From Cymodocea nodosa (Eukaryota; Streptophyta; Magnoliopsida; Alismatales; Cymodoceaceae): DNA of 64,000 bases. Below the pieces are notes generated by a model. It saw only the letters and a list, made by a program, of their open reading frames with translations. It was not told the origin of the DNA and searched no databases. Shown piece after piece: positions 1 to 64,000 of this stretch. The stretch is from contig JAZBRI010000008.1 in the NCBI GenBank assembly GCA_036874045.1, forward strand, positions 11,857,001 through 11,921,000, in the 5' to 3' direction. Positions within the stretch are counted from its first letter, which is position 1. Each line of letters opens with the position of its first letter. The position numbers and the translations under genes are program-made.

Positions 1-1
1 T

Positions 2-1672
2 ACACCTATTGAGACAGAAAAAGCATGGAAGACAAAAGTTGAACATCCCATTGGACAAATTATTGGGAATATAAATCAAGGTGTTCAAACAAGAAGCAAA
101 ATTCAAAATATTTGTAATTATTGTGCTTTTGTGTCTGAACTTGAACCTTCAACAGTTGAAGATGCCTACAATGATGAATACTGGATCATGGCCATGCAAG
201 AGGAACTAAATCAGTTCAAGAAAAATGAAGTCTAGAACATGATTGAAAGGCCCAACGAAAAATCAATTATTGGTACTAAATGGGTGCTTAGGAACAAACT
301 TGATAATAATGGTAGTATTATCAGAAATAAAGCTAGACTTGTTGCTTAGGGATACAACCAAGAAGGAATCGACTATGAAGAAACTTTTGCACCTGTTGCA
401 AGACTTGAAGCAATTAGAATGTTACTTGCCTTTGCAAGCAGTATGAAAATCAAGCTTTATCAGATGGATGTTAAAAGTGCATTTCTTAATGGCATTCTAC
501 AAGAAGAAGTATATGTAGAACAGCCACCAGGTTTTGAAGATGAAGAAAATCCAAACCATGTATACAAACTGAATAAAGCTCTCTATGGTTTGAAGCAAGC
601 ACCACATGCATGGTATGATAAACTGAAAAGTTTCCTTCTTGAGAATCAGTTTAACATAGGAACTGTAGACAACACCTTATTCATCAAACCTGAAAGTTCT
701 CATATGTTGATTATTCAAATCTACGTGGATGATATTATTTTTGGTGCCACACATGAGAAACTATGTCATGATTTTCAAATCTTAATGAAGAATGAATTTG
801 AGATGAGTCTTATGGGAGAATTAAAATTCTTTCTAGGATTACAAATTCATCAACTTCAGCATGGCATTTTCTTGAATCAAGAAAAATTTTGCAAAGAGAT
901 TCTCCTCAAATTTGGTATGGATAAATCCAAAGCAGTAGGTACTCCCATGAACTCAAATGAAAAACTTAATAAGGACATTTCTGGCATTCCAGTAGATCAA
1001 AAGAAATACAAAGGCATGATTGGATAACTTCTATATCTAACAGCTAGTAGACCAGATATAATGTTTAGTGTTTGTGCTTGTGCAAGATATCAAGCCTCTC
1101 CAAAAGCATCACACTTAAAAGCAGTTAAACGTATATTTAAATATCTACAGGGTACCAAAGACTTTGACTTATTTTATTCTTCACAGAATCAATTGGTATT
1201 AGTAGGATACAATGATGTAGATTATGTAGGATGCAAATCAGATCGAAAAAGCACTAGTGGGACATGTCAGTTGCTTGGTCATTCACTTGTTTCTTGGTTC
1301 AGCAGGAAAAAAAACTCTATAGCTCTATCCACCACTGAAGCTGAATATATGGTAGTAGGACTATGTTGTGCACAGATCTTATGGATGCAACAAACTCTAG
1401 AAAATTATAAGCTAAATTTTCAGAATACCATTATTTACTGTGATAGCAGCAGTGCCATCAATATCTCCCAAAATACAATTCTACACTCTAGAGCAAAACA
1501 TATCGAGATTAGGCACCACTTTTTAAGAGACCATGTTGAAAAAGGCCATATTTCCTTAGAATATGTCTCTACTAAAGAACAACTTGCAGATATCTTCACC
1601 AAACCATTATCTGAAGCTGCATTTAATCATATTAGACAAAATTTAGGGATTTGTTCTTTATATGATTTATAA
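2..1672 (+). pseudogene. COP2 copia pol fragment: reverse transcriptase and RNase H
   Basis: This is the 3' part of a SIRE-lineage Ty1/copia polyprotein, entering from the left edge of the window. One frame (codons starting at base 2) runs to the natural stop at 1670-1672, with three premature stops: TAG 233-235, TAG 347-349 and TAA 1025-1027. There is no frameshift. Visible RT motifs are the start of the RT domain (GTKWVLRNK), [23 protein letters not shown] and the catalytic [10 protein letters not shown] near 723-752. RNase H follows, with Asp (NDVDYVG), Glu (STTEAEY) and Asp (YCDSSSAIN), ending in LADIFTKPL. The RT would copy element RNA into cDNA and RNase H would remove the template. Upstream parts lie outside the window. 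Unlike COP1, no extra ORF follows; the polypurine tract and LTR come about 300 bp later. Confidence 0.93.
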
Positions 1673-1978
1673 TTTCCTATCTCTACTCTTCAAGCTCACA
1701 ACTAGGAGCTTGTTTTACTAACATCTTTGTTTTGCAGCAACTTAGAGGTTTTGATACTCAGCTATAATTGCTCCACCAACTCAGTATCTGACTTCTCACT
1801 TCTTTTTGACAATTGGCAAAAATGGGGGAGAAATATCATATTTTGGTAAGCAAAGCTGCAGTAAAGTAGGGAGAGAAATATCTCTGTATTCCTCATGTGT
1901 TTTCTTGTATAGATATATAGGGAGAGAAATACATGTAATACATTGTAAGGTTTTTGCCATTATCAAAAAGGGGGAGAT
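1673..1978 (+). promoter_or_regulatory. COP2 3' untranslated region with polypurine tract
   Basis: This noncoding stretch between pol and the 3' LTR holds three purine-rich repeats. They are a tract GGGGGAGAAATAT near 1824-1838, then GGGAGAGAAATA near 1869 and 1920, and the terminal tract AAAAAGGGGGAGAT at about 1965-1978, directly against the LTR. The last is the likely plus-strand primer for cDNA synthesis; the upstream ones resemble extra or decayed tracts. Confidence 0.75.
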
Positions 1979-2159
1979 TGAAAGGACCTCTAGATTTTGA
2001 TAATGCAAAAATCAATGTAAGGTTTTGAATTGTTTTTATCAGGTTTAGTCAATACAACAAAAAGTTCAAAAGACAGACAAATTGAAGCAGCAAGTAGGTT
2101 GCAGTAAATCTCAGAATGTGCTGCTACAGAAAATTGGACAGTTATGAAAGGATTGAATG

Positions 2160-2700
2160 ATCGGAAAGTTAAGTCATTCAAATTAATCACGTGCTGAAAT
2201 ACAGAACGGAAGCTTAAAGGACTTGTCGGAGAGTTAGATAACTATTCGAGTTTTTCGGTAAGTTACAGGAATAACTTTCCGGAACTTAAGTCATCCTATT
2301 ACGCACGTGCAGAATGGAGAAGCTGGCAGTCAAAAGCTTAAAAGAAAAATCAGAGAGTTAGATAACTATCCGAAATCTCAAAGAGTTTCGGTGAGTTACA
2401 GTTCAACTATCTGAAACTTAAGTCACTGAATTTCTCACGTGCAGAATTCCAAACAGAAGTTCATATAATATTTCGGAGAGTTAGAAAGATAACTATCTGA
2501 ACATTCAAGAGAGTTTTGGTGAGTTACAGTTTAACTATTCGAAACTTAAGTCATTGAATTTCCCACGTGTAGAATTCCAAAGAGAAGCTCAAATAAGTTT
2601 TCGGAGAGTTAGAAAGATAACTATCCGAAATCCTGAAGTGTTTTGGTGAGTTACAGGGATAACCATTCGAAACTTAAGTCAGTCTTTTATGCACGTGCTG
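2160..2700 (+). repeat. Tandem G-box repeat array in COP2 U3
   Basis: About five diverged tandem units each contain CGGAGAGTTA or CGGTGAGTTA, a TAACTATCCGAAA-like arm, then AACTTAAGTCA and a CACGTG core. The CACGTG cores lie at 2188, 2304, 2436, 2564 and 2692, so spacings are 116, 132, 128 and 128 bp. CACGTG is the plant G-box bound by bZIP and bHLH factors (established). A role as an enhancer of this LTR is inferred. Confidence 0.85.
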
Positions 2701-3037
2701 AATTAAAGCAATTGGAAAGTTAACGGAGGGTTACTGTAGCCAACTATCCAATAGTTAAATAACTGTTCGGTAAGTTACAGTTATAAGTATCCGATTGAAT
2801 GACAGCTCGTAGTATATATTCTGGAATCCTACATGGCAGAAAGTTTTAAGTGATCTTTCGGTGAGTTACAGATATTCTTCGGAGAGTTACACAGTTAACT
2901 ATCCGAAAGGTTAAGAAAATCGGAAGGACATCTTGAAATAACTTTCTAAATGGTAACTTACCGTATTTGGGACTGAAGTCTAATCAAGTACAGTAGAATA
3001 CATCCGTTGGAAGAAAATATGATCGTTACACATGTTT

Positions 3038-3050
3038 GGTATATATATAC
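3038..3050 (+). promoter_or_regulatory. Probable TATA box of COP2 LTR
   Basis: GGTATATATATAC lies downstream of the G-box array and about 470 bp before the LTR end, where a U3/R boundary would be expected. No transcript evidence is available from sequence alone. Confidence 0.5.
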
Positions 3051-3516
3051 AAGATACAGACAACGGATTTAGACAGCTTTTGCTCATATACATACACCAA
3101 GCTCAACAGAAGAAAAGCTTTAGAGATCAAATCATCTTCAACGTTTACAGACTGAATTTCAGAAGCTCATCACGAACTCAACTCTGTTGCTCACAAGCTA
3201 GTGTTTACTAAAGTACATGGATCAAAACTTTAGAGAAAGGATTGATTGAAGCTTCGTCAAGGAAGCTCAAGTGAATGGTTGGTTGGTTCTTGCTTAAACC
3301 TTAAAGCAAGTGATTGTAAGTTTGCAAGAGTTTAGTGAAGCCCAAGTATCCCTTGGGGGTGGACTAGCTGTTAGTGGTGAACCACCTAAAAATCTTTGTG
3401 TGAATTCTTTTATCGTGTGTTTGCTATCTCTTTACATCAAACTACTTCTAAAAGGTTAAGAAACGAATTATTACCATTCACCCCCCCCCCCTCTAGTAAG
3501 CCTTAAGGTCCTAACA

Positions 3517-3810
3517 CTTTTATTAATAATTTTGCATACATTATCTTCAAATAATACATAATATCCATTATCAGTTAGTTTTATAACACTCAACAGATTA
3601 AATCCTAGGTTTTCTACATATAGTACATTCGAAACAACACAAGTAGGAGTTATTTGAACATTTCCCATACCTATGATTTTATCCTTGCTTTTGTTTCCAA
3701 ATATAACATTTCCTTTCTTGGTATTTGTAAAATTTTTCAGTAGACATTTCTATCTAGTCATGTGACTTGATGCTCCACTATCCAAGATCCATTTTGATGT
3801 TGTTTCCTCC
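3517..3810 (-). pseudogene. COP1 aspartic protease and start of GAG-pre-integrase (broken)
   Basis: The minus-strand reading gives the retroviral-type protease motif ILDSGASSHMT near 3745-3790, then a stop (TAG in place of a residue after the motif), then a stretch ending KIINK. There the COP2 LTR interrupts the frame. Protease would cleave the polyprotein. The same segment is present intact in outline in the plus-strand copy at 20184-20480, which shows that only the C-terminal part was displaced by the insertion. Confidence 0.85.
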
Positions 3811-6080
3811 TGCAAGACAAATCAAGAAGAACTGTTTCTTGGTACCCAATGTTGTTGAGGACCAAGTTCATTAAACGCATATATCTTCTTTTTGTTTAAA
3901 AACAGTTTAACATTATCATTTACATTCTTATTAGTTGTAAGTACTAATGATTTATCATTTGCATCATACTTACTTATAGCATTATTGCTCTTATAATCAT
4001 TCTTTTTGTTTTCAGATGTAGTATAACCAAGACCAAGCTGATTTTTATTAGATGTTAATTTATTTTGGTCATGTTCATACATTTCAGTAAGTTCATACCA
4101 AGATTTTGTACTTGTATTTGAATTTTCAGGACATACAAAATCTTTTTCTACACAAGAATTTTCAAATAAATCACATGCAGAATGAGTAATTGGTCTAACA
4201 CTAGAGTTTTGAATTTCATGCTTAGATTTCTGAATTTACAGTTTACTACGATTGTTTAACATTTTTGAAACATTAGTGATTGAATTTCCAAAACAAGAAA
4301 CAAGATTTTTAGAAACATTTATAGTCATGTTAGAAGTACATTTAGATAATTCACATTGGTTTATATTATTACTGCATGATTCATCCCTTGAATTACCTAC
4401 TTTTGCATATTTATTACATTGTTTCATGATAAAAGGAATTTTAGTCTTAGATTTACTTGAATTGCAACTAATAAATCCTTTATTAGCTTGAGATTCAGGA
4501 TAATTAGGATAATCAAATCCTAAGCCAAATTTATATGACACCGAAGGGGTACTAGTTAGTTTATCTAACTTAGTTTGACTTAAATTCCATTTCTCAATGG
4601 TAGAATTTAAATCTAGCTCTCTCATATTTAATCTATCAATCTCTAATTCAAGATCATTTATATTGTTTCTCAATATTTCATTTTCAGATTCTATCTTTAA
4701 TTTTTCAGCATTTGTATTCTGTATTTTTTCATGCAAGACACATTCATTAAATCTAAATTTATACAAATCTCTAGCATGATTTTCATTATCACATTTAAAC
4801 TTTTCTAAAGTAGTAGACAAGAAACAATTTTCTTCTTCCAAAATGGTCAAAGAGTTTCTAATATTCTTATTTTCTAGTTTACAAACTTTAAGTTTTTGTA
4901 ATAATGCATGGTAAGCATATAATAATTCATCAAAGTTAAAATCTGAATGATTTTCAAGATCAGATATTACCTTAGACTCATCTACCATGAAGCACACATG
5001 AGCAACGTCTTCTAACTCTTGTTCTTCTTCTGAATGTGAAGATTTTGATGATGATTCCTCAGATTCAGACTCTTCTGACATGTCATCCCAAGTGACCTTC
5101 AAAGCCTTTTTCTTGTAAAACTTTTTCTAAGTTTTCTAAGCCGTCTTCTTCTAATTTGTCCTACTATGCTTTTCATTTTTCCTTATAAGACAGTTTGGAG
5201 AAAGATGTCCAGGTTTCTTATAGTTGTAACATACATACTTTCTAGATAAAGAATTCTTGTCATTCAGTGATTTTGATATTGAGGGTTTATTATTTCTATT
5301 GCTTTGCTGTTTCCTAGCTTTTCATACTTTCTTGAATTTCCTAGTCAGCAAAATCAAATCCTCGTCAGAATCAATAGATATATTAGAATCTGAATTAATT
5401 TCGAAGGCTATTTCTTTCTTCATTTTTAATTTGTTGTGACACAATGATTCATTTAATTGAACTTCATAAGCAGTTAAGTTTCCTATAAGTTCATTTATGG
5501 TATAAACATTTAAATCACGTGATTCCTCAATTGATGTCACTTTCTGAGACCATTTAGAACTTAGGGATCTGAGAATTTTCCTCACCAAATCGTTCTGTTC
5601 AAAATTCTTTCCTAAGCATTTTAAAAAGTTTATAATATCAAGGAATCTGGAAAACAACTCAGAAATACTTTCATCTTCATGCATCTTAAAGAGTTCATAC
5701 TTATGAATTAACATGTTAATCTTAGTCTCTTTAACTTGAGAAGTACCTTCATGTGAAACTTCTAATGCATGCCACACCTCATAAGCAGATTTATATGTCG
5801 ACACTTTACTGAACTGTTCATAACTCAATGCACAAAATAAAATATTTAAGCCTTTAGCATTCAGAGTTTCATTTTCTTTTTCAGTAATTGTCCAAGTATT
5901 ATAAGGGGTAGATAACGAAGTATATGGTTTAGAAATCATGAACCACAACTTGTGATCTATACTTTGAAGAAAGACTGTCATCTTATATTTCCAATATTCA
6001 AAATATATTCCATCAAATAAAGGAGGAGGATTAAGATTTTGACCTTCATATAAAGAAAAATTACCATTTCCAGTAGCCAT
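3811..6080 (-). pseudogene. COP1 gag (capsid, degenerate zinc knuckle, coiled-coil linker)
   Basis: The ORF starts at 6080 with MATGNGNFSLYEG and reads through a copia gag domain (WKYKMTVFLQSIDHKLWFMI, then the long helical region ending NLTAYEVQLNE). A zinc-knuckle remnant follows near 5190-5240, reading C-Y-N-Y-KKPGH-LSPN-C, with Tyr where the second Cys should be. Downstream is an acidic Ser/Glu-rich stretch (SEESESEESSSKSSHSEEE, 5040-5100) and a Leu/Asn-rich coiled coil (4560-4960). Stops and frameshifts break the frame near 5322, 5110, 4236 and 4083. Gag would form the virus-like particle. Family placement is SIRE-like copia; the 252-residue first ORF is the most intact part. Confidence 0.88.
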
Positions 6081-6267
6081 CTTACCTTAGATTTTTCAAC
6101 CTATTTGATTTTAAATAGTCTAAAACAATAAAAACAATTTGTGCCTTAAATTGAGAAGGTTAAGAGTATGCTCAAATATCAATTTCTATTTAAAAACAAG
6201 AAAGGCAGAATAAGCAATGATATTAAATAAGTTGGTATCGATTTTATATCAAAGATTATTAACAATA

Positions 6268-6278
6268 CTCTGATACCA
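6268..6278 (-). promoter_or_regulatory. COP1 primer binding site
   Basis: On the minus strand the LTR end is followed by agTGGTATCAGAG, complementary to the 3' end of plant initiator tRNA-Met, the usual primer for copia elements. It fixes the LTR boundary at 6281 and shows that 6281-8285 is the 5' LTR. Confidence 0.93.
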
Positions 6279-6280
6279 CT

Positions 6281-8285
6281 TGTAGGATCGTATGGCTACC
6301 CAAGAGGGGGGTGAATTGTGTATTTCAACATTTTCGATTATAATTGAAACTTCAAAACTCAAAAACAAGTTGAGACACTGTTTTCATAAAATCATTTTTA
6401 TTCAAGGTTTCAATTACAATATACAATTCAATTCTCCTCAGAAATTGTAGAAGTAATTATATATCGATATCATCTTTCATCTATACAATTTCATAACTAC
6501 AAATAGAGAAAACTAATTTGCGGAATTTAAAACATTTCTCCCTGTTTGAGATCTTTCTTCTTCTTCTATTTTTTTTTTCTTCAATAATTCTTTAGTGATG
6601 AATATCTTGTCTTTCTCTACTTCACCAAATTTGCTTTCTTTTGATACTTCAGATCTTTAGTGACATAGATCTTACCTTTTTCTGCTTCACTGAATTTTCT
6701 TCCACCTAACAGCTTTTCCCCAAAAAGTGTTTTTGATCCCTAAAAGGATTTTTCGTCTAGTGTGTAAGGATAATTGATCAACGAGAATTCTAAGCCTTTT
6801 ATACTGTATCTTCATTTCATGGATATCCTCCACGTTTAATCACTATCAGTTTTCCACTTTTTCACGTCTTCTCTTTTTCCTTCATCGAAATACACACGTT
6901 ATGACCCACGTTTACATTTCGAATTTTCTTCAACCATCAATCTTGGATCTCTGAAAAATTTCCTGCAAAATAAACTTTCTCGTCCAAAATTTTTCATCAA
7001 GTATAATATGAAGTCATTACTTTAATGTTAACTAAATGAGTAACACAAGTAGATGTATAACTTAACGTTTCTAACTTAATGAGTTCCTCATGTGCCAACT
7101 CACGTGGCAAGTACTGTAGCTAACTCAACAAACTAAGTCTATGGTGTTACGCTAACTCAACGAACCATCTCCGTTGTATTACGGATAACTCAATGAACCA
7201 GTAATAAATAAATGTTTTTATAATAAGAATTTTACCACGTGCAAAAATAACAACTTAAGTTTTATAACGCTAACCAAACACGTTGTCTTAGTGTTCAATA
7301 TAGCAACTCAACACGTTTAGTTATGTTGACTTAACGAGTTAAACATGTGCACCTCACGTGATACAATATAACATTCGTAACTTTTAATTCACCACGTGTA
7401 TAATACTAACTTAACGAGTTCATCTATTCTTTTACTCATTAACTTAACGAGTTCTCATGTGACCTATTTTAACCTTTAAGCCTCTAACTTAACGAGTTTT
7501 CACGTGATCTTTATAGAAAATAACACTCTAACTTAACAAGTTGTCTAAACGTACACTGTTCATGATACAGAAAATATAACTTTAAAACAAATCATGCTTT
7601 TCAATAAAAACGCACACGTTAACTTAACGTTTAGTTAAATGAGAAATTAATGCAACGAAATGACTAGTTATTAATTTAGTATAATTTTAGATCCAATACA
7701 GACAAGTATTTATATCATTAAACTTTTTCTGTATTAATTAATGATTTTTAATTTCTTTTCACAATCAATAGTAATTGAGTAAATATGATTACTTTTATTC
7801 AGCACACATCATCAAAACAAAATACTCAATAGTAACTTTTAATTCACCACGTGTACAATACTAACTTAACGAGTTTGCCTCTTCTTTTACTCACTAACTT
7901 AACAAGTTCTTACGTGACCTATTTTAACCTTTAAGCCTCTAACTTATCGACTTCTCACGTGATCTTTATACAAAATAACACTCTAACTTAACGAGTTGTC
8001 TAAACGTGCACTGTTCATGATACAGAAAATATAACTTTAAAATATATCATGCTTTTAATAAAAACACACATGTTAACTTAATGTTTAGTTAAATGAGAAA
8101 TTAATGCAACGAAACAACTAGTTATTAATTTAGTATAATTTCAAATCCAATACAGACAAGTATTTATATCAATAAACTTTTTCTGTATTAATTGATGATT
8201 TTTAATTTCTTTTCACAATCAATAGTAATTGAGTAAATATGATTACTTTCATTCAACACACATCATCAAAACAAAATACTCAACA
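6281..8285 (-). mobile_element. COP1 5' LTR with internal duplication
   Basis: The LTR begins (minus strand) TGTTGAGTATTTTG at 8285 and ends CGATCCTACA at 6281. It is 2,005 bp, longer than the 1.47-1.61 kb of other COP1 LTRs, because a 455-bp segment is tandemly duplicated. The U3 carries many copies of CTCGTTAAGTTAG and CACGTG, as in the other COP1 LTRs. The TATA region reads AGTATAAAAGGC on the minus strand near 6800. Confidence 0.92.
7378..8285 (-). repeat. 455-bp tandem duplication of the COP1 U3 terminus
   Basis: Two adjacent units (7378-7832 and 7833-8285) align along their full length with scattered substitutions. Both end in the LTR terminus sequence with ACAAAATACTCAA. Unit 1 ends ...CTCAATAG and unit 2 ends ...CTCAACA, so the true terminus was copied into the interior. 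The substitutions show that the duplication is not recent. Confidence 0.9.
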
Positions 8286-8575
8286 ATTACTTTTAGAAGT
8301 AACAAACAACCTTTCACACAAATTAGATATTAAATCCAATTTGTATTTTAACTGCAAGTGCACAGAGTATATTGTATTTGTGTACAAGTATAGGTCGATC
8401 CTATAGAGATTAAGTAAGAATTGTGTACTATTTCGATTTTTATATTGGAGTTTACATGTGTTCAATTAAGCACTCTATTGAGTTACAATTAACACAACAA
8501 ACTTAGTTTGTGGAGTTATGGTTAACTCAACAGACTAACCTCGTGGACTTAAGTTAACTCCACGAGCCTACCTTT

Positions 8576-11500
8576 TGTTGAGTATTTTGTTTTGATGATG
8601 TGTGTTGAATGAAAGTAATCATATTTACTCAATTACTATTGATTGTGAAAGGAAATTAAAAATCATTAATTAATATGGAAAAAGTTTACTGATATAAATA
8701 CTTGTCTGTATTAGATCTGAAATTATACTAAATTAATAACTAGTCATTTTGTTGCATTAATTTCTCATTTAACTAAACGTTAAGTCAACGTGTGTGTTTT
8801 TATTGAAAAGCATGATATGCTTTAAAGTTATATTTTTTGTATCATGAACAATGAACGTTTAGACAACTCGTTAAGTTAGAATATTATTTGTATAGAGATC
8901 ACGTGAGAACTCATTAAGTTAGAGGCGTAAAGGTTAAAATAGGTCACGTGAGAACTCCTTAAGTTAGTGAGTAAAAGAAGAGATGAACTCATTAAGTTAG
9001 TATTGTACACGTGGTGAATTAAAAGTTACGAACGTTATATTATATCATGTGAGGTGCATATGTTTAACTCGTTAAGTTAACATAACTAAACGCATTGAGT
9101 TGCTATATTGAACAATAAGGCAACACATTAGGTTAGCGTTATAAAACTTAAGTCATGGTTTCAGGTCACGACATGTGTCTCACTAGTTTTATGGTAAAAA
9201 GAATTTTTCGGAGACTTACAATTGTACCTATCTGAAACTTAAACTGTTATCGGTGAGCTAGCATTTAACCTTCCGAAAGAAAGGTTAAGATGGTTCGTTG
9301 AGTTATCGTAACACTATGAAGCTAGTTCGTTGAGTTAGCGTAACACGACAGACTTAGTTCGTTGAGTTAGCTACAGTACTTGTCACGTGAGTTGTCACAT
9401 GAGGAACTCATTAAGTTAGAAACATTAAGTTATATATCTACTTGTGTTACTCATTTAGTTAACATTAAAGTAACGACTTCTTATTATACTTGATGAAAAA
9501 TTTTGGGTGAGAAAGTTTATTTGGCAGGAAATTTTTTAGAAATCGAGGATTGATGATTAAAGAAAATTCGAACTGTAAACATGGGTCAGAACAAGTATAT
9601 TTCGATGAAAGAAAAAGAGAAGACGTGAAGAAGTGGAAAACTGATAGTGATTAAATGTGGAGGATATGCAAGAAATGAAGATACAACATAAAAGGCATAG
9701 AATTCTCGTTGATCATTTATCCTTGCACACCAAACAAGAAATATTTTCAAGGATCAAAAACACTTTTCGGGGAAAAGCTCTCAGGTGGAAGAAAATTCAG
9801 TGAAGCAAAAAAAGGTAAGATCTATGTCATTGAAGATCTTAAGTATCAAAAGAAAGCAAATTCGGTGAAGCAAAGAAAGACAAGATACTCGTCACTAAAG
9901 AATTGCTGGAAAAAAAAAAAGTAGAAGAAGAAAGATCTCAAACAAGGAGAAATATTTTAAATTCCACAAATTAGTTTTCTCTGTTTGTAGTTATGAAATT
10001 GTATAGATGAAACATGGTATCAATATATAATTGCATCTACAATTTCTGAGGAGAATTGAATTATATATTGTAATTGAAACCTTGAATAAAAATGATTTTA
10101 TGAAAATAGTGTCTCAACTTGTTTTTGAGTTTTGAAGTTTCAATTATAATCGAAAATGTTGAAAAACACAATTCACCCCTGTTTGGTTTTTCCCAACACT
10201 ACACTAGAAAAACTTGGATTTGTTACTTCTATTTTTACTTAGTTAATTTATCTTTATGCCTATTCTTTCTTTTAAAAGTAAACAAACAACCTTTAATACA
10301 ATTTAGATATTAATTCCAATTTGTACTTTAACTACAAGTGCACAGTGTCTATTGTATCAATGTGCAAGTACAGGTCGATCCCATAGGGAATTGCTGACGA
10401 ATTTAAGAAATGTTTGATTGTGAACAATTCAAATTTATATTCAATAAGCATTCCGTTGAGTTACAGTTAACTCAATGGACTAAGTTCGTTGAGTTATGGC
10501 TAACTCAATGGACTATCCTCATGGACTTAAGTTAACTCCACGAGTCTGTCTCTTCTTTATAATACTGCTATTTATAGAGGAATTCGGCCAAGCATTGGGC
10601 GATTTCACAGATTGTAAATTACATCAATTAAGCTTTTTAATGCTAGTTAACATTGGATTTATCATTAAGCAATACTAATATTCAGATGATTCAAATAGTA
10701 ACCATTAAAATCTTTAAGTTTTTTTGTACGAACCAATTTCAGTAAACTGTAAAATTAAAACTAACATAAAACAATCATAAAACTAATACAGATAACATTA
10801 ATCACAATACAACACAAACAATACAACACTCAAATACAACATACAAACAAAGATAAATTGTTTTTGGTATTTTTGTTTTTGATATGAACATGGAAATGGG
10901 CGAAAGGTGAAATGTAAAGTAATCTCACTTGACAGTAAATACTTCCGACACTACTTGCAACGCGGTTACACCACTGAAAATTAAACCACTTACAATTCTG
11001 TCTCCTCTCCCTATAGAATTGCGAGTCCAGAATTGCAAGATGATCTCCTCTTCAGCATACAGGCATCAACCCGAAGCCAAGGCTAAAAGCTTTATGATCT
11101 CTTGAAATATGAGTCGGCGCTTGGTGAAAATGTCTTCCCTTCCCGCGACACGATCACTCCTCACAGTGGTTGTCAAACACTGTGTTTGGCTCAGAATCGA
11201 CTCGACATCAGGCAAGTATCCTCACAGACCTCCGATGATTGGTGATTATGGTGGTGATACGATGGTTGGTGTGATACTTCGGAGAATCGCCGATATTGTC
11301 TGTAGAAAGCTCGGTGCTCCTCCTCTATATACACTAGTCGTCCATCGATCACACTTTCTTCTTTTTTTCTTCTTTTCTTTTATATTTCTTCAGTAGTAAC
11401 TGCTTCTGCTTGAATGATCGATTAGATTTCCTTCCTTCAGATCAATGGCAATGATTTCTTTCTCCTACGCGATTGAATTCATGCGTGATACGTGCAAACG

Positions 11501-12155
11501 TGGTTTTTCCTTCCAACTGTCTATTCCTGCAACCGCTATAGTGGCATTTTGGAAAATAACTATAAAATACATGCAATAAAGAAATAAGCCGCTAACCTAA
11601 CACGTTACCTTAGTATATATTCATCTAACTCAACGCATACAGTTATGCTAACTTAACGAGTTATAACTTAAGTAAATCTACCAGCTCTCGACACGTGTCA
11701 GCAGCAGTTTAAAAATAACATTTCGGAGAGTTACAGGTCTAACTATCCGATGCTCAGATGCATTTTCGGATAGTTACAGCTAACTCACCGAAAATTCACT
11801 TAAGACATTCATTCTGGTTTCGACATGTGTACATCTGGAAATAATAAAATATTCTCTCTAAGCATAACTGTTCGACAATTTAAACATAACTATCCGAAAT
11901 ATCAGAAAATTTGGATACTTAAGAATTTCACAGCCTGCAACTTACCGACAGTTCATAAATGTACTAAATTAACATTAATTCCCCAAAATTAAGCAGATTC
12001 TTCAATTAAAGCATATAACAGTGCAATTATAACATAATGGCTTAATTCTCATATGATAAGCTAAATATTATGCAATTAACCATTATTTAACCGTTAATAA
12101 TATGCACTTTTTCATTCTAAACAACCCCTCTCTTATGTAGCCATACAATCCTACA
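8576..12155 (+). mobile_element. COP1 solo LTR with TSD ccttt
   Basis: TGTTGAGTATTTTG starts at 8576 and CAATCCTACA ends at 12155, flanked by perfect 5-bp duplications ccttt (8571-8575 and 12156-12160). There is no internal domain, so it is a solo LTR formed by LTR-LTR recombination. It is split by a GYP1 solo LTR at 10180-12123. It retains TTCGGAGACTTA/CCTATCTGAAAC-type repeats near 9205-9300 that most other COP1 LTRs lack. A 71-codon lysine-rich ORF at 9709-9924 is not considered a gene. Confidence 0.93.
10180..12123 (-). mobile_element. GYP1 solo LTR with TSD acccc
   Basis: This 1,944-bp LTR lies in minus orientation, with ends TGTTTGG... (left) and ...CATTCTAAACA (right). It is flanked by perfect 5-bp duplications acccc at 10175-10179 and 12124-12128. 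The flanks rejoin into the CACCCCCTCTT...GTAGCC end of a COP1 LTR, which proves the nested insertion. The conserved antisense ORF start is at 11109 (plus strand). Confidence 0.95.
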
Positions 12156-13803
12156 CCTTTCCAGTTAAATAATGCTATTTATAGAGGAATTTGGCCAACC
12201 ATTGGGCGATTCCATAGAATGTAAATAACATCAATTAAGCTTTTTAATGTTAGTTAATATTAGATTTGTCATTAAGCATCACTAACATTCAGATATTTGA
12301 AATAGTAATCATTAAAATCTTTAAGTATCTAGGACAAATCAATTTTAGTAAACAATAAAACTATTTTCTATTTTTCTGAATTAAACAAACATAAAACATT
12401 CACAATACTAACAATGATAACATTAATCACGATACAAAACAAACAATACAACACTTTAATACTAAATGTAAACATAGATAATTTGTTGTTTTTGGTATTT
12501 TTTTGTTTCGATATGTTCTTGAAGATGAGCGAAAGATGAAATGTAAAAACCTCTATCGATGGTAAAAACTTCCATCACTACATGCGACATGATTACACCA
12601 CTGAAAACTTAATCACTTACAATCTTGCCTCCTCTCCCTTTAGAATCGCGAATCAAGAATTGTAAGATGATCTCCTCTTCAACATACTGGCATCAACCCG
12701 AAACCAAGGCTAGAAGCTTTACGATCTTCTAAGATATGAGTCGGTGCTTGGTGAAAATGACTTCTCTTCCCACGACGCGATCACTCGTCATAGTGGTTAT
12801 CAATCACCGTGTTTGGCTCAAAATTGACTCGACATTAGGAAAGTATCCTCATAGACCTCCAATAGTTGGTGATTTTGGTGGTGGTGTGGAGCTTTAGGGA
12901 ACTTCTGACGCTTCCTGCAGTTAGCATGGTTCTCCACCACTACACACACTTTTCTTTGTCTTTTTCCTCTTCTTTTATATTTCTTTCAGTAGTAATTGCT
13001 TCTGCTTAGATGATCGGTTGGATTTCCTTCATTCATATCAACGATGGTGATTTCTTCTTCGTTCCACAAGTGAATTCCTACGTGATACGCGCAATCGTTG
13101 TTTTCCTTCAAATTTCTTATTTCTGCAACTACTATAGTGGCATATTAGAAAGTAAATGGTCTGTGGAGTTACAGCTAACTCAACAGACTTACTTCGTTGA
13201 TTTAACTATAAAACACGTGTAATAAAGAAATAACTTATAAGGTACTAACACAACATATTACCTTAGTGTATATTCAAGTAACTCAGCGTGTATAGTTATG
13301 CTAACTTAACGAGTTATACATGTGCAGTTCATGTGACTTAATAAAGCATTTAAATTCAACATGTGCATAATTCTAACTTAACGAGTTCAAATATTTCAGA
13401 TACTTACAAACCTATCTATTCAATGCTTAGATGCATTTTGGATAGTTAGCAGATAACTTACCGAAAATTCACTTAAGTCATGCATTAAGGTTTCAACACA
13501 TGTACTCTAGGAAATAATAAAATATTCTTTTAGCGTTTAAAACATAACTGTCTGATACATAATATGTAACTCTCTGAAATAACAGAAAATTCAGATACTT
13601 AAGAATTTCAAAGCCTATAATTCACCGACAGTTTAGAAATGTACTTAATTAACATTAATTTCCTGAAATTATGCAGGTTCTTTCATTAAAGCATATAACA
13701 ATGCAATTATAACATAATGGCTTAATTCTCATATGATAAACTAAATATTATGCAAATAACCATCATTTAATCATTAATATTATGCACTTTTTCATTCTAA
13801 ACA

Positions 13804-15936
13804 CACATATTCCAAATTTTCATTACTTTCATGATGTTCTTGTATTTCATTTTCTTGAATTTGATCTTCTATTGTTTTCAGTTTTAAATTACATTCTTTA
13901 AATTCTTTTTCATTGATATTATCTTTTGTTTGTATGTTTTGTAAATTATGTAGATCTTCAACATTAAAGTTTTCATTTGTATTTTCCTTTTGCATAACTT
14001 GAAATTTCATAGTTAATTCATCCAATGCTTTTAACTTTCTTTTCAGATCATCTAGTCTCAACGCATTCAATTTTTAATCAATTTTTGTTATGATTTTTTC
14101 CATTTCATAGATGATATCAATTTTAAGTTCTGAATATTCTTCCCTATAATTTAATTAGTTGACCTCTTGTTGCTAATACATGTATTGTTCTAGTTTTTCC
14201 ATATTTTGCTCTAAACTACGCTCAAGTCTATCATACCTATCCCAAACTTCTTTGTCTCTCAACATATTACTTATTCTAAACTAACCATTAGTTGGGTAAA
14301 CTATAGGATTCTCATATTCAATTCTATTATATTTGTAGGATCATATGGCTACACAAGAGGGGGGTGAATTGTGTTTTTCAACTATTTTCGATTATAATTG
14401 AAACTTCAATACTTAAAAACAAGTCAAGACACTATTTTCATAAAATCATTTTTATTCAAGGTTTCAATTACAATATACAATTCAATTCTCTTCAGAAATT
14501 GTAGATGCAATTATATATCAATACCATGTTTCATCTATACAATTTCATAACTACAAATAGAGAAAATTAATTTGCAAAATTTAAAATATTTCTCCTTGTT
14601 TGAGATCTTTCTTCTTCTTTCTTATTTAGCAATTCTTCAATGACGAATATCTTGTCTTTTTATGCTTCACTGAACTTTCTTCCACTTGAGAGCTTTTCCA
14701 CGAAGAGGTGTTTTTGATCCTTGAAAAGATTTTTCGTTTTGTGTGTAGGGATAGTTTGATCAATGAGAACTCTATGCCTTTTATACTGTATCTTCATTTC
14801 ATGCATATCCTCCATGTTTAATCATTACTAGTTTTTCACTTCTTTACGTCTTTTCTTTTTCCTTCATCGAAACACACACGTTCTGACCCACGTTTACATT
14901 TTGAATTTTCTTTAATCATCAGTCTTCGATCTCTGAAAAATTTCTTGCAAAATAAACTCTCTTCCAAAATTTTTCATCAAGTGTAATAAGAAGTCGTTAC
15001 TTTAATATTAACTAAACGAGTAACACAAGTAGATATTAACTTAACATTTCTAACTTAATGAGTTCCTCATGTGCCATTTCACGTGACAAGTACTGTAGCT
15101 AACTCAACGAACTAAGTCTGTGGTGTTACGCAAACTCAACGAACCATCTCCGTTGTGTTATGATAACTCAACGAACCAGTAATAAACAAATGTTTTTATA
15201 ATAAGAATTTTACCACGTGCAGAAATAACAACTTAAGTTTTATAACGCTAACCTAACGCATTGCCTTAGTGTTCAATATAGCAACTCAACGCATTTAGTT
15301 ATGCTAACTTAACGAGTTAAACATGTGCACCTCACGTGATACAATATAACATTCGCAACTTATAATTTCACCACGTGTATAACACTAACTTAACGAGTTC
15401 GTCTCTTCTTTTACTCACTAACTTAACGAGTTCTCACGTGACATATTTTAACCTTTAAGCCTCTAACTTAACGAGTTCTCATGTGACCTCTATACAAATA
15501 ACACTCTAACTTAACGAGTTTTCTAAACGTGCACTGTTCATGATACAGAAGATATAACTTTAAAACATATCATGCTTTTCAATAAAAACACATGTTAACT
15601 TAACGTTTAGTTAAATGAGTAATTTATGCAATGAAACAACTAGTTATTAACTTGGTATAATTTTAGATCCAATATAGACAAGTATTTATATTAGTAAACT
15701 TTTTCTGTATTAATTAATGATTTTAATTTCTTTTCACAAGCAATAGTAATTGAGCAAATATGATTTTTTTCATTCAACACACATCATCAAAACAAAATAC
15801 TCAACAATATTGAATATAATTCATTTGTTGTTTATGTGACCTAACCATCTACAATCGTCTCAATTTCAAACAATTAGAAATGCCATGACCTTTCAAATTG
15901 TAGAATTCACATATGCTAACTACAAGTTTCAGAAAT
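13804..15936 (-). pseudogene. GYP1 gag C-terminal region, split by a solo LTR
   Basis: Two pieces, 15936-15807 and 14333-13804 (minus strand), match the start of the GYP1 pol block at about 37785-38450. They carry a zinc-knuckle remnant (ICEFYNLKGHGISNC, second Cys changed to Tyr), then YENPIVYPTNG, WDRYDRLE and a 92-residue open stretch (LDDLKRKLKALDEL ... ESNENLEYVC). Stops lie between them. The zinc knuckle would bind element RNA. The upstream flank is lost at the COP1 junction (15937), and the downstream end meets the GYP1 LTR at 13803. Confidence 0.85.
14334..15806 (-). mobile_element. COP1 solo LTR with TSD atatt
   Basis: A 1,473-bp LTR in minus orientation, TGTAGGATC... to ...ACTCAACA in plus reading. 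It is bracketed by atatt at 14329-14333 and 15807-15811. The flanks join to a continuous GYP1 gag frame, confirming a clean insertion followed by LTR-LTR recombination. Confidence 0.95.
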
Positions 15937-17504
15937 TGTTGAGTATTTTGTTTTGATGATATGTGATAAATAGATATAATCATATTTAATCAATTACTAT
16001 TGTTTGTGAACATAATTTAAGAACATCAATTAATATAGGAAAAGTTTACTGATATAAATACTTGTCTGTAATGGATTTGAAATTATGCTAAGTTAAATAA
16101 CTAGTCATTACATTATACTAACTTTTCATTTAACTAAACGTTAAGTTAATGTGTGTTTTTATTGTAAAGCATGATATGTTTTAAAGTTATATTTTCTATA
16201 TCACGAACAATGCACGTTTAGACAACTCGTTGAGTTAGTGAGTTATTTGTATAAAGGTCATGTGAGAAATCGTTGAGTTATAGGCTTAAAGGTTAAAATA
16301 GGTCACATGAGAACTCATTAAGTTAGTGAGTAAAAGAGTAAAATGAAGAGATGAACTCGTTAAGTTAGTATTGTGCATGTGGAGAAATTAAAGTTTATGA
16401 ATGTTATATTGTATCACGTGAGTTGCACATGTTTAACTCGTTAAGTTAACATAACTACACATGTTGAGTTCTATATTAAACACTAAGGCAACACGTTAGG
16501 TTAGCATTATAAACTTAAAGTTATTATTGCATGTGATAAAATTCTTATTATAAAAACATTTGTTAATTACTGGTTCATTGAGTTATCTATAACACAACGA
16601 AGTTCTTTCGTTAAGTTAACTGTAACACAACGAAGTTGGTTCGTTGAGTTAGCGTAACACCATGGACTTAGTTTGTTGAATTAGTTACAATACTTGTCAC
16701 ATGATTTAGTACATGATGAACTCGCTGAGTTAGATACGTTAAGTTATAAATCTACTTGTATTACTCATTTAGTTAACATTAACACAATGACTTATTATTA
16801 CATTTGATGAAAAAATTTGGACGAGGAAGTTTATTCTGTAGGAAATTTTTTAGAGATCCAGGATTGATGATTAAAGAAAATTTGAAAAGAAAACGTGGGT
16901 CAAAACATGTGTATTTCAATGAAGGAAAATTAGAAGACGTGAAGAGTGGAAAATTGATACTGATTAAACGTGGAGGATATGCATGAAGTGAATATACAGT
17001 ATAAAAGGCATAGAATTCACGTTGATCAATTATCCCTGCACACCAAAAGAAATATATTTTCAGGGATCAAAAACACCTCTTCGGGGAAAAGCTCTCAAAT
17101 GAAAGAAAATTCAGTGAAGTAGAAAAAGTCAGATTTATGTCACTAAAGATCTGAAGTATCAAAAGAAAGAAAATTCGGTGAAGTAGAGAAAGTCAAATAT
17201 TTGTCACTAAAGAATTGCAGAAGAAGAAGAAAAATATCAAACAGCAAGAAATGTTTTAAATTTCGTAAATTAGTTTTCTCTGTTTGTAGTTATGAAATTG
17301 ATTAGATGAAACATGGTATCGTTACATAATTGCATCTACAATTTTAGAGGAGAATTGAATTGTATATTATAATTGAAACCTTGAATAAAATGATTTGATT
17401 AAAATAGTGTCTTGACTTGTTTTTATTTTTGAAGTTTCAATTATAATCGAAAATGTTGAAAAACACAATTCACCCCCCCTCTTGTGTAGCCATTCGATCC
17501 TACA
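15937..17504 (+). mobile_element. COP1 5' LTR
   Basis: 1,568 bp from TGTTGAGTATTTTG to CGATCCTACA, set by the adjacent priming site. U3 carries repeated CTCGTTAAGTTAG, near-G-boxes and imperfect GTTGAGTTA/TAACxCAAC pairs at about 16200-16760. The TATA box is at 17000. The C-rich CACCCCCCCTC just before the end is a hallmark of this family. Confidence 0.93.
17000..17008 (+). promoter_or_regulatory. TATA box of COP1 5' LTR
   Basis: CAGTATAAAAGGCA is strongly TATA-like and conserved in other COP1 LTRs (28640 in the 3' LTR, and minus-strand copies near 6800, 14770, 35110 and 55930). It places the transcript start near 17030, leaving about 470 bp of R-U5. Confidence 0.75.
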
Positions 17505-17519
17505 AGTGGTATTAGAGCT
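17505..17519 (+). promoter_or_regulatory. COP1 primer binding site
   Basis: agTGGTATTAGAGCT directly follows the LTR. It matches the initiator tRNA-Met type primer site of copia elements, with one C-to-T change against the minus-strand copy at 6268-6278. Confidence 0.92.
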
Positions 17520-17703
17520 AGTTAATAATCTTTGATATAAAATCGATACCAACTTATTTAATATCATTGCTTATTCTACCTTCTTTGTTTTTAAACAAAA
17601 ATTAATATCTGAGCATACGTTTAACTTTCTTGATTTTAGGCTCAAGTTGTTTTAAAGTTTTTAAACTGCTTAAAATCAAATAGGCTGAAAAATCTAAGGT
17701 AAG

Positions 17704-19960
17704 ATGGCTACTGGAAATGGTAATTTTTCTTTGTATGAAGGCCAAAATCTTAATCGTCCTCCTTTATTTGATGGAATACATTTTGAATATTGGAAATCTA
17801 GGATGATAGTCTTTCTTCAAAGTATAGATCACAAGTTGTGGTTCATGATCTCTAAACCTTATACTCTGTTAACTACTCCTTATAATACTTGGACAATTAC
17901 TGAAAAAGAAAATGAAACTTTGAATGCTAAGGGCTTAAATATCTTATTTTGTGCATTGAGTTATGAACAGTTCAGTAAAGTGTCAGCATATAAATCTGCT
18001 TATGAGGTGTGGCATACATTAGATATTTCATATGAAGGTACTTCTCAAGTTAAAGAGACTAAGATTAACATATTAATTCATAAGTATGAACTCTTTAAGA
18101 TGCATGAAGACGAAAGTATTTCTAAGATGTTTTCCAGATTCCTAGATATAATAAACTCTTTAAAATGCTGAGGAAAAAATTTTGAATAGAAGGATTTGGT
18201 TAGAAAAATTCTTAGATCCCTAAGTTCTAAATGGTCTCAGAAAGTAACATCTATTGAGGAATCACGAGATTTAAATGTTTATACTATAAATGAACTTATA
18301 GGAAATTTAACTACTTATGAAGTTCAATTAAATGATTCACTAAGTCACAACAAACAAATAATGAAGAAAGAAATAGCCTTCAAAATTAATTCAGATTCTA
18401 AAATATCTACTGATTTTGACAAGGATTTGATTTTGCTGACTAGGAAATTCAAGAAAGCTTGGAAAGTTAGGAAACATCAAAGGAACAAAAATGACAAACC
18501 CTCAACGTCAAAGTCACTAAATGAAAAGAATTTTTCATCTAAAAAGTATGTACGTTACAACTATAAGAAACCTGGACATCTTTCTCCAAATTGTCCTATG
18601 AGGAAAAATGTAAAGCAAAGTAGGACAAATCAGAAGAAGACGACTCAGAAAACTCAGAAAAAGTTTTACAAGAAAAAAGCTTTGAAGGTCACTTGGGATG
18701 ACACATTAGAAGAGTTTGAATCTGAGGAATTATCATCAAAATCTTCACATTCAGAAGAAAAAAAAGAGTTAGAAGATGTTGCTCATGTGTGCTTCATGGC
18801 AGATAAGTCTGAGGTAATATCTAATCCTGAAAGTCATTCAGATTTTAACTTTGATGAATTATTATATGCTTATCATGCATTATTACAAAAAGTTAATGTT
18901 TGTAAATTGGAAAATAAGAATAATAGAAACTCTTTGTCTATTTTGGAAGAAGAAAATTATTTCCTGTCTACTACTTTAGAGAAGTTTAAATGTGATAATG
19001 AAAATCATGCTAGAGATTTGCATAAATTTAGATTTAATGAATGTGTCTTGCATGAACAAATACAAAATATAAATGTTGAAAAATTAAAGATAGAATTTGA
19101 AAATGAAAAATTAAGAAACAATATAAATGATCTTGAGTTAGACATTGACAAATTAAAAATGAGAGAGCTAGATTTAAATTCCACCATTGAGAAATGGAAT
19201 TTAAGTCAAACTAACTAGTACCCCTACAGTGTCATATAAATTTGTCTTAGGATTTGACTTTCTTGAATATCCTGAATCTTAAGCCAACAAAAAATTTATT
19301 AGTTGCAGTTCAAGTAAATCTATGACTAAAATTCCTTTTATCATAAAACAAGGTAATAAATATGTAGAAGTAGGTACTTCAAGGGATGAATCATGCAGTA
19401 ATAATATAAATCAATGTGATTTGTCTAAATGTACTTCTAACATGACTATTAATGTTTCTAAAAATCTTGTTTCTTGTTCTGGAAATTCAGTTACTACTGT
19501 TTCTAAAATTTCAAACAATCGTAGTAAACTGAAAATTCAGAAACCTAAGCATGAAATTCAAAATACTAGTATTAGACCAATTACTGGTTCTACATGTTCT
19601 TTATCTGAAAATTCATGTGTAGAAAAAGATTTTGTATGTACTGAAAATTTAAATACAAGTACAAAATCTTGGTATGAACTTGCTGAAAATTATGAGCATG
19701 ATCAAAATAAATTAACATCTAAGAAAAATCGATTTAGTCTTGGTTATACTACATCTAAACATAAATAAAATGTTTATAAGAGCAATAATTCTATAAGTGA
19801 GTATGAAGCTAATGATGAATCAATTGTACTTACAACTAATAAGAATGTAAATAATAATGTTAAGCTATTTTTAAACAAAAAGAAGAAATATGCTTTTAAT
19901 GAACTTGGTCCTCAAAGACATTGGATACCAAGAAACAGTTCTTCGAAATTTGTTTTGTAG
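17704..19960 (+). pseudogene. COP1 gag polyprotein
   Basis: Starts MATGNGNFSLYEG at 17704, 185 bp after the priming site. The copia gag (UBN2-type) domain occupies about residues 1-215. In-frame stops are TGA 18169-18171, TAG 18187-18189 and TAG 19216-19218, followed by a frameshift into the frame of 19322-19960. The zinc knuckle near 18548-18595 has lost two ligands (R-x2-Y-x4-H-x4-C). The same second-Cys-to-Tyr change occurs in the minus-strand copy. An acidic Ser/Glu block (18700-18790) and a long Asn/Leu/Lys-rich coiled coil (18830-19210) follow. Gag would assemble the particle and package RNA. The linker is longer than in typical copia gags, as in SIRE elements. Confidence 0.88.
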
Positions 19961-20260
19961 GAGGAAACAACATCAAAATGGATTTTAGATAGTGGAGCTT
20001 CTAGTCACATGACCAGACAGAAAAGTTTATTGGAAAATTTGATAGAAGTCTTTGAAGGTCACTTGGGATCACACGTCTGAAGAGTTTGAATCTAAGGAAT
20101 CATCATCAAAATCTTCACATTCAGAAGAAGAACAAGAGTTAGAAGGCATTGCTCATGTGTGCTTCATGGCATATGAGTCTAAGGAGGAAACAACATCAAA
20201 ATGGATCTTGGACAGTGGAGCATCAAGTCACATGACCGAACAGAAAAGTTTTCTACAAAA
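19961..20260 (+). repeat. Duplicated protease motif separated by a gag-derived segment
   Basis: The protease motif TSKWILDSGASSHMT occurs twice, 223 bp apart (19961 and 20184), in different frames. Between them (about 20047-20183) is a second copy of the gag acidic block found at about 18682-18810 (KVTWD... SSKSSHSEEE ... HVCFMA). This looks like recombination or template switching between a full element and one in which the acidic block is joined directly to protease. Confidence 0.88.
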
Positions 20261-23200
20261 TTTTACAAATACCATGAAAGGAAGTGTAACATTTGGAAAC
20301 AAAAGCAAGGATAAAATCATAGGTATGGGTAATGTTCAAATAACTCTGACTTATGTTATTTCGAATGTACTATATGTAGAAAACCTAGGATTTAATTTGC
20401 TAAGTGTTATAAAACTAACTGATAATGGATATTATGTATTATTTGAAGAAGATGTATGCAAAATTATTGATAAAAATACAGATGAACTTAAGTTTATTGC
20501 TAAAAGAAAAGGTTTTGTATGTATTTTATCTTTACCTTCTGGTGTAGTTGATTTAAATTCATGTTTGCTAGCTGAAATTAGTGATGCATATCTGTGGCAT
20601 AGAAGGATCGGGCATATAAATATGGAATTGTTACATAAACTATCTAGAAAACATTTAGTGAGAGGTTTACCAAAGATTAAATACTCAAAGGACTTTATGT
20701 GTGATGCATGTGAGTTAGGTAAAACTTCACAAAAACTCTCTTAAACTGATATTTCAAGCAAGAGAGTCTTAGAACTTATACATATGGATCTATTTGGACC
20801 AACAAGAATCATGAGTCTTGGTGGTAAACGGTATGTATTTGTTTTAGTAGATGACTTCTCTAGATACACTTGGGTATATTTTCTAGCATCTAAGATAGAA
20901 GTTTTCGAAAAGTTTAAAATGTTTTGCAATTTTGTTGAAAATAAACAAAGTGTCTCTGTTCGAATACTTAGGAGTGATCATGGTATGGAATTTGATAATG
21001 ATCAAATGAATAATTACTGTATAGATCATGACATTGATCACAGATTTTCTTTTCCAAGAGCACCGTCTCAAAATGGTGTTGTTGAGAGAAAGAATAGATC
21101 ACTTTAGGAAATGGCTAGAACTATGTTGAATGAACATAAGTTACCTCAAAATCTTTGGGTTGAAGTAGTAAATACAACTTGTTATGTTATTAACAGAAGT
21201 CACTTAAGTCCTCGTGTTAATAAAACTCCTTTTGAAATTATGTTTAATAGGGTTCCAAAAATTTCCTATATGAAATCATTTGGCTGCAACTATTTTATTC
21301 TTAATATTAAGGATAAAAGGGATAAATTTCATGCCAAAGCGGATGAAGGAATTTTTGTAGGTTACTCTACTAGAAGTAAAGCCTATAGAGTATATAACAA
21401 GACTTCTAGAACTATTGAAGAAACCCTCCATGTAAGCTTCAATGAAAATTCTTTTAGAGAATCTCAATCTAAAGTTGACAATGATGATATGATCAATTTC
21501 CCGAAAGAGTTAGAGATCAATAAAGAGATTGAAGATTTATTTGAGAAAATCAAAAATATGAACTTAAATGATCAAACTAATGATGAAAGTGATGGACCTC
21601 CAAATATTGATGAGAATATTGAGGAAAATCAGAGAAATTGGTGTTATTCTTCATCACATCTCATTACTCAAGTCATTGGTAATATTAATGAGGGAGTTAA
21701 AACTAGAGCTTCAGTAAATTTAAGTAGTATGTGCATGTTTGTTTCTATGGTGGAACCAAGGAATATAGAAGAAGCATTATCTGATGAAAATTAGATAGTG
21801 GCAATGCAAGAAGAACTAAATCAATTCATCAGAAATGATGTTTGGGAATTAGTCTCTCCACTAGAAAATCAGTCCATAATAAGTACAAAGTGGATCTTCA
21901 GAAACAAAACTAATGAAACTGGTCAAGTTATAAGAAACAAAGCTAGATTAGTTACACAAGTGTATACACAGGAAGAAGGACTAGATTATGATGAAACATT
22001 TGCTCCTATGGCTTGGTTAGAAAGTATTAGAGTATTATTGGCCTATGGTTGTTATATGAATTTCAAATTATATCAAATGGATGTAAAGAGTACATTCCTA
22101 AATGGTTTAATTAATGAAGAAGTCTATGTAAAACAACCACTTGGATTTGAAGATATTAAAAATCCTGACTTTGTGTATAAATTGAAGAAAGCCTTATATG
22201 GTTTGAAGTAAGCACCTAGATCATGGTATGAAAGGTTATCTACTTTTCTAATAGAACAATGATATATCATGGGAAAAGTAGACCATACTCTATTTATCAA
22301 GAGAGATGATAAAGATCAGATTGTTGTTCAAATATATGTGGATGATATAATCTTTGGAGCAACCTCTGATAAACTGATAAAAATATTTTCTGAAGAGATG
22401 ACTAGTTAGTTTGAAATGAGTATGATAGGAGAACTTTCATATTTTCTTGGACTTCAAATTAAGCAAATGGATAAAGGTATATTTTTAAATCAAGAAAAAT
22501 ATGCAGATGAAATGCTTAAGAAATTTAATTTTAATGACACAAGTATTCGAGGAACTCCTATGAGTACTTCTTTAAAGTTAGATATTAATGACATAGGAAA
22601 ATCAATAGATCAAAGAAAATACAAAAGTATGATTGGTTCTTTACTTTATTTGATAGCTAGTAGACCTGATATTATGTTTGCTGTGTGTGCTTGTGCTAGA
22701 TTTCAATCTAATCCTAAAGAATCACACTCAATTGTTGTTAAAAGAATATTTAGATATATACAAGGAACTAAAAATTTTGAACTGTATTATTCTAAAGATA
22801 GTTCAATAGATCTTATAGGATATATTGATGCTGATTACGTAGGATCTAAATCTGATAGAAAGAGTACCAGTGGCACATGTCAATTATTAGGAAATAATTT
22901 GGTGTCATGGTTTAGTAAAAGGCAAAACTGTGTAGCACTTTCTACTACAGAAGTTGAATATATTGCTGCTGCATTGTGTTGCACTCAGATTCTTTGGATA
23001 AGGCGAACTTTAGAAGATTTTGGATTATCTTATGATACAACTAAGATTTATTGTGATAGTAGTTCAGCAATATATCTTTCCAAAAATCCTGTATTACATT
23101 CTAGAGCAAAGCATATAGAGGTTAGACATCATTTTCTAAGAGATAACATAATTAAAGAAAAAATTAAATTAGAATTTGTGTCTAGTAAAAATCAATTAGT

Positions 23201-23285
23201 TGATATATTTACAAAACCTCTAGACGAAAATACATTCTACAACATAAGATTAAATTTGGGTATTTGTAGGCTATATGATGTGTAA
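20052..23285 (+). pseudogene. COP1 pol: protease, integrase, RT, RNase H
   Basis: A single frame runs from 20052 to the natural stop at 23283-23285 with no frameshift, but with stops near 20742, 21105, 21792, 22209, 22260 and 22407. Domains in order are protease (DSGASSHMT, 20208) and GAG-pre-integrase (LWHRRIGHIN ... CDACELGK). Next is the integrase core: D in MDLFGP at 20784, D in RSDHGMEF and E in VVERKNRSL. Then comes RT, with QMDVKSTFLNG, LYGLK and [10 protein letters not shown] near 22335, and RNase H, with IDADYVGSKSDRKSTSG, STTEVEY and YCDSSSAIY. Metal-binding residues of integrase and RNase H are still present. SIRE lineage is inferred from RT/RNase H wording and the ORF that follows. 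Loss by point stops only suggests decay without large deletions. Confidence 0.94.
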
Positions 23286-24778
23286 AATGCTTAGACTCCA
23301 CAAAAAGATAAATATTATTGATGATGTTGTTCACCTCATAGATATTATATACTTATCATAAATATCTAAACTGCTGCTTAAGATACTATGTATTTATTGT
23401 AAAATCATAGTAGTATCTTATTGATTTTAAGTAGTTTATCAATTTTAATGGTTTTCACAATTTTAAGTGGAAGTGTAAATGAAAAACATTAAATACTTTT
23501 GAAATTGTGAAATTTTGATTAAGTGTTTTCTTTGAATCAAGGAAAGTGCATATGTTCATGCATAAATTTGACTTGATTGATAAACTTGTAGAATAATTTA
23601 TATGTACATCATCTTAAACTATTAATCAAAAGTATGAGCTTATTGAAATTGATTCATATTTTCAGTAAAATTATAGAAGTAAAAATTGTATGAGATTTGT
23701 ATTTTATTGCATCTATATTAATGGAATACATATATACTATGCTTAAAATGAAAAGTGCTTATAAAGTGAAAATCTTTGAGAGTTTATTGATCAGTTTGAT
23801 CACGAGCCTTTTGTACTTGAGCAGATAGGTATGTAAGGATTGTTGTCCTGAAAAAGGATTCTTTAAATCTGGCAACCTAAGGTCCTGATCAAATCTAGGA
23901 TTGTTGACTGAAATCTCATTACACGGGTACATTAGAAAGCTCTTGTATGATTCAAGCTTTTCAAACTAACTTTTAAAGAAATTATCGAATATAGTTTCTA
24001 CCAATATGACTACTAATTTATTGAATCAGTATTAGTACTTTTGAAAACATTTATTTGAGATACATTCTTTTATTCTCCTTGAATTAATCATATTGAGTTC
24101 AAAGTTGTGTTTTGATTCATATACGGTAGGAATCGATTTTGAAAATCATTTTTGATAAAATCAAGATAATGGAAGTTTATTTAAAAGTATAGGTGTACTT
24201 AACATCTATTGTTATACAAGTATATTTTGTATGTTATTGAATATATAAGAAGTATATTTGTAGGGGGAGGATTAACAATGCCCAAAATAGATTAATATAA
24301 TTCAGTATACAAATCTTGGTTAATCTAAATTTAGATCCCTTAAGATCTTGATGAAACAATTTAAAAGACAAACAAACTATTTTAGATTCATAAGAAGAGA
24401 ATGTTAGAATAGTTTACAATGTTCTCAAGATAATGTTAAGTGTAGCATGTGTGTTGTCTTCGGAATGAAGCATCCGAAACTTGATTTTAGTAAAGTGTAC
24501 TAACTGAACGTTATGTTATATAAGGTAGCGTGTAAAACTGCCTCTAGACAGCATTTTACTCGTTAGGTTAGTTAACTCAATGAGTTATACTTGAATATTT
24601 CAGGTACCTTGATTGAATAAACTATATTCAATATTCATTTAAAATCCAAACCCGACTTATACACGTTGAGTTATTTGTTTAAAAACCCTATATAAACACT
24701 TATTACATGGGCACTTAGGTTATTCTTAAACCTTTGTCTGAAAATCTTTCCCGCTATTTGCTATTACAACTTTCGACG
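23286..24778 (+). other. COP1 spacer between pol and the extra ORF
   Basis: AT-rich and without ORFs. About 23290-24300 is similar to the region just before the GYP1 3' LTR (48060-49200). A shared landmark is TGATCACGAGCCTTTTGTAC at 23798 and 48571; another is GGTATGTAAGGATTGTTG. At 24263 there is a purine tract (TAGGGGGAGGATTAAC) resembling an old polypurine tract. The last 300 bp hold a hairpin and a TATA-like element ahead of the extra ORF. The same spacer recurs at 30574-32044 (plus) and, on the minus strand, at 54860-55341 and 60795-61907. Confidence 0.85.
24559..24696 (+). promoter_or_regulatory. Hairpin and TATA-like element upstream of COP1 extra ORF
   Basis: A near-palindrome at 24559-24584 (CTCGTTAGGTTA then GTTAACTCAATGAG) is followed by CGTTGAGTTA at 24664 and TATATAAA at 24689-24696, 83 bp before the ATG. 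Other copies keep both: hairpin 55059-55084 with TTTAAATA at 54946-54953 (minus strand), and hairpin 31912-31936 with TTTTTAAA near 32030. An internal promoter giving a separate transcript is inferred. Confidence 0.55.
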
Positions 24779-27041
24779 ATGGCCTCCAAGTTCTACAAAG
24801 GTCATGGCGAAGGAAAAGGCAAAAGTAGAGGAGATGCAAAAGGAAAAGCTATAGACCATGATGAAGTTCCACGTGCTTGGTTTAAGAAAATATTTCGAGT
24901 GGACAAAAGGTTAACAGAAATTTATAGTGATTACTTCTTTCCTAAAGGTATACTAGATGAAGTTAGACAAGAACTTCAAAATACTGATGCAAATATTACA
25001 TATATGGGTATTCAAAGTAAATATGATAGAGAATATATAGTGAAATGTGCTGAAATTGCAGTTTTAAAATAGTATGCAAAATATTTGGAAAAAGGTGTAG
25101 GTACATCAACTAGAATTTCTCAAATACCTATAAACGGTATAAGATTACACGCATTTGAGGAAGAACATGAATCAGCTATCCCTACTCCTTTGTATTCAAA
25201 ACAAGTAGAATCAAATATTGCTATAGATAAAAGAAAAGTTGACAATCTTCGAAAGACTATAGCAATAGAAAGTGCTTTTGAATAATTAAAGTAGAAAACT
25301 TTTATGGAGCAATTTGAAAAGAAAACAACAATATTTGAAGAAGAGAAATAGAAATTTTATAGAAGAAGGAAAATCAGAAAAATTATGTTTGAGGAAACAA
25401 AGTATGTTGAAAAAGGAAAATCAGATGAGCATTTATTTCCTAAAGGCAATGTATGTTTAGACATTGTACCTTATAGTGCATCTAATAAACTCAACAATTC
25501 CGAGCATACTAAAACTGATGATGATAATGACACTTTATTTTCTCTTGCTAGAAAACTTGAGAAGAAATGCAAGTCAAATATGAGCTCAAGTTTTTCTATT
25601 AGTTCAAGTCCTGATGATGCAAAAATTGAAAAATCAGAGCATCAGGCAACTAACATTGAACAAGTTATTACAGATATAATTGACAATGTTAAGGCAGTAA
25701 CTAGTTCATAGGCTGAATTGTCTAGAGTAGCAGATATTGAAAACATTAAGACTCTAGAAGAGCTAAACGTCAACCAACCTTCTTCAGAATCTATAGAAGT
25801 AGAGTTTGAAAATTCACAACATGTATTAATGGAAATATTTGTTGAACAAAATGAACAATTACAAACAGATACACTAGTTGTAGAATTTGTGGAAAAATTG
25901 AACTCTAATGATTCTACAGAGACTGAATAGATAAATGTTGAGCATAATGACAATGTTCCTTACACTATTGAAGTAGAAGAATCAAGTGTACATACGCAAC
26001 TTCAAGAAAATATTTTCACAGAGGAACAACGTGACATTCATTTTGAAGAAGTTCCTGAAGATGAATTAAACTTTGAATCACGACTTCAGGTATCACCTTC
26101 TTCATGTACAACATTAAAAATTCAAGGTAATTCAATTCATTTTAAGATCTAAGGAAGCATTGTAGAAATACAATAATCTGATTACATGTCAGATTCTACA
26201 TACTCGTCCAATAAAATTCAAAAATTTGATGGAAATAAAAGATCTATTTGAGTTTCAAGGCCTCATTCAATTCTTGCTAGTTGGAACGAAATGGAAACAA
26301 TACATAGAGCTTATTGCAGCCTTTTATAGCAATCTAGTCAAGAATGAAAATATACTGAAAACTCAAATAAATAAATAAGAGTTAATATTGTCTCCTGAAT
26401 TAATTTTTGAAGTTTTGGGATTAGAGAATGAAGGTGTTGTTGTTACAAATAGATTTGACATGATTAGACAACTAGAATGGAACATTCAGTCTTTATAAAA
26501 AATTCCAGATGTATATTTTGAAATGAGACTCATGGAAAATTTGAATGTAGAGGCAGGGTTTATTGCAAATATATTGCATGCCAATTTATTTCAAAGAGTC
26601 AGACTCAATATGGAAGTCAGCAGAAGTTGTTTATATGCAACTTATGGTCTGCTGGATAGAATTCAAATCAATTGGTTTGATGTTTTCACTTCTCAACTAT
26701 AGCATATGAGTTCAAAGTTATTTTATGGTGATGCTCTATGTAGACTCCTTGCAAGCCAATTGAATTTATCCAATTGGCCCTCTGAAACTAAAGGCATGAG
26801 AGCTTTTAGTGTAAACGATTTGCAAAAATTCCAAGCCATGCATCAACCTCAATGACAACAACAACCTGATTGTACAAACCATATACAACCACAATAGCCA
26901 AGTTATTCAATTCAAGCAGAACAGCAAACCTAGCTACCTCCTAACCTAGATGATGTGCTTAATGACATCAGAAATGATATTAGACATCTAGGAGATAAAA
27001 TATGTAATGCTATAAGTGATATACTTAGGAGGAATAGATAA
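24779..27041 (+). pseudogene. COP1 extra ORF (PF20167-like module in env position)
   Basis: The ORF starts at 24779 (ATGGCCTCC in good context; MASKFYKGHGEGKGKSRG) and ends DILRRNR at 27041, about 750 codons with many stops. It has three parts. The basic/novel N-terminus (WFKKIFRVDKRLTEIYSDYFFP; to about residue 100) is well kept. The middle is long, acidic and Ser-rich. The C-terminal domain has KDLFEFQGLIQF, then an AAFYSNL motif, LSPELIFEVLGL, RIQINW and LFYGD, then a Gln-rich stretch and a terminal helix. From memory, the C-terminal pattern fits PF20167 ('putative plant transposon protein'). No signal peptide or transmembrane segment is seen, which argues against an envelope role. Function unknown. 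Copies exist at 52584-54859 and 57576-59095. Confidence 0.7.
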
Positions 27042-27583
27042 TTGTCTATTTGCTTGTATCTGAATACAAAATGTAATGTTTGTATTCATTGTTTGATTCA
27101 TTGAACAATACATTTTTTTGTAAATGTTTACAATTCTTATTATTGTTTACAGAAAGCGTTGTTGTAAATATATCTCTTACTATATATATTCTGTGTAATT
27201 ATCTTTTTGATTAATGATAAAAAGGGGGAGAAATGTTATAAAAGAAGATGATTATGATTTTAATTGCATATATTATAAAGGGAGATGATATTTATATGGT
27301 TATTGTAATCTGACATATGACAATGTAATCTGAAAGAAAATTATATGGTTATTAAATTATATAATGAAAGGGGGAGAAATGATACTTATGTAATTATTGA
27401 CATCTGAAAGTTTTATTTTTGAGAGGTGAAATTTACACAAACAATAGAAATAAGCTTAAGTGAACTTAAGTCAACAAACTTGTTTGTTGAATTAAAAGTT
27501 AACCCAATGAAGGTGCTTTGTTGAGTTAAATATATTTCATAATTGATTTAATATGATTTTTTCATCATCAAAAAGAGGGAGAT
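27042..27583 (+). promoter_or_regulatory. COP1 3' region with three polypurine tracts
   Basis: AT-rich noncoding DNA contains AAAAAGGGGGAGAAATG near 27220-27237, AAAGGGGGAGAAATG near 27366-27381, and the terminal AAAAAGAGGGAGAT at 27570-27583 against the LTR. The last should prime plus-strand synthesis. The inner two are conserved in other copies (minus strand near 52260 and 52410; one near 57390). Confidence 0.75.
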
Positions 27584-29162
27584 TGTTGAGTATTTTGTTT
27601 TGATGATGTGTGGTGAATGAAAATAATCATATTTGCTCAATTACTATTGCTTGTGAAAAGAAATTAAAATCATCAATTAATACAAAAAAAGCTTACTGAT
27701 ATAAATACTTGTCTGTATTGGATCTGAGATTATACTAAGTTAATAACTAGTCGATTCATTGCATTAATTTCTCATTTTACTAAACGTTAAGTTAACATGT
27801 GTTTTTATTGAAAAGCATGATATGTCTTAAAGTTATATCTTCTATATCATGAACAATGCATATTTAGACAACTCATTAAGCTAGAGTTTTGTTCGTATAG
27901 AGGTCACGTGAGAACTCATTAAGTTAGAGGCTTAAAGGTTAAAATAGGTCACGTGAGAACTCGTTAAGTTAGTGAGTAAAAAAAGGGGCGAACTCGTTAA
28001 GTTAGTATTGTTCACGTGGTGAAATTATAAGTTACGAATGTTATATTGTATCATGTGAGGTGCACATGTTTAACTTGTTAAGTTAACATAACTAAATGCA
28101 TTGAGTTGCTATATTGAACACTAAGGCAACGCGTTAGGTTAGTGTTATAAACTTAAGTTGTTATTTTTGCACGTAGTAAAATTCTTATTATAAAAACATT
28201 TGTTTATTACTGGTTCGTTGAGTTATCTGTAACACAATAGAGATGGTTCGTTGAGTTATTGTAACACAACAGAGATGGTTCGTTGAGTTAGCGTAACACC
28301 ACGGACTTTGTTCGTTGAGTTAGCTACAGTACTTATCACGTGAGTTGGCACATGAGGAGCTTGTTAAGTTAGAAACGTTAAGTTATATATCTACTTGTGT
28401 TACTCGTTTAGTTAACATTAAAGTAATGACTTCTTATTATACTTGATGAAAAATTTTGGACAAGAAAGTTTATTTTGTAGGAAATTTTTCAGAGATCCAG
28501 GATTAATGATTAAAGAAAATTTGAAATGTGAACGTGGGTCAGAACGTGTGTATTTCGATGAAGGAAAAAGAAAAAACATGAAGAAGTGGAAAACTGTTAG
28601 TGATTAAACATGGAGGATATGCATGAAATGAATATACAGTATAAAAGGCATAGACTTCTCATTGATCAGTTATCCCTACACACTAAAAGAAAAATCTTTT
28701 CGGGGATCAAAAACACCTCTTCGAGTAAATGCTCTTAGATGGAAGAAAATTCAGTGAAGCACAAAAAAGGTAAGATATATGTCACTAAAGATTTAAAGTA
28801 TCAGAAGAAAGCAAATTCGGTGAAGCAAAGAAAGACAAGATATTCGTCACTGAAGAACTGTTGAGGAAGAAAGATAAGAAGAAGAAGAAAGATCTCAAAT
28901 AGGGAGAAATATTTTAAATTCTGCAAATTACTTTTCTCTATTTGTAGTTATGAAATTATATAGATGAAACATGATATCGATATATAATTGTATCTACATT
29001 TTCTAAGGAGAATTGAATTGTATATTGTAATTGAAACCTTGAATAAAAATGATTTTATGAAAATAATGTCTCGACTTGTTTTTGAGTTTTAAAGTTTCAA
29101 TTATATTCGAAAATGTTGAAAAACACAATTCACCCCCCTCTTGTGTAGCCATATGATCTACA
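27584..29162 (+). mobile_element. COP1 3' LTR
   Basis: 1,579 bp from TGTTGAGTATTTTG to ATGATCTACA. TATA at 28640-28648. Three consecutive GTTCGTTGAGTTA/GTAACACAAC-type units lie at 28210-28330. It differs visibly from the 5' LTR already in the first 200 bp, more than expected for a recent insertion. The right flank is COP1 pol sequence. Confidence 0.92.
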
Positions 29163-30573
29163 ATATTAGTCCATAATAGGTACAAAGTGGATCTTTAGAA
29201 ACAAAACTAATGAGACTAGTCAAGTTATAAGAAACAAAGCTAGATTAGTTGCACAAGTGTATACATAAGGACTTGATTATGATGAAAGATTTGCTCCTGT
29301 GGCAAGGTTAGAAAGTATTAGAATATTATTGGCCTACGCTTGCTATATAGATTTTAAACTATATCAAATGGATGTTAAGAGTGCATTACTAAATGGTTTA
29401 ATTAATGAAGAAGTTTATGTGAAACAACCACCTAGATTTGAAGATATTAAAAATCCTGACTATGTGTATAAATTGAAGAAAGCCTTATATGGTTTGAAGC
29501 AAGCACCTAGATCGTAATATGAAAGGTTATTTACTTTTCTAATAGAACAAGGATATATCATGGGAAAAGTACACCATACTCTATTTAACAAGAAAGATGA
29601 TAAAGATCAGATTGTTATTCAGATATATGTGGATGATGTAATCTTTGGAGCAACTTCTAGTAAACTAATAAAAATATTTTCTAAAGAGATGACTAATCAG
29701 TTTCAAATGAGTATGATAGGAGAACTTTCATATTTTCTAGGACTTCAAATTAAGCAAATGGATAAAGGTCTATTTTTAAATCAAGAACAATATGCAGTTG
29801 AAATGCTTAAGAAATTTAATTTTAATGATATAAGAATTCGAGGAACTCCTATGAATACTTTAAAGTTAGATATTGATGACATAGGAAAACCAATAGATCA
29901 AAGGAAATATAGAAGTATGATTGGTTCTTTACTTTATTTGACAGCCAGTAGACCTGATATTATGTTTGTTGTGTGTGGTTGTGTTAGATTTCAATCTAAT
30001 TCTAAAGAATCACAATTGATTGTTGTTAAAAGAATATTTAGATATATGCAAGTAACTAAAAATTTCAGACTGTATTATTCAAAAGATAGTTCAATAGATC
30101 TTATAGGATATACTGATGTTGATTACGTAGGATCTAAGTCTCATAAAAAGAGTACTAGTGGCACATGTCAATTATTGGGAAATAATTTGGTGTCATGGTT
30201 TAGTAAAAAGCAAAACTGTGTAGCACTTTCAACTACTAAAGCTGAATATGTTGCTGCTATATTGTGGTGCACTTAGATTTTGTGGATAAGGTAAACTTTA
30301 GAAGACTTTGGTTTATCTTATGATACAATTGAGATTCATTGTGACAGTAATTTTGCAATAAATCTTTCCAAAAATCCTATATTACATTCTAGAGCAAAGC
30401 ATATAGAGGTTAGACATCATTTTCTAAGAGAGAACGTAATTAAAGGTAAAATTAAATTAGGATTTGTGTATAGTAAATATCAATTAGTTGATATATTTAT
30501 AAAACCTCTAAATGAAAATACATTCTGCAATATAAAATTAAATTTAGGTATTTGTAGGCTATGTGATGTGTAA
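29163..30573 (+). pseudogene. COP1 pol fragment: RT and RNase H
   Basis: Begins inside RT (counterpart of about 21872 in the fuller copy) directly after a COP1 LTR, without a target-site duplication. It reads [21 protein letters not shown], then YVDDVIFGATS near 29622. RNase H retains TDVDYVGSKSHKKSTSG, but the Glu motif is STTKAEY rather than STTEAEY, so a catalytic Glu is lost. Stops follow QAPRS (29515) and at 30274, with further lesions before the end near 30571. Clearly dead; kept as a second COP1 pol copy for divergence comparison. Confidence 0.9.
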
Positions 30574-32044
30574 AATGCTTAAACTCCACAAAAGATAAAT
30601 ATTGTTGATGATGTTGTTTACCTCATAGATATTATGTACTTACCATAAATATCTAAGTAATATCTAAACTGCTACATAAGATACTATGTATTTATGAGAA
30701 AATTTTTATAGTATCTTATTAAGTTTACTTATTTTTCAAAGCTTAATGGTTTTTCAAAATTTCAAGTGGAAATGTCAATGAAAAACATTAAATTCCTCTG
30801 AAATCCTGAAATAAAAGTGCATATGATCAAGAATGAGTTTGACTTGATTGATTAAACTTGTAGAATAATATATATGTAAATCATATTAAACTACTACTCA
30901 AAAGTATAAGCTTATTGAAACTTATTCATATTTTCAGTAAAATCATAGATGTAAAAATTGTATGAGATTTGTGTTTTATCGCATCTGTATTAATGAAATA
31001 CATATATACTACACTAAAAATAAAAAGTGCTTACAAAGTAAAGATCTTTAAGAGTTTATTGATCAATTTGATCACAAGCCTTTTGTACTTAAGCAGATAG
31101 GTATGTAAGGATTGTTATCCTAAAAAATGATTCTTTAAATCTAGCAACCTAAGGTCCTGATCAGACCTGGGATTGTTGACTAAAAGCTCATTACATGGGT
31201 ACATTAGAAAGCTCTTGTATGATTCAAACTTTTCAAACTAACTTTTAAAGAAAATTATCAATATTTACTATTTTGAAAAGATAAAAGTTGTTTCATTAAT
31301 TACAAAGATCTTTGAATTGAATATGGTTTGTACCAATATGATTGCTGACTTGTTGAATCAAAATTAGTACTTTTGAAAGTGTTTATTTGAGATACATTCC
31401 TTTATTCTACTTGAGTTAATCAAATTAAGTTCAAAGTTATGTTTTGATTCATATACAGTTGAAGTTGATTATGGAAATCATTCTTGATGAATTCAAGATA
31501 ATGGAAGTTTCTAAAAATAAAATTTAAAGTATAGTTATAAGTAACACCTACTTTATACAAGTATATTTTGTATGTTATTGAATATATTTGAAGTATATTT
31601 GTAAGGGGAGGAATTACAATATCAAAAACAGATTAATATCATTCGAAATATAGATCTTAGTTAGTCTGAGTTTAGTCCTCTTAAGATCTTGATGAAATAA
31701 TTTAATAGACAAACAAACTATTTTAGGTTCATAAAAAGAATATTAGAATAGTTTACAATGTTCTCAAGATAATGGTTAGTTAAGTTACTTTTAACTTGTT
31801 AGTTGTCTTCGGAAGCTTTCAATTGAAAACATCTGAATTTTTGTTAAGTATACTAATTAGACATTATGTTATGTAAGGTAATGTGTAAAACTGCCTCTAG
31901 ACAGCATTTTACTCGTTAGGTTAGGTAACTCAACGAGCTATGCTTAAATGTTTCAGGTATCTCGATTGAATAAACTTTATTCAATATTCATTTAAAATAT
32001 AAACCCGACTAATAGACTCGTTAAGTTATTCTATAGAAACCCTT
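30574..32044 (+). other. COP1 spacer fragment
   Basis: Matches the post-pol spacer at 23286-24700, including the landmark TTTGATCACAAGCCTTTTGT near 31067, a purine tract near 31604, the hairpin at 31912-31936 and the TATA-like end. It stops just before where the extra ORF would begin and is joined to GYP1 LTR sequence. No gene. Confidence 0.8.
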
Positions 32045-32647
32045 TTTAAATACAATATACACTATGCACTTGTAGTTAAAATACAAATTGGAATTAATAT
32101 CTAATTTTTGTGAAAGTTTGTTAGATTACTTCTAAAAGTAATTAGTGATATAAGCCTAAAGACAAATTAAACCAGTTGTCTGATCTAACCTTTCACATCA
32201 ATACATGTGTCCTTAGTAATTCTTATGATAAAAAAAAGGTATTTTAGATACTTGCAAACCTAACTATCAGATTCTCAAACACATTTCAAATAGTTATCAT
32301 CTAACTTACTGAAAATCCACTTAAGTCATGTATTAAGGTTACAACATGTGTCCATGAAATAATAAAGTATTCTTTAAGCATTCAAAACATAACTATCCAG
32401 CTCATGAAATGTAACTCTCTGAAATAACAGACATTTCGAATACTTAGGAATTACAAAGCCTATAACTCACCAACAGTTCAAATATATACTTAATTAACAC
32501 TAATTCCCTGAAATTATGTAGATTCTTTTATTAAGGCATATAATAGTGCAATTATAATATAATGACTTAATTCTCATATAATAAGCTAAATATAATGTAA
32601 TTAATCATTATTTAACCGTTAATATTATGCACTTTTTATTCTAAACA
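32045..32647. mobile_element. GYP1 LTR fragments in inverted arrangement
   Basis: About 32060-32190 matches the GYP1 LTR 3' end in plus orientation (GCACTTGTAGTTAAA, ATTGGAATTAATATCTAA). About 32205-32647 matches the start half of the LTR in minus orientation, ending ATTCTAAACA at 32647, a true terminus. The two pieces therefore face opposite ways. The right end abuts COP3 coding sequence. Confidence 0.8.
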
Positions 32648-34530
32648 ATGGACAAGATTGCAAATTACTCCAAGCTAAAAAATTTTGGGTGTCCAGCATA
32701 CTACCATGTGAATAATGGAAAGCTTGAGCCATGTGCTAAGAAATGTATTTTTGTTGGATACGGTATGGGAGTAAAAGGGTATAGAATATATGATGTTGAA
32801 ACCAAGAAAGTGATTCACAACAGGGATGTCACATTGATACAAGTTGACAAGCCTACAATTTCAAATGCACCTAGCACTCCTAAATAGGTGGAGCAGGTAG
32901 ACTTTGTTTTGCCACAATCTACTATTATTAATCAGTCTATTTCAAGTGTAGACTCGCCTTTAGAACTTGATGGCAACTAGGGAGAAGATGTTGTGGAGGA
33001 AATTCTACCCAGAAGTGTTGCAAGGGACCGCCCAAGAAGGGATGTCTAGCCTCCACAAAGGTACAACTATGGCAACATGATTGCCTTTGCTTTGTAGGTG
33101 GCAAGTGAGGTGGAGGAAATTGCTGATCCACTTGATTATGATACTACCATGAAAACCTCAGATGCCAAACATTGGATGGGAGCCATGCAAGAGGAGCTTC
33201 AATCCCTCTATAAAAATCAAACGTGGGATTTGGTGAAGCATCCTAAAGATAAGAATGTTGTAGGTTGTAAATGAGTATTTAAAAGAAAGACTGGAAATCA
33301 GGGCAACCATGGTATCTAGTATAAGGCGAGATTGGTAGCAAAAGGCTACTCACAATAGGAGGGCGTGGACTACAATGAAGTCTTTGCACCAATGGTAAGA
33401 CACATGTCTATTAGAGTTCTCTTAGCTATTGTTGCAGTAAAAGATCTAGAGCTTGAGAACCTAGACATGAAGACAACCTTCCTACATGGTGAATTGGAAG
33501 AAGAGATTTGGATGGAGCAACCAATAGGTTTTGTGGAACAAGGGAGATTTGATTTTGTTTGCAAGCTCAAGAAGTCCTTGTATGGACTTCAGCAATCTCC
33601 CAAGCAATGGTATAAAAGATTTGATTCTTTTATTATTCAAGTTGGCTTTGTTCGAAGTGTTTTTTATTCGTGTGTATATATTAGACATTTGAAAGATAAT
33701 ACACATGTATATTTTCTCTTGTATGTTGATGATATCTTGTTATTGCCAAAGATATCAATATAATACATGATTTGAAAGACACTTTGAAATCTAAATTTGC
33801 TATGAAGGATTTAGGTACATCAGGAAAAATCCTTGGGATGGAGATTCATCATGATAGGAGCATTGGAAAATTATTTCTCCATCAACGCAACTATGAACAA
33901 AATTTTTTGAGTAAGTTTGGAATGGCTTCTAGTAAAGCCATTAGGACGCCATATGACAGGAACTTGCGTCTATCATCAACCATGGCACAACATACACAAT
34001 CTGAGAAGGAATACATGAAGTGTATTCCATATTTACAGGCCATTAGGAGTTTGGTGTATGCAATGGTTTGCACCTGCCCAAATCTTGCCTATCCCCTTAG
34101 TATGGTAAGCAAATTCATATCTAACCCAAGGAAGAACCATTGGCAGGTCATGAAGAGGATATTCAAATATTTGAAGGGGACATCTGATGAAGGGCTGATT
34201 TATGGAGTAAAACAAAGTTGCACTATGGCTGGTTATTCAAATTTTGATTTTGTAGGTGAAATTGATCAACATAGGTCTTTAACAAGTTATGTGTTTACAA
34301 TTGCAAATTCTATTGTCAGTTGGAAATCTACACTTTACCCTACTATTTCTTTATCCACCACTAAGGCTGAGTATATGGCAATGATAAAAATTGCAAAAGA
34401 AGGTATTTGGTTGAAGGGGCTACTTGGAGACTTTGGGCTACGATATGACAAAGTAGACTTATTTTGTGACAACCTTAGTGCCATCAACTTGACGAAGGAC
34501 AATGTGTTTCATGACAAGACAAAGCACATT
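32648..34530 (+). pseudogene. COP3 copia pol, left part: integrase end, RT, RNase H
   Basis: A Tork/Tnt1-like Ty1/copia polyprotein, distinct from COP1 and COP2. It opens within integrase C-terminal wording (LKNFGCPAYYHV, KKCIFVGYGMGVKGYRIYD) and passes several stops (32885, 32978, 33047, 33094, 33274 and others). RT follows, with DMKTTFLHGELEEEIWMEQP, LYGLQQSPKQWY and LLYVDDILL near 33717-33745. RNase H follows, with STTKAEYMA (Lys at the usual Glu position) and LFCDNLSAINL. A frameshift lies near 33760. It ends at KHI (34530), where a COP1 LTR interrupts it; the missing RNase H tail is at 63026-63183. The left end is a GYP1 LTR terminus. Confidence 0.92.
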
Positions 34531-36332
34531 TGTAGGATCGTATGGCTACACAAGAGGGGGGTGAATTGTGTTTTTCAACATTTTCGATTATAATTGAAAC
34601 TTTAAAATTCAAAAACAAGTCGAAACACTGTTTTCATAAAATCATTTTTATTCAAGGTTTCAATTACAATATACAATTCAATTCTCCTCAAAAATTGTAG
34701 ATGCAATTATATATCGATACCATGTTTCATCTATACAATTTCATAACTATAAACAGAGAAAACTAATTTGCGGAATTTAAAACATTTCTCCCCGTTTGAG
34801 ATCTTTCTTCTTCTTCTTCTCTTTCTTCTTTAGCAATTCTTTAGTGACGAATATCTAGTCTTTCTCTACTTCACTGAATTTGCTTTCTTCTAATATTTTA
34901 AATCTTTAGTGACATAAATCTAACAGTTTCTACTTCACTGAATTTTCTTCCATTTGATACTTCAAATCTTTAGTGACATATATCTTACCTTTTTATGCTT
35001 CACTAAATTTTCTTCCACCTGAGAGCTTTCCCGGAAGAGATGTTTTTGATCCCTGAAAAGATTTTTCTTTTGGTATGCAGGGACAACTAATCAACGAGAA
35101 TTCTATGCCTTTTATACTATATCTTCATTTCATGCATATCCTCCAAGTTTAATCACTATCAGTCTTCCACTTCTTTACGTCTTTTCTTTTTCTTCATTGA
35201 AATACACACGTTCTGACCCACATTTACATTTCAAATTTTCTTTAATCATCAATCCTGGATCTTTAAAAAATTTCCTACAAAATAAACTTTCTCGTCTAAA
35301 ATTTTTCATCAAGTATAATAAGAAATCATTACTTTAATGTTAACTAAACGAGTAACACAAGTAGATATATAACTTAACATTTCTAACTTAACGAGTTCCT
35401 TATATGCCAACTCACGTGACAAGTACTATAGCTAACTCAAAAAACTAAGTCTGTGGTGTTACACTAACTCAACAAACCATCTCCGTTGTGTTACAGATAA
35501 CTCAACGAACCAGTAATAAACAAATGTTTTTATAATAAGAATTTTACCACGTGCAAAAATAACAACATAAGTTTTATAACGCTAACTGTTTAGAATGAAA
35601 AAGTGCATATTATTAACGGTTAAATGATGGTTAATTGCATAATATTTAGCTTATCATATGAGAATTAAGCCATTATATTATAATTGCACTATTATATGCT
35701 TTAATTAAAGAATCTGCTTAATTTTGGAGAATTAATGTCAATTTAGTACATTTCTGAACTATCGGTAAGTTGCTGGCTATGAAATTCTTAAGTATCGAAA
35801 TTTTCTGATATTTCGGACAGTTATGTTTAACATACCGAATATATTTTGGATAGTTATGTTTAACAGACCGAACATGTCAGATAGTTATGTTTAAATTGCC
35901 GAACAGTTATGCTTTAAAAGAATATTTTATTATTTCCAGAAGTACACGTGTCGAAACCATAATGCATGACTTAAGTGAACTTTCGGTGAGTTATCTATAA
36001 CTATCCGAAATTGCAGCTAGGCATCAGACAGTTAAATGTGTAACTCTCCAAAATCTCTTTTTATTTATAAAATAGCTATGGACACGTGTCATGTTCTGGT
36101 AAAGTGACTTAAGTGGATTTTCGATGAGTTATCTATAACTATCCGAAATGCATCTGAGCATCGGATAATTAAATTTATGCATGTGTTTTATAGTTAAATC
36201 AACGAAGTAAGTCCATTGAGTTATCTGTAACTCCACAAACTATTTATTTTCTAATATGCCACTATAGCGGTTGCAGAAACAGGACAGTTGGAAGAAAAAC
36301 CACAATTGCATGTATTGCGTAGGGAGAAGAAA

Positions 36333-36695
36333 TCATTGCCATTGATATGAATGAAGGAAATCCAACCGACCATTCAAGCAGAAGCAGTTACTACTGAAGA
36401 AATATAAAAGAAAAGAAGAAAAAGAAGAAAAGTGTGCATGTGTGATCGATGGACGGCTAGTGTGTACAGAGGAGGAGCACCGAGCTTTCTGCAGGCAGTA
36501 CCGGCAATTCTCCAAAGTACCACACCAACCATCGTTACCACCACCATATCCACCATAATCACCAACCATCGGAGGTCTGTAAAAATACTTTCTTGATGTC
36601 GGGTCGATTCCGAGCAAAACACGATGCTTGACAACCACTGTGAGGAGTGATCGCGTCACGGGAAGGGAAGCCATTTTCACCAAGCACCGACTCAT
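36333..36695 (-). other. Conserved antisense ORF inside GYP1 LTR
   Basis: A 120-codon ORF (MSRCLVKMASLPVTRSLLTV...) runs antisense to the LTR. Its first 50 residues recur in three other LTR copies: 50534 (minus), 11109 (plus, in an inverted LTR) and 12736 (plus, inverted). The run is rich in basic residues, then Gly/Tyr. It sits in the most GC-rich part of the LTR. I do not recognise the protein. It may simply be a conserved R-U5 structural region read backwards, or a fragment of a captured exon. Confidence 0.35.
36403..36410 (+). promoter_or_regulatory. Probable TATA box of GYP1 LTR
   Basis: AAATATAAAAGAAAAG is conserved at the same place in the 3' LTR (50245-50252) and in the end fragment near 63812. 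It is followed by a purine-rich run and the GC-rich leader-like block. Transcription start near 36435 is inferred. Confidence 0.6.
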
Positions 36696-37660
36696 ATTTC
36701 AGGATATCGTAAAGCTTCTAGCCTTGACTTCGGGTTGATGCCTGTATGCTAAAGAGGAGATTATCTTGCAATTCTGGACTCGCGATTCTATAGGGAGAGG
36801 AGATAGGATTGTAAGTGGTTTAATTTTCAATGGTGTAATCTTGTCGTATGTAGTGACGAAAGTATTTAATGTTGATTGAGATTACTTTACATTTCACCTT
36901 TCGCCCATTTCCATGTTCATATTAAACCAAAAATACCAAAAACAACTTATCTACTATTGTATGTTGTATTTGAGTGTTGTATTGTTTGTGTTGTATCGTG
37001 ATTAATGTTATCTTTTTCAGTGTTGTGATTGTTTTATGTTTGTTTCAGTTTTATAGTATACTAAAATTGATTCATTCAAAAGACTTAAAGATTTTAATGG
37101 TTACTGTTTGAATTATCTGAATGTTAGTATGCTTAATGAAAAATCTAGTATTTACTAACATTAAAGAGCTTAATTGATATTATTTACAATCTGTGTAATC
37201 GCCCAATGGTTGGCCAAATTCCTCTGTAAATAGCAGTATTAAAAAGGAAAGACAGGCTCGTAGAGTTAATTTAAGTCCATGAGGTTAGTCCGTTGAGTTA
37301 GCTATAACTTAACGAACTTTATCTATTGAGTTAACTGTAATTCAACGGAGAGCTTATTGAATATATAAATTTGATTGTTAACAAACGAATAGTTCTAAAC
37401 TATTAAGCAATTCCCTGTGGGATCGACCTGTACTTGCACACTAATACAATAGACACTGTGCACTTGTAGTTAAAGTACAAATTGGAATTAATATCTAAAT
37501 TGTATTAAAGGTGTTTGTTTACTTCTAAAAGAAAAAGAATAGGCATAAAGATAAATTAACTAAGTAAAAATAGAAGTAATAAATCCAGTTTTTCTAGTAC
37601 ATTATTGGAGATCTAATTAGATATTTTGGTGTCGTGTTAGGAAAAGACAAACAAGTTTTA

Positions 37661-37676
37661 TGGCACCGTTGCCGGC
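37661..37676 (+). promoter_or_regulatory. GYP1 primer binding site
   Basis: TGGCACCGTTGCCGGC, 7 bp after the LTR, matches the TGGCGCCGTTGCCGG site complementary to plant tRNA-Asp used by many Athila elements, with one G-to-A change. Confidence 0.9.
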
Positions 37677-37764
37677 GAATTGAATTGAATTAATATAAGC
37701 AACTGTTAGAGCTGCTTTGTTTTAATAGCCAAAGTGTTGTGTGTTTTCTTCTGTAATTGAGAAT

Positions 37765-38692
37765 ATGGCATATGCTTATGCTTAAAGATTTCTGAAACCT
37801 ATAATTAGCATATGTGAATTCTGCAATTTTGAAGGACATGACATTTCTGACTGTTTAAAACTGAGACGTTTACAGATGGTTAGATCCCATGAACAACAAA
37901 TGAATTATCCTCAATATAATAGAGCTGAGTATGAGAATCCTATAGTTTACCCAACTGATGGTCAGTATAGAATGTGTAATATGTTGAGAGACACGAAAGT
38001 TTGGGATAGGTATGACAGACTAGAGTGTAGTATAGAGCAAAACCTGGACAAACTAGAAGACTTTATGTGTCAGCAACAAGAAGTCAACCAATTAAACTAT
38101 AAGGAAGCATATTCAGAACCTAAATAGGATATAATTTACGAAACTGAAAAAACCATAATAAAAATTGAGCAAAAATTGAATGCAATGAAATTAGATGATC
38201 TGCAAAGAAAATTAAAAGCATTAGACGAATATACAATGAAAATACAAGTTATGCAATAGGACAATGAAAATTATAATGTTATAAACCTACATAATTTGTA
38301 AAATATACAACAAACAGAAAATTCTAATGCAATAGAATTTAAGAATGCACTTTAAAACTAAAAACAATTAAAGATCATAATTACGAAAATGATATACAAA
38401 AACATCATAAGAGTAATGAAAATCTGGAAGATGTTTGTGTAACATTAAGATCTGGAACTGATATACCACCAAGAACTCAAAATAAAAATGATATGAAGGT
38501 GGATAAGAGTAAAAATCAAAATGATAATGAAAATGTAATAGCTGAAAATCTAGAAATCACTAAAGAACAATCTGAATCTGCTAATGAAGCTAAAAATGAT
38601 CAAACAAATCAATTGAAAGAAAAAGAATCTTTTAAATCACAATCCTTAGCACCCTATCCTAAAAGATTACAACAAATGATACCTGAAAAATA
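37765..38692 (+). pseudogene. GYP1 gag C-terminus: zinc knuckle and linker
   Basis: Coding begins only about 90 bp after the priming site (ATG 37765). It immediately gives a complete zinc knuckle, CEFCNFEGHDISDC (C-x2-C-x4-H-x4-C, near 37818-37860), with no capsid domain ahead of it. A Tyr/Asn-rich segment (NRAEYENPIVYP), helical LDDLQRKLKALDE, then TLRSGTDIPP and PYPKRLQQMIPEK follow. These are the usual Athila lead-in to protease. Stops lie near 37783, 38125, 38258 and 38299, with a frameshift near 38340. The capsid domain normally found upstream is instead at 44988-46173. The nucleocapsid-like knuckle would bind RNA. Confidence 0.85.
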
Positions 38693-39943
38693 AGAAAAAA
38701 TCAGAGAAATTTTTGAAAAAGTACAAGTTAACATTCCTTTGTTAGATCTATTGCAGAAAATGTCACCTTGTGCTAAATTTCTAAAGGATTGGTGTACTAG
38801 GAAAAGAGAGCGAAAAGTTCTTAGAAATGTCTTTTTAGCTGAGCAAAGTAGTTCCCTATTTTTACCACAAATTACTAAAAAGTTATCTGATCTTGGAATC
38901 CCTGTTATATCATGCACCATAGGAAATACCATTCTAGAAAGAACATTAATAGACTTAGGTGCAGGTACAAATGTTATACCAAGTGATATATTTGCATCCT
39001 TAGGATTAGAAGGCTTAACTCCTACTAGTACGGTTATTCAATTAGCTAATAAAAGTATAAGATACCCTAGAGGAAAAATAGAGGATGTCTTAATTAAAAT
39101 CAAAAATTTTATATATCCTATTGATATTGTAATTTTGGATTCCCAACAAATTAAGCATAAAATAGTGATACATCTTTAATTTTGGGAAGGCCATTTTTAG
39201 CAGCATCAGGGGCTATTATAAATTGTAAATCTGGAGTAATGAAGTTAGCATATGGTAATGAGGATACTCAATTAAAGATTTTCAAACCAAAAAGGTTTGA
39301 GGAATTAGAAATGTCCTTACATACCATAGATTTTTTAGAGGATGAAGGAGATATGTTAAATGATGTGATTCAAGAAGAATTAAATAGGCAAATCAATTCT
39401 GAAACTTTAGAGGAAAGTGAAAGCATAAATAAAAAAGGCGATCAAGAAGAAATTAATTTAGAAAATGATGATGTTCAATTAGGAGCTCTAGCTTCTGATG
39501 GGCAACATTTAGAATTAAAACCTTTATCTCCTGAATTAACCTATATATTTCTGGAAGAGAAACGAACTTGTCCAATCATTATTGCTTCAAATTTAAAAGA
39601 GGATCAAATAGCTAAATTAAAAGATATAGTAAAAAGTTATAAAGAAGTAATAGGATGGACTATGACTGATATAAAAGGGTTAAGTTCTACTTTATGCTGT
39701 CACCACATATATTTAGAAGAGAATGCTAAACCTATTAGAATTCCTGAGAGGAGATTAAATCCAAACCTTAAAGAAATAGTTAGGAAGGAAATAGTGAAAT
39801 GGTTAGATAATGACATAATTTATCTGATTTCTGATAGCTCGTGGGTTAGCCAAATCCATGTAGTTCCCAAGAAATCAAGATTAACAGTTATTAAGAATGA
39901 AAGTCAAGACTTGATACCTACTAGAATTCAATCAGGCTAGAGA
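38693..39943 (+). pseudogene. GYP1 aspartic protease and lead-in to RT
   Basis: The conserved Athila lead-in KVQVNIPLLDLLQKMSPCAKFLKDWCT is followed by a retroviral-type aspartic protease. Its catalytic motif reads LIDLGAGTNVIPSDIF near 38950-38995, a D-L-G-A form typical of Athila. VQLANKSIRYPRG and IDIVILD follow. A frameshift near 39180 moves to the frame that continues through GRPFLAASGAIIN to a stop at 39938 (TAG, probably an old TGG) just inside RT. It would process the polyprotein. Confidence 0.9.
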
Positions 39944-41110
39944 ATATGTATAGACTATAGAAAGCTGAATGTTGTGACTAGGAAAGATCATTTTCCCTTA
40001 CCTTTTATAGATCAAATGCTGGAAAGATTAGTAGGGCAAGAATATTTTTGTTTCCTAGACGGGTATTCAGGTTATAATCAAATTCCAGTAGCATTAGAGG
40101 ATCAAGAGAAAACAACTTTCACTTGTCCTAATGGAACTTATGCTTTTAAGAGAATGCCATTCAGATTATGTAATGTACCAGCTACCTTTCAAAGGTGTAT
40201 GCAGGGCATATTTACTGGAATGACTGAAGATTTCTTAGAAATATTTATGGATGATTTTACTGTATATGGCAACTCATATGAAGTTTGTTTAAGCAATTTA
40301 TACCAAATATTAAAACGCTGTGTGGAAAAAAATCTGGTTTTAAATTGGGAAAAATGTCACTTCATGGTTAAACAAGGAATAATCTTAGGGCATGTTGTTT
40401 CTAAGAAAGGGTTGGAAGTAGATAAAGCTAAAATAGAAGTAATTTCTAATCTACCAAAACCTAAATCAGTAAAAGATATTAGATCATTTCTAGGACATGC
40501 TGGTTTTTATAGAAGATTTATTAAAGACTTTAGCAAGATAGCTAGACCTTTAACTAATCTATTAAAAGATGTTCCATTTAACTTTAATAAAAATTGCAAG
40601 GAAGCATTTTTCAGACTTAAGACTAGCTTAATTTCAACTCCTATAATTCAGGCACCTGATTGGAACCATCCATTTGAATTAATGTGCGATACATCTGATT
40701 TTGCTATAGGAGCAGTGTTGGGACAGAAGATAGAAAAATCTCCTAGAGTGATTCATTATGCAAGCAAAACCTTAAATGATGCTCAAGTTAATTACACAAC
40801 TACTGAAAAAGAATTATTAGCTATTGTGTTTGCCTTAGAAAATTTTAGATCATATCTGATTGGAGCTAAAGTGATAGTATACACGGATCATTCAGCTTTA
40901 AAACATCTAATAAAGAAAAAAAAGACTAAACCTAGATTGATCCGATGGATATTATTATTACAAGAATTTGATCTAGAAATTAAAGATAAAAAAGGTTGTA
41001 AGAATGTAGTAGCAAATCATTTATCAAGATTACAAATAGAAAAATCAAATATTGAAATTAAGGATAATTTTCTTGATGAACAATTAATGACCATCAACAC
41101 AATACCTTAG
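39944..41110 (+). pseudogene. GYP1 reverse transcriptase and RNase H
   Basis: Almost intact: one open frame of 378 codons from 39974 to 41110. RT motifs are [53 protein letters not shown] and the catalytic [10 protein letters not shown] (F-M-D-D) near 40243-40270. The thumb and connection include [15 protein letters not shown] and [15 protein letters not shown]. RNase H starts at about 40675 with Asp ([13 protein letters not shown]), Glu ([12 protein letters not shown]) and Asp ([12 protein letters not shown]), ending VVANHLSRL. All core catalytic residues are present, in contrast to the broken neighbours. The frame upstream is closed by the stop at 39938. Confidence 0.95.
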
Positions 41111-42258
41111 TATGCAGACATAGTTAATTACTTAGTTACTGGTCTAACACCTAAGGATTGGAATAGACAGGGCATTTTGGTTCAGGGAAAACTGTTGCAA
41201 AAATTCTGCAATGTGGGTTTTATTGGCCAACACTATTCAAAGATGCTCATAAATATTGCTTAAGTTGTTTAAGATGTCAACAAATAGGAAGAATATCAAA
41301 GAGGAATATGATGCCTCTTAATCCTATTATTGAGGTTGAAATCTTTGATGTGTGGGGAATAGATTTTATGGGTCCATTTCCTATGTCTAATCAATTTAAT
41401 TACATATTGTTGGGGGTGGATTATGTATCTAAATTTATAGAAGCTATTCTTGCAAAAACTAATGATAACAAAGTGGTAATACAATTTGTAAGAATAAATA
41501 TATTTGCCAAATTTGGAATACCTAAAGCTATTATCAGTGATAGAGGAACTCATTTCTGTAATAGAAGTTTTGAAACCTTAATGAAGAAATATGAAGTAAA
41601 TCACAAAATTGCAACATCATATCATCTAGAAACAAGTGGACAAGTAGAAAGTGCAAACAAACAAATTAAGTTAATCTTAGAAAAAGTAGTAAATCCTACT
41701 AGAACAGATTAAGCTAATAGATTGATAGATGCACTTTGGGCTTATAGAACTGCTTATAATACAAGCTTAAGTATATCACCTTTTAGGCTAGTATATGGAA
41801 AAAATTGTCATTTACCAATTGAAATTGAACATAAAGCTTATTGGGCATTAAAAACTCTGAACACTAATTTAAATCAAGCTGCTGAGAATAGAAAAATACA
41901 ATTGATTGAATTAGAAGAATTTAGGAATGAAGCTTATTCGAAAACTATAAGAGAAAAAAAGAAAATGAAGTTCTAGCAAGACAGGAAAATTATTCCAAAA
42001 ACCTTTGAAATAGGACAAGAAGTATATCTTTATATGGCTAGACTCCATAACCATCTAGGAAAATTAAGATCTAGATGGGCAGGACCTTACATAGTTTGAA
42101 ATATTTATCCTTATGGAGCTATTGAAATTGAAAATCCTAAAAATTAGAATATATTTAAAGTAAATGGACAAAGACTTAGACCTATTCTGAAAACACCAAA
42201 AAGCTCCTTTGGAATTATAAAAGAAGTCAGAGTGGAGGACTACTCGAGCTTTACTTAG
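41111..42258 (+). pseudogene. GYP1 integrase, N-terminal deletion
   Basis: After TAG 41108-41110 the sequence reads YADIVNYLVTGLTPKDWNRQ and then, near 41165, jumps to GSGKTVAKILQCGFYWPTLF. About 60-70 residues of the usual Athila integrase start, including part of the HHCC zinc domain, are missing. The CLSCLRCQ half of the zinc site is kept. The core domain follows: D in WGIDFMGPFP (41350), D in ISDRGTHF (41545) and E in GQVESANKQ (41645). The C-terminal region includes WAYRTAYNTSLSISPFRLVYGK. Stops lie at 41710 and 41974. The block ends near 42256-42258. Confidence 0.9.
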
Positions 42259-42534
42259 TAAGAAATCAGTTTTTATGTTTATATATAATAAATAAATAAA
42301 TATATTAAAAAATTATATATATATATATATATTTAAAATATAAAAATCATTGCAGTTCAACCGACTAGATCCATCGGTATGACCAGAACATAAAAAAATA
42401 TATGTATATTAATTTTCAAAAAAAAAAATTGTTGGTTTTACCGAAACATAGTATCGGTTAAATCGGTAAAAAAAAAACCAGAAAAACTATTATCTGTAGT
42501 ATTTTTATTATTATATCTATTTGTACAAGGAGTC
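42259..42534 (+). other. AT-rich spacer after GYP1 pol
   Basis: No gene. It holds an (AT)n microsatellite at about 42311-42331, A-runs near 42418 and 42469, and a short inverted pair with ACCGA/TCGGT near 42441-42466. Confidence 0.7.
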
Positions 42535-42627
42535 TATTGAGTTACAGTTAACTCAACGAGCTTACTCCGTTGAGTCTTGAGTTAGTCAACGTGCTTATTC
42601 TGTTGAGTTAACTGTAACTCAACAGAG
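42535..42627 (+). promoter_or_regulatory. Hairpin cluster 1 of GYP1, before the PF20167-like ORF
   Basis: Three inverted repeats: 42535-42560 (ATTGAGTTA / TTAACTCAAC), 42567-42591 (weaker) and 42600-42625 (CTGTTGAGTTA, 4-base loop, TAACTCAACAG; 11-bp perfect arms). Downstream at 42706-42720 is ATTTAAACTAAAAC, similar to the TATA-like leader of the COP1 extra ORF. A regulatory role is inferred from position only. Confidence 0.7.
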
Positions 42628-42893
42628 TACTGTAGCTAAGACCACGGATGAGATAGTAATAGTTGGTTCGGGAAATGACCCAATTACCCGCCTAAACTTA
42701 GGACTTATTTAAACTAAAACCTAGGATTTTGGGGGCATTATCTGGCAAATCATTTAGAATCAAGAACAGTAACAGAACAGATTGGTAGTCAGGAGGAAGA
42801 AGAAAGAGCAGAAAATGAAGAGGCTGAAAGAAGCCATTTCGACAAAAATAACTTTACAGATTCCACTGAAAGCAAGAAACTCTTCAGCAATTT

Positions 42894-43899
42894 ATGGAAA
42901 GAATTCAAGACAGAGTGGAGAGTTCTGCCGACTCACCGCCAAAGACAAAAACAGAAACAGAAATTCAGGAATCTGTAGAGAATGTTCAAATGTAACCTAT
43001 AGAAGAGGAATATCAAGAACAAACCCCTCAAGAACAGCAAAGTCACATTCTTGACCCGACTAAACCAATAGTTCTGAATGAAGTACATTTTTGGAGTCAG
43101 GAAGCTTATATCAAATACCAAGAGATTAGGGGTTATGATATCATTTATAGTAGACCAGTAAATTGGGATGGAATGCAAGAAATCAAAGATTTATTTGAGT
43201 TCCAAGGTCTACTGAAGTTCATTTCTCAAGAAAGAGGGCATGTAGTATATGAGAATTTAGTGCCCTGTTTTTATGTAAATTTAATAGAAGGAGAAGGAGG
43301 ATTAATTTCCAACGTGGAGGAAGCTAATGTACAAATAACACTAGAGCTTCTCCACAACATTTTTGGATTGAAGAATGGACTAAAATTTTGGAAGACACAA
43401 CTACTGTTGAATGGACTAAACAGGAAATCAAGGACAGTTTGGCTATCAATCCTGGTGTGCCTTTATTAAAAAAATTGAAGCATTTAAGTGGTAAAGCACA
43501 CATGGTATCTAACATTCAAATTAAAAATGTCTATCAACGATAGGGCCATGACATAGAATTTAGTCAATTTGTCAAATGGGCCACATATGCAATTGTAAAT
43601 AGGATTCAAATAAATTGGTCTGTAGTTTTTATCTCCAAGCTGAAAGCAATAAAGAAAGAATTGTTTTATGGAGATTTGATTCCACTGTTGATGGTGGATT
43701 GTATTGATTTCACGAAATGGACATCAAAAAGGATCAGATCAAGAACCATTTCAGTGAAAGAATACAGAAATTTTGTAGATGCAGAGATAGCTGCACCTTT
43801 TGGAGGCATAACAGGAGCTGTAGAAAGAATTAATCAATTAGAACTTCAATTAGAAAAACTCTATAAGGAAGTAGATGAACTTAGGAATAGAGATTAAAT
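42894..43899 (+). pseudogene. GYP1 PF20167-like ORF
   Basis: Putative start ATG 42894 (MERIQDRVESSADSPPK), a stop TAA near 42992, then SHILDPTKPIVLNEVHFW leading into the recognisable domain. That domain has IKDLFEFQGLLKFIS, VYENLVPCFYVNL and ITLELLHNIFGL, then a frameshift near 43370 and LSGKAHMVSNIQIKNVYQR, a stop at 43540, RIQINWSVVFISKL, LFYGDLIPLL and a C-terminal coiled coil (INQLELQLEKLYKEVDELRNRD) ending at 43897. It aligns by eye with the COP1 extra ORF (shared KDLFEFQGL, FY-NL, GLKN/GLEN, RIQINW, LFYGD). I associate the pattern with PF20167 from memory. Function unknown; no transposase catalytic triad is visible. Confidence 0.7.
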
Positions 43900-44336
43900 T
43901 GTATTGTTCATCTACTTGTATAATTGTATGAAAATGCATGATGTATTTGTAATGTATTCATATGAATGAATATAATTTTTCAGATGTGCTTTTCATACGT
44001 GTTTTGGATGTGAAATGAATGGAATTTATTGAATATTATATAATTTGTGGAACTTTATGAATGAATATGTAATAGATTTACAATTTGCTGAATGACAAGA
44101 TAAATGCTTAAAAATTTCTGCATGTTGTAAGGTAAAATGTAAATTCTGCATAATATAAAATGACCTACAAGTTAAATCTTTATATAATGTTCATATTTAA
44201 ATGAGTTTTGATTAGAATGATGCATTAATGACATAGATTTAACTTTATTTTAGTCAGTAGAATGAAAAAAAAAAGCAGAGAGGAATTTATGAGAGTAAAA
44301 CTTAGAGGTTGCCAAGTGTTAACTCAATGAAGTAAG
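43900..44336 (+). other. AT-rich spacer between GYP1 PF20167-like ORF and gag
   Basis: No ORF of note. AT-rich with repeated ATGAATG/TGTAAT wording. It leads into the second hairpin cluster. Confidence 0.6.
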
Positions 44337-44481
44337 TTCGTTGAGTTAACCATAACTCCACGAGATCAATAATATAATACAAGGTCACTCTGTTGAGTTA
44401 TCTGTAACTCAACGAACTTAGTCCGTGGAGTTAGCAACAGTAACCGACTATGCTCCGTTGAGTTATCTGTATCTCAACGAG
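44337..44481 (+). promoter_or_regulatory. Hairpin cluster 2 of GYP1, before capsid gag
   Basis: Three inverted repeats: 44337-44364 (CGTTGAGTTA / TAACTCCACG), 44389-44414 (GTTGAGTTA, TCTG, TAACTCAACG) and 44455-44480 (CCGTTGAGTTA / ATCTCAACG). A half-site CCGTGGAGTTA lies at 44423. Same motif as clusters 1 and 3 and as U5. Confidence 0.7.
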
Positions 44482-44558
44482 GTTAGTTCATGGATTAAGC
44501 AGAACGATTATTCTTTTAACCATGAATGAAACTTCGTCGGCTTAGCGGTTACTAAAAT

Positions 44559-44798
44559 TTGAAATTAATAGTAGTACACATACCCATAAAAACAGGAACC
44601 ACGATGTATGTTGCAAGACACGTTCTTGCAATGAGATTTATTCACTTTATGGATGTACATTATATATATAAATCAGAATGTTATTTACGAGTTACCAGCA
44701 CTTTTAAAAGAAAGGAGAATGCCTTGGAGGAATTGGAAGGCGAAGTAGCTGATTCGAATTCATCCGACAACAAATATTTACTAAATGGAAAGCTTTAG
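44559..44798 (+). other. Possible short ORF in gag leader
   Basis: A 79-codon ORF (ending EELEGEVADSNSSDNKYLLNGKL) between hairpin cluster 2 and gag. It contains a TATATATAAA stretch at about 44666. I do not recognise it; it may be chance or leader sequence. Confidence 0.2.
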
Positions 44799-44987
44799 AC
44801 TGGAATGTAATTAATCTTCTACTATTTATTTATGAGCACATGGACTTGTTCTCTAAGCGCTTAACGATTAGTAAGAACACCTACCTAGGAATTTTCATCA
44901 CAGAGGAGTACTAAAAAATTTTCTGAACTGAACTTTACCAAAATTCTTTGGGGTGTAGCTAACCTTTCTTTAAAAGAGAACGTAAAG

Positions 44988-46173
44988 ATGGCTGTTCTAG
45001 TAGAAAAACCATTAGGAGAAATTCTGTATCCTGAATTAGTTGATGAACCTTCATGTATTCGATTGCCAAACTTTGAGGGAGATAGGTTTGAACTGAAATC
45101 TAATTATATTAGTCAATTGCCACATTTTCATGGATTAGAAAGAGAGGATGCTTATTATTTCCTTAGAGAATTTAATGAAGTTTGTCAAATGATGAAAATG
45201 TCGAACATGAGTATAGGTGCTATTAAACTTAGATATATCCCTTTTCTTTAAAAGGCATAGCTAAGAGATGGTTATATACTCTATCGCCTGATTTAATTTC
45301 TACATGGACTGAATTTTGCTCTGTTTTCTGGAAAAATATTATCCAACACATCAAACGATTAAAAAGAAGAAGAAAATATTAATGTGAAGCCAAAAACAGG
45401 GTGAATCATTCTGGAAATATTTTGAAAGATTTAAAGATTTACTAACTCAATGTGTACATCATGCAATGAGTAAAGCACAATTAATAGGTATAATTTATGA
45501 AGGCATAGATGTTTCAACGAAATCTTTATTAGAATCTACTTGTCAAAATGGATTTTTAAAGTTATGTAGTGAAGAATTATGGGCATATTTAGAAAACTTT
45601 GCAAAAAGAACTACATAGTGGGAAAACTCGGTTGAAGCTATTGCAGATAAAAAAATATTGCCAAGAAGAATGCATGAAATAGATTCAAGTACTATACTTG
45701 ATGTGAAATTAAATGAATTAACAAAGAAAATAGAAGAGTTATCATTAAATCAAAAGCTAGCAGAAAAGAATGCAAACATAAATGATTTAGATATTATTTA
45801 TGCTAGAAACTAGAGAGATAACTTGGGAAATTCTTATAATCCTAATTGGAGAGATCACCCGAATTTATCTTGGAGAAACAACAATTTCTAGGGAGGAGAA
45901 AATGTAAATGAGAAGAATATAAGTTATGAAGCATTACTAGGATAAGGATCTAGAATAAAGAAATTAGAAAAGATAATCCAACAATTAAATAATCGTCTAG
46001 ATTTTGTATTTGGAAGTGCTGCAATTCAAAATCAGAATAGAAATATACCACTTAGACAGAAGGAACCAATGGAAGGTAGACCTACTAGAGGATTGCCAAT
46101 ACAAGCAATACCTAATCCTGTCAATAGAACTGTTAATGAAATTGAAACCTCTTCTGGGAGGATAGCTGAATAA
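44988..46173 (+). pseudogene. GYP1 gag capsid domain, located downstream of pol
   Basis: ATG 44988 opens an Athila-type Retrotrans_gag domain: IRLPNFEGDRFELKSNYI, FHGLEREDAYYFLREFNEVC, then a one-base frameshift near 45249, SLKGIAKRWLYTLSPD, STWTEF, then ESFWKYFERFKDLLTQC and SKAQLIGIIYEGI. Further on is the Athila hallmark NSYNPNWRDHPNLSWRNN near 45826-45880, then coiled-coil KKLEKIIQQLNNRL, ending IAE at 46171. Several stops interrupt it (45379, 45618, 45811, 45889, 45943). No zinc knuckle is present; that part is at 37818-37860 ahead of protease. In known Athila elements this domain precedes pol, so the order here is permuted. Confidence 0.85.
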
Positions 46174-46234
46174 AGCAGCATATCTAAAGTAACTATCTGT
46201 ATGTATATATGTTTTTATTTTTAGTTAATAATAT

Positions 46235-46295
46235 CGTAGAGTTAGTCCTTAACTCAACAAACTTAGTCCGTTGAGTTATTCCTTAACTCCACAAG
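46235..46295 (+). promoter_or_regulatory. Hairpin cluster 3 of GYP1, before the F-box-like ORF
   Basis: Two inverted repeats: 46235-46260 (GTAGAGTTA / TTAACTCAAC) and 46268-46295 (CCGTTGAGTTA / TTAACTCCAC). They are followed by a pyrimidine-rich tract ending TGTTATACAG at 46355, a good plant 3' splice-site match, 10 bp before the F-box-like ATG. Confidence 0.65.
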
Positions 46296-46364
46296 GGTGT
46301 GCAGTAGTTATGTTAATTTTTTTGTCTCTGCTAAATTTTTGTTTGTGTTATACAGAATCAACAA

Positions 46365-47504
46365 ATGGAATTGATGCAATTACTATTGGATGCACTAAGG
46401 GAAGTACTGAGTAACTTGTCAGCTAAAGATCTGTGCAGGCTGTGTTGTGTATCAAAGGAAATTAAAGACTGTATTGAAGAAAAATATTTTTAGGGAGTAC
46501 AAGCTGCAAAAATGACTAAGATTAGAGATGGATTCGTATGGAGGTCATTTAATCGTAGTTCAATTAATCATGAATATCTTGCTATGGAAGAAACTACTAG
46601 AATTCCACCCAATACATTAGAAGGAATAAATCATATTATGGGGATAGATGAAGGATTAATCATATACAGTATGAGACCAAGGTATGCAAGTTTATTATTA
46701 CTTGATATTCCGATAAGAAATCCTATAACAGGAGAAGAATGTAATATAGGAAGACCTAACAGATTTGAAGTACCAATTGTAAATTGTGGATCAGCTTTAA
46801 TATTTTCTAATAAAAATTTTGCAATTCCTGAAAAATTATATTATTGGAAACTTATAGGAAATTGGGGTGAAGATTTACGCTTAAGTGTGTATAATTTTCT
46901 GAATAGATCTTGGAATGAAAATATTATAATATATCTAGGACATAAATCATTAATTAACCAAACACATGTCATACTTGATTGATATATATATCTTGTCACA
47001 GATATATCAATTGCATTTGGATCTGATTTATACATAATGAGCATAGACAGTTATGATGAATATATAGAAATTTTACCTATACCGAGTGATATAGCTAAAC
47101 CACCATCTGTAGAATTTAATAAAATTCAAATAGGAATGTGGTATAATGAAGAAGATGATCCTACTTTATGTTTGATAAGATGGTGGAATGAATTGATGAA
47201 ATTTCAAATATGGATTATGGAAGACATTAATGAATGGAAGTGGGAAGAGGAATATATTGAAATAGATGTAGAAATAGAAACGGCTACATTACCCTGGAAC
47301 CAAAAAGGATCCCTTTCTGCATTTCATATCATTAATGGTAATACACTTGTATTTGGAATTTATAATATATTACACGTTTACAAATTAAGAAGGAACAAGA
47401 ACTGCATTAAAACAAAATTAATAGCAAGAAGAATTATGCCTAAAAAGTTTGCTTGGACTGATACATTTATTCTATCTGTTCCTACTTTTCAATCATGTTC
47501 TTAA
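46365..47504 (+). pseudogene. F-box protein-like ORF carried by GYP1
   Basis: One frame of 380 codons, ATG 46365 to stop 47502-47504, broken only by TAG 46491-46493 and TGA 46980-46982, with no frameshift. Residues about 5-40 resemble an F-box (LLLDALREVLSNLSAKDLCRLCCVSKEIKDCI), the motif that binds Skp1 in SCF ubiquitin ligases. The rest resembles an F-box-associated domain: FVWRSFNRSS, then VYNFLNRSWNENIIIYLG, SDLYIMSIDSYDEY, and LIRWWNELMKFQIWIMEDINEWKWEEE, matching the usual 'F-I-W-x-M ... W' pattern. Length is typical for plant F-box proteins. Capture from a host gene is inferred. It lies between capsid gag and the 3' noncoding module, has a splice-acceptor-like site just upstream, and is better preserved than gag beside it. 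A chance resemblance is unlikely but needs profile search. Confidence 0.75.
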
Positions 47505-49262
47505 GCTATGATTTTGTATGTTTAATGTTGTGTGTATTCTACGTTTACTTTTAGAAAAAAATATAGTTTTCATTTTATTTTATAAAAGAAAAAAAAAACA
47601 AAATATCAATCCAATTTGTTGGTATCTGTTCTAGGAAACCAACTGGCTTGCTTGTGAGCCACCAAAGGCATAGGAGCCTGGGTTCCACACAAGACACTGA
47701 ATTATCAATATCTGTTAAATGTTATTTTGTTATATATTTTTTACTTTTATCTGTGAATGAAAAGTTTTCAGAATCAAAAATCGAAATATGCAGAAGGAGA
47801 TACAAACAAAACAAGGTATGTAACTGATTACTTATCTTGAATTTTAATCAACAAAACTGTATTCATGCCTGCTACAATTACTGTATTTACTGCCAAATCT
47901 TTTACATTGAGGACAATGCAAAATGTAGGTATGGGGGGGAGGTAATTAAAGTAACAACCATGTAAGTTTGTTAATTAAAAAAAATTAAAATGGTACTACA
48001 AAGTTTTATGGAAATTGAAAATTTTTATGAACTTGCTATAACTATCCGTTAATTGAGACTGTAAAATTTATAATCTATAACTGCTTGAATGTTATATTTA
48101 GAAGGCTATATATGATGCTATAGAATTTACTATTTATGCAAATCTAGATATAGTATCTTATATTTTTTCTAAATTTCATGAGTTTAACAGTTTCATGATT
48201 TTAAAATGAAATCAGAATGATTAATGAAAAATTAGTAAATTATCTGAAGTCCTGAAGGAGCTGAGATGTGAATACTAGATTAAATGAAACACATATGATT
48301 AAAGATACATTTAATTTGACTGATTGAACTTGTAGAATGATTTATGTGTAGATCTTATTAAACTACATAAAAAGTATGAGCTCACTGTTATGGATTCATA
48401 TTTTCAGTAAATGATAGAAGCAGGACTATATGAGATTGGTGTTTTACTTCATCTATATTAATGAAATATGTACATATACAGTATGTGATTAATGTTTTGT
48501 TTTGTGTGTATTTTGATTAAAAAAAAAAAAAAAGGAAAAAAGAGAAAAATTTGAGAGTTTATTGACTTGTTTGATCACGAGCCTTTTGTACTTGAGTAGA
48601 TAGGTATGTAAGGATTGTTGCCCTGAAAAAAAAAAAAAAAAGACTCTTAAAATCTGGAAACCTAAGATCCTGATCAGATCTGGGATTGTTGATTGAAAGC
48701 TCGTTACATGGGTACATTAGAAAGCTCCTGTATGATTCAAGCTTGTCAAATTAACTTTTAAAGTACAAAAAAAAAAAAAAACATATACTGTTCTGAAAAG
48801 ATACAAGTGTTTTGTGAAATACAGATATCTTATGAATCGAGTATATTTTCTGTTATCTAGAATTACTGAAATATGAATCTGGAATTGACTTTGAAGTTGT
48901 TTTAATGGAGATACCATTCTTTATTCTACTTGTCTTAATCAAATTGAATTGGATTGTACTTTGATTTGTATGTTGTTGAAATTTCTTCTAGAAATCTTAT
49001 TGGAAAGTTCAGGATGACAGATGATGAAAAGAAGAACAAACGATAATATAATTAACACCTATGTGATGATGATATACTTCATATGTAATTTGCATATATT
49101 CTAAGTATATTTGCAAGTTGATTACTGAAACATACAGAATATATATTTTTATGCTGAACAGAAGAAAAAAAAAGAGAGGAATTAATTCTAGCACTTTTTG
49201 AAAAGCCAATTAATTAGATCTTAGTTTGCTAAGGGACTACCAAAATTTAGGTATGGGGGAAG
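47505..49262 (+). promoter_or_regulatory. GYP1 3' noncoding module and polypurine tract
   Basis: No genes. Near 47905-47942 is the sequence ATTGAGGACAATGC ... GGTATGGGGGGGAGG, a wording typical of Athila/Tat 3' regions. From about 48060 to 49200 the DNA resembles the COP1 post-pol spacer (23290-24300), with interspersed A-runs (48521, 48627, 48766). The terminal tract GGTATGGGGGAAG at 49250-49262 abuts the 3' LTR and is the likely plus-strand primer. Confidence 0.75.
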
Positions 49263-51493
49263 TGTTTAGAATGAAAAAGTGCATATTATTAACGATTAAA
49301 TGATGGTTAATTGCATAATATTTAGCTTATCATATGAGAATTAAGCCATTAAGTTATAATTGCACTATTATATGCTTTAATTAAAGAATCTGCTTAATTT
49401 TGGGGAATTAATGTCAATTTAGTATATTTCTGAACTGTCGGTAAGTTGCAGGCTATGAAATTCTTAAGTATCCGAATTTTCTGATATTTTAGATAGTTAT
49501 GTTTAACATATCGAACATATTTTAAACAGTTATATTTAATTGACTGAACATGTCAAATAGTTATATTTAAATTACCGAACAGTTATGCTTTAAAAGAATA
49601 TTTTATTATTTCCAAAAGTACACGTGTTGAAACCATAACGCATGACTTAAGTGAACTTTCGATGAGTTATCTATAACTATCTGAAATTGCAGCTGGGCAT
49701 CAGATAGTTATATGTGTAACTCTTCGAAATCTCTTTTTATTTATAAAATAGCTATGGACATGTGTCATGTTCTGGTAAAGTGACTTAAGTGGATTTTCGG
49801 TAAGTTATCTATAACTATCCGAAATGCATCTGAGCATCGGATGGTTAGACCTGTAACTCTCCGAAATATGTATTTTATTATTAAACTACTGTTGACACGT
49901 GTCGAGATCTGGTAGATTTACTTAAGTTATATATTGATGAGTTATTTGTAGCTATCCGAAATGCATCTGAGCATCGGATAGTTAAGTTTGTAAGTATCTG
50001 AAATGCACCTGAACATCGGATAGTTAAATTTATGCATGTGTTTTATAGTTAAATCAACGAGGTAAGTCCGTTGAGTTATCTATAACTCCACAGACTATTT
50101 ATTTTCTAATATGCCACCGTAGCAGTTGTAGAAACAGGACAGTTGGAAGAAAAACCACGATTGCATGTATTGCGTAGGGAGAAGAAATCATCGTCGTTGA
50201 TATGAATGAAGGAAATCAAGTAGAAGTAGTTACTACTAAAGAAATATAAAAGAAAAGAAGAAAAAGAAGAAAAGTGTGTGTGTGTGATCGATGGACGACC
50301 AGTGTGTACAGAGGAGCATCGAGCTTTCTGCAGGCAGTATCGGCAATTCTCCAAAGTACCACACCAACCATCGTTACCACCACCATAACCACCATAATCA
50401 CTAACCATCAGAGGTCTGTGAGAATACTTTCTTGATGTCGGGTCGATTCCGAGCAAAACACGGTGCTTGACAACCATTGTGAGGAGTGACCGCGTCGCGG
50501 GAAAGGAAGCCATTTTCACTAAGCGCCGACTCATATTTCAAGAGATCGTAAAGCTTCTAACCTTGACTTCGGGTTGATGCCTGTATGTTGAAAAGGAGAT
50601 TATCTTGCAATTTTGGACTCGTGATTCTATAGGGAGACGAGATAGGATTGTAAGTGGTTTAATTTTCAATGGTGTAATCGCGTCGTATGTAGTGACAGAA
50701 GTATTTACTGTTGATTGAGATTACTTTACATTTCACCTTTCGCCCATTTCCATGTTCATAATAAACCAAAAATACCAAAAACAACTTATCTACTATTGTA
50801 TGTTGTATTTGAGTGTTGTATTGTTTGTGTTGTATCGTGATTAATGTTATCTTTGTCAGTGTTGTGATTGTTTTATGTTTGTTTTAGTTTTACAGTTTAC
50901 TGAAATTGGTTCGTTCAAAAGACTTAAAGATTTTAATGGTTACTGTTTGAATTATCTGAATGTTAGTATGCTTAATGACAAATCTAGTGTTTACTAACAT
51001 TAAAGAGCTTAATTGATGTTATTTACAATTTGTGGAATCGCCCAATGGTTGGTCGAATTCCCATGTAAATAGCAGTATTAAAAAGAAAAGACAGGCTCGT
51101 GGAGTTAACTTAAGTCCACGAGGTTAGTCCATTGAGTTAGCTATAACTCAACAAACTTTATCCGTTGAGTTAACTGTAATTCAGTGGAGAGCTTATTGAA
51201 TATATAAATTTGATTGTTAACAAACAGATAGTTCTAAACTCTTAAGCAATTCCCTATGGGATCGACCTGTACTTGCACACTGATACAATAGACACTGTGC
51301 ACTTGCAGTTAAAGTACAAATTGCTATTAATATCTAAATTATATTAAAGGTTGTTTGTTTACTTCTAAAAGAAAAAGAATAGGCATAAAGATAAATTAAC
51401 TAAGTAAAAACAAAAGTAACAAATCCAGTTTTTCTAGTACGTTATTGGAGATCTAATCAGATATTCTAGTGTCGTGCTAGGAAAAGACAAGCA
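49263..51493 (+). mobile_element. GYP1 3' LTR
   Basis: 2,231 bp, from TGTTTAGAATG to GACAAGCA, followed by the duplicated target ctaac. It is about 160 bp longer than the 5' LTR, mainly because it has an extra tandem unit in U3 (units near 49619, 49756 and 49896, each with CACGTG or ACATGTG and TATCCGAAA arms). The antisense ORF is at 50106-50534. Confidence 0.94.
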
Positions 51494-52053
51494 CTAACCT
51501 AACGCGTTGCCTTAGTGTTCAATATAGCAACTCAACACGTTTAGTTATGTTAACTTAACGAGTTAAACATATGCACCTCACGTGATACAATATAACATTC
51601 GTAACTTATAATTTCACCACGTGTACAACCTTAACCTAACGAATTCGTCTCTTCTTTTACTCACTAACTTAACGAGTTCTCACGTGACCTATTTTAACCT
51701 TTAAGTCTCTAACTTAATGAGTTCTCACATGACCTCCATACGAACAAAACTCTAACTTAACGAGTTATCTAAACATGCACTGTTCATGATACAGAAGATA
51801 TAACTTTAAAAACATATCATGCTTTTCAATAAAAACACACATTGACTTAACATTTAGTTAAATGAGAAATTAATGCAATGAAACAACTAGTTATTAACTT
51901 AGTATAATTTCAAATCCAATACAGACACGTATTTATATGAGTAAGCTTTTTCTGTATTAATTAATGTATTTAATTTCCTTTCACAAGCAATAGTAATTGA
52001 GCAAATATGTTTATTTTCATTCAGCACACATCATCAAAACAAAATACTCAACA

Positions 52054-52583
52054 ATCTCCCCCTTTTTGATGATGACAAAACCATATTAAATCAATTATGA
52101 AATATATTTAACTCAACAAAACACCTTCGTTGGGTTAACTTTTAATTCAACAAACAAGTTTGTTAACTTAAGTTCACTTAAGCTTATTTCTATTATTTGT
52201 GTAAATTTCACCTTTTAGAAATAAAACTTCCAGATGTCAATAATTACATAAGTATCATTTCTCCCCCTTTCATTATATAATTTAATAATCATATAATTTT
52301 CTTTCAGATTACATTATCATCTGTTAGATTACAATAACCATATAAATATCATCTCCCTTTATAATATATGTAATTGAAATCATAATCATCTTCTTTTATA
52401 ACATTTCTCTCCCTTTTTATCATTAATCAAAAAAAATGATTACATAGTATATATAGTAAGAGACATATTTACAACAACGCTTTCTGTAAACAATAATAAG
52501 AATTGTAAACATTTACAGAAAAAATGTATTGTTCAATGAATGCAAACATTACATTTTATATTCAAATACAAGCAAATAAACAG
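52054..52583 (-). promoter_or_regulatory. COP1 3' region with polypurine tracts (minus strand)
   Basis: The minus-strand counterpart of 27042-27583: the terminal tract is at 52054-52067, next to the LTR, and inner purine tracts lie near 52260 and 52405 (read as CTCCCCCTTT and CTCTCCCTTT on plus). No gene. Confidence 0.75.
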
Positions 52584-54859
52584 TTATCTATTCCTCCTAA
52601 GTATATCACTTATAGCATTACAAATTTTATCTCCTAGATGCCTAATATCATTTCTGATTTCGTTAAGCACATCATCTAGGTTAGGAGGTATCTAGGGTTG
52701 CTATTTTGCTTGAACTAAATAACTTGGCTGTTGTGGTCGAATCTATTCTGTACAATCTGTTGGTTGTTGTTGTTGTTGTTGTTGTTGAGGTTGATGCAAT
52801 GCTTGGAATTTTTGCAAATCTTTTACACTAAAAGCTCTCATGCCTTTAGTTTCAGAGGGTCAATCAGATAAATTCAATTGGCTTGCAAGGAGTCTACATG
52901 CAACATCACCATAAAATAACTTTGAACTCATATGCTGTAGTTGAGAAGTAAAAACTTGAAACCAATTGATTTGAATTCTATTCAGCAAACCATAAGTAGC
53001 ATATAAACAACTTCTACTGACTTCCATATTGTGTCTGACTCTCTGAAATAAATTGGCATGCAATATATTTGTAATAAATCTTGCCTTTGCATTCAGATTT
53101 TCCATTAATCTCATTTCAGTATATACATCTGGAATTTTTGATAAAGACTGAATGTTCCATTCCAGTTGTCTAATCATGTCAAATCTATTTGTAACAACAA
53201 CACCTTCATTCTTTAATCCCAAAACTTCAAAAATTAATTCAGGAGACAATATTATTAACTCTTGTTTATTTATTTTAATTTTCAGTATATTTTCATTCTT
53301 GACTAGATTGCTATAAAAAGCTACAATAAGCTCTTTGTACTGCTTCCATTTGTTCCAACTAGCAAGAATTGAATGAGGCCTTGATACTCAAATAGATCTC
53401 TCATATTAATCAAATTTCTGAATTTTATTGGTGGAGCATGTAGAATCTGACATGTAATTAGATTATTGTATTTCTGCACTACTTCCTTATATCTAAAATG
53501 AATTGAATTACCTTGAATTTGTAATACTGTACACAAAGAAGGTGATACCTGAAGCCATGATTTAGAGTTTAATTCATCTTCAGGAACTTCTTCTTCAAAA
53601 TGAATGTCATTTTGTTCCTCTATGAAAATATTTTCTTGAAGCTACGTATGTACACTTGATTCTTCAACTTAAACAGTGTAAGGAACATCTTCATTATGCT
53701 CTACATTCATCTATTCAGTCTCTATAGAATGATCAGAATTCAATTTTTCCACAAATTCTACAACCGGTGTATCTGTCTGTATTTATTCATTTTGTTCAAC
53801 AGATATTTCCATTGATACATGCTATGAATTCTCATACTCTGCTTCTATAGATTCTGAAGAAGGCTGGTTGACATTTAGCTCTTCTAGAGTTTTAACTTTT
53901 TCAATATCCACTACTCTAGACAATTCAGCTTGTGAACTAATTACTGCCTCAACATTGTCAATTATATCTGCAATAACTTATTCAATGTCATGTGCCTAAT
54001 GCTCTAATTTTTCAATTTCTGCATCATCAGGACTTGTACTAATAGAAAAACTTGAGCTCATATTTGACTTGGATTTCTTCTCAAGTTTTCTAGCAAGGGA
54101 AAATAAAGTCTCATTATCTTCATTAGTTTCAGTATGCTCAAAACTGATGAGTTTATCAAATGCACTATAAGGTACAATGTCTAGACATACATTGTCCTTT
54201 GGAAATAAATGCTCATCGGATTTTTCTTTTCCATTAGACTTTGTTTCCTTAGACATAATTTTTCTGATTTTTCTTCTTCCATAACACTTTTTTTCTCCTC
54301 TTCAAGTATTACTGTTTTCTTTTCAAATTGCTTCATAAAAGTTTTCTGGTTTAATTCTTCTAAAGCACTTTCTATTGCAACTGCCTTTCGAAGACCTTCA
54401 ACTTTTCTTTTATCTACAGCAATATTTGATTCTACTTCTTTTGAATACAAAGGAGTAGGTATAGCAGATTCATGTTCTTCCTTAAATGCATGTAGTCGTG
54501 TACCACTCAAAGAAGTTTGAGGAATTCAATTTGATGAACCTACACCTTTTTCCATATATTTTGCATACTATTCGAGAAATGCAATTTTTGCACATTTCAT
54601 TCTATATTCTCTATCATATTTACTTTGAATACCCATGTATTTAATATTTGCATCAGTATTTTGAAGCTCTTGTCTAACTTCATCTAATATACCTTGAGGA
54701 AAGTAGTATTCACTGTAAATTTGTGCTAACCTTTTGTCCACTAGAAGTATTTTCTTGAACCAAGTGCGTGGAACTTCATCAGTATCTTTCTTTTGCTTTT
54801 CCATCTCCTCTACTTTTGTCTTTTCCTCTACCATGACCTTTGTAGAACTTGGAGACCAT
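52584..54859 (-). pseudogene. COP1 extra ORF, second copy
   Basis: Minus-strand ATG at 54859 (MVSKFYKGHG) to the stop at 52584. The order of parts matches 24779-27041: basic N-terminus, WFKKILLVDKRLAQIYSEYYFPQG, acidic/Ser-rich middle (MSSSFSISTSPDDAEIEK), then MRDLFEYQGLIQFLLVG, LSPELIFEVLGLKNEGVVVTNRFDMIRQLEW, ATYGLLNRIQINWFQVF, LFYGDVACRLLASQLNLSD and a poly-Gln stretch (GTT repeats near 52761-52790). The C-terminal 129-codon run 53249-52860 is open. Several stops and frameshifts occur elsewhere. Comparing it with the first copy would show whether the protein was under selection. Confidence 0.72.
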
Positions 54860-55341
54860 CGTCGCAGGTTGTAACAGCAACAAGCGGGAAAGATTTTTCT
54901 TTTTGACAAAGTTTACGAATAACCTAAGTGCTTGTGTAATAAGTGTTTAAATAGGGTTTTAGGCAAATAACACAACGTGTATAGAAGTCAGGTTTAGATT
55001 TTAAATGAATATTGAATAAAGTTTATTCAATCAAGGTACTCGAAATATTCAAGTATAACTCGTTGAGTTAACTAACCTAACGAGTAAAACGCTGTCTAAA
55101 GGCAATTTTACATGTTACCTTATATAATATAACGTTCAGTTAATACAATTTACTAAAATCAAGTTTTGGATGCTTCCTTCCGAAGACAACACGTATATGC
55201 TACACTTAACATTATCTTGAGAGCATTGTAAACTATTCTAACATTCTCTTCTTATGAATCTAAAATAGTTTGTTTGTCTTTTAAATTGTTTCATCAAGAT
55301 CTTAAGGGATCTAAATTTAGATTAACCAAGATTTTGTATTC
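54860..55341 (-). promoter_or_regulatory. COP1 leader of the extra ORF (minus strand)
   Basis: It contains the TATA-like TTTAAATA at 54946-54953 and the hairpin at 55059-55084 (CTCGTTGAGTTA / TAACCTAACGAG), at the same spacing as in the plus-strand copy. It ends at tattc (55337-55341), the target-site duplication of the nested COP1 insertion. Confidence 0.7.
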
Positions 55342-57072
55342 GGTAGGATCGTATGGCTACACAAAAGGGGGGTGAATTGTGTTTTTCAATATTTTCGAAT
55401 ATAATTGAAACTTTAAAACTCAAAAACAAGTCAAGACACTATTTTCATAAAATCATTTTTATTCAAGGTTTCAATTACAATATACAATTCAATTCTCCTT
55501 AGAAATTGTAGATGCAATTATATATCGATACCATGTTTCATCTATACAATTTCATAACTACAAACAGAGAAAACTAATTTGCGGAATTTAAAACATTTCT
55601 CCCTATTTGAGATCTTTCTTCTTCTTCTTCTCTTTCTTCTTCAGCAATTCTTCAATGATGAATATCTTGTCTTTCTTTACTTCACCGAATTTGCTTTCTT
55701 CTGATACTTTAAATCTTTAGTGACGTAAATCTGACCTTTTCTGCTTCACTGAATTTTCTTCCATCTGATACTTCAAATCTTCAATGACATATATCTTACC
55801 TTTTTCTACTTCACTGAACTTTCTTCCACCTGAGAGTTTTTCCCCGAATAGGTGTTTTTGGTCCCTGAAAAGATTTTTCTTTTGGTGTGTAGGGATAACT
55901 GATCAACGAGAATTCTATGCCTTTTATACTGTATCTTCATTTCATGCATATCATCCACATTTAATCACTATCAGTCTTCCACTTCTTCACGTCTTTTTTT
56001 TTTCCTTCATCGAAATACACACATTCTAACTCACATTTACATTTTGAATTTTCTTTAATCATCAATCCTGGATCTCTGAAAAATTTCCTACAAAATAAAC
56101 TTTCTCATCCAAAATTTTCATCAAGTGTAATAAGAAGTCGTTACTTTAATGTTAACTAAACAAGTAACACAAGTAGATATATAACTTAACGTTTCTAACT
56201 TAACGAGTTCCTTATGTGCCAACTCACGTGACAAGTACTGTAGCTAACTTAACGAACTAAGTCTGTGGTGTTACATTAACTCAACAAACTAGCTTTGTGG
56301 TGTTACAATAACTTAATGAACCAGCTTAACCTTTCTTTCGGAAGGTTAAATGCTAACTCACCGATAACACTTTAAGTTTTGGATAGTTACGACTGTAAGT
56401 TTCCGAAAAACTTTAACTCACTGATTCAGCAATAAACAAATGTTTTTATAATAAGAATTTTACCACATGCAAAAATTACAACTTAAGTTTATAACGCTAA
56501 CCTAACGTGTTGCCTTAGTGTTCAATATAGCAACTCAACGCGTTTAGTTATGTTAACTTAATGAGTTAAACATGTGCACCTCACGTGATACAATATAACA
56601 TTCGTAACTTTAATTTCACCACGTGTACAACACTAACTTAATGAGTTCACTAACTTAACGAGTTTGTCTCTTCTTTTACTTACTAACTTAACGAGTTCTC
56701 ACGTGACCTATTTTAACCTTTAAGCCTCTAACTTAACGAGTTCTCACGTGATCTCTATACAAATAACACTCTAACTTAACGAGTTGTCTAAATGTGCACT
56801 GTTCATGATATAGAAAATATAACTTTAAAACATATCATGTTTTTCAATAAAAACCGATGTTAACTTAACGTTTAGTTAAATGAGAATTTAATGCAATGAA
56901 ACAACTAGTTATTAACTTAGTATAATTTCATATCCAATACAAACAAGTATTTATATCAGTAAGGTTTTTATGTATTAATTGATGTACTTAATTTCCTTTC
57001 ACAAGCAATAGTAATTGAGCAAATATGATTATTTTTCATTCAGCACACATCATCAAAACAAAATACTCAACA
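55342..57072 (-). mobile_element. COP1 3' LTR of the nested element
   Basis: 1,731 bp; plus-reading start GGTAGGATCG (first base changed from T) and end ACTCAACA. A polypurine tract abuts it at 57073-57086. It contains the extra block near 56318-56420 and a TATA region near 55930 (minus strand). Confidence 0.92.
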
Positions 57073-57575
57073 ATCTCCCCCTTTTTGATGATGACAAAAC
57101 CATATTAAATCAATTATCAAATATATTTAACTCAACAAAGCACCTTCGTTGGGTTAGCTTTTAATTCAACAAACAAGTTTGTTGACTTAAGTTTACTTAA
57201 GCTTATTTCTATTGTTTGTGTAAATTTCACCTCTTAGAAATAAAACTTTCTAATGTCAATAATTACATAAGTATCTTTTAGATTACATTATCATCTGTCA
57301 TGACCACTTAAATATTATCTCTCTTTATAATATATGCAATTAAAATCATAATCATCTTTTACATTTGAATTTTTAACATTTAACATTTCTCCCCCCTTTT
57401 TGTCATTAATCAAAAAGATGATTACATAGTATATAAACCAAGAGATATGTTTACAGCTAAACTTTCTATAAACATAAATAAGAATTGAACCATTTACAGA
57501 AAAATGTATTGTTCAATGAATCAAACAATAAATACAAACATTACATTTTGTATTCAGATACAAACAAACCAACAG

Positions 57576-59095
57576 TTATCTATTCCTCCTAAGTATATCA
57601 TTTATAGTATTACAGATTTTATCTCCTAGATGCCTAATATTATTTCTGATGTCGTGAAGCGCATCATCTAGGTCAGGAGGTAGCTAGGGTTGTTGTTCCG
57701 CTTGAACTGAATAACTTTGTTGTTGTTGTTGTATATGGTCTCTACAATCAGGTTGTTGTGTTTGTTGAGGTTGATGCAAGGCTTGGAATTTTTGCAAATC
57801 TTTTATACTAAAATCTCTCATGCCTTTAGTTTCAAAGGGTCAGTCGGATAAATTCAATTGGCTTGCAAAGAGTCTACATATAGTATCACCATAAAATAAC
57901 TTTGAACTCATAAGCTGTAGTTGAGAAGTAAAAACATCAAATCAATTGATTTGAATTTTATTCAGTAGACCATAAGTTGCATATAAACGCTTTTGCTAAC
58001 TTCCATATTGTTTCCGACTTTCTGAAATAAATTGGCATACAATATATTTGCAATAAACCTTACCTCTACATTTAGATTTTCCATGAGTCTCATTTCAAAA
58101 TATACATCTAGAATATTTGATAAAGACTGAATGTTCCATTCTAGTTGTCTAATCATGTCAAATCTGTTTGTAACAACAACACCTTCATTCTTTAATCCCA
58201 AAATTTCAAAAATTAATTCAGGAGACAATATTAACTCCTGTTTATTTATTTGAGTTTTTAGTATTCTTGACCAGATTGCTGTAAAAAGCTGCAATAAGCT
58301 CTTTGTACTGCTTCCATTTTATTCCAACTAGTAAGAATTGAATGAGACTTTAATACTCAAATAAATCTCTCATATCATTCAAATTTTTGAATTTTATTGG
58401 TCAAGCATGTAGAATCTAACATGTAATCAGATTATTGTATTTCTGTAATGCTTCCTCAAATCTAAATAAATTGAATTTCCTTGAAATTGTAATACTATAC
58501 ATAAAGAAGGTCATACCTGAAGCCGTGATTTAGAGTTTAATTCATCTTTAGGAACTTCTTCTTCAAAATGAATGTCATGTTGTTCCTCTGTGAAAATATT
58601 TTCTTGAAGCTACGTATGTACACTTGATTCTTCAGCTTCAATAGTGTAAGAAACATTTTCAATATCTACCACATTCATTTGTTCAATTTCTATAGAAAGA
58701 AAGTACAGAGTTCAAATTTTGCACAAATTCATCAACCGGTGTATCTGTCTGTAATTTTTCAATTTTTGCAATAGATAGTTCCATTTGTATATGTTGTGAA
58801 TTCTCAGACTCTGCTTCTATAGATTCTGAAGAAGGCTTGTTGACGTTTAGCTTTTCTGGAGTCTTAACGTTTTCAATATCTACTACTCTAGACAATTCAG
58901 CCTGTGAACTAGTTACTACCTCAACATTGTCAATTATATCTGCAATAACTTGTTCAATGTTAGGTGCTTGATGCTCTGATTTTTTAATTTTTGCATCATC
59001 AGGAATTGTAGTTATAGAAAAACTTGAGCTCATATTTGACTTGCATTTCTTCTCAAGTTTTCTAGCAAGAGAAAATAAAGTCTCATTATCATCAT
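57576..59095 (-). pseudogene. COP1 extra ORF, third copy (5' truncated)
   Basis: It starts inside the Ser-rich middle (CKSNMSSSFSI) because of a deletion at 59095, and ends at the stop at 57576. The PF20167-like part reads LILSPELIFEILGLKNEGVVVTNRFDMIRQLEW (58262-58130), then NLFQKVGNNMEVSKS. A Gln-rich stretch near 57720 and the terminal helix follow. Stops and small indels are present. It confirms that the extra ORF is a regular part of COP1. Confidence 0.7.
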
Positions 59096-59695
59096 GTAAA
59101 GTATCAATTTGTGCATTTTATATATGTTAATTCATGCATATTAAGCATTATAAGTCATCATCATATATGTTCTTACGAAAGATTACATGAAAATCATATT
59201 TTAGAACTATGCATGTTTTATTGGTTAAATAGTCAATAATGCACAAATTTGTCCTTTATTAAATTAACACCTAGTCAATTAGCCCATGTGTAGATATGTA
59301 ATTTATATATTGATTTCATGCATATCTTAAAAGAATTATCATTAAGATATGAAATCAAATAATCCTCAATTGAGTAAGCAATATATTATGCACATTTCAT
59401 TTTTGCTTTATAATTGAGTAGCAATTTATGTGTAATGTGCATATGCATTTAATGTTATGTTTAAGTTGTTGAAAATAGGTGAGGACGTAGACCCTTGGAT
59501 TAAATCATGGGAAATCAACAGCCCATGGTCGTCCATCACACACTTCCAATTCTTGAAGATATCAATCAATCAACCATCAAGACTTGCTTAATTTAGGAGG
59601 CCACAAATTGGAAGGTGTTTGAATTCTTTTCATAGATGAATGACAAGGGAAGAGAAAAGTGCATGGTCGACCAAAGAAACATCTCATCTCCTTTC
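59096..59695. other. Unrelated 600-bp segment inside the nested COP1 element
   Basis: This DNA matches nothing else in the window. It begins TGTAAAGTATCAATTTGTG, which could be the start of another LTR family, and lacks the COP1 motif repeats. No ORF above 60 codons is confined to it. It replaces the end of the 5' LTR plus all of gag-pol. Origin unknown. Confidence 0.5.
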
Positions 59696-60789
59696 ACCTC
59701 ACTATTAGTCTTCCACTTCTTTACATCTTTTCTTTTTCCTTCATCGAAATACACACGTTCTGACTCACATTTACATTTCAAATTTTCTTTAATCATCAAT
59801 CCTAGATCTTTAAAAAATTTTCTACAAAATAAACTTTCTCGTCCAAAATTTTCATCAAGTGTAATAAGAAGTCGTTACTTTAATGTTAACTAAACAAGTA
59901 ACACAAGTAGATATATAACTTAACGTTTCTAACTTAACGAGCTCCTCATGTGCCAACTCACGTGACAAGTACTATAGCTAACTTAACAAACTAAGTCAGT
60001 GGTGTTACGCTAACTCAACAAACTAGTTTCGTGGTATTATGGTAACTCAATGAACCAGCTTAACCTTTCTTTCGAAAGGTTAAATGCTAACTCACCGATA
60101 ATAGTTTAAGTTTCGGATAGTTACGGTTGTAAGTTTTCGAAAAACTTTAACTCACCGATTCAACAATAAACAAATGTTTTTATAATAAGAATTTTACCAC
60201 GTGCAAAAATAACAACTTAAGTTTATAATGCTAACCTAACGCATTCCCTTAGTGTTCAATATAGCAACTCAACGCGTTTAGTTATGTTAACTTAACAAGT
60301 TAAACATGTACACCTCACGTGATACAATATAACATTCGTAACTTTAATTTCACCACATGTACAACACTAACTTAACGAGTTCGTCTCTTCTTTTACTTAC
60401 TAACTTAACGAGTTCTCACATGACCTATTTTAACCTTTAAGCCTCTAACTTAACAAGTTCTCACGTGATCTCTATAGAAATAACACTCTAACTTAACGAG
60501 TTGTCTAAACGTGCACTGTTCATGATACAGAAAATATAACTTTAAAACATATCATGTTTTTCAATAAAAACAAATGTTAACTTAACGTTTAATTAAATGA
60601 GAATTTAATGCAATGAAACAACTAGTTATTAACTTAGTATAATTTCAGATCCAATACAGACAAGTATTTATATCAGTAAGCTTTTTCTGTATTAATTGAT
60701 GTACTTAATTTCCTTTCACAAGCATTAGTAATTGAGTAAATATGATTATTTTTCATTCAACACACATCATCAAAACAAAATACTCAACA
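59696..60789 (-). mobile_element. COP1 5' LTR fragment of the nested element
   Basis: The U3 portion (minus-strand start TGTTGAGTATTTTG at 60789), cut at about 59696 just upstream of the TATA box, so R-U5 is missing. Its left flank is the 600-bp foreign segment. Confidence 0.88.
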
Positions 60790-60794
60790 TATTC

Positions 60795-61907
60795 TGAATT
60801 ATATTAATCTGTTTTGGACATTGTTAATCCTCCCCCTACAAATATACTTCTTATATATTCAATAACATATAAAATATACTTGTATAACCATAGATGTTAA
60901 GTATAACTATACTTTTAAATTTTCTTTTCAGAAACTTTCGTTATCCTGAATTGATCAAAAATGATTTCCAAAATCAATTCCTACTGTATATGAATCAAAA
61001 CACAACTTTGAACTCAATATGATTAATTCAAGTAGAATAAAAGAATGTATCTCAAATAAACGTTTTCAAAAGTACTAATATTGATTCAATAAATCAGTAG
61101 TCATATTGGTAGAAATTATATTCGATTCAAAGATATCTGTAATTAATGAAACACTCCTTTTTTTTTCTTTTCTTTTTCAAATTAGTAAATATTCATAATT
61201 TTCTTTAAAAGTTAGTTCGAAAAGCTTGAATCATACAAGAGCTTTCTAATGTTCCCATGTAATGAGCTTTTAGTCAACAATCCTAGATCTAATCAGAACC
61301 TTAGGTTGCTAGATTTAAAGAATCCCTTTTTAGGACAACAATCCTTACATACCTATCTACTCAAGTACAAAAGACTCGTGATCAAACTGATCAATAAACT
61401 CTCAAAGATTTTCACTTTATAAGCACTTTTCATTTTAAGCACAGTATATATGTATTCCATTAATACAGATGCAATAAAACACAAATCTCATACAATTTTT
61501 ACTTCTATGATTTTACTGAAAATATGAATCAGTTTCAATAAGCTCATACTTTTGATTAACAGTTTAAAATGATTTATATATAAATTATTCTATAAGTTTA
61601 ATCAATCAAGTCAAATTTATGCATGATCATATGCACTTTCATTGATTCAAAGAAAACACTTAATCAAAATTTCAGAATTTCAGAAGTATTTAATGCTTTT
61701 CATTTACACTTCCACTTAAAATCGTGAAAACCATTAAAATTGATAAACTAATTAAAATCAATAAGATACTACTATGATTTTACAATAAATACATAGTATC
61801 TTATGCAGTAGTTTAGATATTACTTAGATATTTATGATAAATATATAATATTTATGAGGTGAACAACATCATCAACAATATTTATCTTTTTGTGGAGTTT
61901 AAGCATT
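60795..61907 (-). other. COP1 spacer (minus strand)
   Basis: The counterpart of 23286-24290. It includes the purine tract (CCTCCCCCTAC near 60830) and the conserved block near 61370-61390. No gene. Confidence 0.85.
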
Positions 61908-63000
61908 TTACACATCACATAGCCTACAAATACCCAAATTTAATCTTATGTTGCAGAATGTATTTTCATCTAGAGGTTTTGTAAATATATCAACTAATTG
62001 ATTTTTACTAGACACAAATCCTAATTTAATTTTTCTTTTAATTACATTATCTCTTAGAAAATGATGTCTAACCTCTATATGCTTTGCTCTAAAATGTAAT
62101 ACAAGATTTTTGAAAAGATTTATTGCAAAATTACTATCACAATAAATCACAGTTGTATCATAAGATAATCCAAAGTCTTCTAAAGTTTGCCTTATCCATA
62201 GAATCTAAGTGCAGCACAATGCAGTAACAACATATTCAGCTTCTGTAGTAGAAAGTGCTACACAGTTTTGCCTTTTACTAAACCATGACACCAAATTATT
62301 TCCCAATAATTGACATGTGCCATTGGTACTCTTTCTATCAGATTTAGATCCTACGTAATCAGCATCAGTATATCCTATAAGATCTACTAAACTATCTTTA
62401 GAATAATACAGTTTGAAATTTTTAGTTCCTTGTATATATCTAAATATTCTTTTAACAGTAATTGAGTGTGATTCTTTAGGATTAGATTGAAATCTAGCAC
62501 AAGCACACACAACAAACATAATATCAGGTCTACTAGCTATCAAATAAAGTAAAGAACCAATCATACTTCTGTATTTTCTTTGATCTATTGATTTTCCTAT
62601 GTCATTAATATCTAACTTTAAAGAAGTTCTCATAAGAGTTCCTTGAATCCTTGTATCATTAAAATTAAATTTCTTAAACATTTCATCTGCATATTTTTCC
62701 TGATTTAAAAATATACCTTTATCCATTTGCTTAATTTGAAGTCCTAGAAAATATGAAAGTTCTCCTATCATACTCATTTCAAACTAACTAGTCATCTCTT
62801 TAAAAAATATTTTTATCAGTTTATCAGAGGTTGCTCCAAAGATTATATCATCCACATATATTTGGACAACAATCTGATCTTTACCATCTCTTTTGATAAA
62901 TAAAGTATGATCTACTTTTCCCATGATATAACCTTGTTCTATTAAAAAAGTAGATAATCTTTCATACCATAATCTAGGTGCTTGCTTCAAACCATATAAG
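61908..63000 (-). pseudogene. COP1 pol fragment: RT and RNase H (minus strand)
   Basis: Read on the minus strand from 63000: [27 protein letters not shown] near 62850, then SMIGELSYFLGLQIKQ, RNase H with TDADYVGSKSDRKSTNG and STTEAEY, a stop near 62205, and YCDSNFAINL to the end at 61908. A stop also separates 62784 and 62777. Catalytic residues of RT and RNase H survive. The N-terminal half of RT and everything upstream is deleted. Confidence 0.92.
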
Positions 63001-63028
63001 GCTTTCCAACATTTTCAAACCATATAAG
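62986..63028. repeat. Filler duplication at the deletion junction
   Basis: TTCAAACCATATAAG occurs at 62986-63000 and again at 63014-63028, exactly where COP1 RT ends and COP3 RNase H resumes. Such short templated duplications are typical of end-joining repair after a break. Confidence 0.75.
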
Positions 63029-63183
63029 TAGATGTTCGCTATCACTTCCTCAAGAATGAAAACCGCATAAAGATATTGAAGATCGATACTCAAGATAATC
63101 CAACTAATATGTTTACCAAAGGCATCATTCAGAGTAAGTTCAAGCATTGTTTGGATCTACTCAATGTCTATGCCTATGGTTGA
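63026..63183 (+). pseudogene. COP3 RNase H C-terminus (right half)
   Basis: The frame reads VDVRYHFLKNENRIKILKI, DNPTNMFTKG and SKFKHCLDLLNVYAYG, ending at TGA 63181-63183. It is the tail expected after the KHI that ends the left half at 34530, so the two are pieces of one gene split by 28.5 kb. Confidence 0.88.
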
Positions 63184-63254
63184 TCCTTCAGGATCTTTTG
63201 TGATAGAGTGTTTGGATCTAGGTGGAGTTTGTAAATTTAAGACAAGGTAGAGAT

Positions 63255-63530
63255 TGTTGAAATATATCTTAAATTAGTTATTGTATATGTAGGGGTATTT
63301 TGGTCTTTTTGACCACATGGGATGCCCAAGTTATAAGAAGGCTCCCATTATGCGTGCAAGTAATATAACTCTTGTATCCCATTCTCGTCACCAAGAATCA
63401 AGGAAAATCCACCTCCATCCATGGACGTACCCAAGTTGGGGAACCATGTAAAATCTTTGTGTCTTGATTGTTCTTTCTCCTTCTCCACATGTTCAAGCTC
63501 CTCTCTCTCTGCTACAAACTTTGCTCAACA
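63255..63530 (+). mobile_element. COP3 3' LTR
   Basis: A 276-bp LTR with termini TGTTGA and TCAACA, preceded by a purine-rich AAGGTAGAGAT and 72 bp from the pol stop. The short LTR fits Tork/Tnt1-like copia elements and contrasts with the 1.5-2.2 kb LTRs around it. Confidence 0.85.
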
Positions 63531-63783
63531 AAAATAAAACTGTCTAATTTACTTAGATCTCCAATGACTTCTAGTGTAACTTTTTGATAATATACCTAAG
63601 CAAAATTGAAACCTTCTGAAACCTATTTTCAAAGGTTTACTAAATAAAAAACAGTTAGGCAATTTCAATTATAATAGTATAAGTGCTAAAAAGATTTGAT
63701 CTAATATTAAGCACTTAGTTTTTCATCATCAAAATTAAACCTGTAAATAATAAACTAATAGAAGAAAATCCAACTAGTCATTT
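63531..63783. other. AT-rich flank of COP3
   Basis: No gene seen. The part near 63550-63590 faintly resembles the 3' end of the GYP1 LTR in minus orientation (TTAGATCTCCAAT...CTAGTGTA), not enough to call. Confidence 0.4.
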
Positions 63784-64000
63784 AGGCGAAAGTAGTTATT
63801 ACAAAGAAGAAATATAAAAGAAAAGAAATGAAATGAAGAAAGTGGGGAGAATCATGCTCACTACAGAAAACGTCAAACGTTTCTTAAGCTCCCACCACCA
63901 CCATCACTAACCACCATTTATTGAATGTCTATGAGGATACTTTCTAGATATCAGATCAATTCTGAGCAAAACACGATAACTGACAACTATTGTGAGAAGT
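63784..64000 (+). mobile_element. GYP1 LTR fragment at the window edge
   Basis: Matches the TATA/GC-rich part of the GYP1 LTR in plus orientation (GAAATATAAAAGAAAAG at about 63808, then ACCACCATTTATTGAATGTC and GAGCAAAACACGATA). More diverged than the other copies. It continues beyond the window. Confidence 0.8.

Follow-up and report, generated by a model that had tools for sequence, protein, structure and literature searches.

A capsid gene behind integrase in GYP1, a probable Athila-like Ty3/gypsy element of Cymodocea nodosa

LTR retrotransposons and retroviruses share a common plan in which Gag precedes Pol and is produced in larger amounts than a Gag-Pol fusion. In the 64-kb stretch of Cymodocea nodosa DNA analyzed here (the window), the Ty3/gypsy element GYP1 reads LTR, primer binding site (PBS), zinc knuckle, protease (PR), reverse transcriptase (RT), RNase H (RH), and integrase (INT), followed by a PF20167-related open reading frame (ORF), a capsid ORF without a knuckle, an F-box ORF, and the second LTR. 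This order breaks the standard gene order of the element class and suggests a different way of making the element's parts. The reference plant survey (PMC6317226) lists 8453 elements classed as Ty3/gypsy with the standard order, with GAG unidentified in 159; elements with an unexpected domain order or repeated domains were in every case discarded as likely mispredictions. Because the survey was filtered by order, pol-first lineages may exist elsewhere unseen. Among the titles and abstract openings listed from the open-licence PMC literature, none describes a plant Ty3/gypsy element in which gag follows pol.

GYP1 has the structure of an LTR retrotransposon, with a TG..CA LTR pair, a PBS, a polypurine tract, a 5-bp target site duplication (TSD), and PR-RT-RH-INT domains. 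Its limits and noncoding features are as follows.

35582-35586, no strand: 5′ TSD copy CTAAC, abutting the 5′ LTR
35587-51493, plus strand: whole GYP1 element, probably Athila-like Ty3/gypsy, LTR to LTR
35587-37653, plus strand: 5′ LTR, TG..CA
37661-37678, plus strand: PBS TGGCACCGTTGCCGGCGA (TGGCGCCGTTGCCGGGGA in some other copies)
47905-47943, plus strand: upstream polypurine-like tract after a ATTGAGGACAATGC motif
48283-49113, plus strand: noncoding segment, 70-75% similar to the 3′ region of the window's copia-type elements
49250-49262, plus strand: polypurine tract 5′ of the 3′ LTR
49263-51493, plus strand: 3′ LTR, TG..CA
51494-51498, no strand: 3′ TSD copy CTAAC, abutting the 3′ LTR

The LTRs, priming site, polypurine tract, and perfect TSD named in the original prediction were all found, with CTAAC on both sides. 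The LTR pair has diverged by a K2P distance of 0.069 (1499 aligned bases) or 0.068 (580 aligned bases). The flanks (34929-35586 and 51494-52051) align as a single stretch to window positions 6616-7829, which is a paralogous empty site for GYP1. An Rfam search of the 64-kb window gave no match.

The 5′ unit encodes the knuckle and Pol.

37765-38693, plus strand: 5′ ORF start (MAYAYA..), CCHC knuckle and linker with an LRSG motif, in frame with PR
37816-37857, plus strand: CCHC zinc knuckle in the 5′ ORF
38694-39300, plus strand: protease (PF13650)
39941-41110, plus strand: reverse transcriptase and RNase H (PF00078, PF17917)
41167-42257, plus strand: integrase and its C-terminal part (PF17921, PF00665)

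The ATG at 37765 lies 111 bases past the LTR end, codon 18 is the first knuckle cysteine, and the reading frame is that of PR, in agreement with the claim that coding begins with a knuckle shortly after the PBS and runs into protease. Because only 111 bases separate the LTR from the ATG, no capsid can precede the 5′ ORF, and a capsid concealed in the leader was ruled out. Pfam profiles matched RH (PF17917, 7e-37), RT (PF00078, 2e-25), INT (PF00665, 1e-12), and PR (PF13650, 5.3e-5, exactly at the cut-off).

Three cistrons follow integrase.

42721-43897, plus strand: PF20167-related (Transposase_32-like) ORF, with relatives elsewhere in the window
44991-46173, plus strand: capsid (gag) cistron without a zinc knuckle (PF03732)
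46365-47504, plus strand: F-box ORF (PF00646)

The capsid had been placed about 2.7 kb past INT, between PF20167-like and F-box-like ORFs. Its position stood, the cistron beginning 2.7 kb 3′ of the integrase ORF end, as did the capsid identity (Retrotrans_gag PF03732 in 45388-45618, 1.9e-6) and the F-box (PF00646 at 46365-46490, 2.5e-9, 37.1 bits against a gathering score of 20.5). The PF20167 label proved indirect because the match runs only via a relative in the window: the profile matched none of the GYP1 pieces, ORF 42996-43897 included, tblastn links this ORF to others in the window (1e-14), and one such relative matched PF20167 at an E value of 2.9e-4 (21.2 bits against a gathering score of 45). 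Near the start of the PF20167-related ORF, at ~42756, GYP1 lacks a segment of ~1.15 kb that most other copies have. The longer L010 ORF scored 15.9 bits with PF00646, below the cut-off, as was a weak FBA_1 match in the F-box ORF of another copy; an AlphaFold model of the F-box ORF had a mean pLDDT of 31.6 and was set aside. A PDB search with the N-terminal part of the capsid gave no match, a capsid piece gave one 72-aa match among 4 candidates in a protein database, and the C-terminal piece gave 3 among 624. The 5′ ORF, PF20167-related, capsid, and F-box frames of the GYP1 copy are all interrupted by stops or frameshifts.

To determine whether the permuted order recurs, we took as a family sample ten other copies fetched from the 375-Mb assembly. 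INT lies 5′ of capsid in 8 of the 10 (in L011 as a fragment only), the remaining two being deleted or interrupted in the INT region, and the F-box is 3′ of capsid in nine; capsid 5′ of protease was seen in none. All six copies with a readable 5′ end have the knuckle unit after the PBS leader, with its own ATG; PR follows in five (it is deleted in L025), and the knuckle motif is intact in four. The PBS is TGGCGCCGTTGCCGGGGA in L013 and L021, with near variants in L009 and L015. TSDs flank all five copies in which both ends are readable (four perfect, one 4/5); an L013/L014 LTR distance of 0.675 was left out, the 3′ LTR being truncated. A chance arrangement is excluded because independent copies show the same structure, and recurrence with separate TSDs bears out the claim that the whole arrangement moved as one unit. 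The CCHC motif is absent from the capsid cistron in 10/10 copies, ruling out that knuckle loss from the 3′ gag is confined to GYP1 itself. With the knuckle in the 5′ unit, this pattern fits the idea that capsid and nucleocapsid would be made from separate reading units.

Start signatures numbered 3383 for the knuckle ORF and 3222 for the capsid genome-wide (reversed-pattern control, 0). In an 11-Mb sample of one contig, the knuckle start matched exactly at 85 places and the capsid start at 99; 21 knuckle-capsid pairs followed the permuted order at a spacing of 7.0-9.5 kb (expected, 0.98). Same-strand capsid starts 5′ of knuckle starts occurred in this sample only at −3.1, −4.4, and −6.6 kb; by our own estimate, a canonical gag start is expected ~1-2 kb upstream of the knuckle start.

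Gag behind INT is a feature of GYP1 and of four other families in the same genome, in which gag is 3′ of INT at 10/10 gag loci. There the CCHC motif is kept in gag at 9/10 loci, and a further CCHC knuckle lies 5′ of PR in 6/6 stretches read (PBS recognized in 2/6). The two gags tested match PF03732 at 1e-19. In a second family the F-box is also 3′ of gag (L037; PF00646, 25.8 bits against a gathering score of 20.5). The RT of GYP1 and that of a second family fall into a single clade (SH-aLRT 92) in a tree of 57 rows built without a named Athila reference or a Tat outgroup. A coffee gag query (P0124) had 126 matches in the genome, a count that carries no information on gag position.

Together, these results make it likely that GYP1 belongs to a very abundant Athila-like Ty3/gypsy sub-lineage of this plant that spread, pol before gag, as LTR-PBS-(knuckle-PR-RT-RH-INT)-gag-LTR, with Gag made from subgenomic messages. 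Genomic RNA would be the message for the knuckle-Pol polyprotein only, and Gag and the other 3′ proteins would be translated from subgenomic messages, which splicing from a conserved LTR donor to an acceptor before each cistron would most likely produce; internal promoters marked by palindromic boxes would be the alternative to splicing. In this scheme capsid would be supplied independently of Pol, and the RNA-binding knuckle of GYP1 would be brought into the particle by Pol and not by capsid. The candidate signals are as follows.

36808-36829, plus strand: candidate splice donor ATT/GTAAGT in the LTR, top-conserved window
42536-42623, plus strand: three palindromic boxes of the GTTGAGTTA-N-TAACTCAAC type, 5′ of the PF20167-related cistron
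44340-44478, plus strand: three palindromic boxes 5′ of the capsid cistron
46236-46292, plus strand: two palindromic boxes 5′ of the F-box cistron
46340-46359, plus strand: candidate splice acceptor TTATACAG/AATC 5′ of the F-box, top-conserved spacer window

The putative splice signals are conserved sequences: the 20-nt window of the donor ranks first of 1082 in 36500-37600 (14 LTR rows), and that of the F-box acceptor first of 172 in its spacer. Several windows in the spacer 5′ of capsid are equally conserved, with no acceptor prominent. Palindromic boxes numbered 19, where 20 shuffles averaged 0.55, and 8 of the observed boxes precede the three 3′ cistrons.

The F-box protein P0 of poleroviruses directs host silencing factors to degradation. 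A fuller reading, which we hold tentatively and as a little short of an even call, is that this Athila-like sub-lineage has an inverted expression logic, in which genomic RNA would encode knuckle-Pol and Gag would come late via its own subgenomic RNA, with one branch carrying a capsid without nucleocapsid, a knuckle joined to Pol, and an F-box cistron possibly targeting silencing factors.

Coding integrity bears on the main competitor, that GYP1 is trans-complemented (partly nonautonomous), its particles being built from the complete gag of siblings such as L040 and its own capsid and F-box being tolerated passengers. We judge this unlikely, although it deserves real weight. Sibling families do have a gag with capsid and knuckle, and the GYP1 capsid, besides lacking the knuckle, is interrupted by a stop or frameshift in 10/10 fetched copies; the F-box ORF is uninterrupted over its full length in 2/9 rows. 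The N/S ratio of shared variants is 0.18-0.43 for the knuckle unit, PR, RT-RH, INT, and the PF20167-related ORF, all of which are thus under constraint, and 0.71-0.97 for noncoding sequence; within the family it is 0.64 for capsid and 0.62 for F-box, and constraint on these two inside the GYP1 family is weak. Stop variants, among variants shared by at least two rows, make up 7/39 in the knuckle unit, 7/58 in capsid, and 7/100 in the PF20167-related ORF. Between subfamilies, dN/dS (F-box, 0.29-0.48; capsid, 0.32-0.39) overlaps the controls (noncoding, 0.34-1.83; wrong frames, 0.44-0.81). Codon-position inequality between subfamilies gave p = 0.31, 7.5e-4, 0.039, 0.71, and 0.0041 in five F-box pairs and p = 0.13, 0.16, 0.0091, and 0.063 in four capsid pairs, so that capsid codon positions are unequal against a sister subfamily in one of the four, which speaks against a passenger. 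So do the capsid ORF end, at the same place in 8/10 copies, and the capsid start, about as numerous as that of the 5′ ORF; trans-complementation also leaves gag behind pol in the siblings unexplained.

Far less probable is that Gag is expressed first via a circular or tandem template, which would put the 3′ gag ahead of pol and yield a conventional Gag-Pol polyprotein. Splice-like signals are present, and the L040 gag ends in VETTSGEK, which we take to resemble the usual gag-pol joint; however, gag is bounded by a start and a stop codon of its own, the 5′ ORF begins at a separate ATG, and normal splicing cannot reverse exon order on one linear RNA. Assembly error, a nested insertion, or a one-off chimera carries next to no weight even in a window that is a dense nest of elements, where repeats invite mis-assembly, since the same arrangement recurs in independent copies on several other contigs, five with TSDs of their own, which rules out nesting or misassembly at the family level, and INT precedes gag in other families too.

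For the pol-first lineage with subgenomic Gag, a likely origin is that gag was duplicated or moved 3′ of INT, that the 5′ gag copy then lost its capsid part while the knuckle stayed fused to PR, and that the GYP1 3′ gag may later have lost its knuckle. If true, a high-copy pol-first lineage shows that the Gag-before-Pol plan is not obligatory. Such a lineage would make testable how the Gag:Pol ratio and RNA packaging are set with capsid and nucleocapsid as separate genes, and the F-box cistron hints at a connection with protein degradation in the host.

Among known systems, the Athila clade (Diaspora, Calypso, Athila4) shares with GYP1 a plant Ty3/gypsy RT and INT, gag homology, an aspartic protease, large LTRs, and a tRNA-Asp-type PBS, the letters TGGCGCCGTTGCCGGGGA of L013 and L021 being presumably those of a tRNA-Asp PBS. 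Gag and the PBS suggest the clade name, the RT tree containing no named Athila reference. Public RTs reached up to 74% identity to that of GYP1 among 120 matches listed of 8000, the named ones being from plants, and an RT scan of viral contigs found no relative. tRNA-Asp is the primer of Diaspora and Calypso, and Diaspora encodes gag core, CCHC, PR, RT, and INT in a single 1892-codon ORF (PMC1142308). In GYP1, by contrast, gag is its own cistron 3′ of INT and the 5′ end carries the knuckle joined directly to PR, giving knuckle-PROT-RT-RH-INT-GAG instead of the Athila order GAG-PROT-RT-RH-INT. One CCHC array in NC is described as the rule (PMC2577118); the single array of Athila gag is missing from the GYP1 capsid cistron, and the sibling families have CCHC both in gag and before PR. 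Athila additional ORFs lie 3′ of gag-pol, and sunflower Athila 14 has a PF20167-like ORF in sense (PMC11728184). Unlike these, the PF20167-related ORF of GYP1 sits beside capsid and F-box in a group of three 3′ cistrons, and its direct Pfam match falls short of significance.

The copia-type elements of the window, which we read as Sireviruses, have a PF20167-related ORF and the noncoding 3′ segment in common with GYP1. Sireviruses (Ty1/copia) carry palindromic repeated boxes with a CGG-CCG core in the LTR and before a 3′ gene, and these boxes have been interpreted as supporting an internal promoter (PMC2829016). The GYP1 boxes are likewise palindromic, repeated, and located in the LTR and before the 3′ cistrons, although by eye only some of the LTR boxes have the CGG-CCG core; Sireviruses, unlike GYP1, have the copia domain order with gag first. 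Foamy viruses make Gag and Pol from separate messages, with gag first and Pol from a spliced message. Separate messages are proposed for GYP1 as well, with the roles reversed: Gag would come from the subgenomic message.

GYP1, an Athila-like Ty3/gypsy element, is a complete insertion with long terminal repeats (LTRs) at 35587-37653 and 49263-51493 and a target site duplication (TSD) of CTAAC. An uninterrupted paralogue of the insertion site lies at 6616-7829 of the window (G000:C8:11857001-11921000 in the 374.6-Mb, 28-contig assembly searched), and in our reading the sequence entered was probably a copia-type LTR. Judging by the kinds of element present, the genome is probably that of a plant. 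Because the LTR pair has diverged by 0.068-0.069, GYP1 did not insert recently, and its reading frames have decayed. Coding begins as follows:

37661, plus strand: primer-binding site (PBS)
37765, plus strand: ATG of the 5′ ORF (MAYAYA), downstream of the PBS
37816-37857, plus strand: CCHC knuckle, then a linker with LRSG and the pol domains PR, RT, RH, and INT

At codon 7 of the 5′ ORF, GYP1 and one other family copy (L015) have a stop; the remaining five copies whose start is readable have Q. Downstream of INT follow a PF20167-related ORF, a gag ORF with the capsid domain PF03732 and without a knuckle, an F-box ORF (PF00646 match in Pfam), two polypurine tracts, and the 3′ LTR. The stretch 44541-44990, upstream of the capsid cistron, contains an ORF that reaches 84 codons; 5 of 11 rows keep it open over this length. 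GYP1 is a deletion copy: it is missing about 1.15 kb, present in most other copies, close to where the PF20167-related ORF begins. The extra stretch at that point measures 760 bp in L025 and about 3.8 kb in L019. As read in other copies, it encodes an acidic extension with two motifs, FVDLISEEEEEE and FINLLSDS (L009:6390-7542), which we take to resemble SUMO-interaction motifs.

The GYP1 capsid piece gave 40 scored matches including itself, the others at 94-96% identity among the matches listed. Ten of these 39 other copies (ranks 2 to 11, next after GYP1) were fetched, and their domain order was read by Blast with GYP1 segments. The order of GYP1 recurs among them, and the original observation of a capsid placed after INT was upheld: INT lies 5′ of the capsid in 8 of 10 copies (L009, L011 as a fragment, L013, L015, L017, L019, L021, and L025). 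L023 has RT and no INT, and in L027 the fetched stretch matched no GYP1 segment ahead of its PF20167-related block. As in GYP1, the PBS leader runs directly into the knuckle unit at all six readable 5′ ends, the other four copies being truncated or interrupted before that point, and PR follows in five of the six (deleted in L025). The capsid is followed by the F-box in nine of ten copies (interrupted in L012; L020 is without the F-box). Transposition of the arrangement as one unit is supported by the TSD of GYP1 and by the TSDs of the five copies in which both LTR ends could be read: four are perfect (ATGCC, TGTCA, AATGG, and TTATG) and one is 4/5. LTR distances are 0.036-0.075 in four of these five pairs, the fifth value having been dropped. 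The proposal of separate capsid and nucleocapsid units fits the motif placement in this family: four of six copies have an undamaged CCHC motif in the 5′ unit, and a search for one in the capsid cistron found none in any of the ten. A second GYP1-type relic, on the minus strand at 13798-15936, shares this knuckle ORF, with 81.5% identity across 37913-38441; it is broken by other insertions and joined directly to an LTR start.

Genome-wide, a 24-base signature at the knuckle-ORF start and another just before the capsid ATG (at most 1 mismatch) occur 3383 and 3222 times, respectively, and reversed-signature controls 0 times. Spacing was tested on the exact places listed for either signature, the first 100 in both cases and all on contig C1, where among the matches listed the common interval holds 85 knuckle and 99 capsid starts. 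These matches form 30 same-strand pairs with the capsid at most 12 kb downstream, of which 21 are spaced 7.0-9.5 kb (0.98 expected), 17 of the 21 at 8.2-8.8 kb; three same-strand pairs have the capsid upstream (-3.1, -4.4, and -6.6 kb), and nine pairs are on opposite strands. Within the same set, 57 of the 85 knuckle starts lack an exactly matching capsid signature in the interval 5-12 kb downstream, which decay and nesting might explain.

With the distant plant gag P0123 as query, 103 places were found in this genome, and INT lies upstream of gag in all ten loci cut out (best 10 of 103). Their four knuckle types mark what we take as four families: L035, L036/L038, L037, and L039-L044. The gag carries a CCHC motif in nine loci (L041 is without), and two gags tested match PF03732 at 1e-19. 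Stretches 5′ of PR were read at six places, for one of them with the RT region up to the gag locus; a knuckle precedes PR in 6/6 and two knuckles do so in 2/6, and a PBS was recognised in two, with 206 and 152 bases between it and the knuckle. The tandem pair stands at the 5′ ORF start of one family (L050:1125-1253 and L051:1176-1304), the others read having a single knuckle. The stretch upstream of L037 is a copia element; the F-box ORF behind its gag is 28-41% identical to that of GYP1, with PF00646 above cut-off. An RT tree, built without a Tat outgroup and with the L045 row on a long branch, groups GYP1 with the L040/L045 family (SH-aLRT 92), the ENA protein P0074 coming next (82).

N/S was calculated from variants shared by at least two rows (6-11 rows per unit). 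Values, with stops among shared variants, were 0.34 (7/39) for the knuckle unit, 0.18 (1/10) for PR, 0.33 (1/47) for RT-RH, and 0.43 (4/41) for INT in the 5′ ORF, and 0.30 (7/100) for the PF20167-related, 0.64 (7/58) for the capsid, and 0.62 (0/72) for the F-box ORF; four non-coding segments gave 0.97, 0.80, 0.71, and 0.72. Single-row variants gave 0.60-1.06 in coding units and 0.59-1.19 in non-coding segments. Given these shared-variant ratios and stop counts, selection within the family is visible on the 5′ and PF20167-related ORFs and is only suggested for the capsid and F-box. The capsid ORF is broken in all ten fetched copies, and the F-box ORF is open end to end in two of nine rows. Against the sister-subfamily places L046 and L048, differences are spread unequally over the codon positions (p < 0.05) in three of five F-box pairs, one of the five being L046 versus L048, and in one of four capsid pairs; between-subfamily dN/dS overlaps the values of non-coding controls and wrong frames. 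Homology of the F-box ORF across families speaks for its longer maintenance.

We favor a model in which the 3′ cistrons would be expressed from spliced subgenomic messages, as reported for env of barley Bagy2 (PMC7264820). A candidate donor in the LTR, ATT/GTAAGT (slash, junction), lies in a 20-nt window identical in 14/14 LTR rows, where the two LTRs of any one element are not independent of each other; the window ranks 1 of 1082 over 36500-37600. The candidate acceptor, TTATACAG/AATC, nine bases 5′ of the F-box ATG, occupies the best-conserved window of its spacer (rank 1 of 172); before the capsid, several windows are equally conserved and none stands out as an acceptor. Internal promotion is a close rival. 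GYP1 contains 19 palindromic boxes, against an average of 0.55 across 20 first-order shuffles. The LTRs account for 10 of the 19; clusters of 3, 3, and 2 precede the three 3′ cistrons, and 1 box lies within the capsid ORF. The same clusters are seen in other copies. In this placement GYP1 resembles Sireviruses, whose boxes in the LTR and before ENV are read as support for an internal promoter (PMC2829016).

Near the 3′ end of GYP1, the non-coding segment 48283-49113 shows 70-75% identity with the 3′ region of copia-type elements in the window (23549-24117, 30820-31605, and 60839-61643). Nine GYP1-family rows agree completely in windows between 48551 and 48586. That two superfamilies have this segment in common suggests an exchange between them or a shared cis function. 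In the copia-type elements at 15937-29163 and 51494-57279, which we read as SIRE-like, the region separating pol from the 3′ LTR appears to contain a PF20167-related ORF; its identity to the GYP1 counterpart is 28-38%.

A reference plant survey counts 8453 Ty3/gypsy elements with GAG-PROT-RT-RH-INT, GAG not having been identified in 159, and always discarded, as likely mispredictions, elements whose domains were repeated or departed from the expected order (PMC6317226). In the literature searched for gene order, we found no description of gag behind pol in plants. Our gene-order conclusions draw on one genome, from sequence alone, with copies taken from the best-matching candidates. Diaspora has the standard Athila plan (PMC1142308). 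The parts of GYP1 are Athila-like, but it departs from the known Athila plan in two defining features, gene order and gag make-up.
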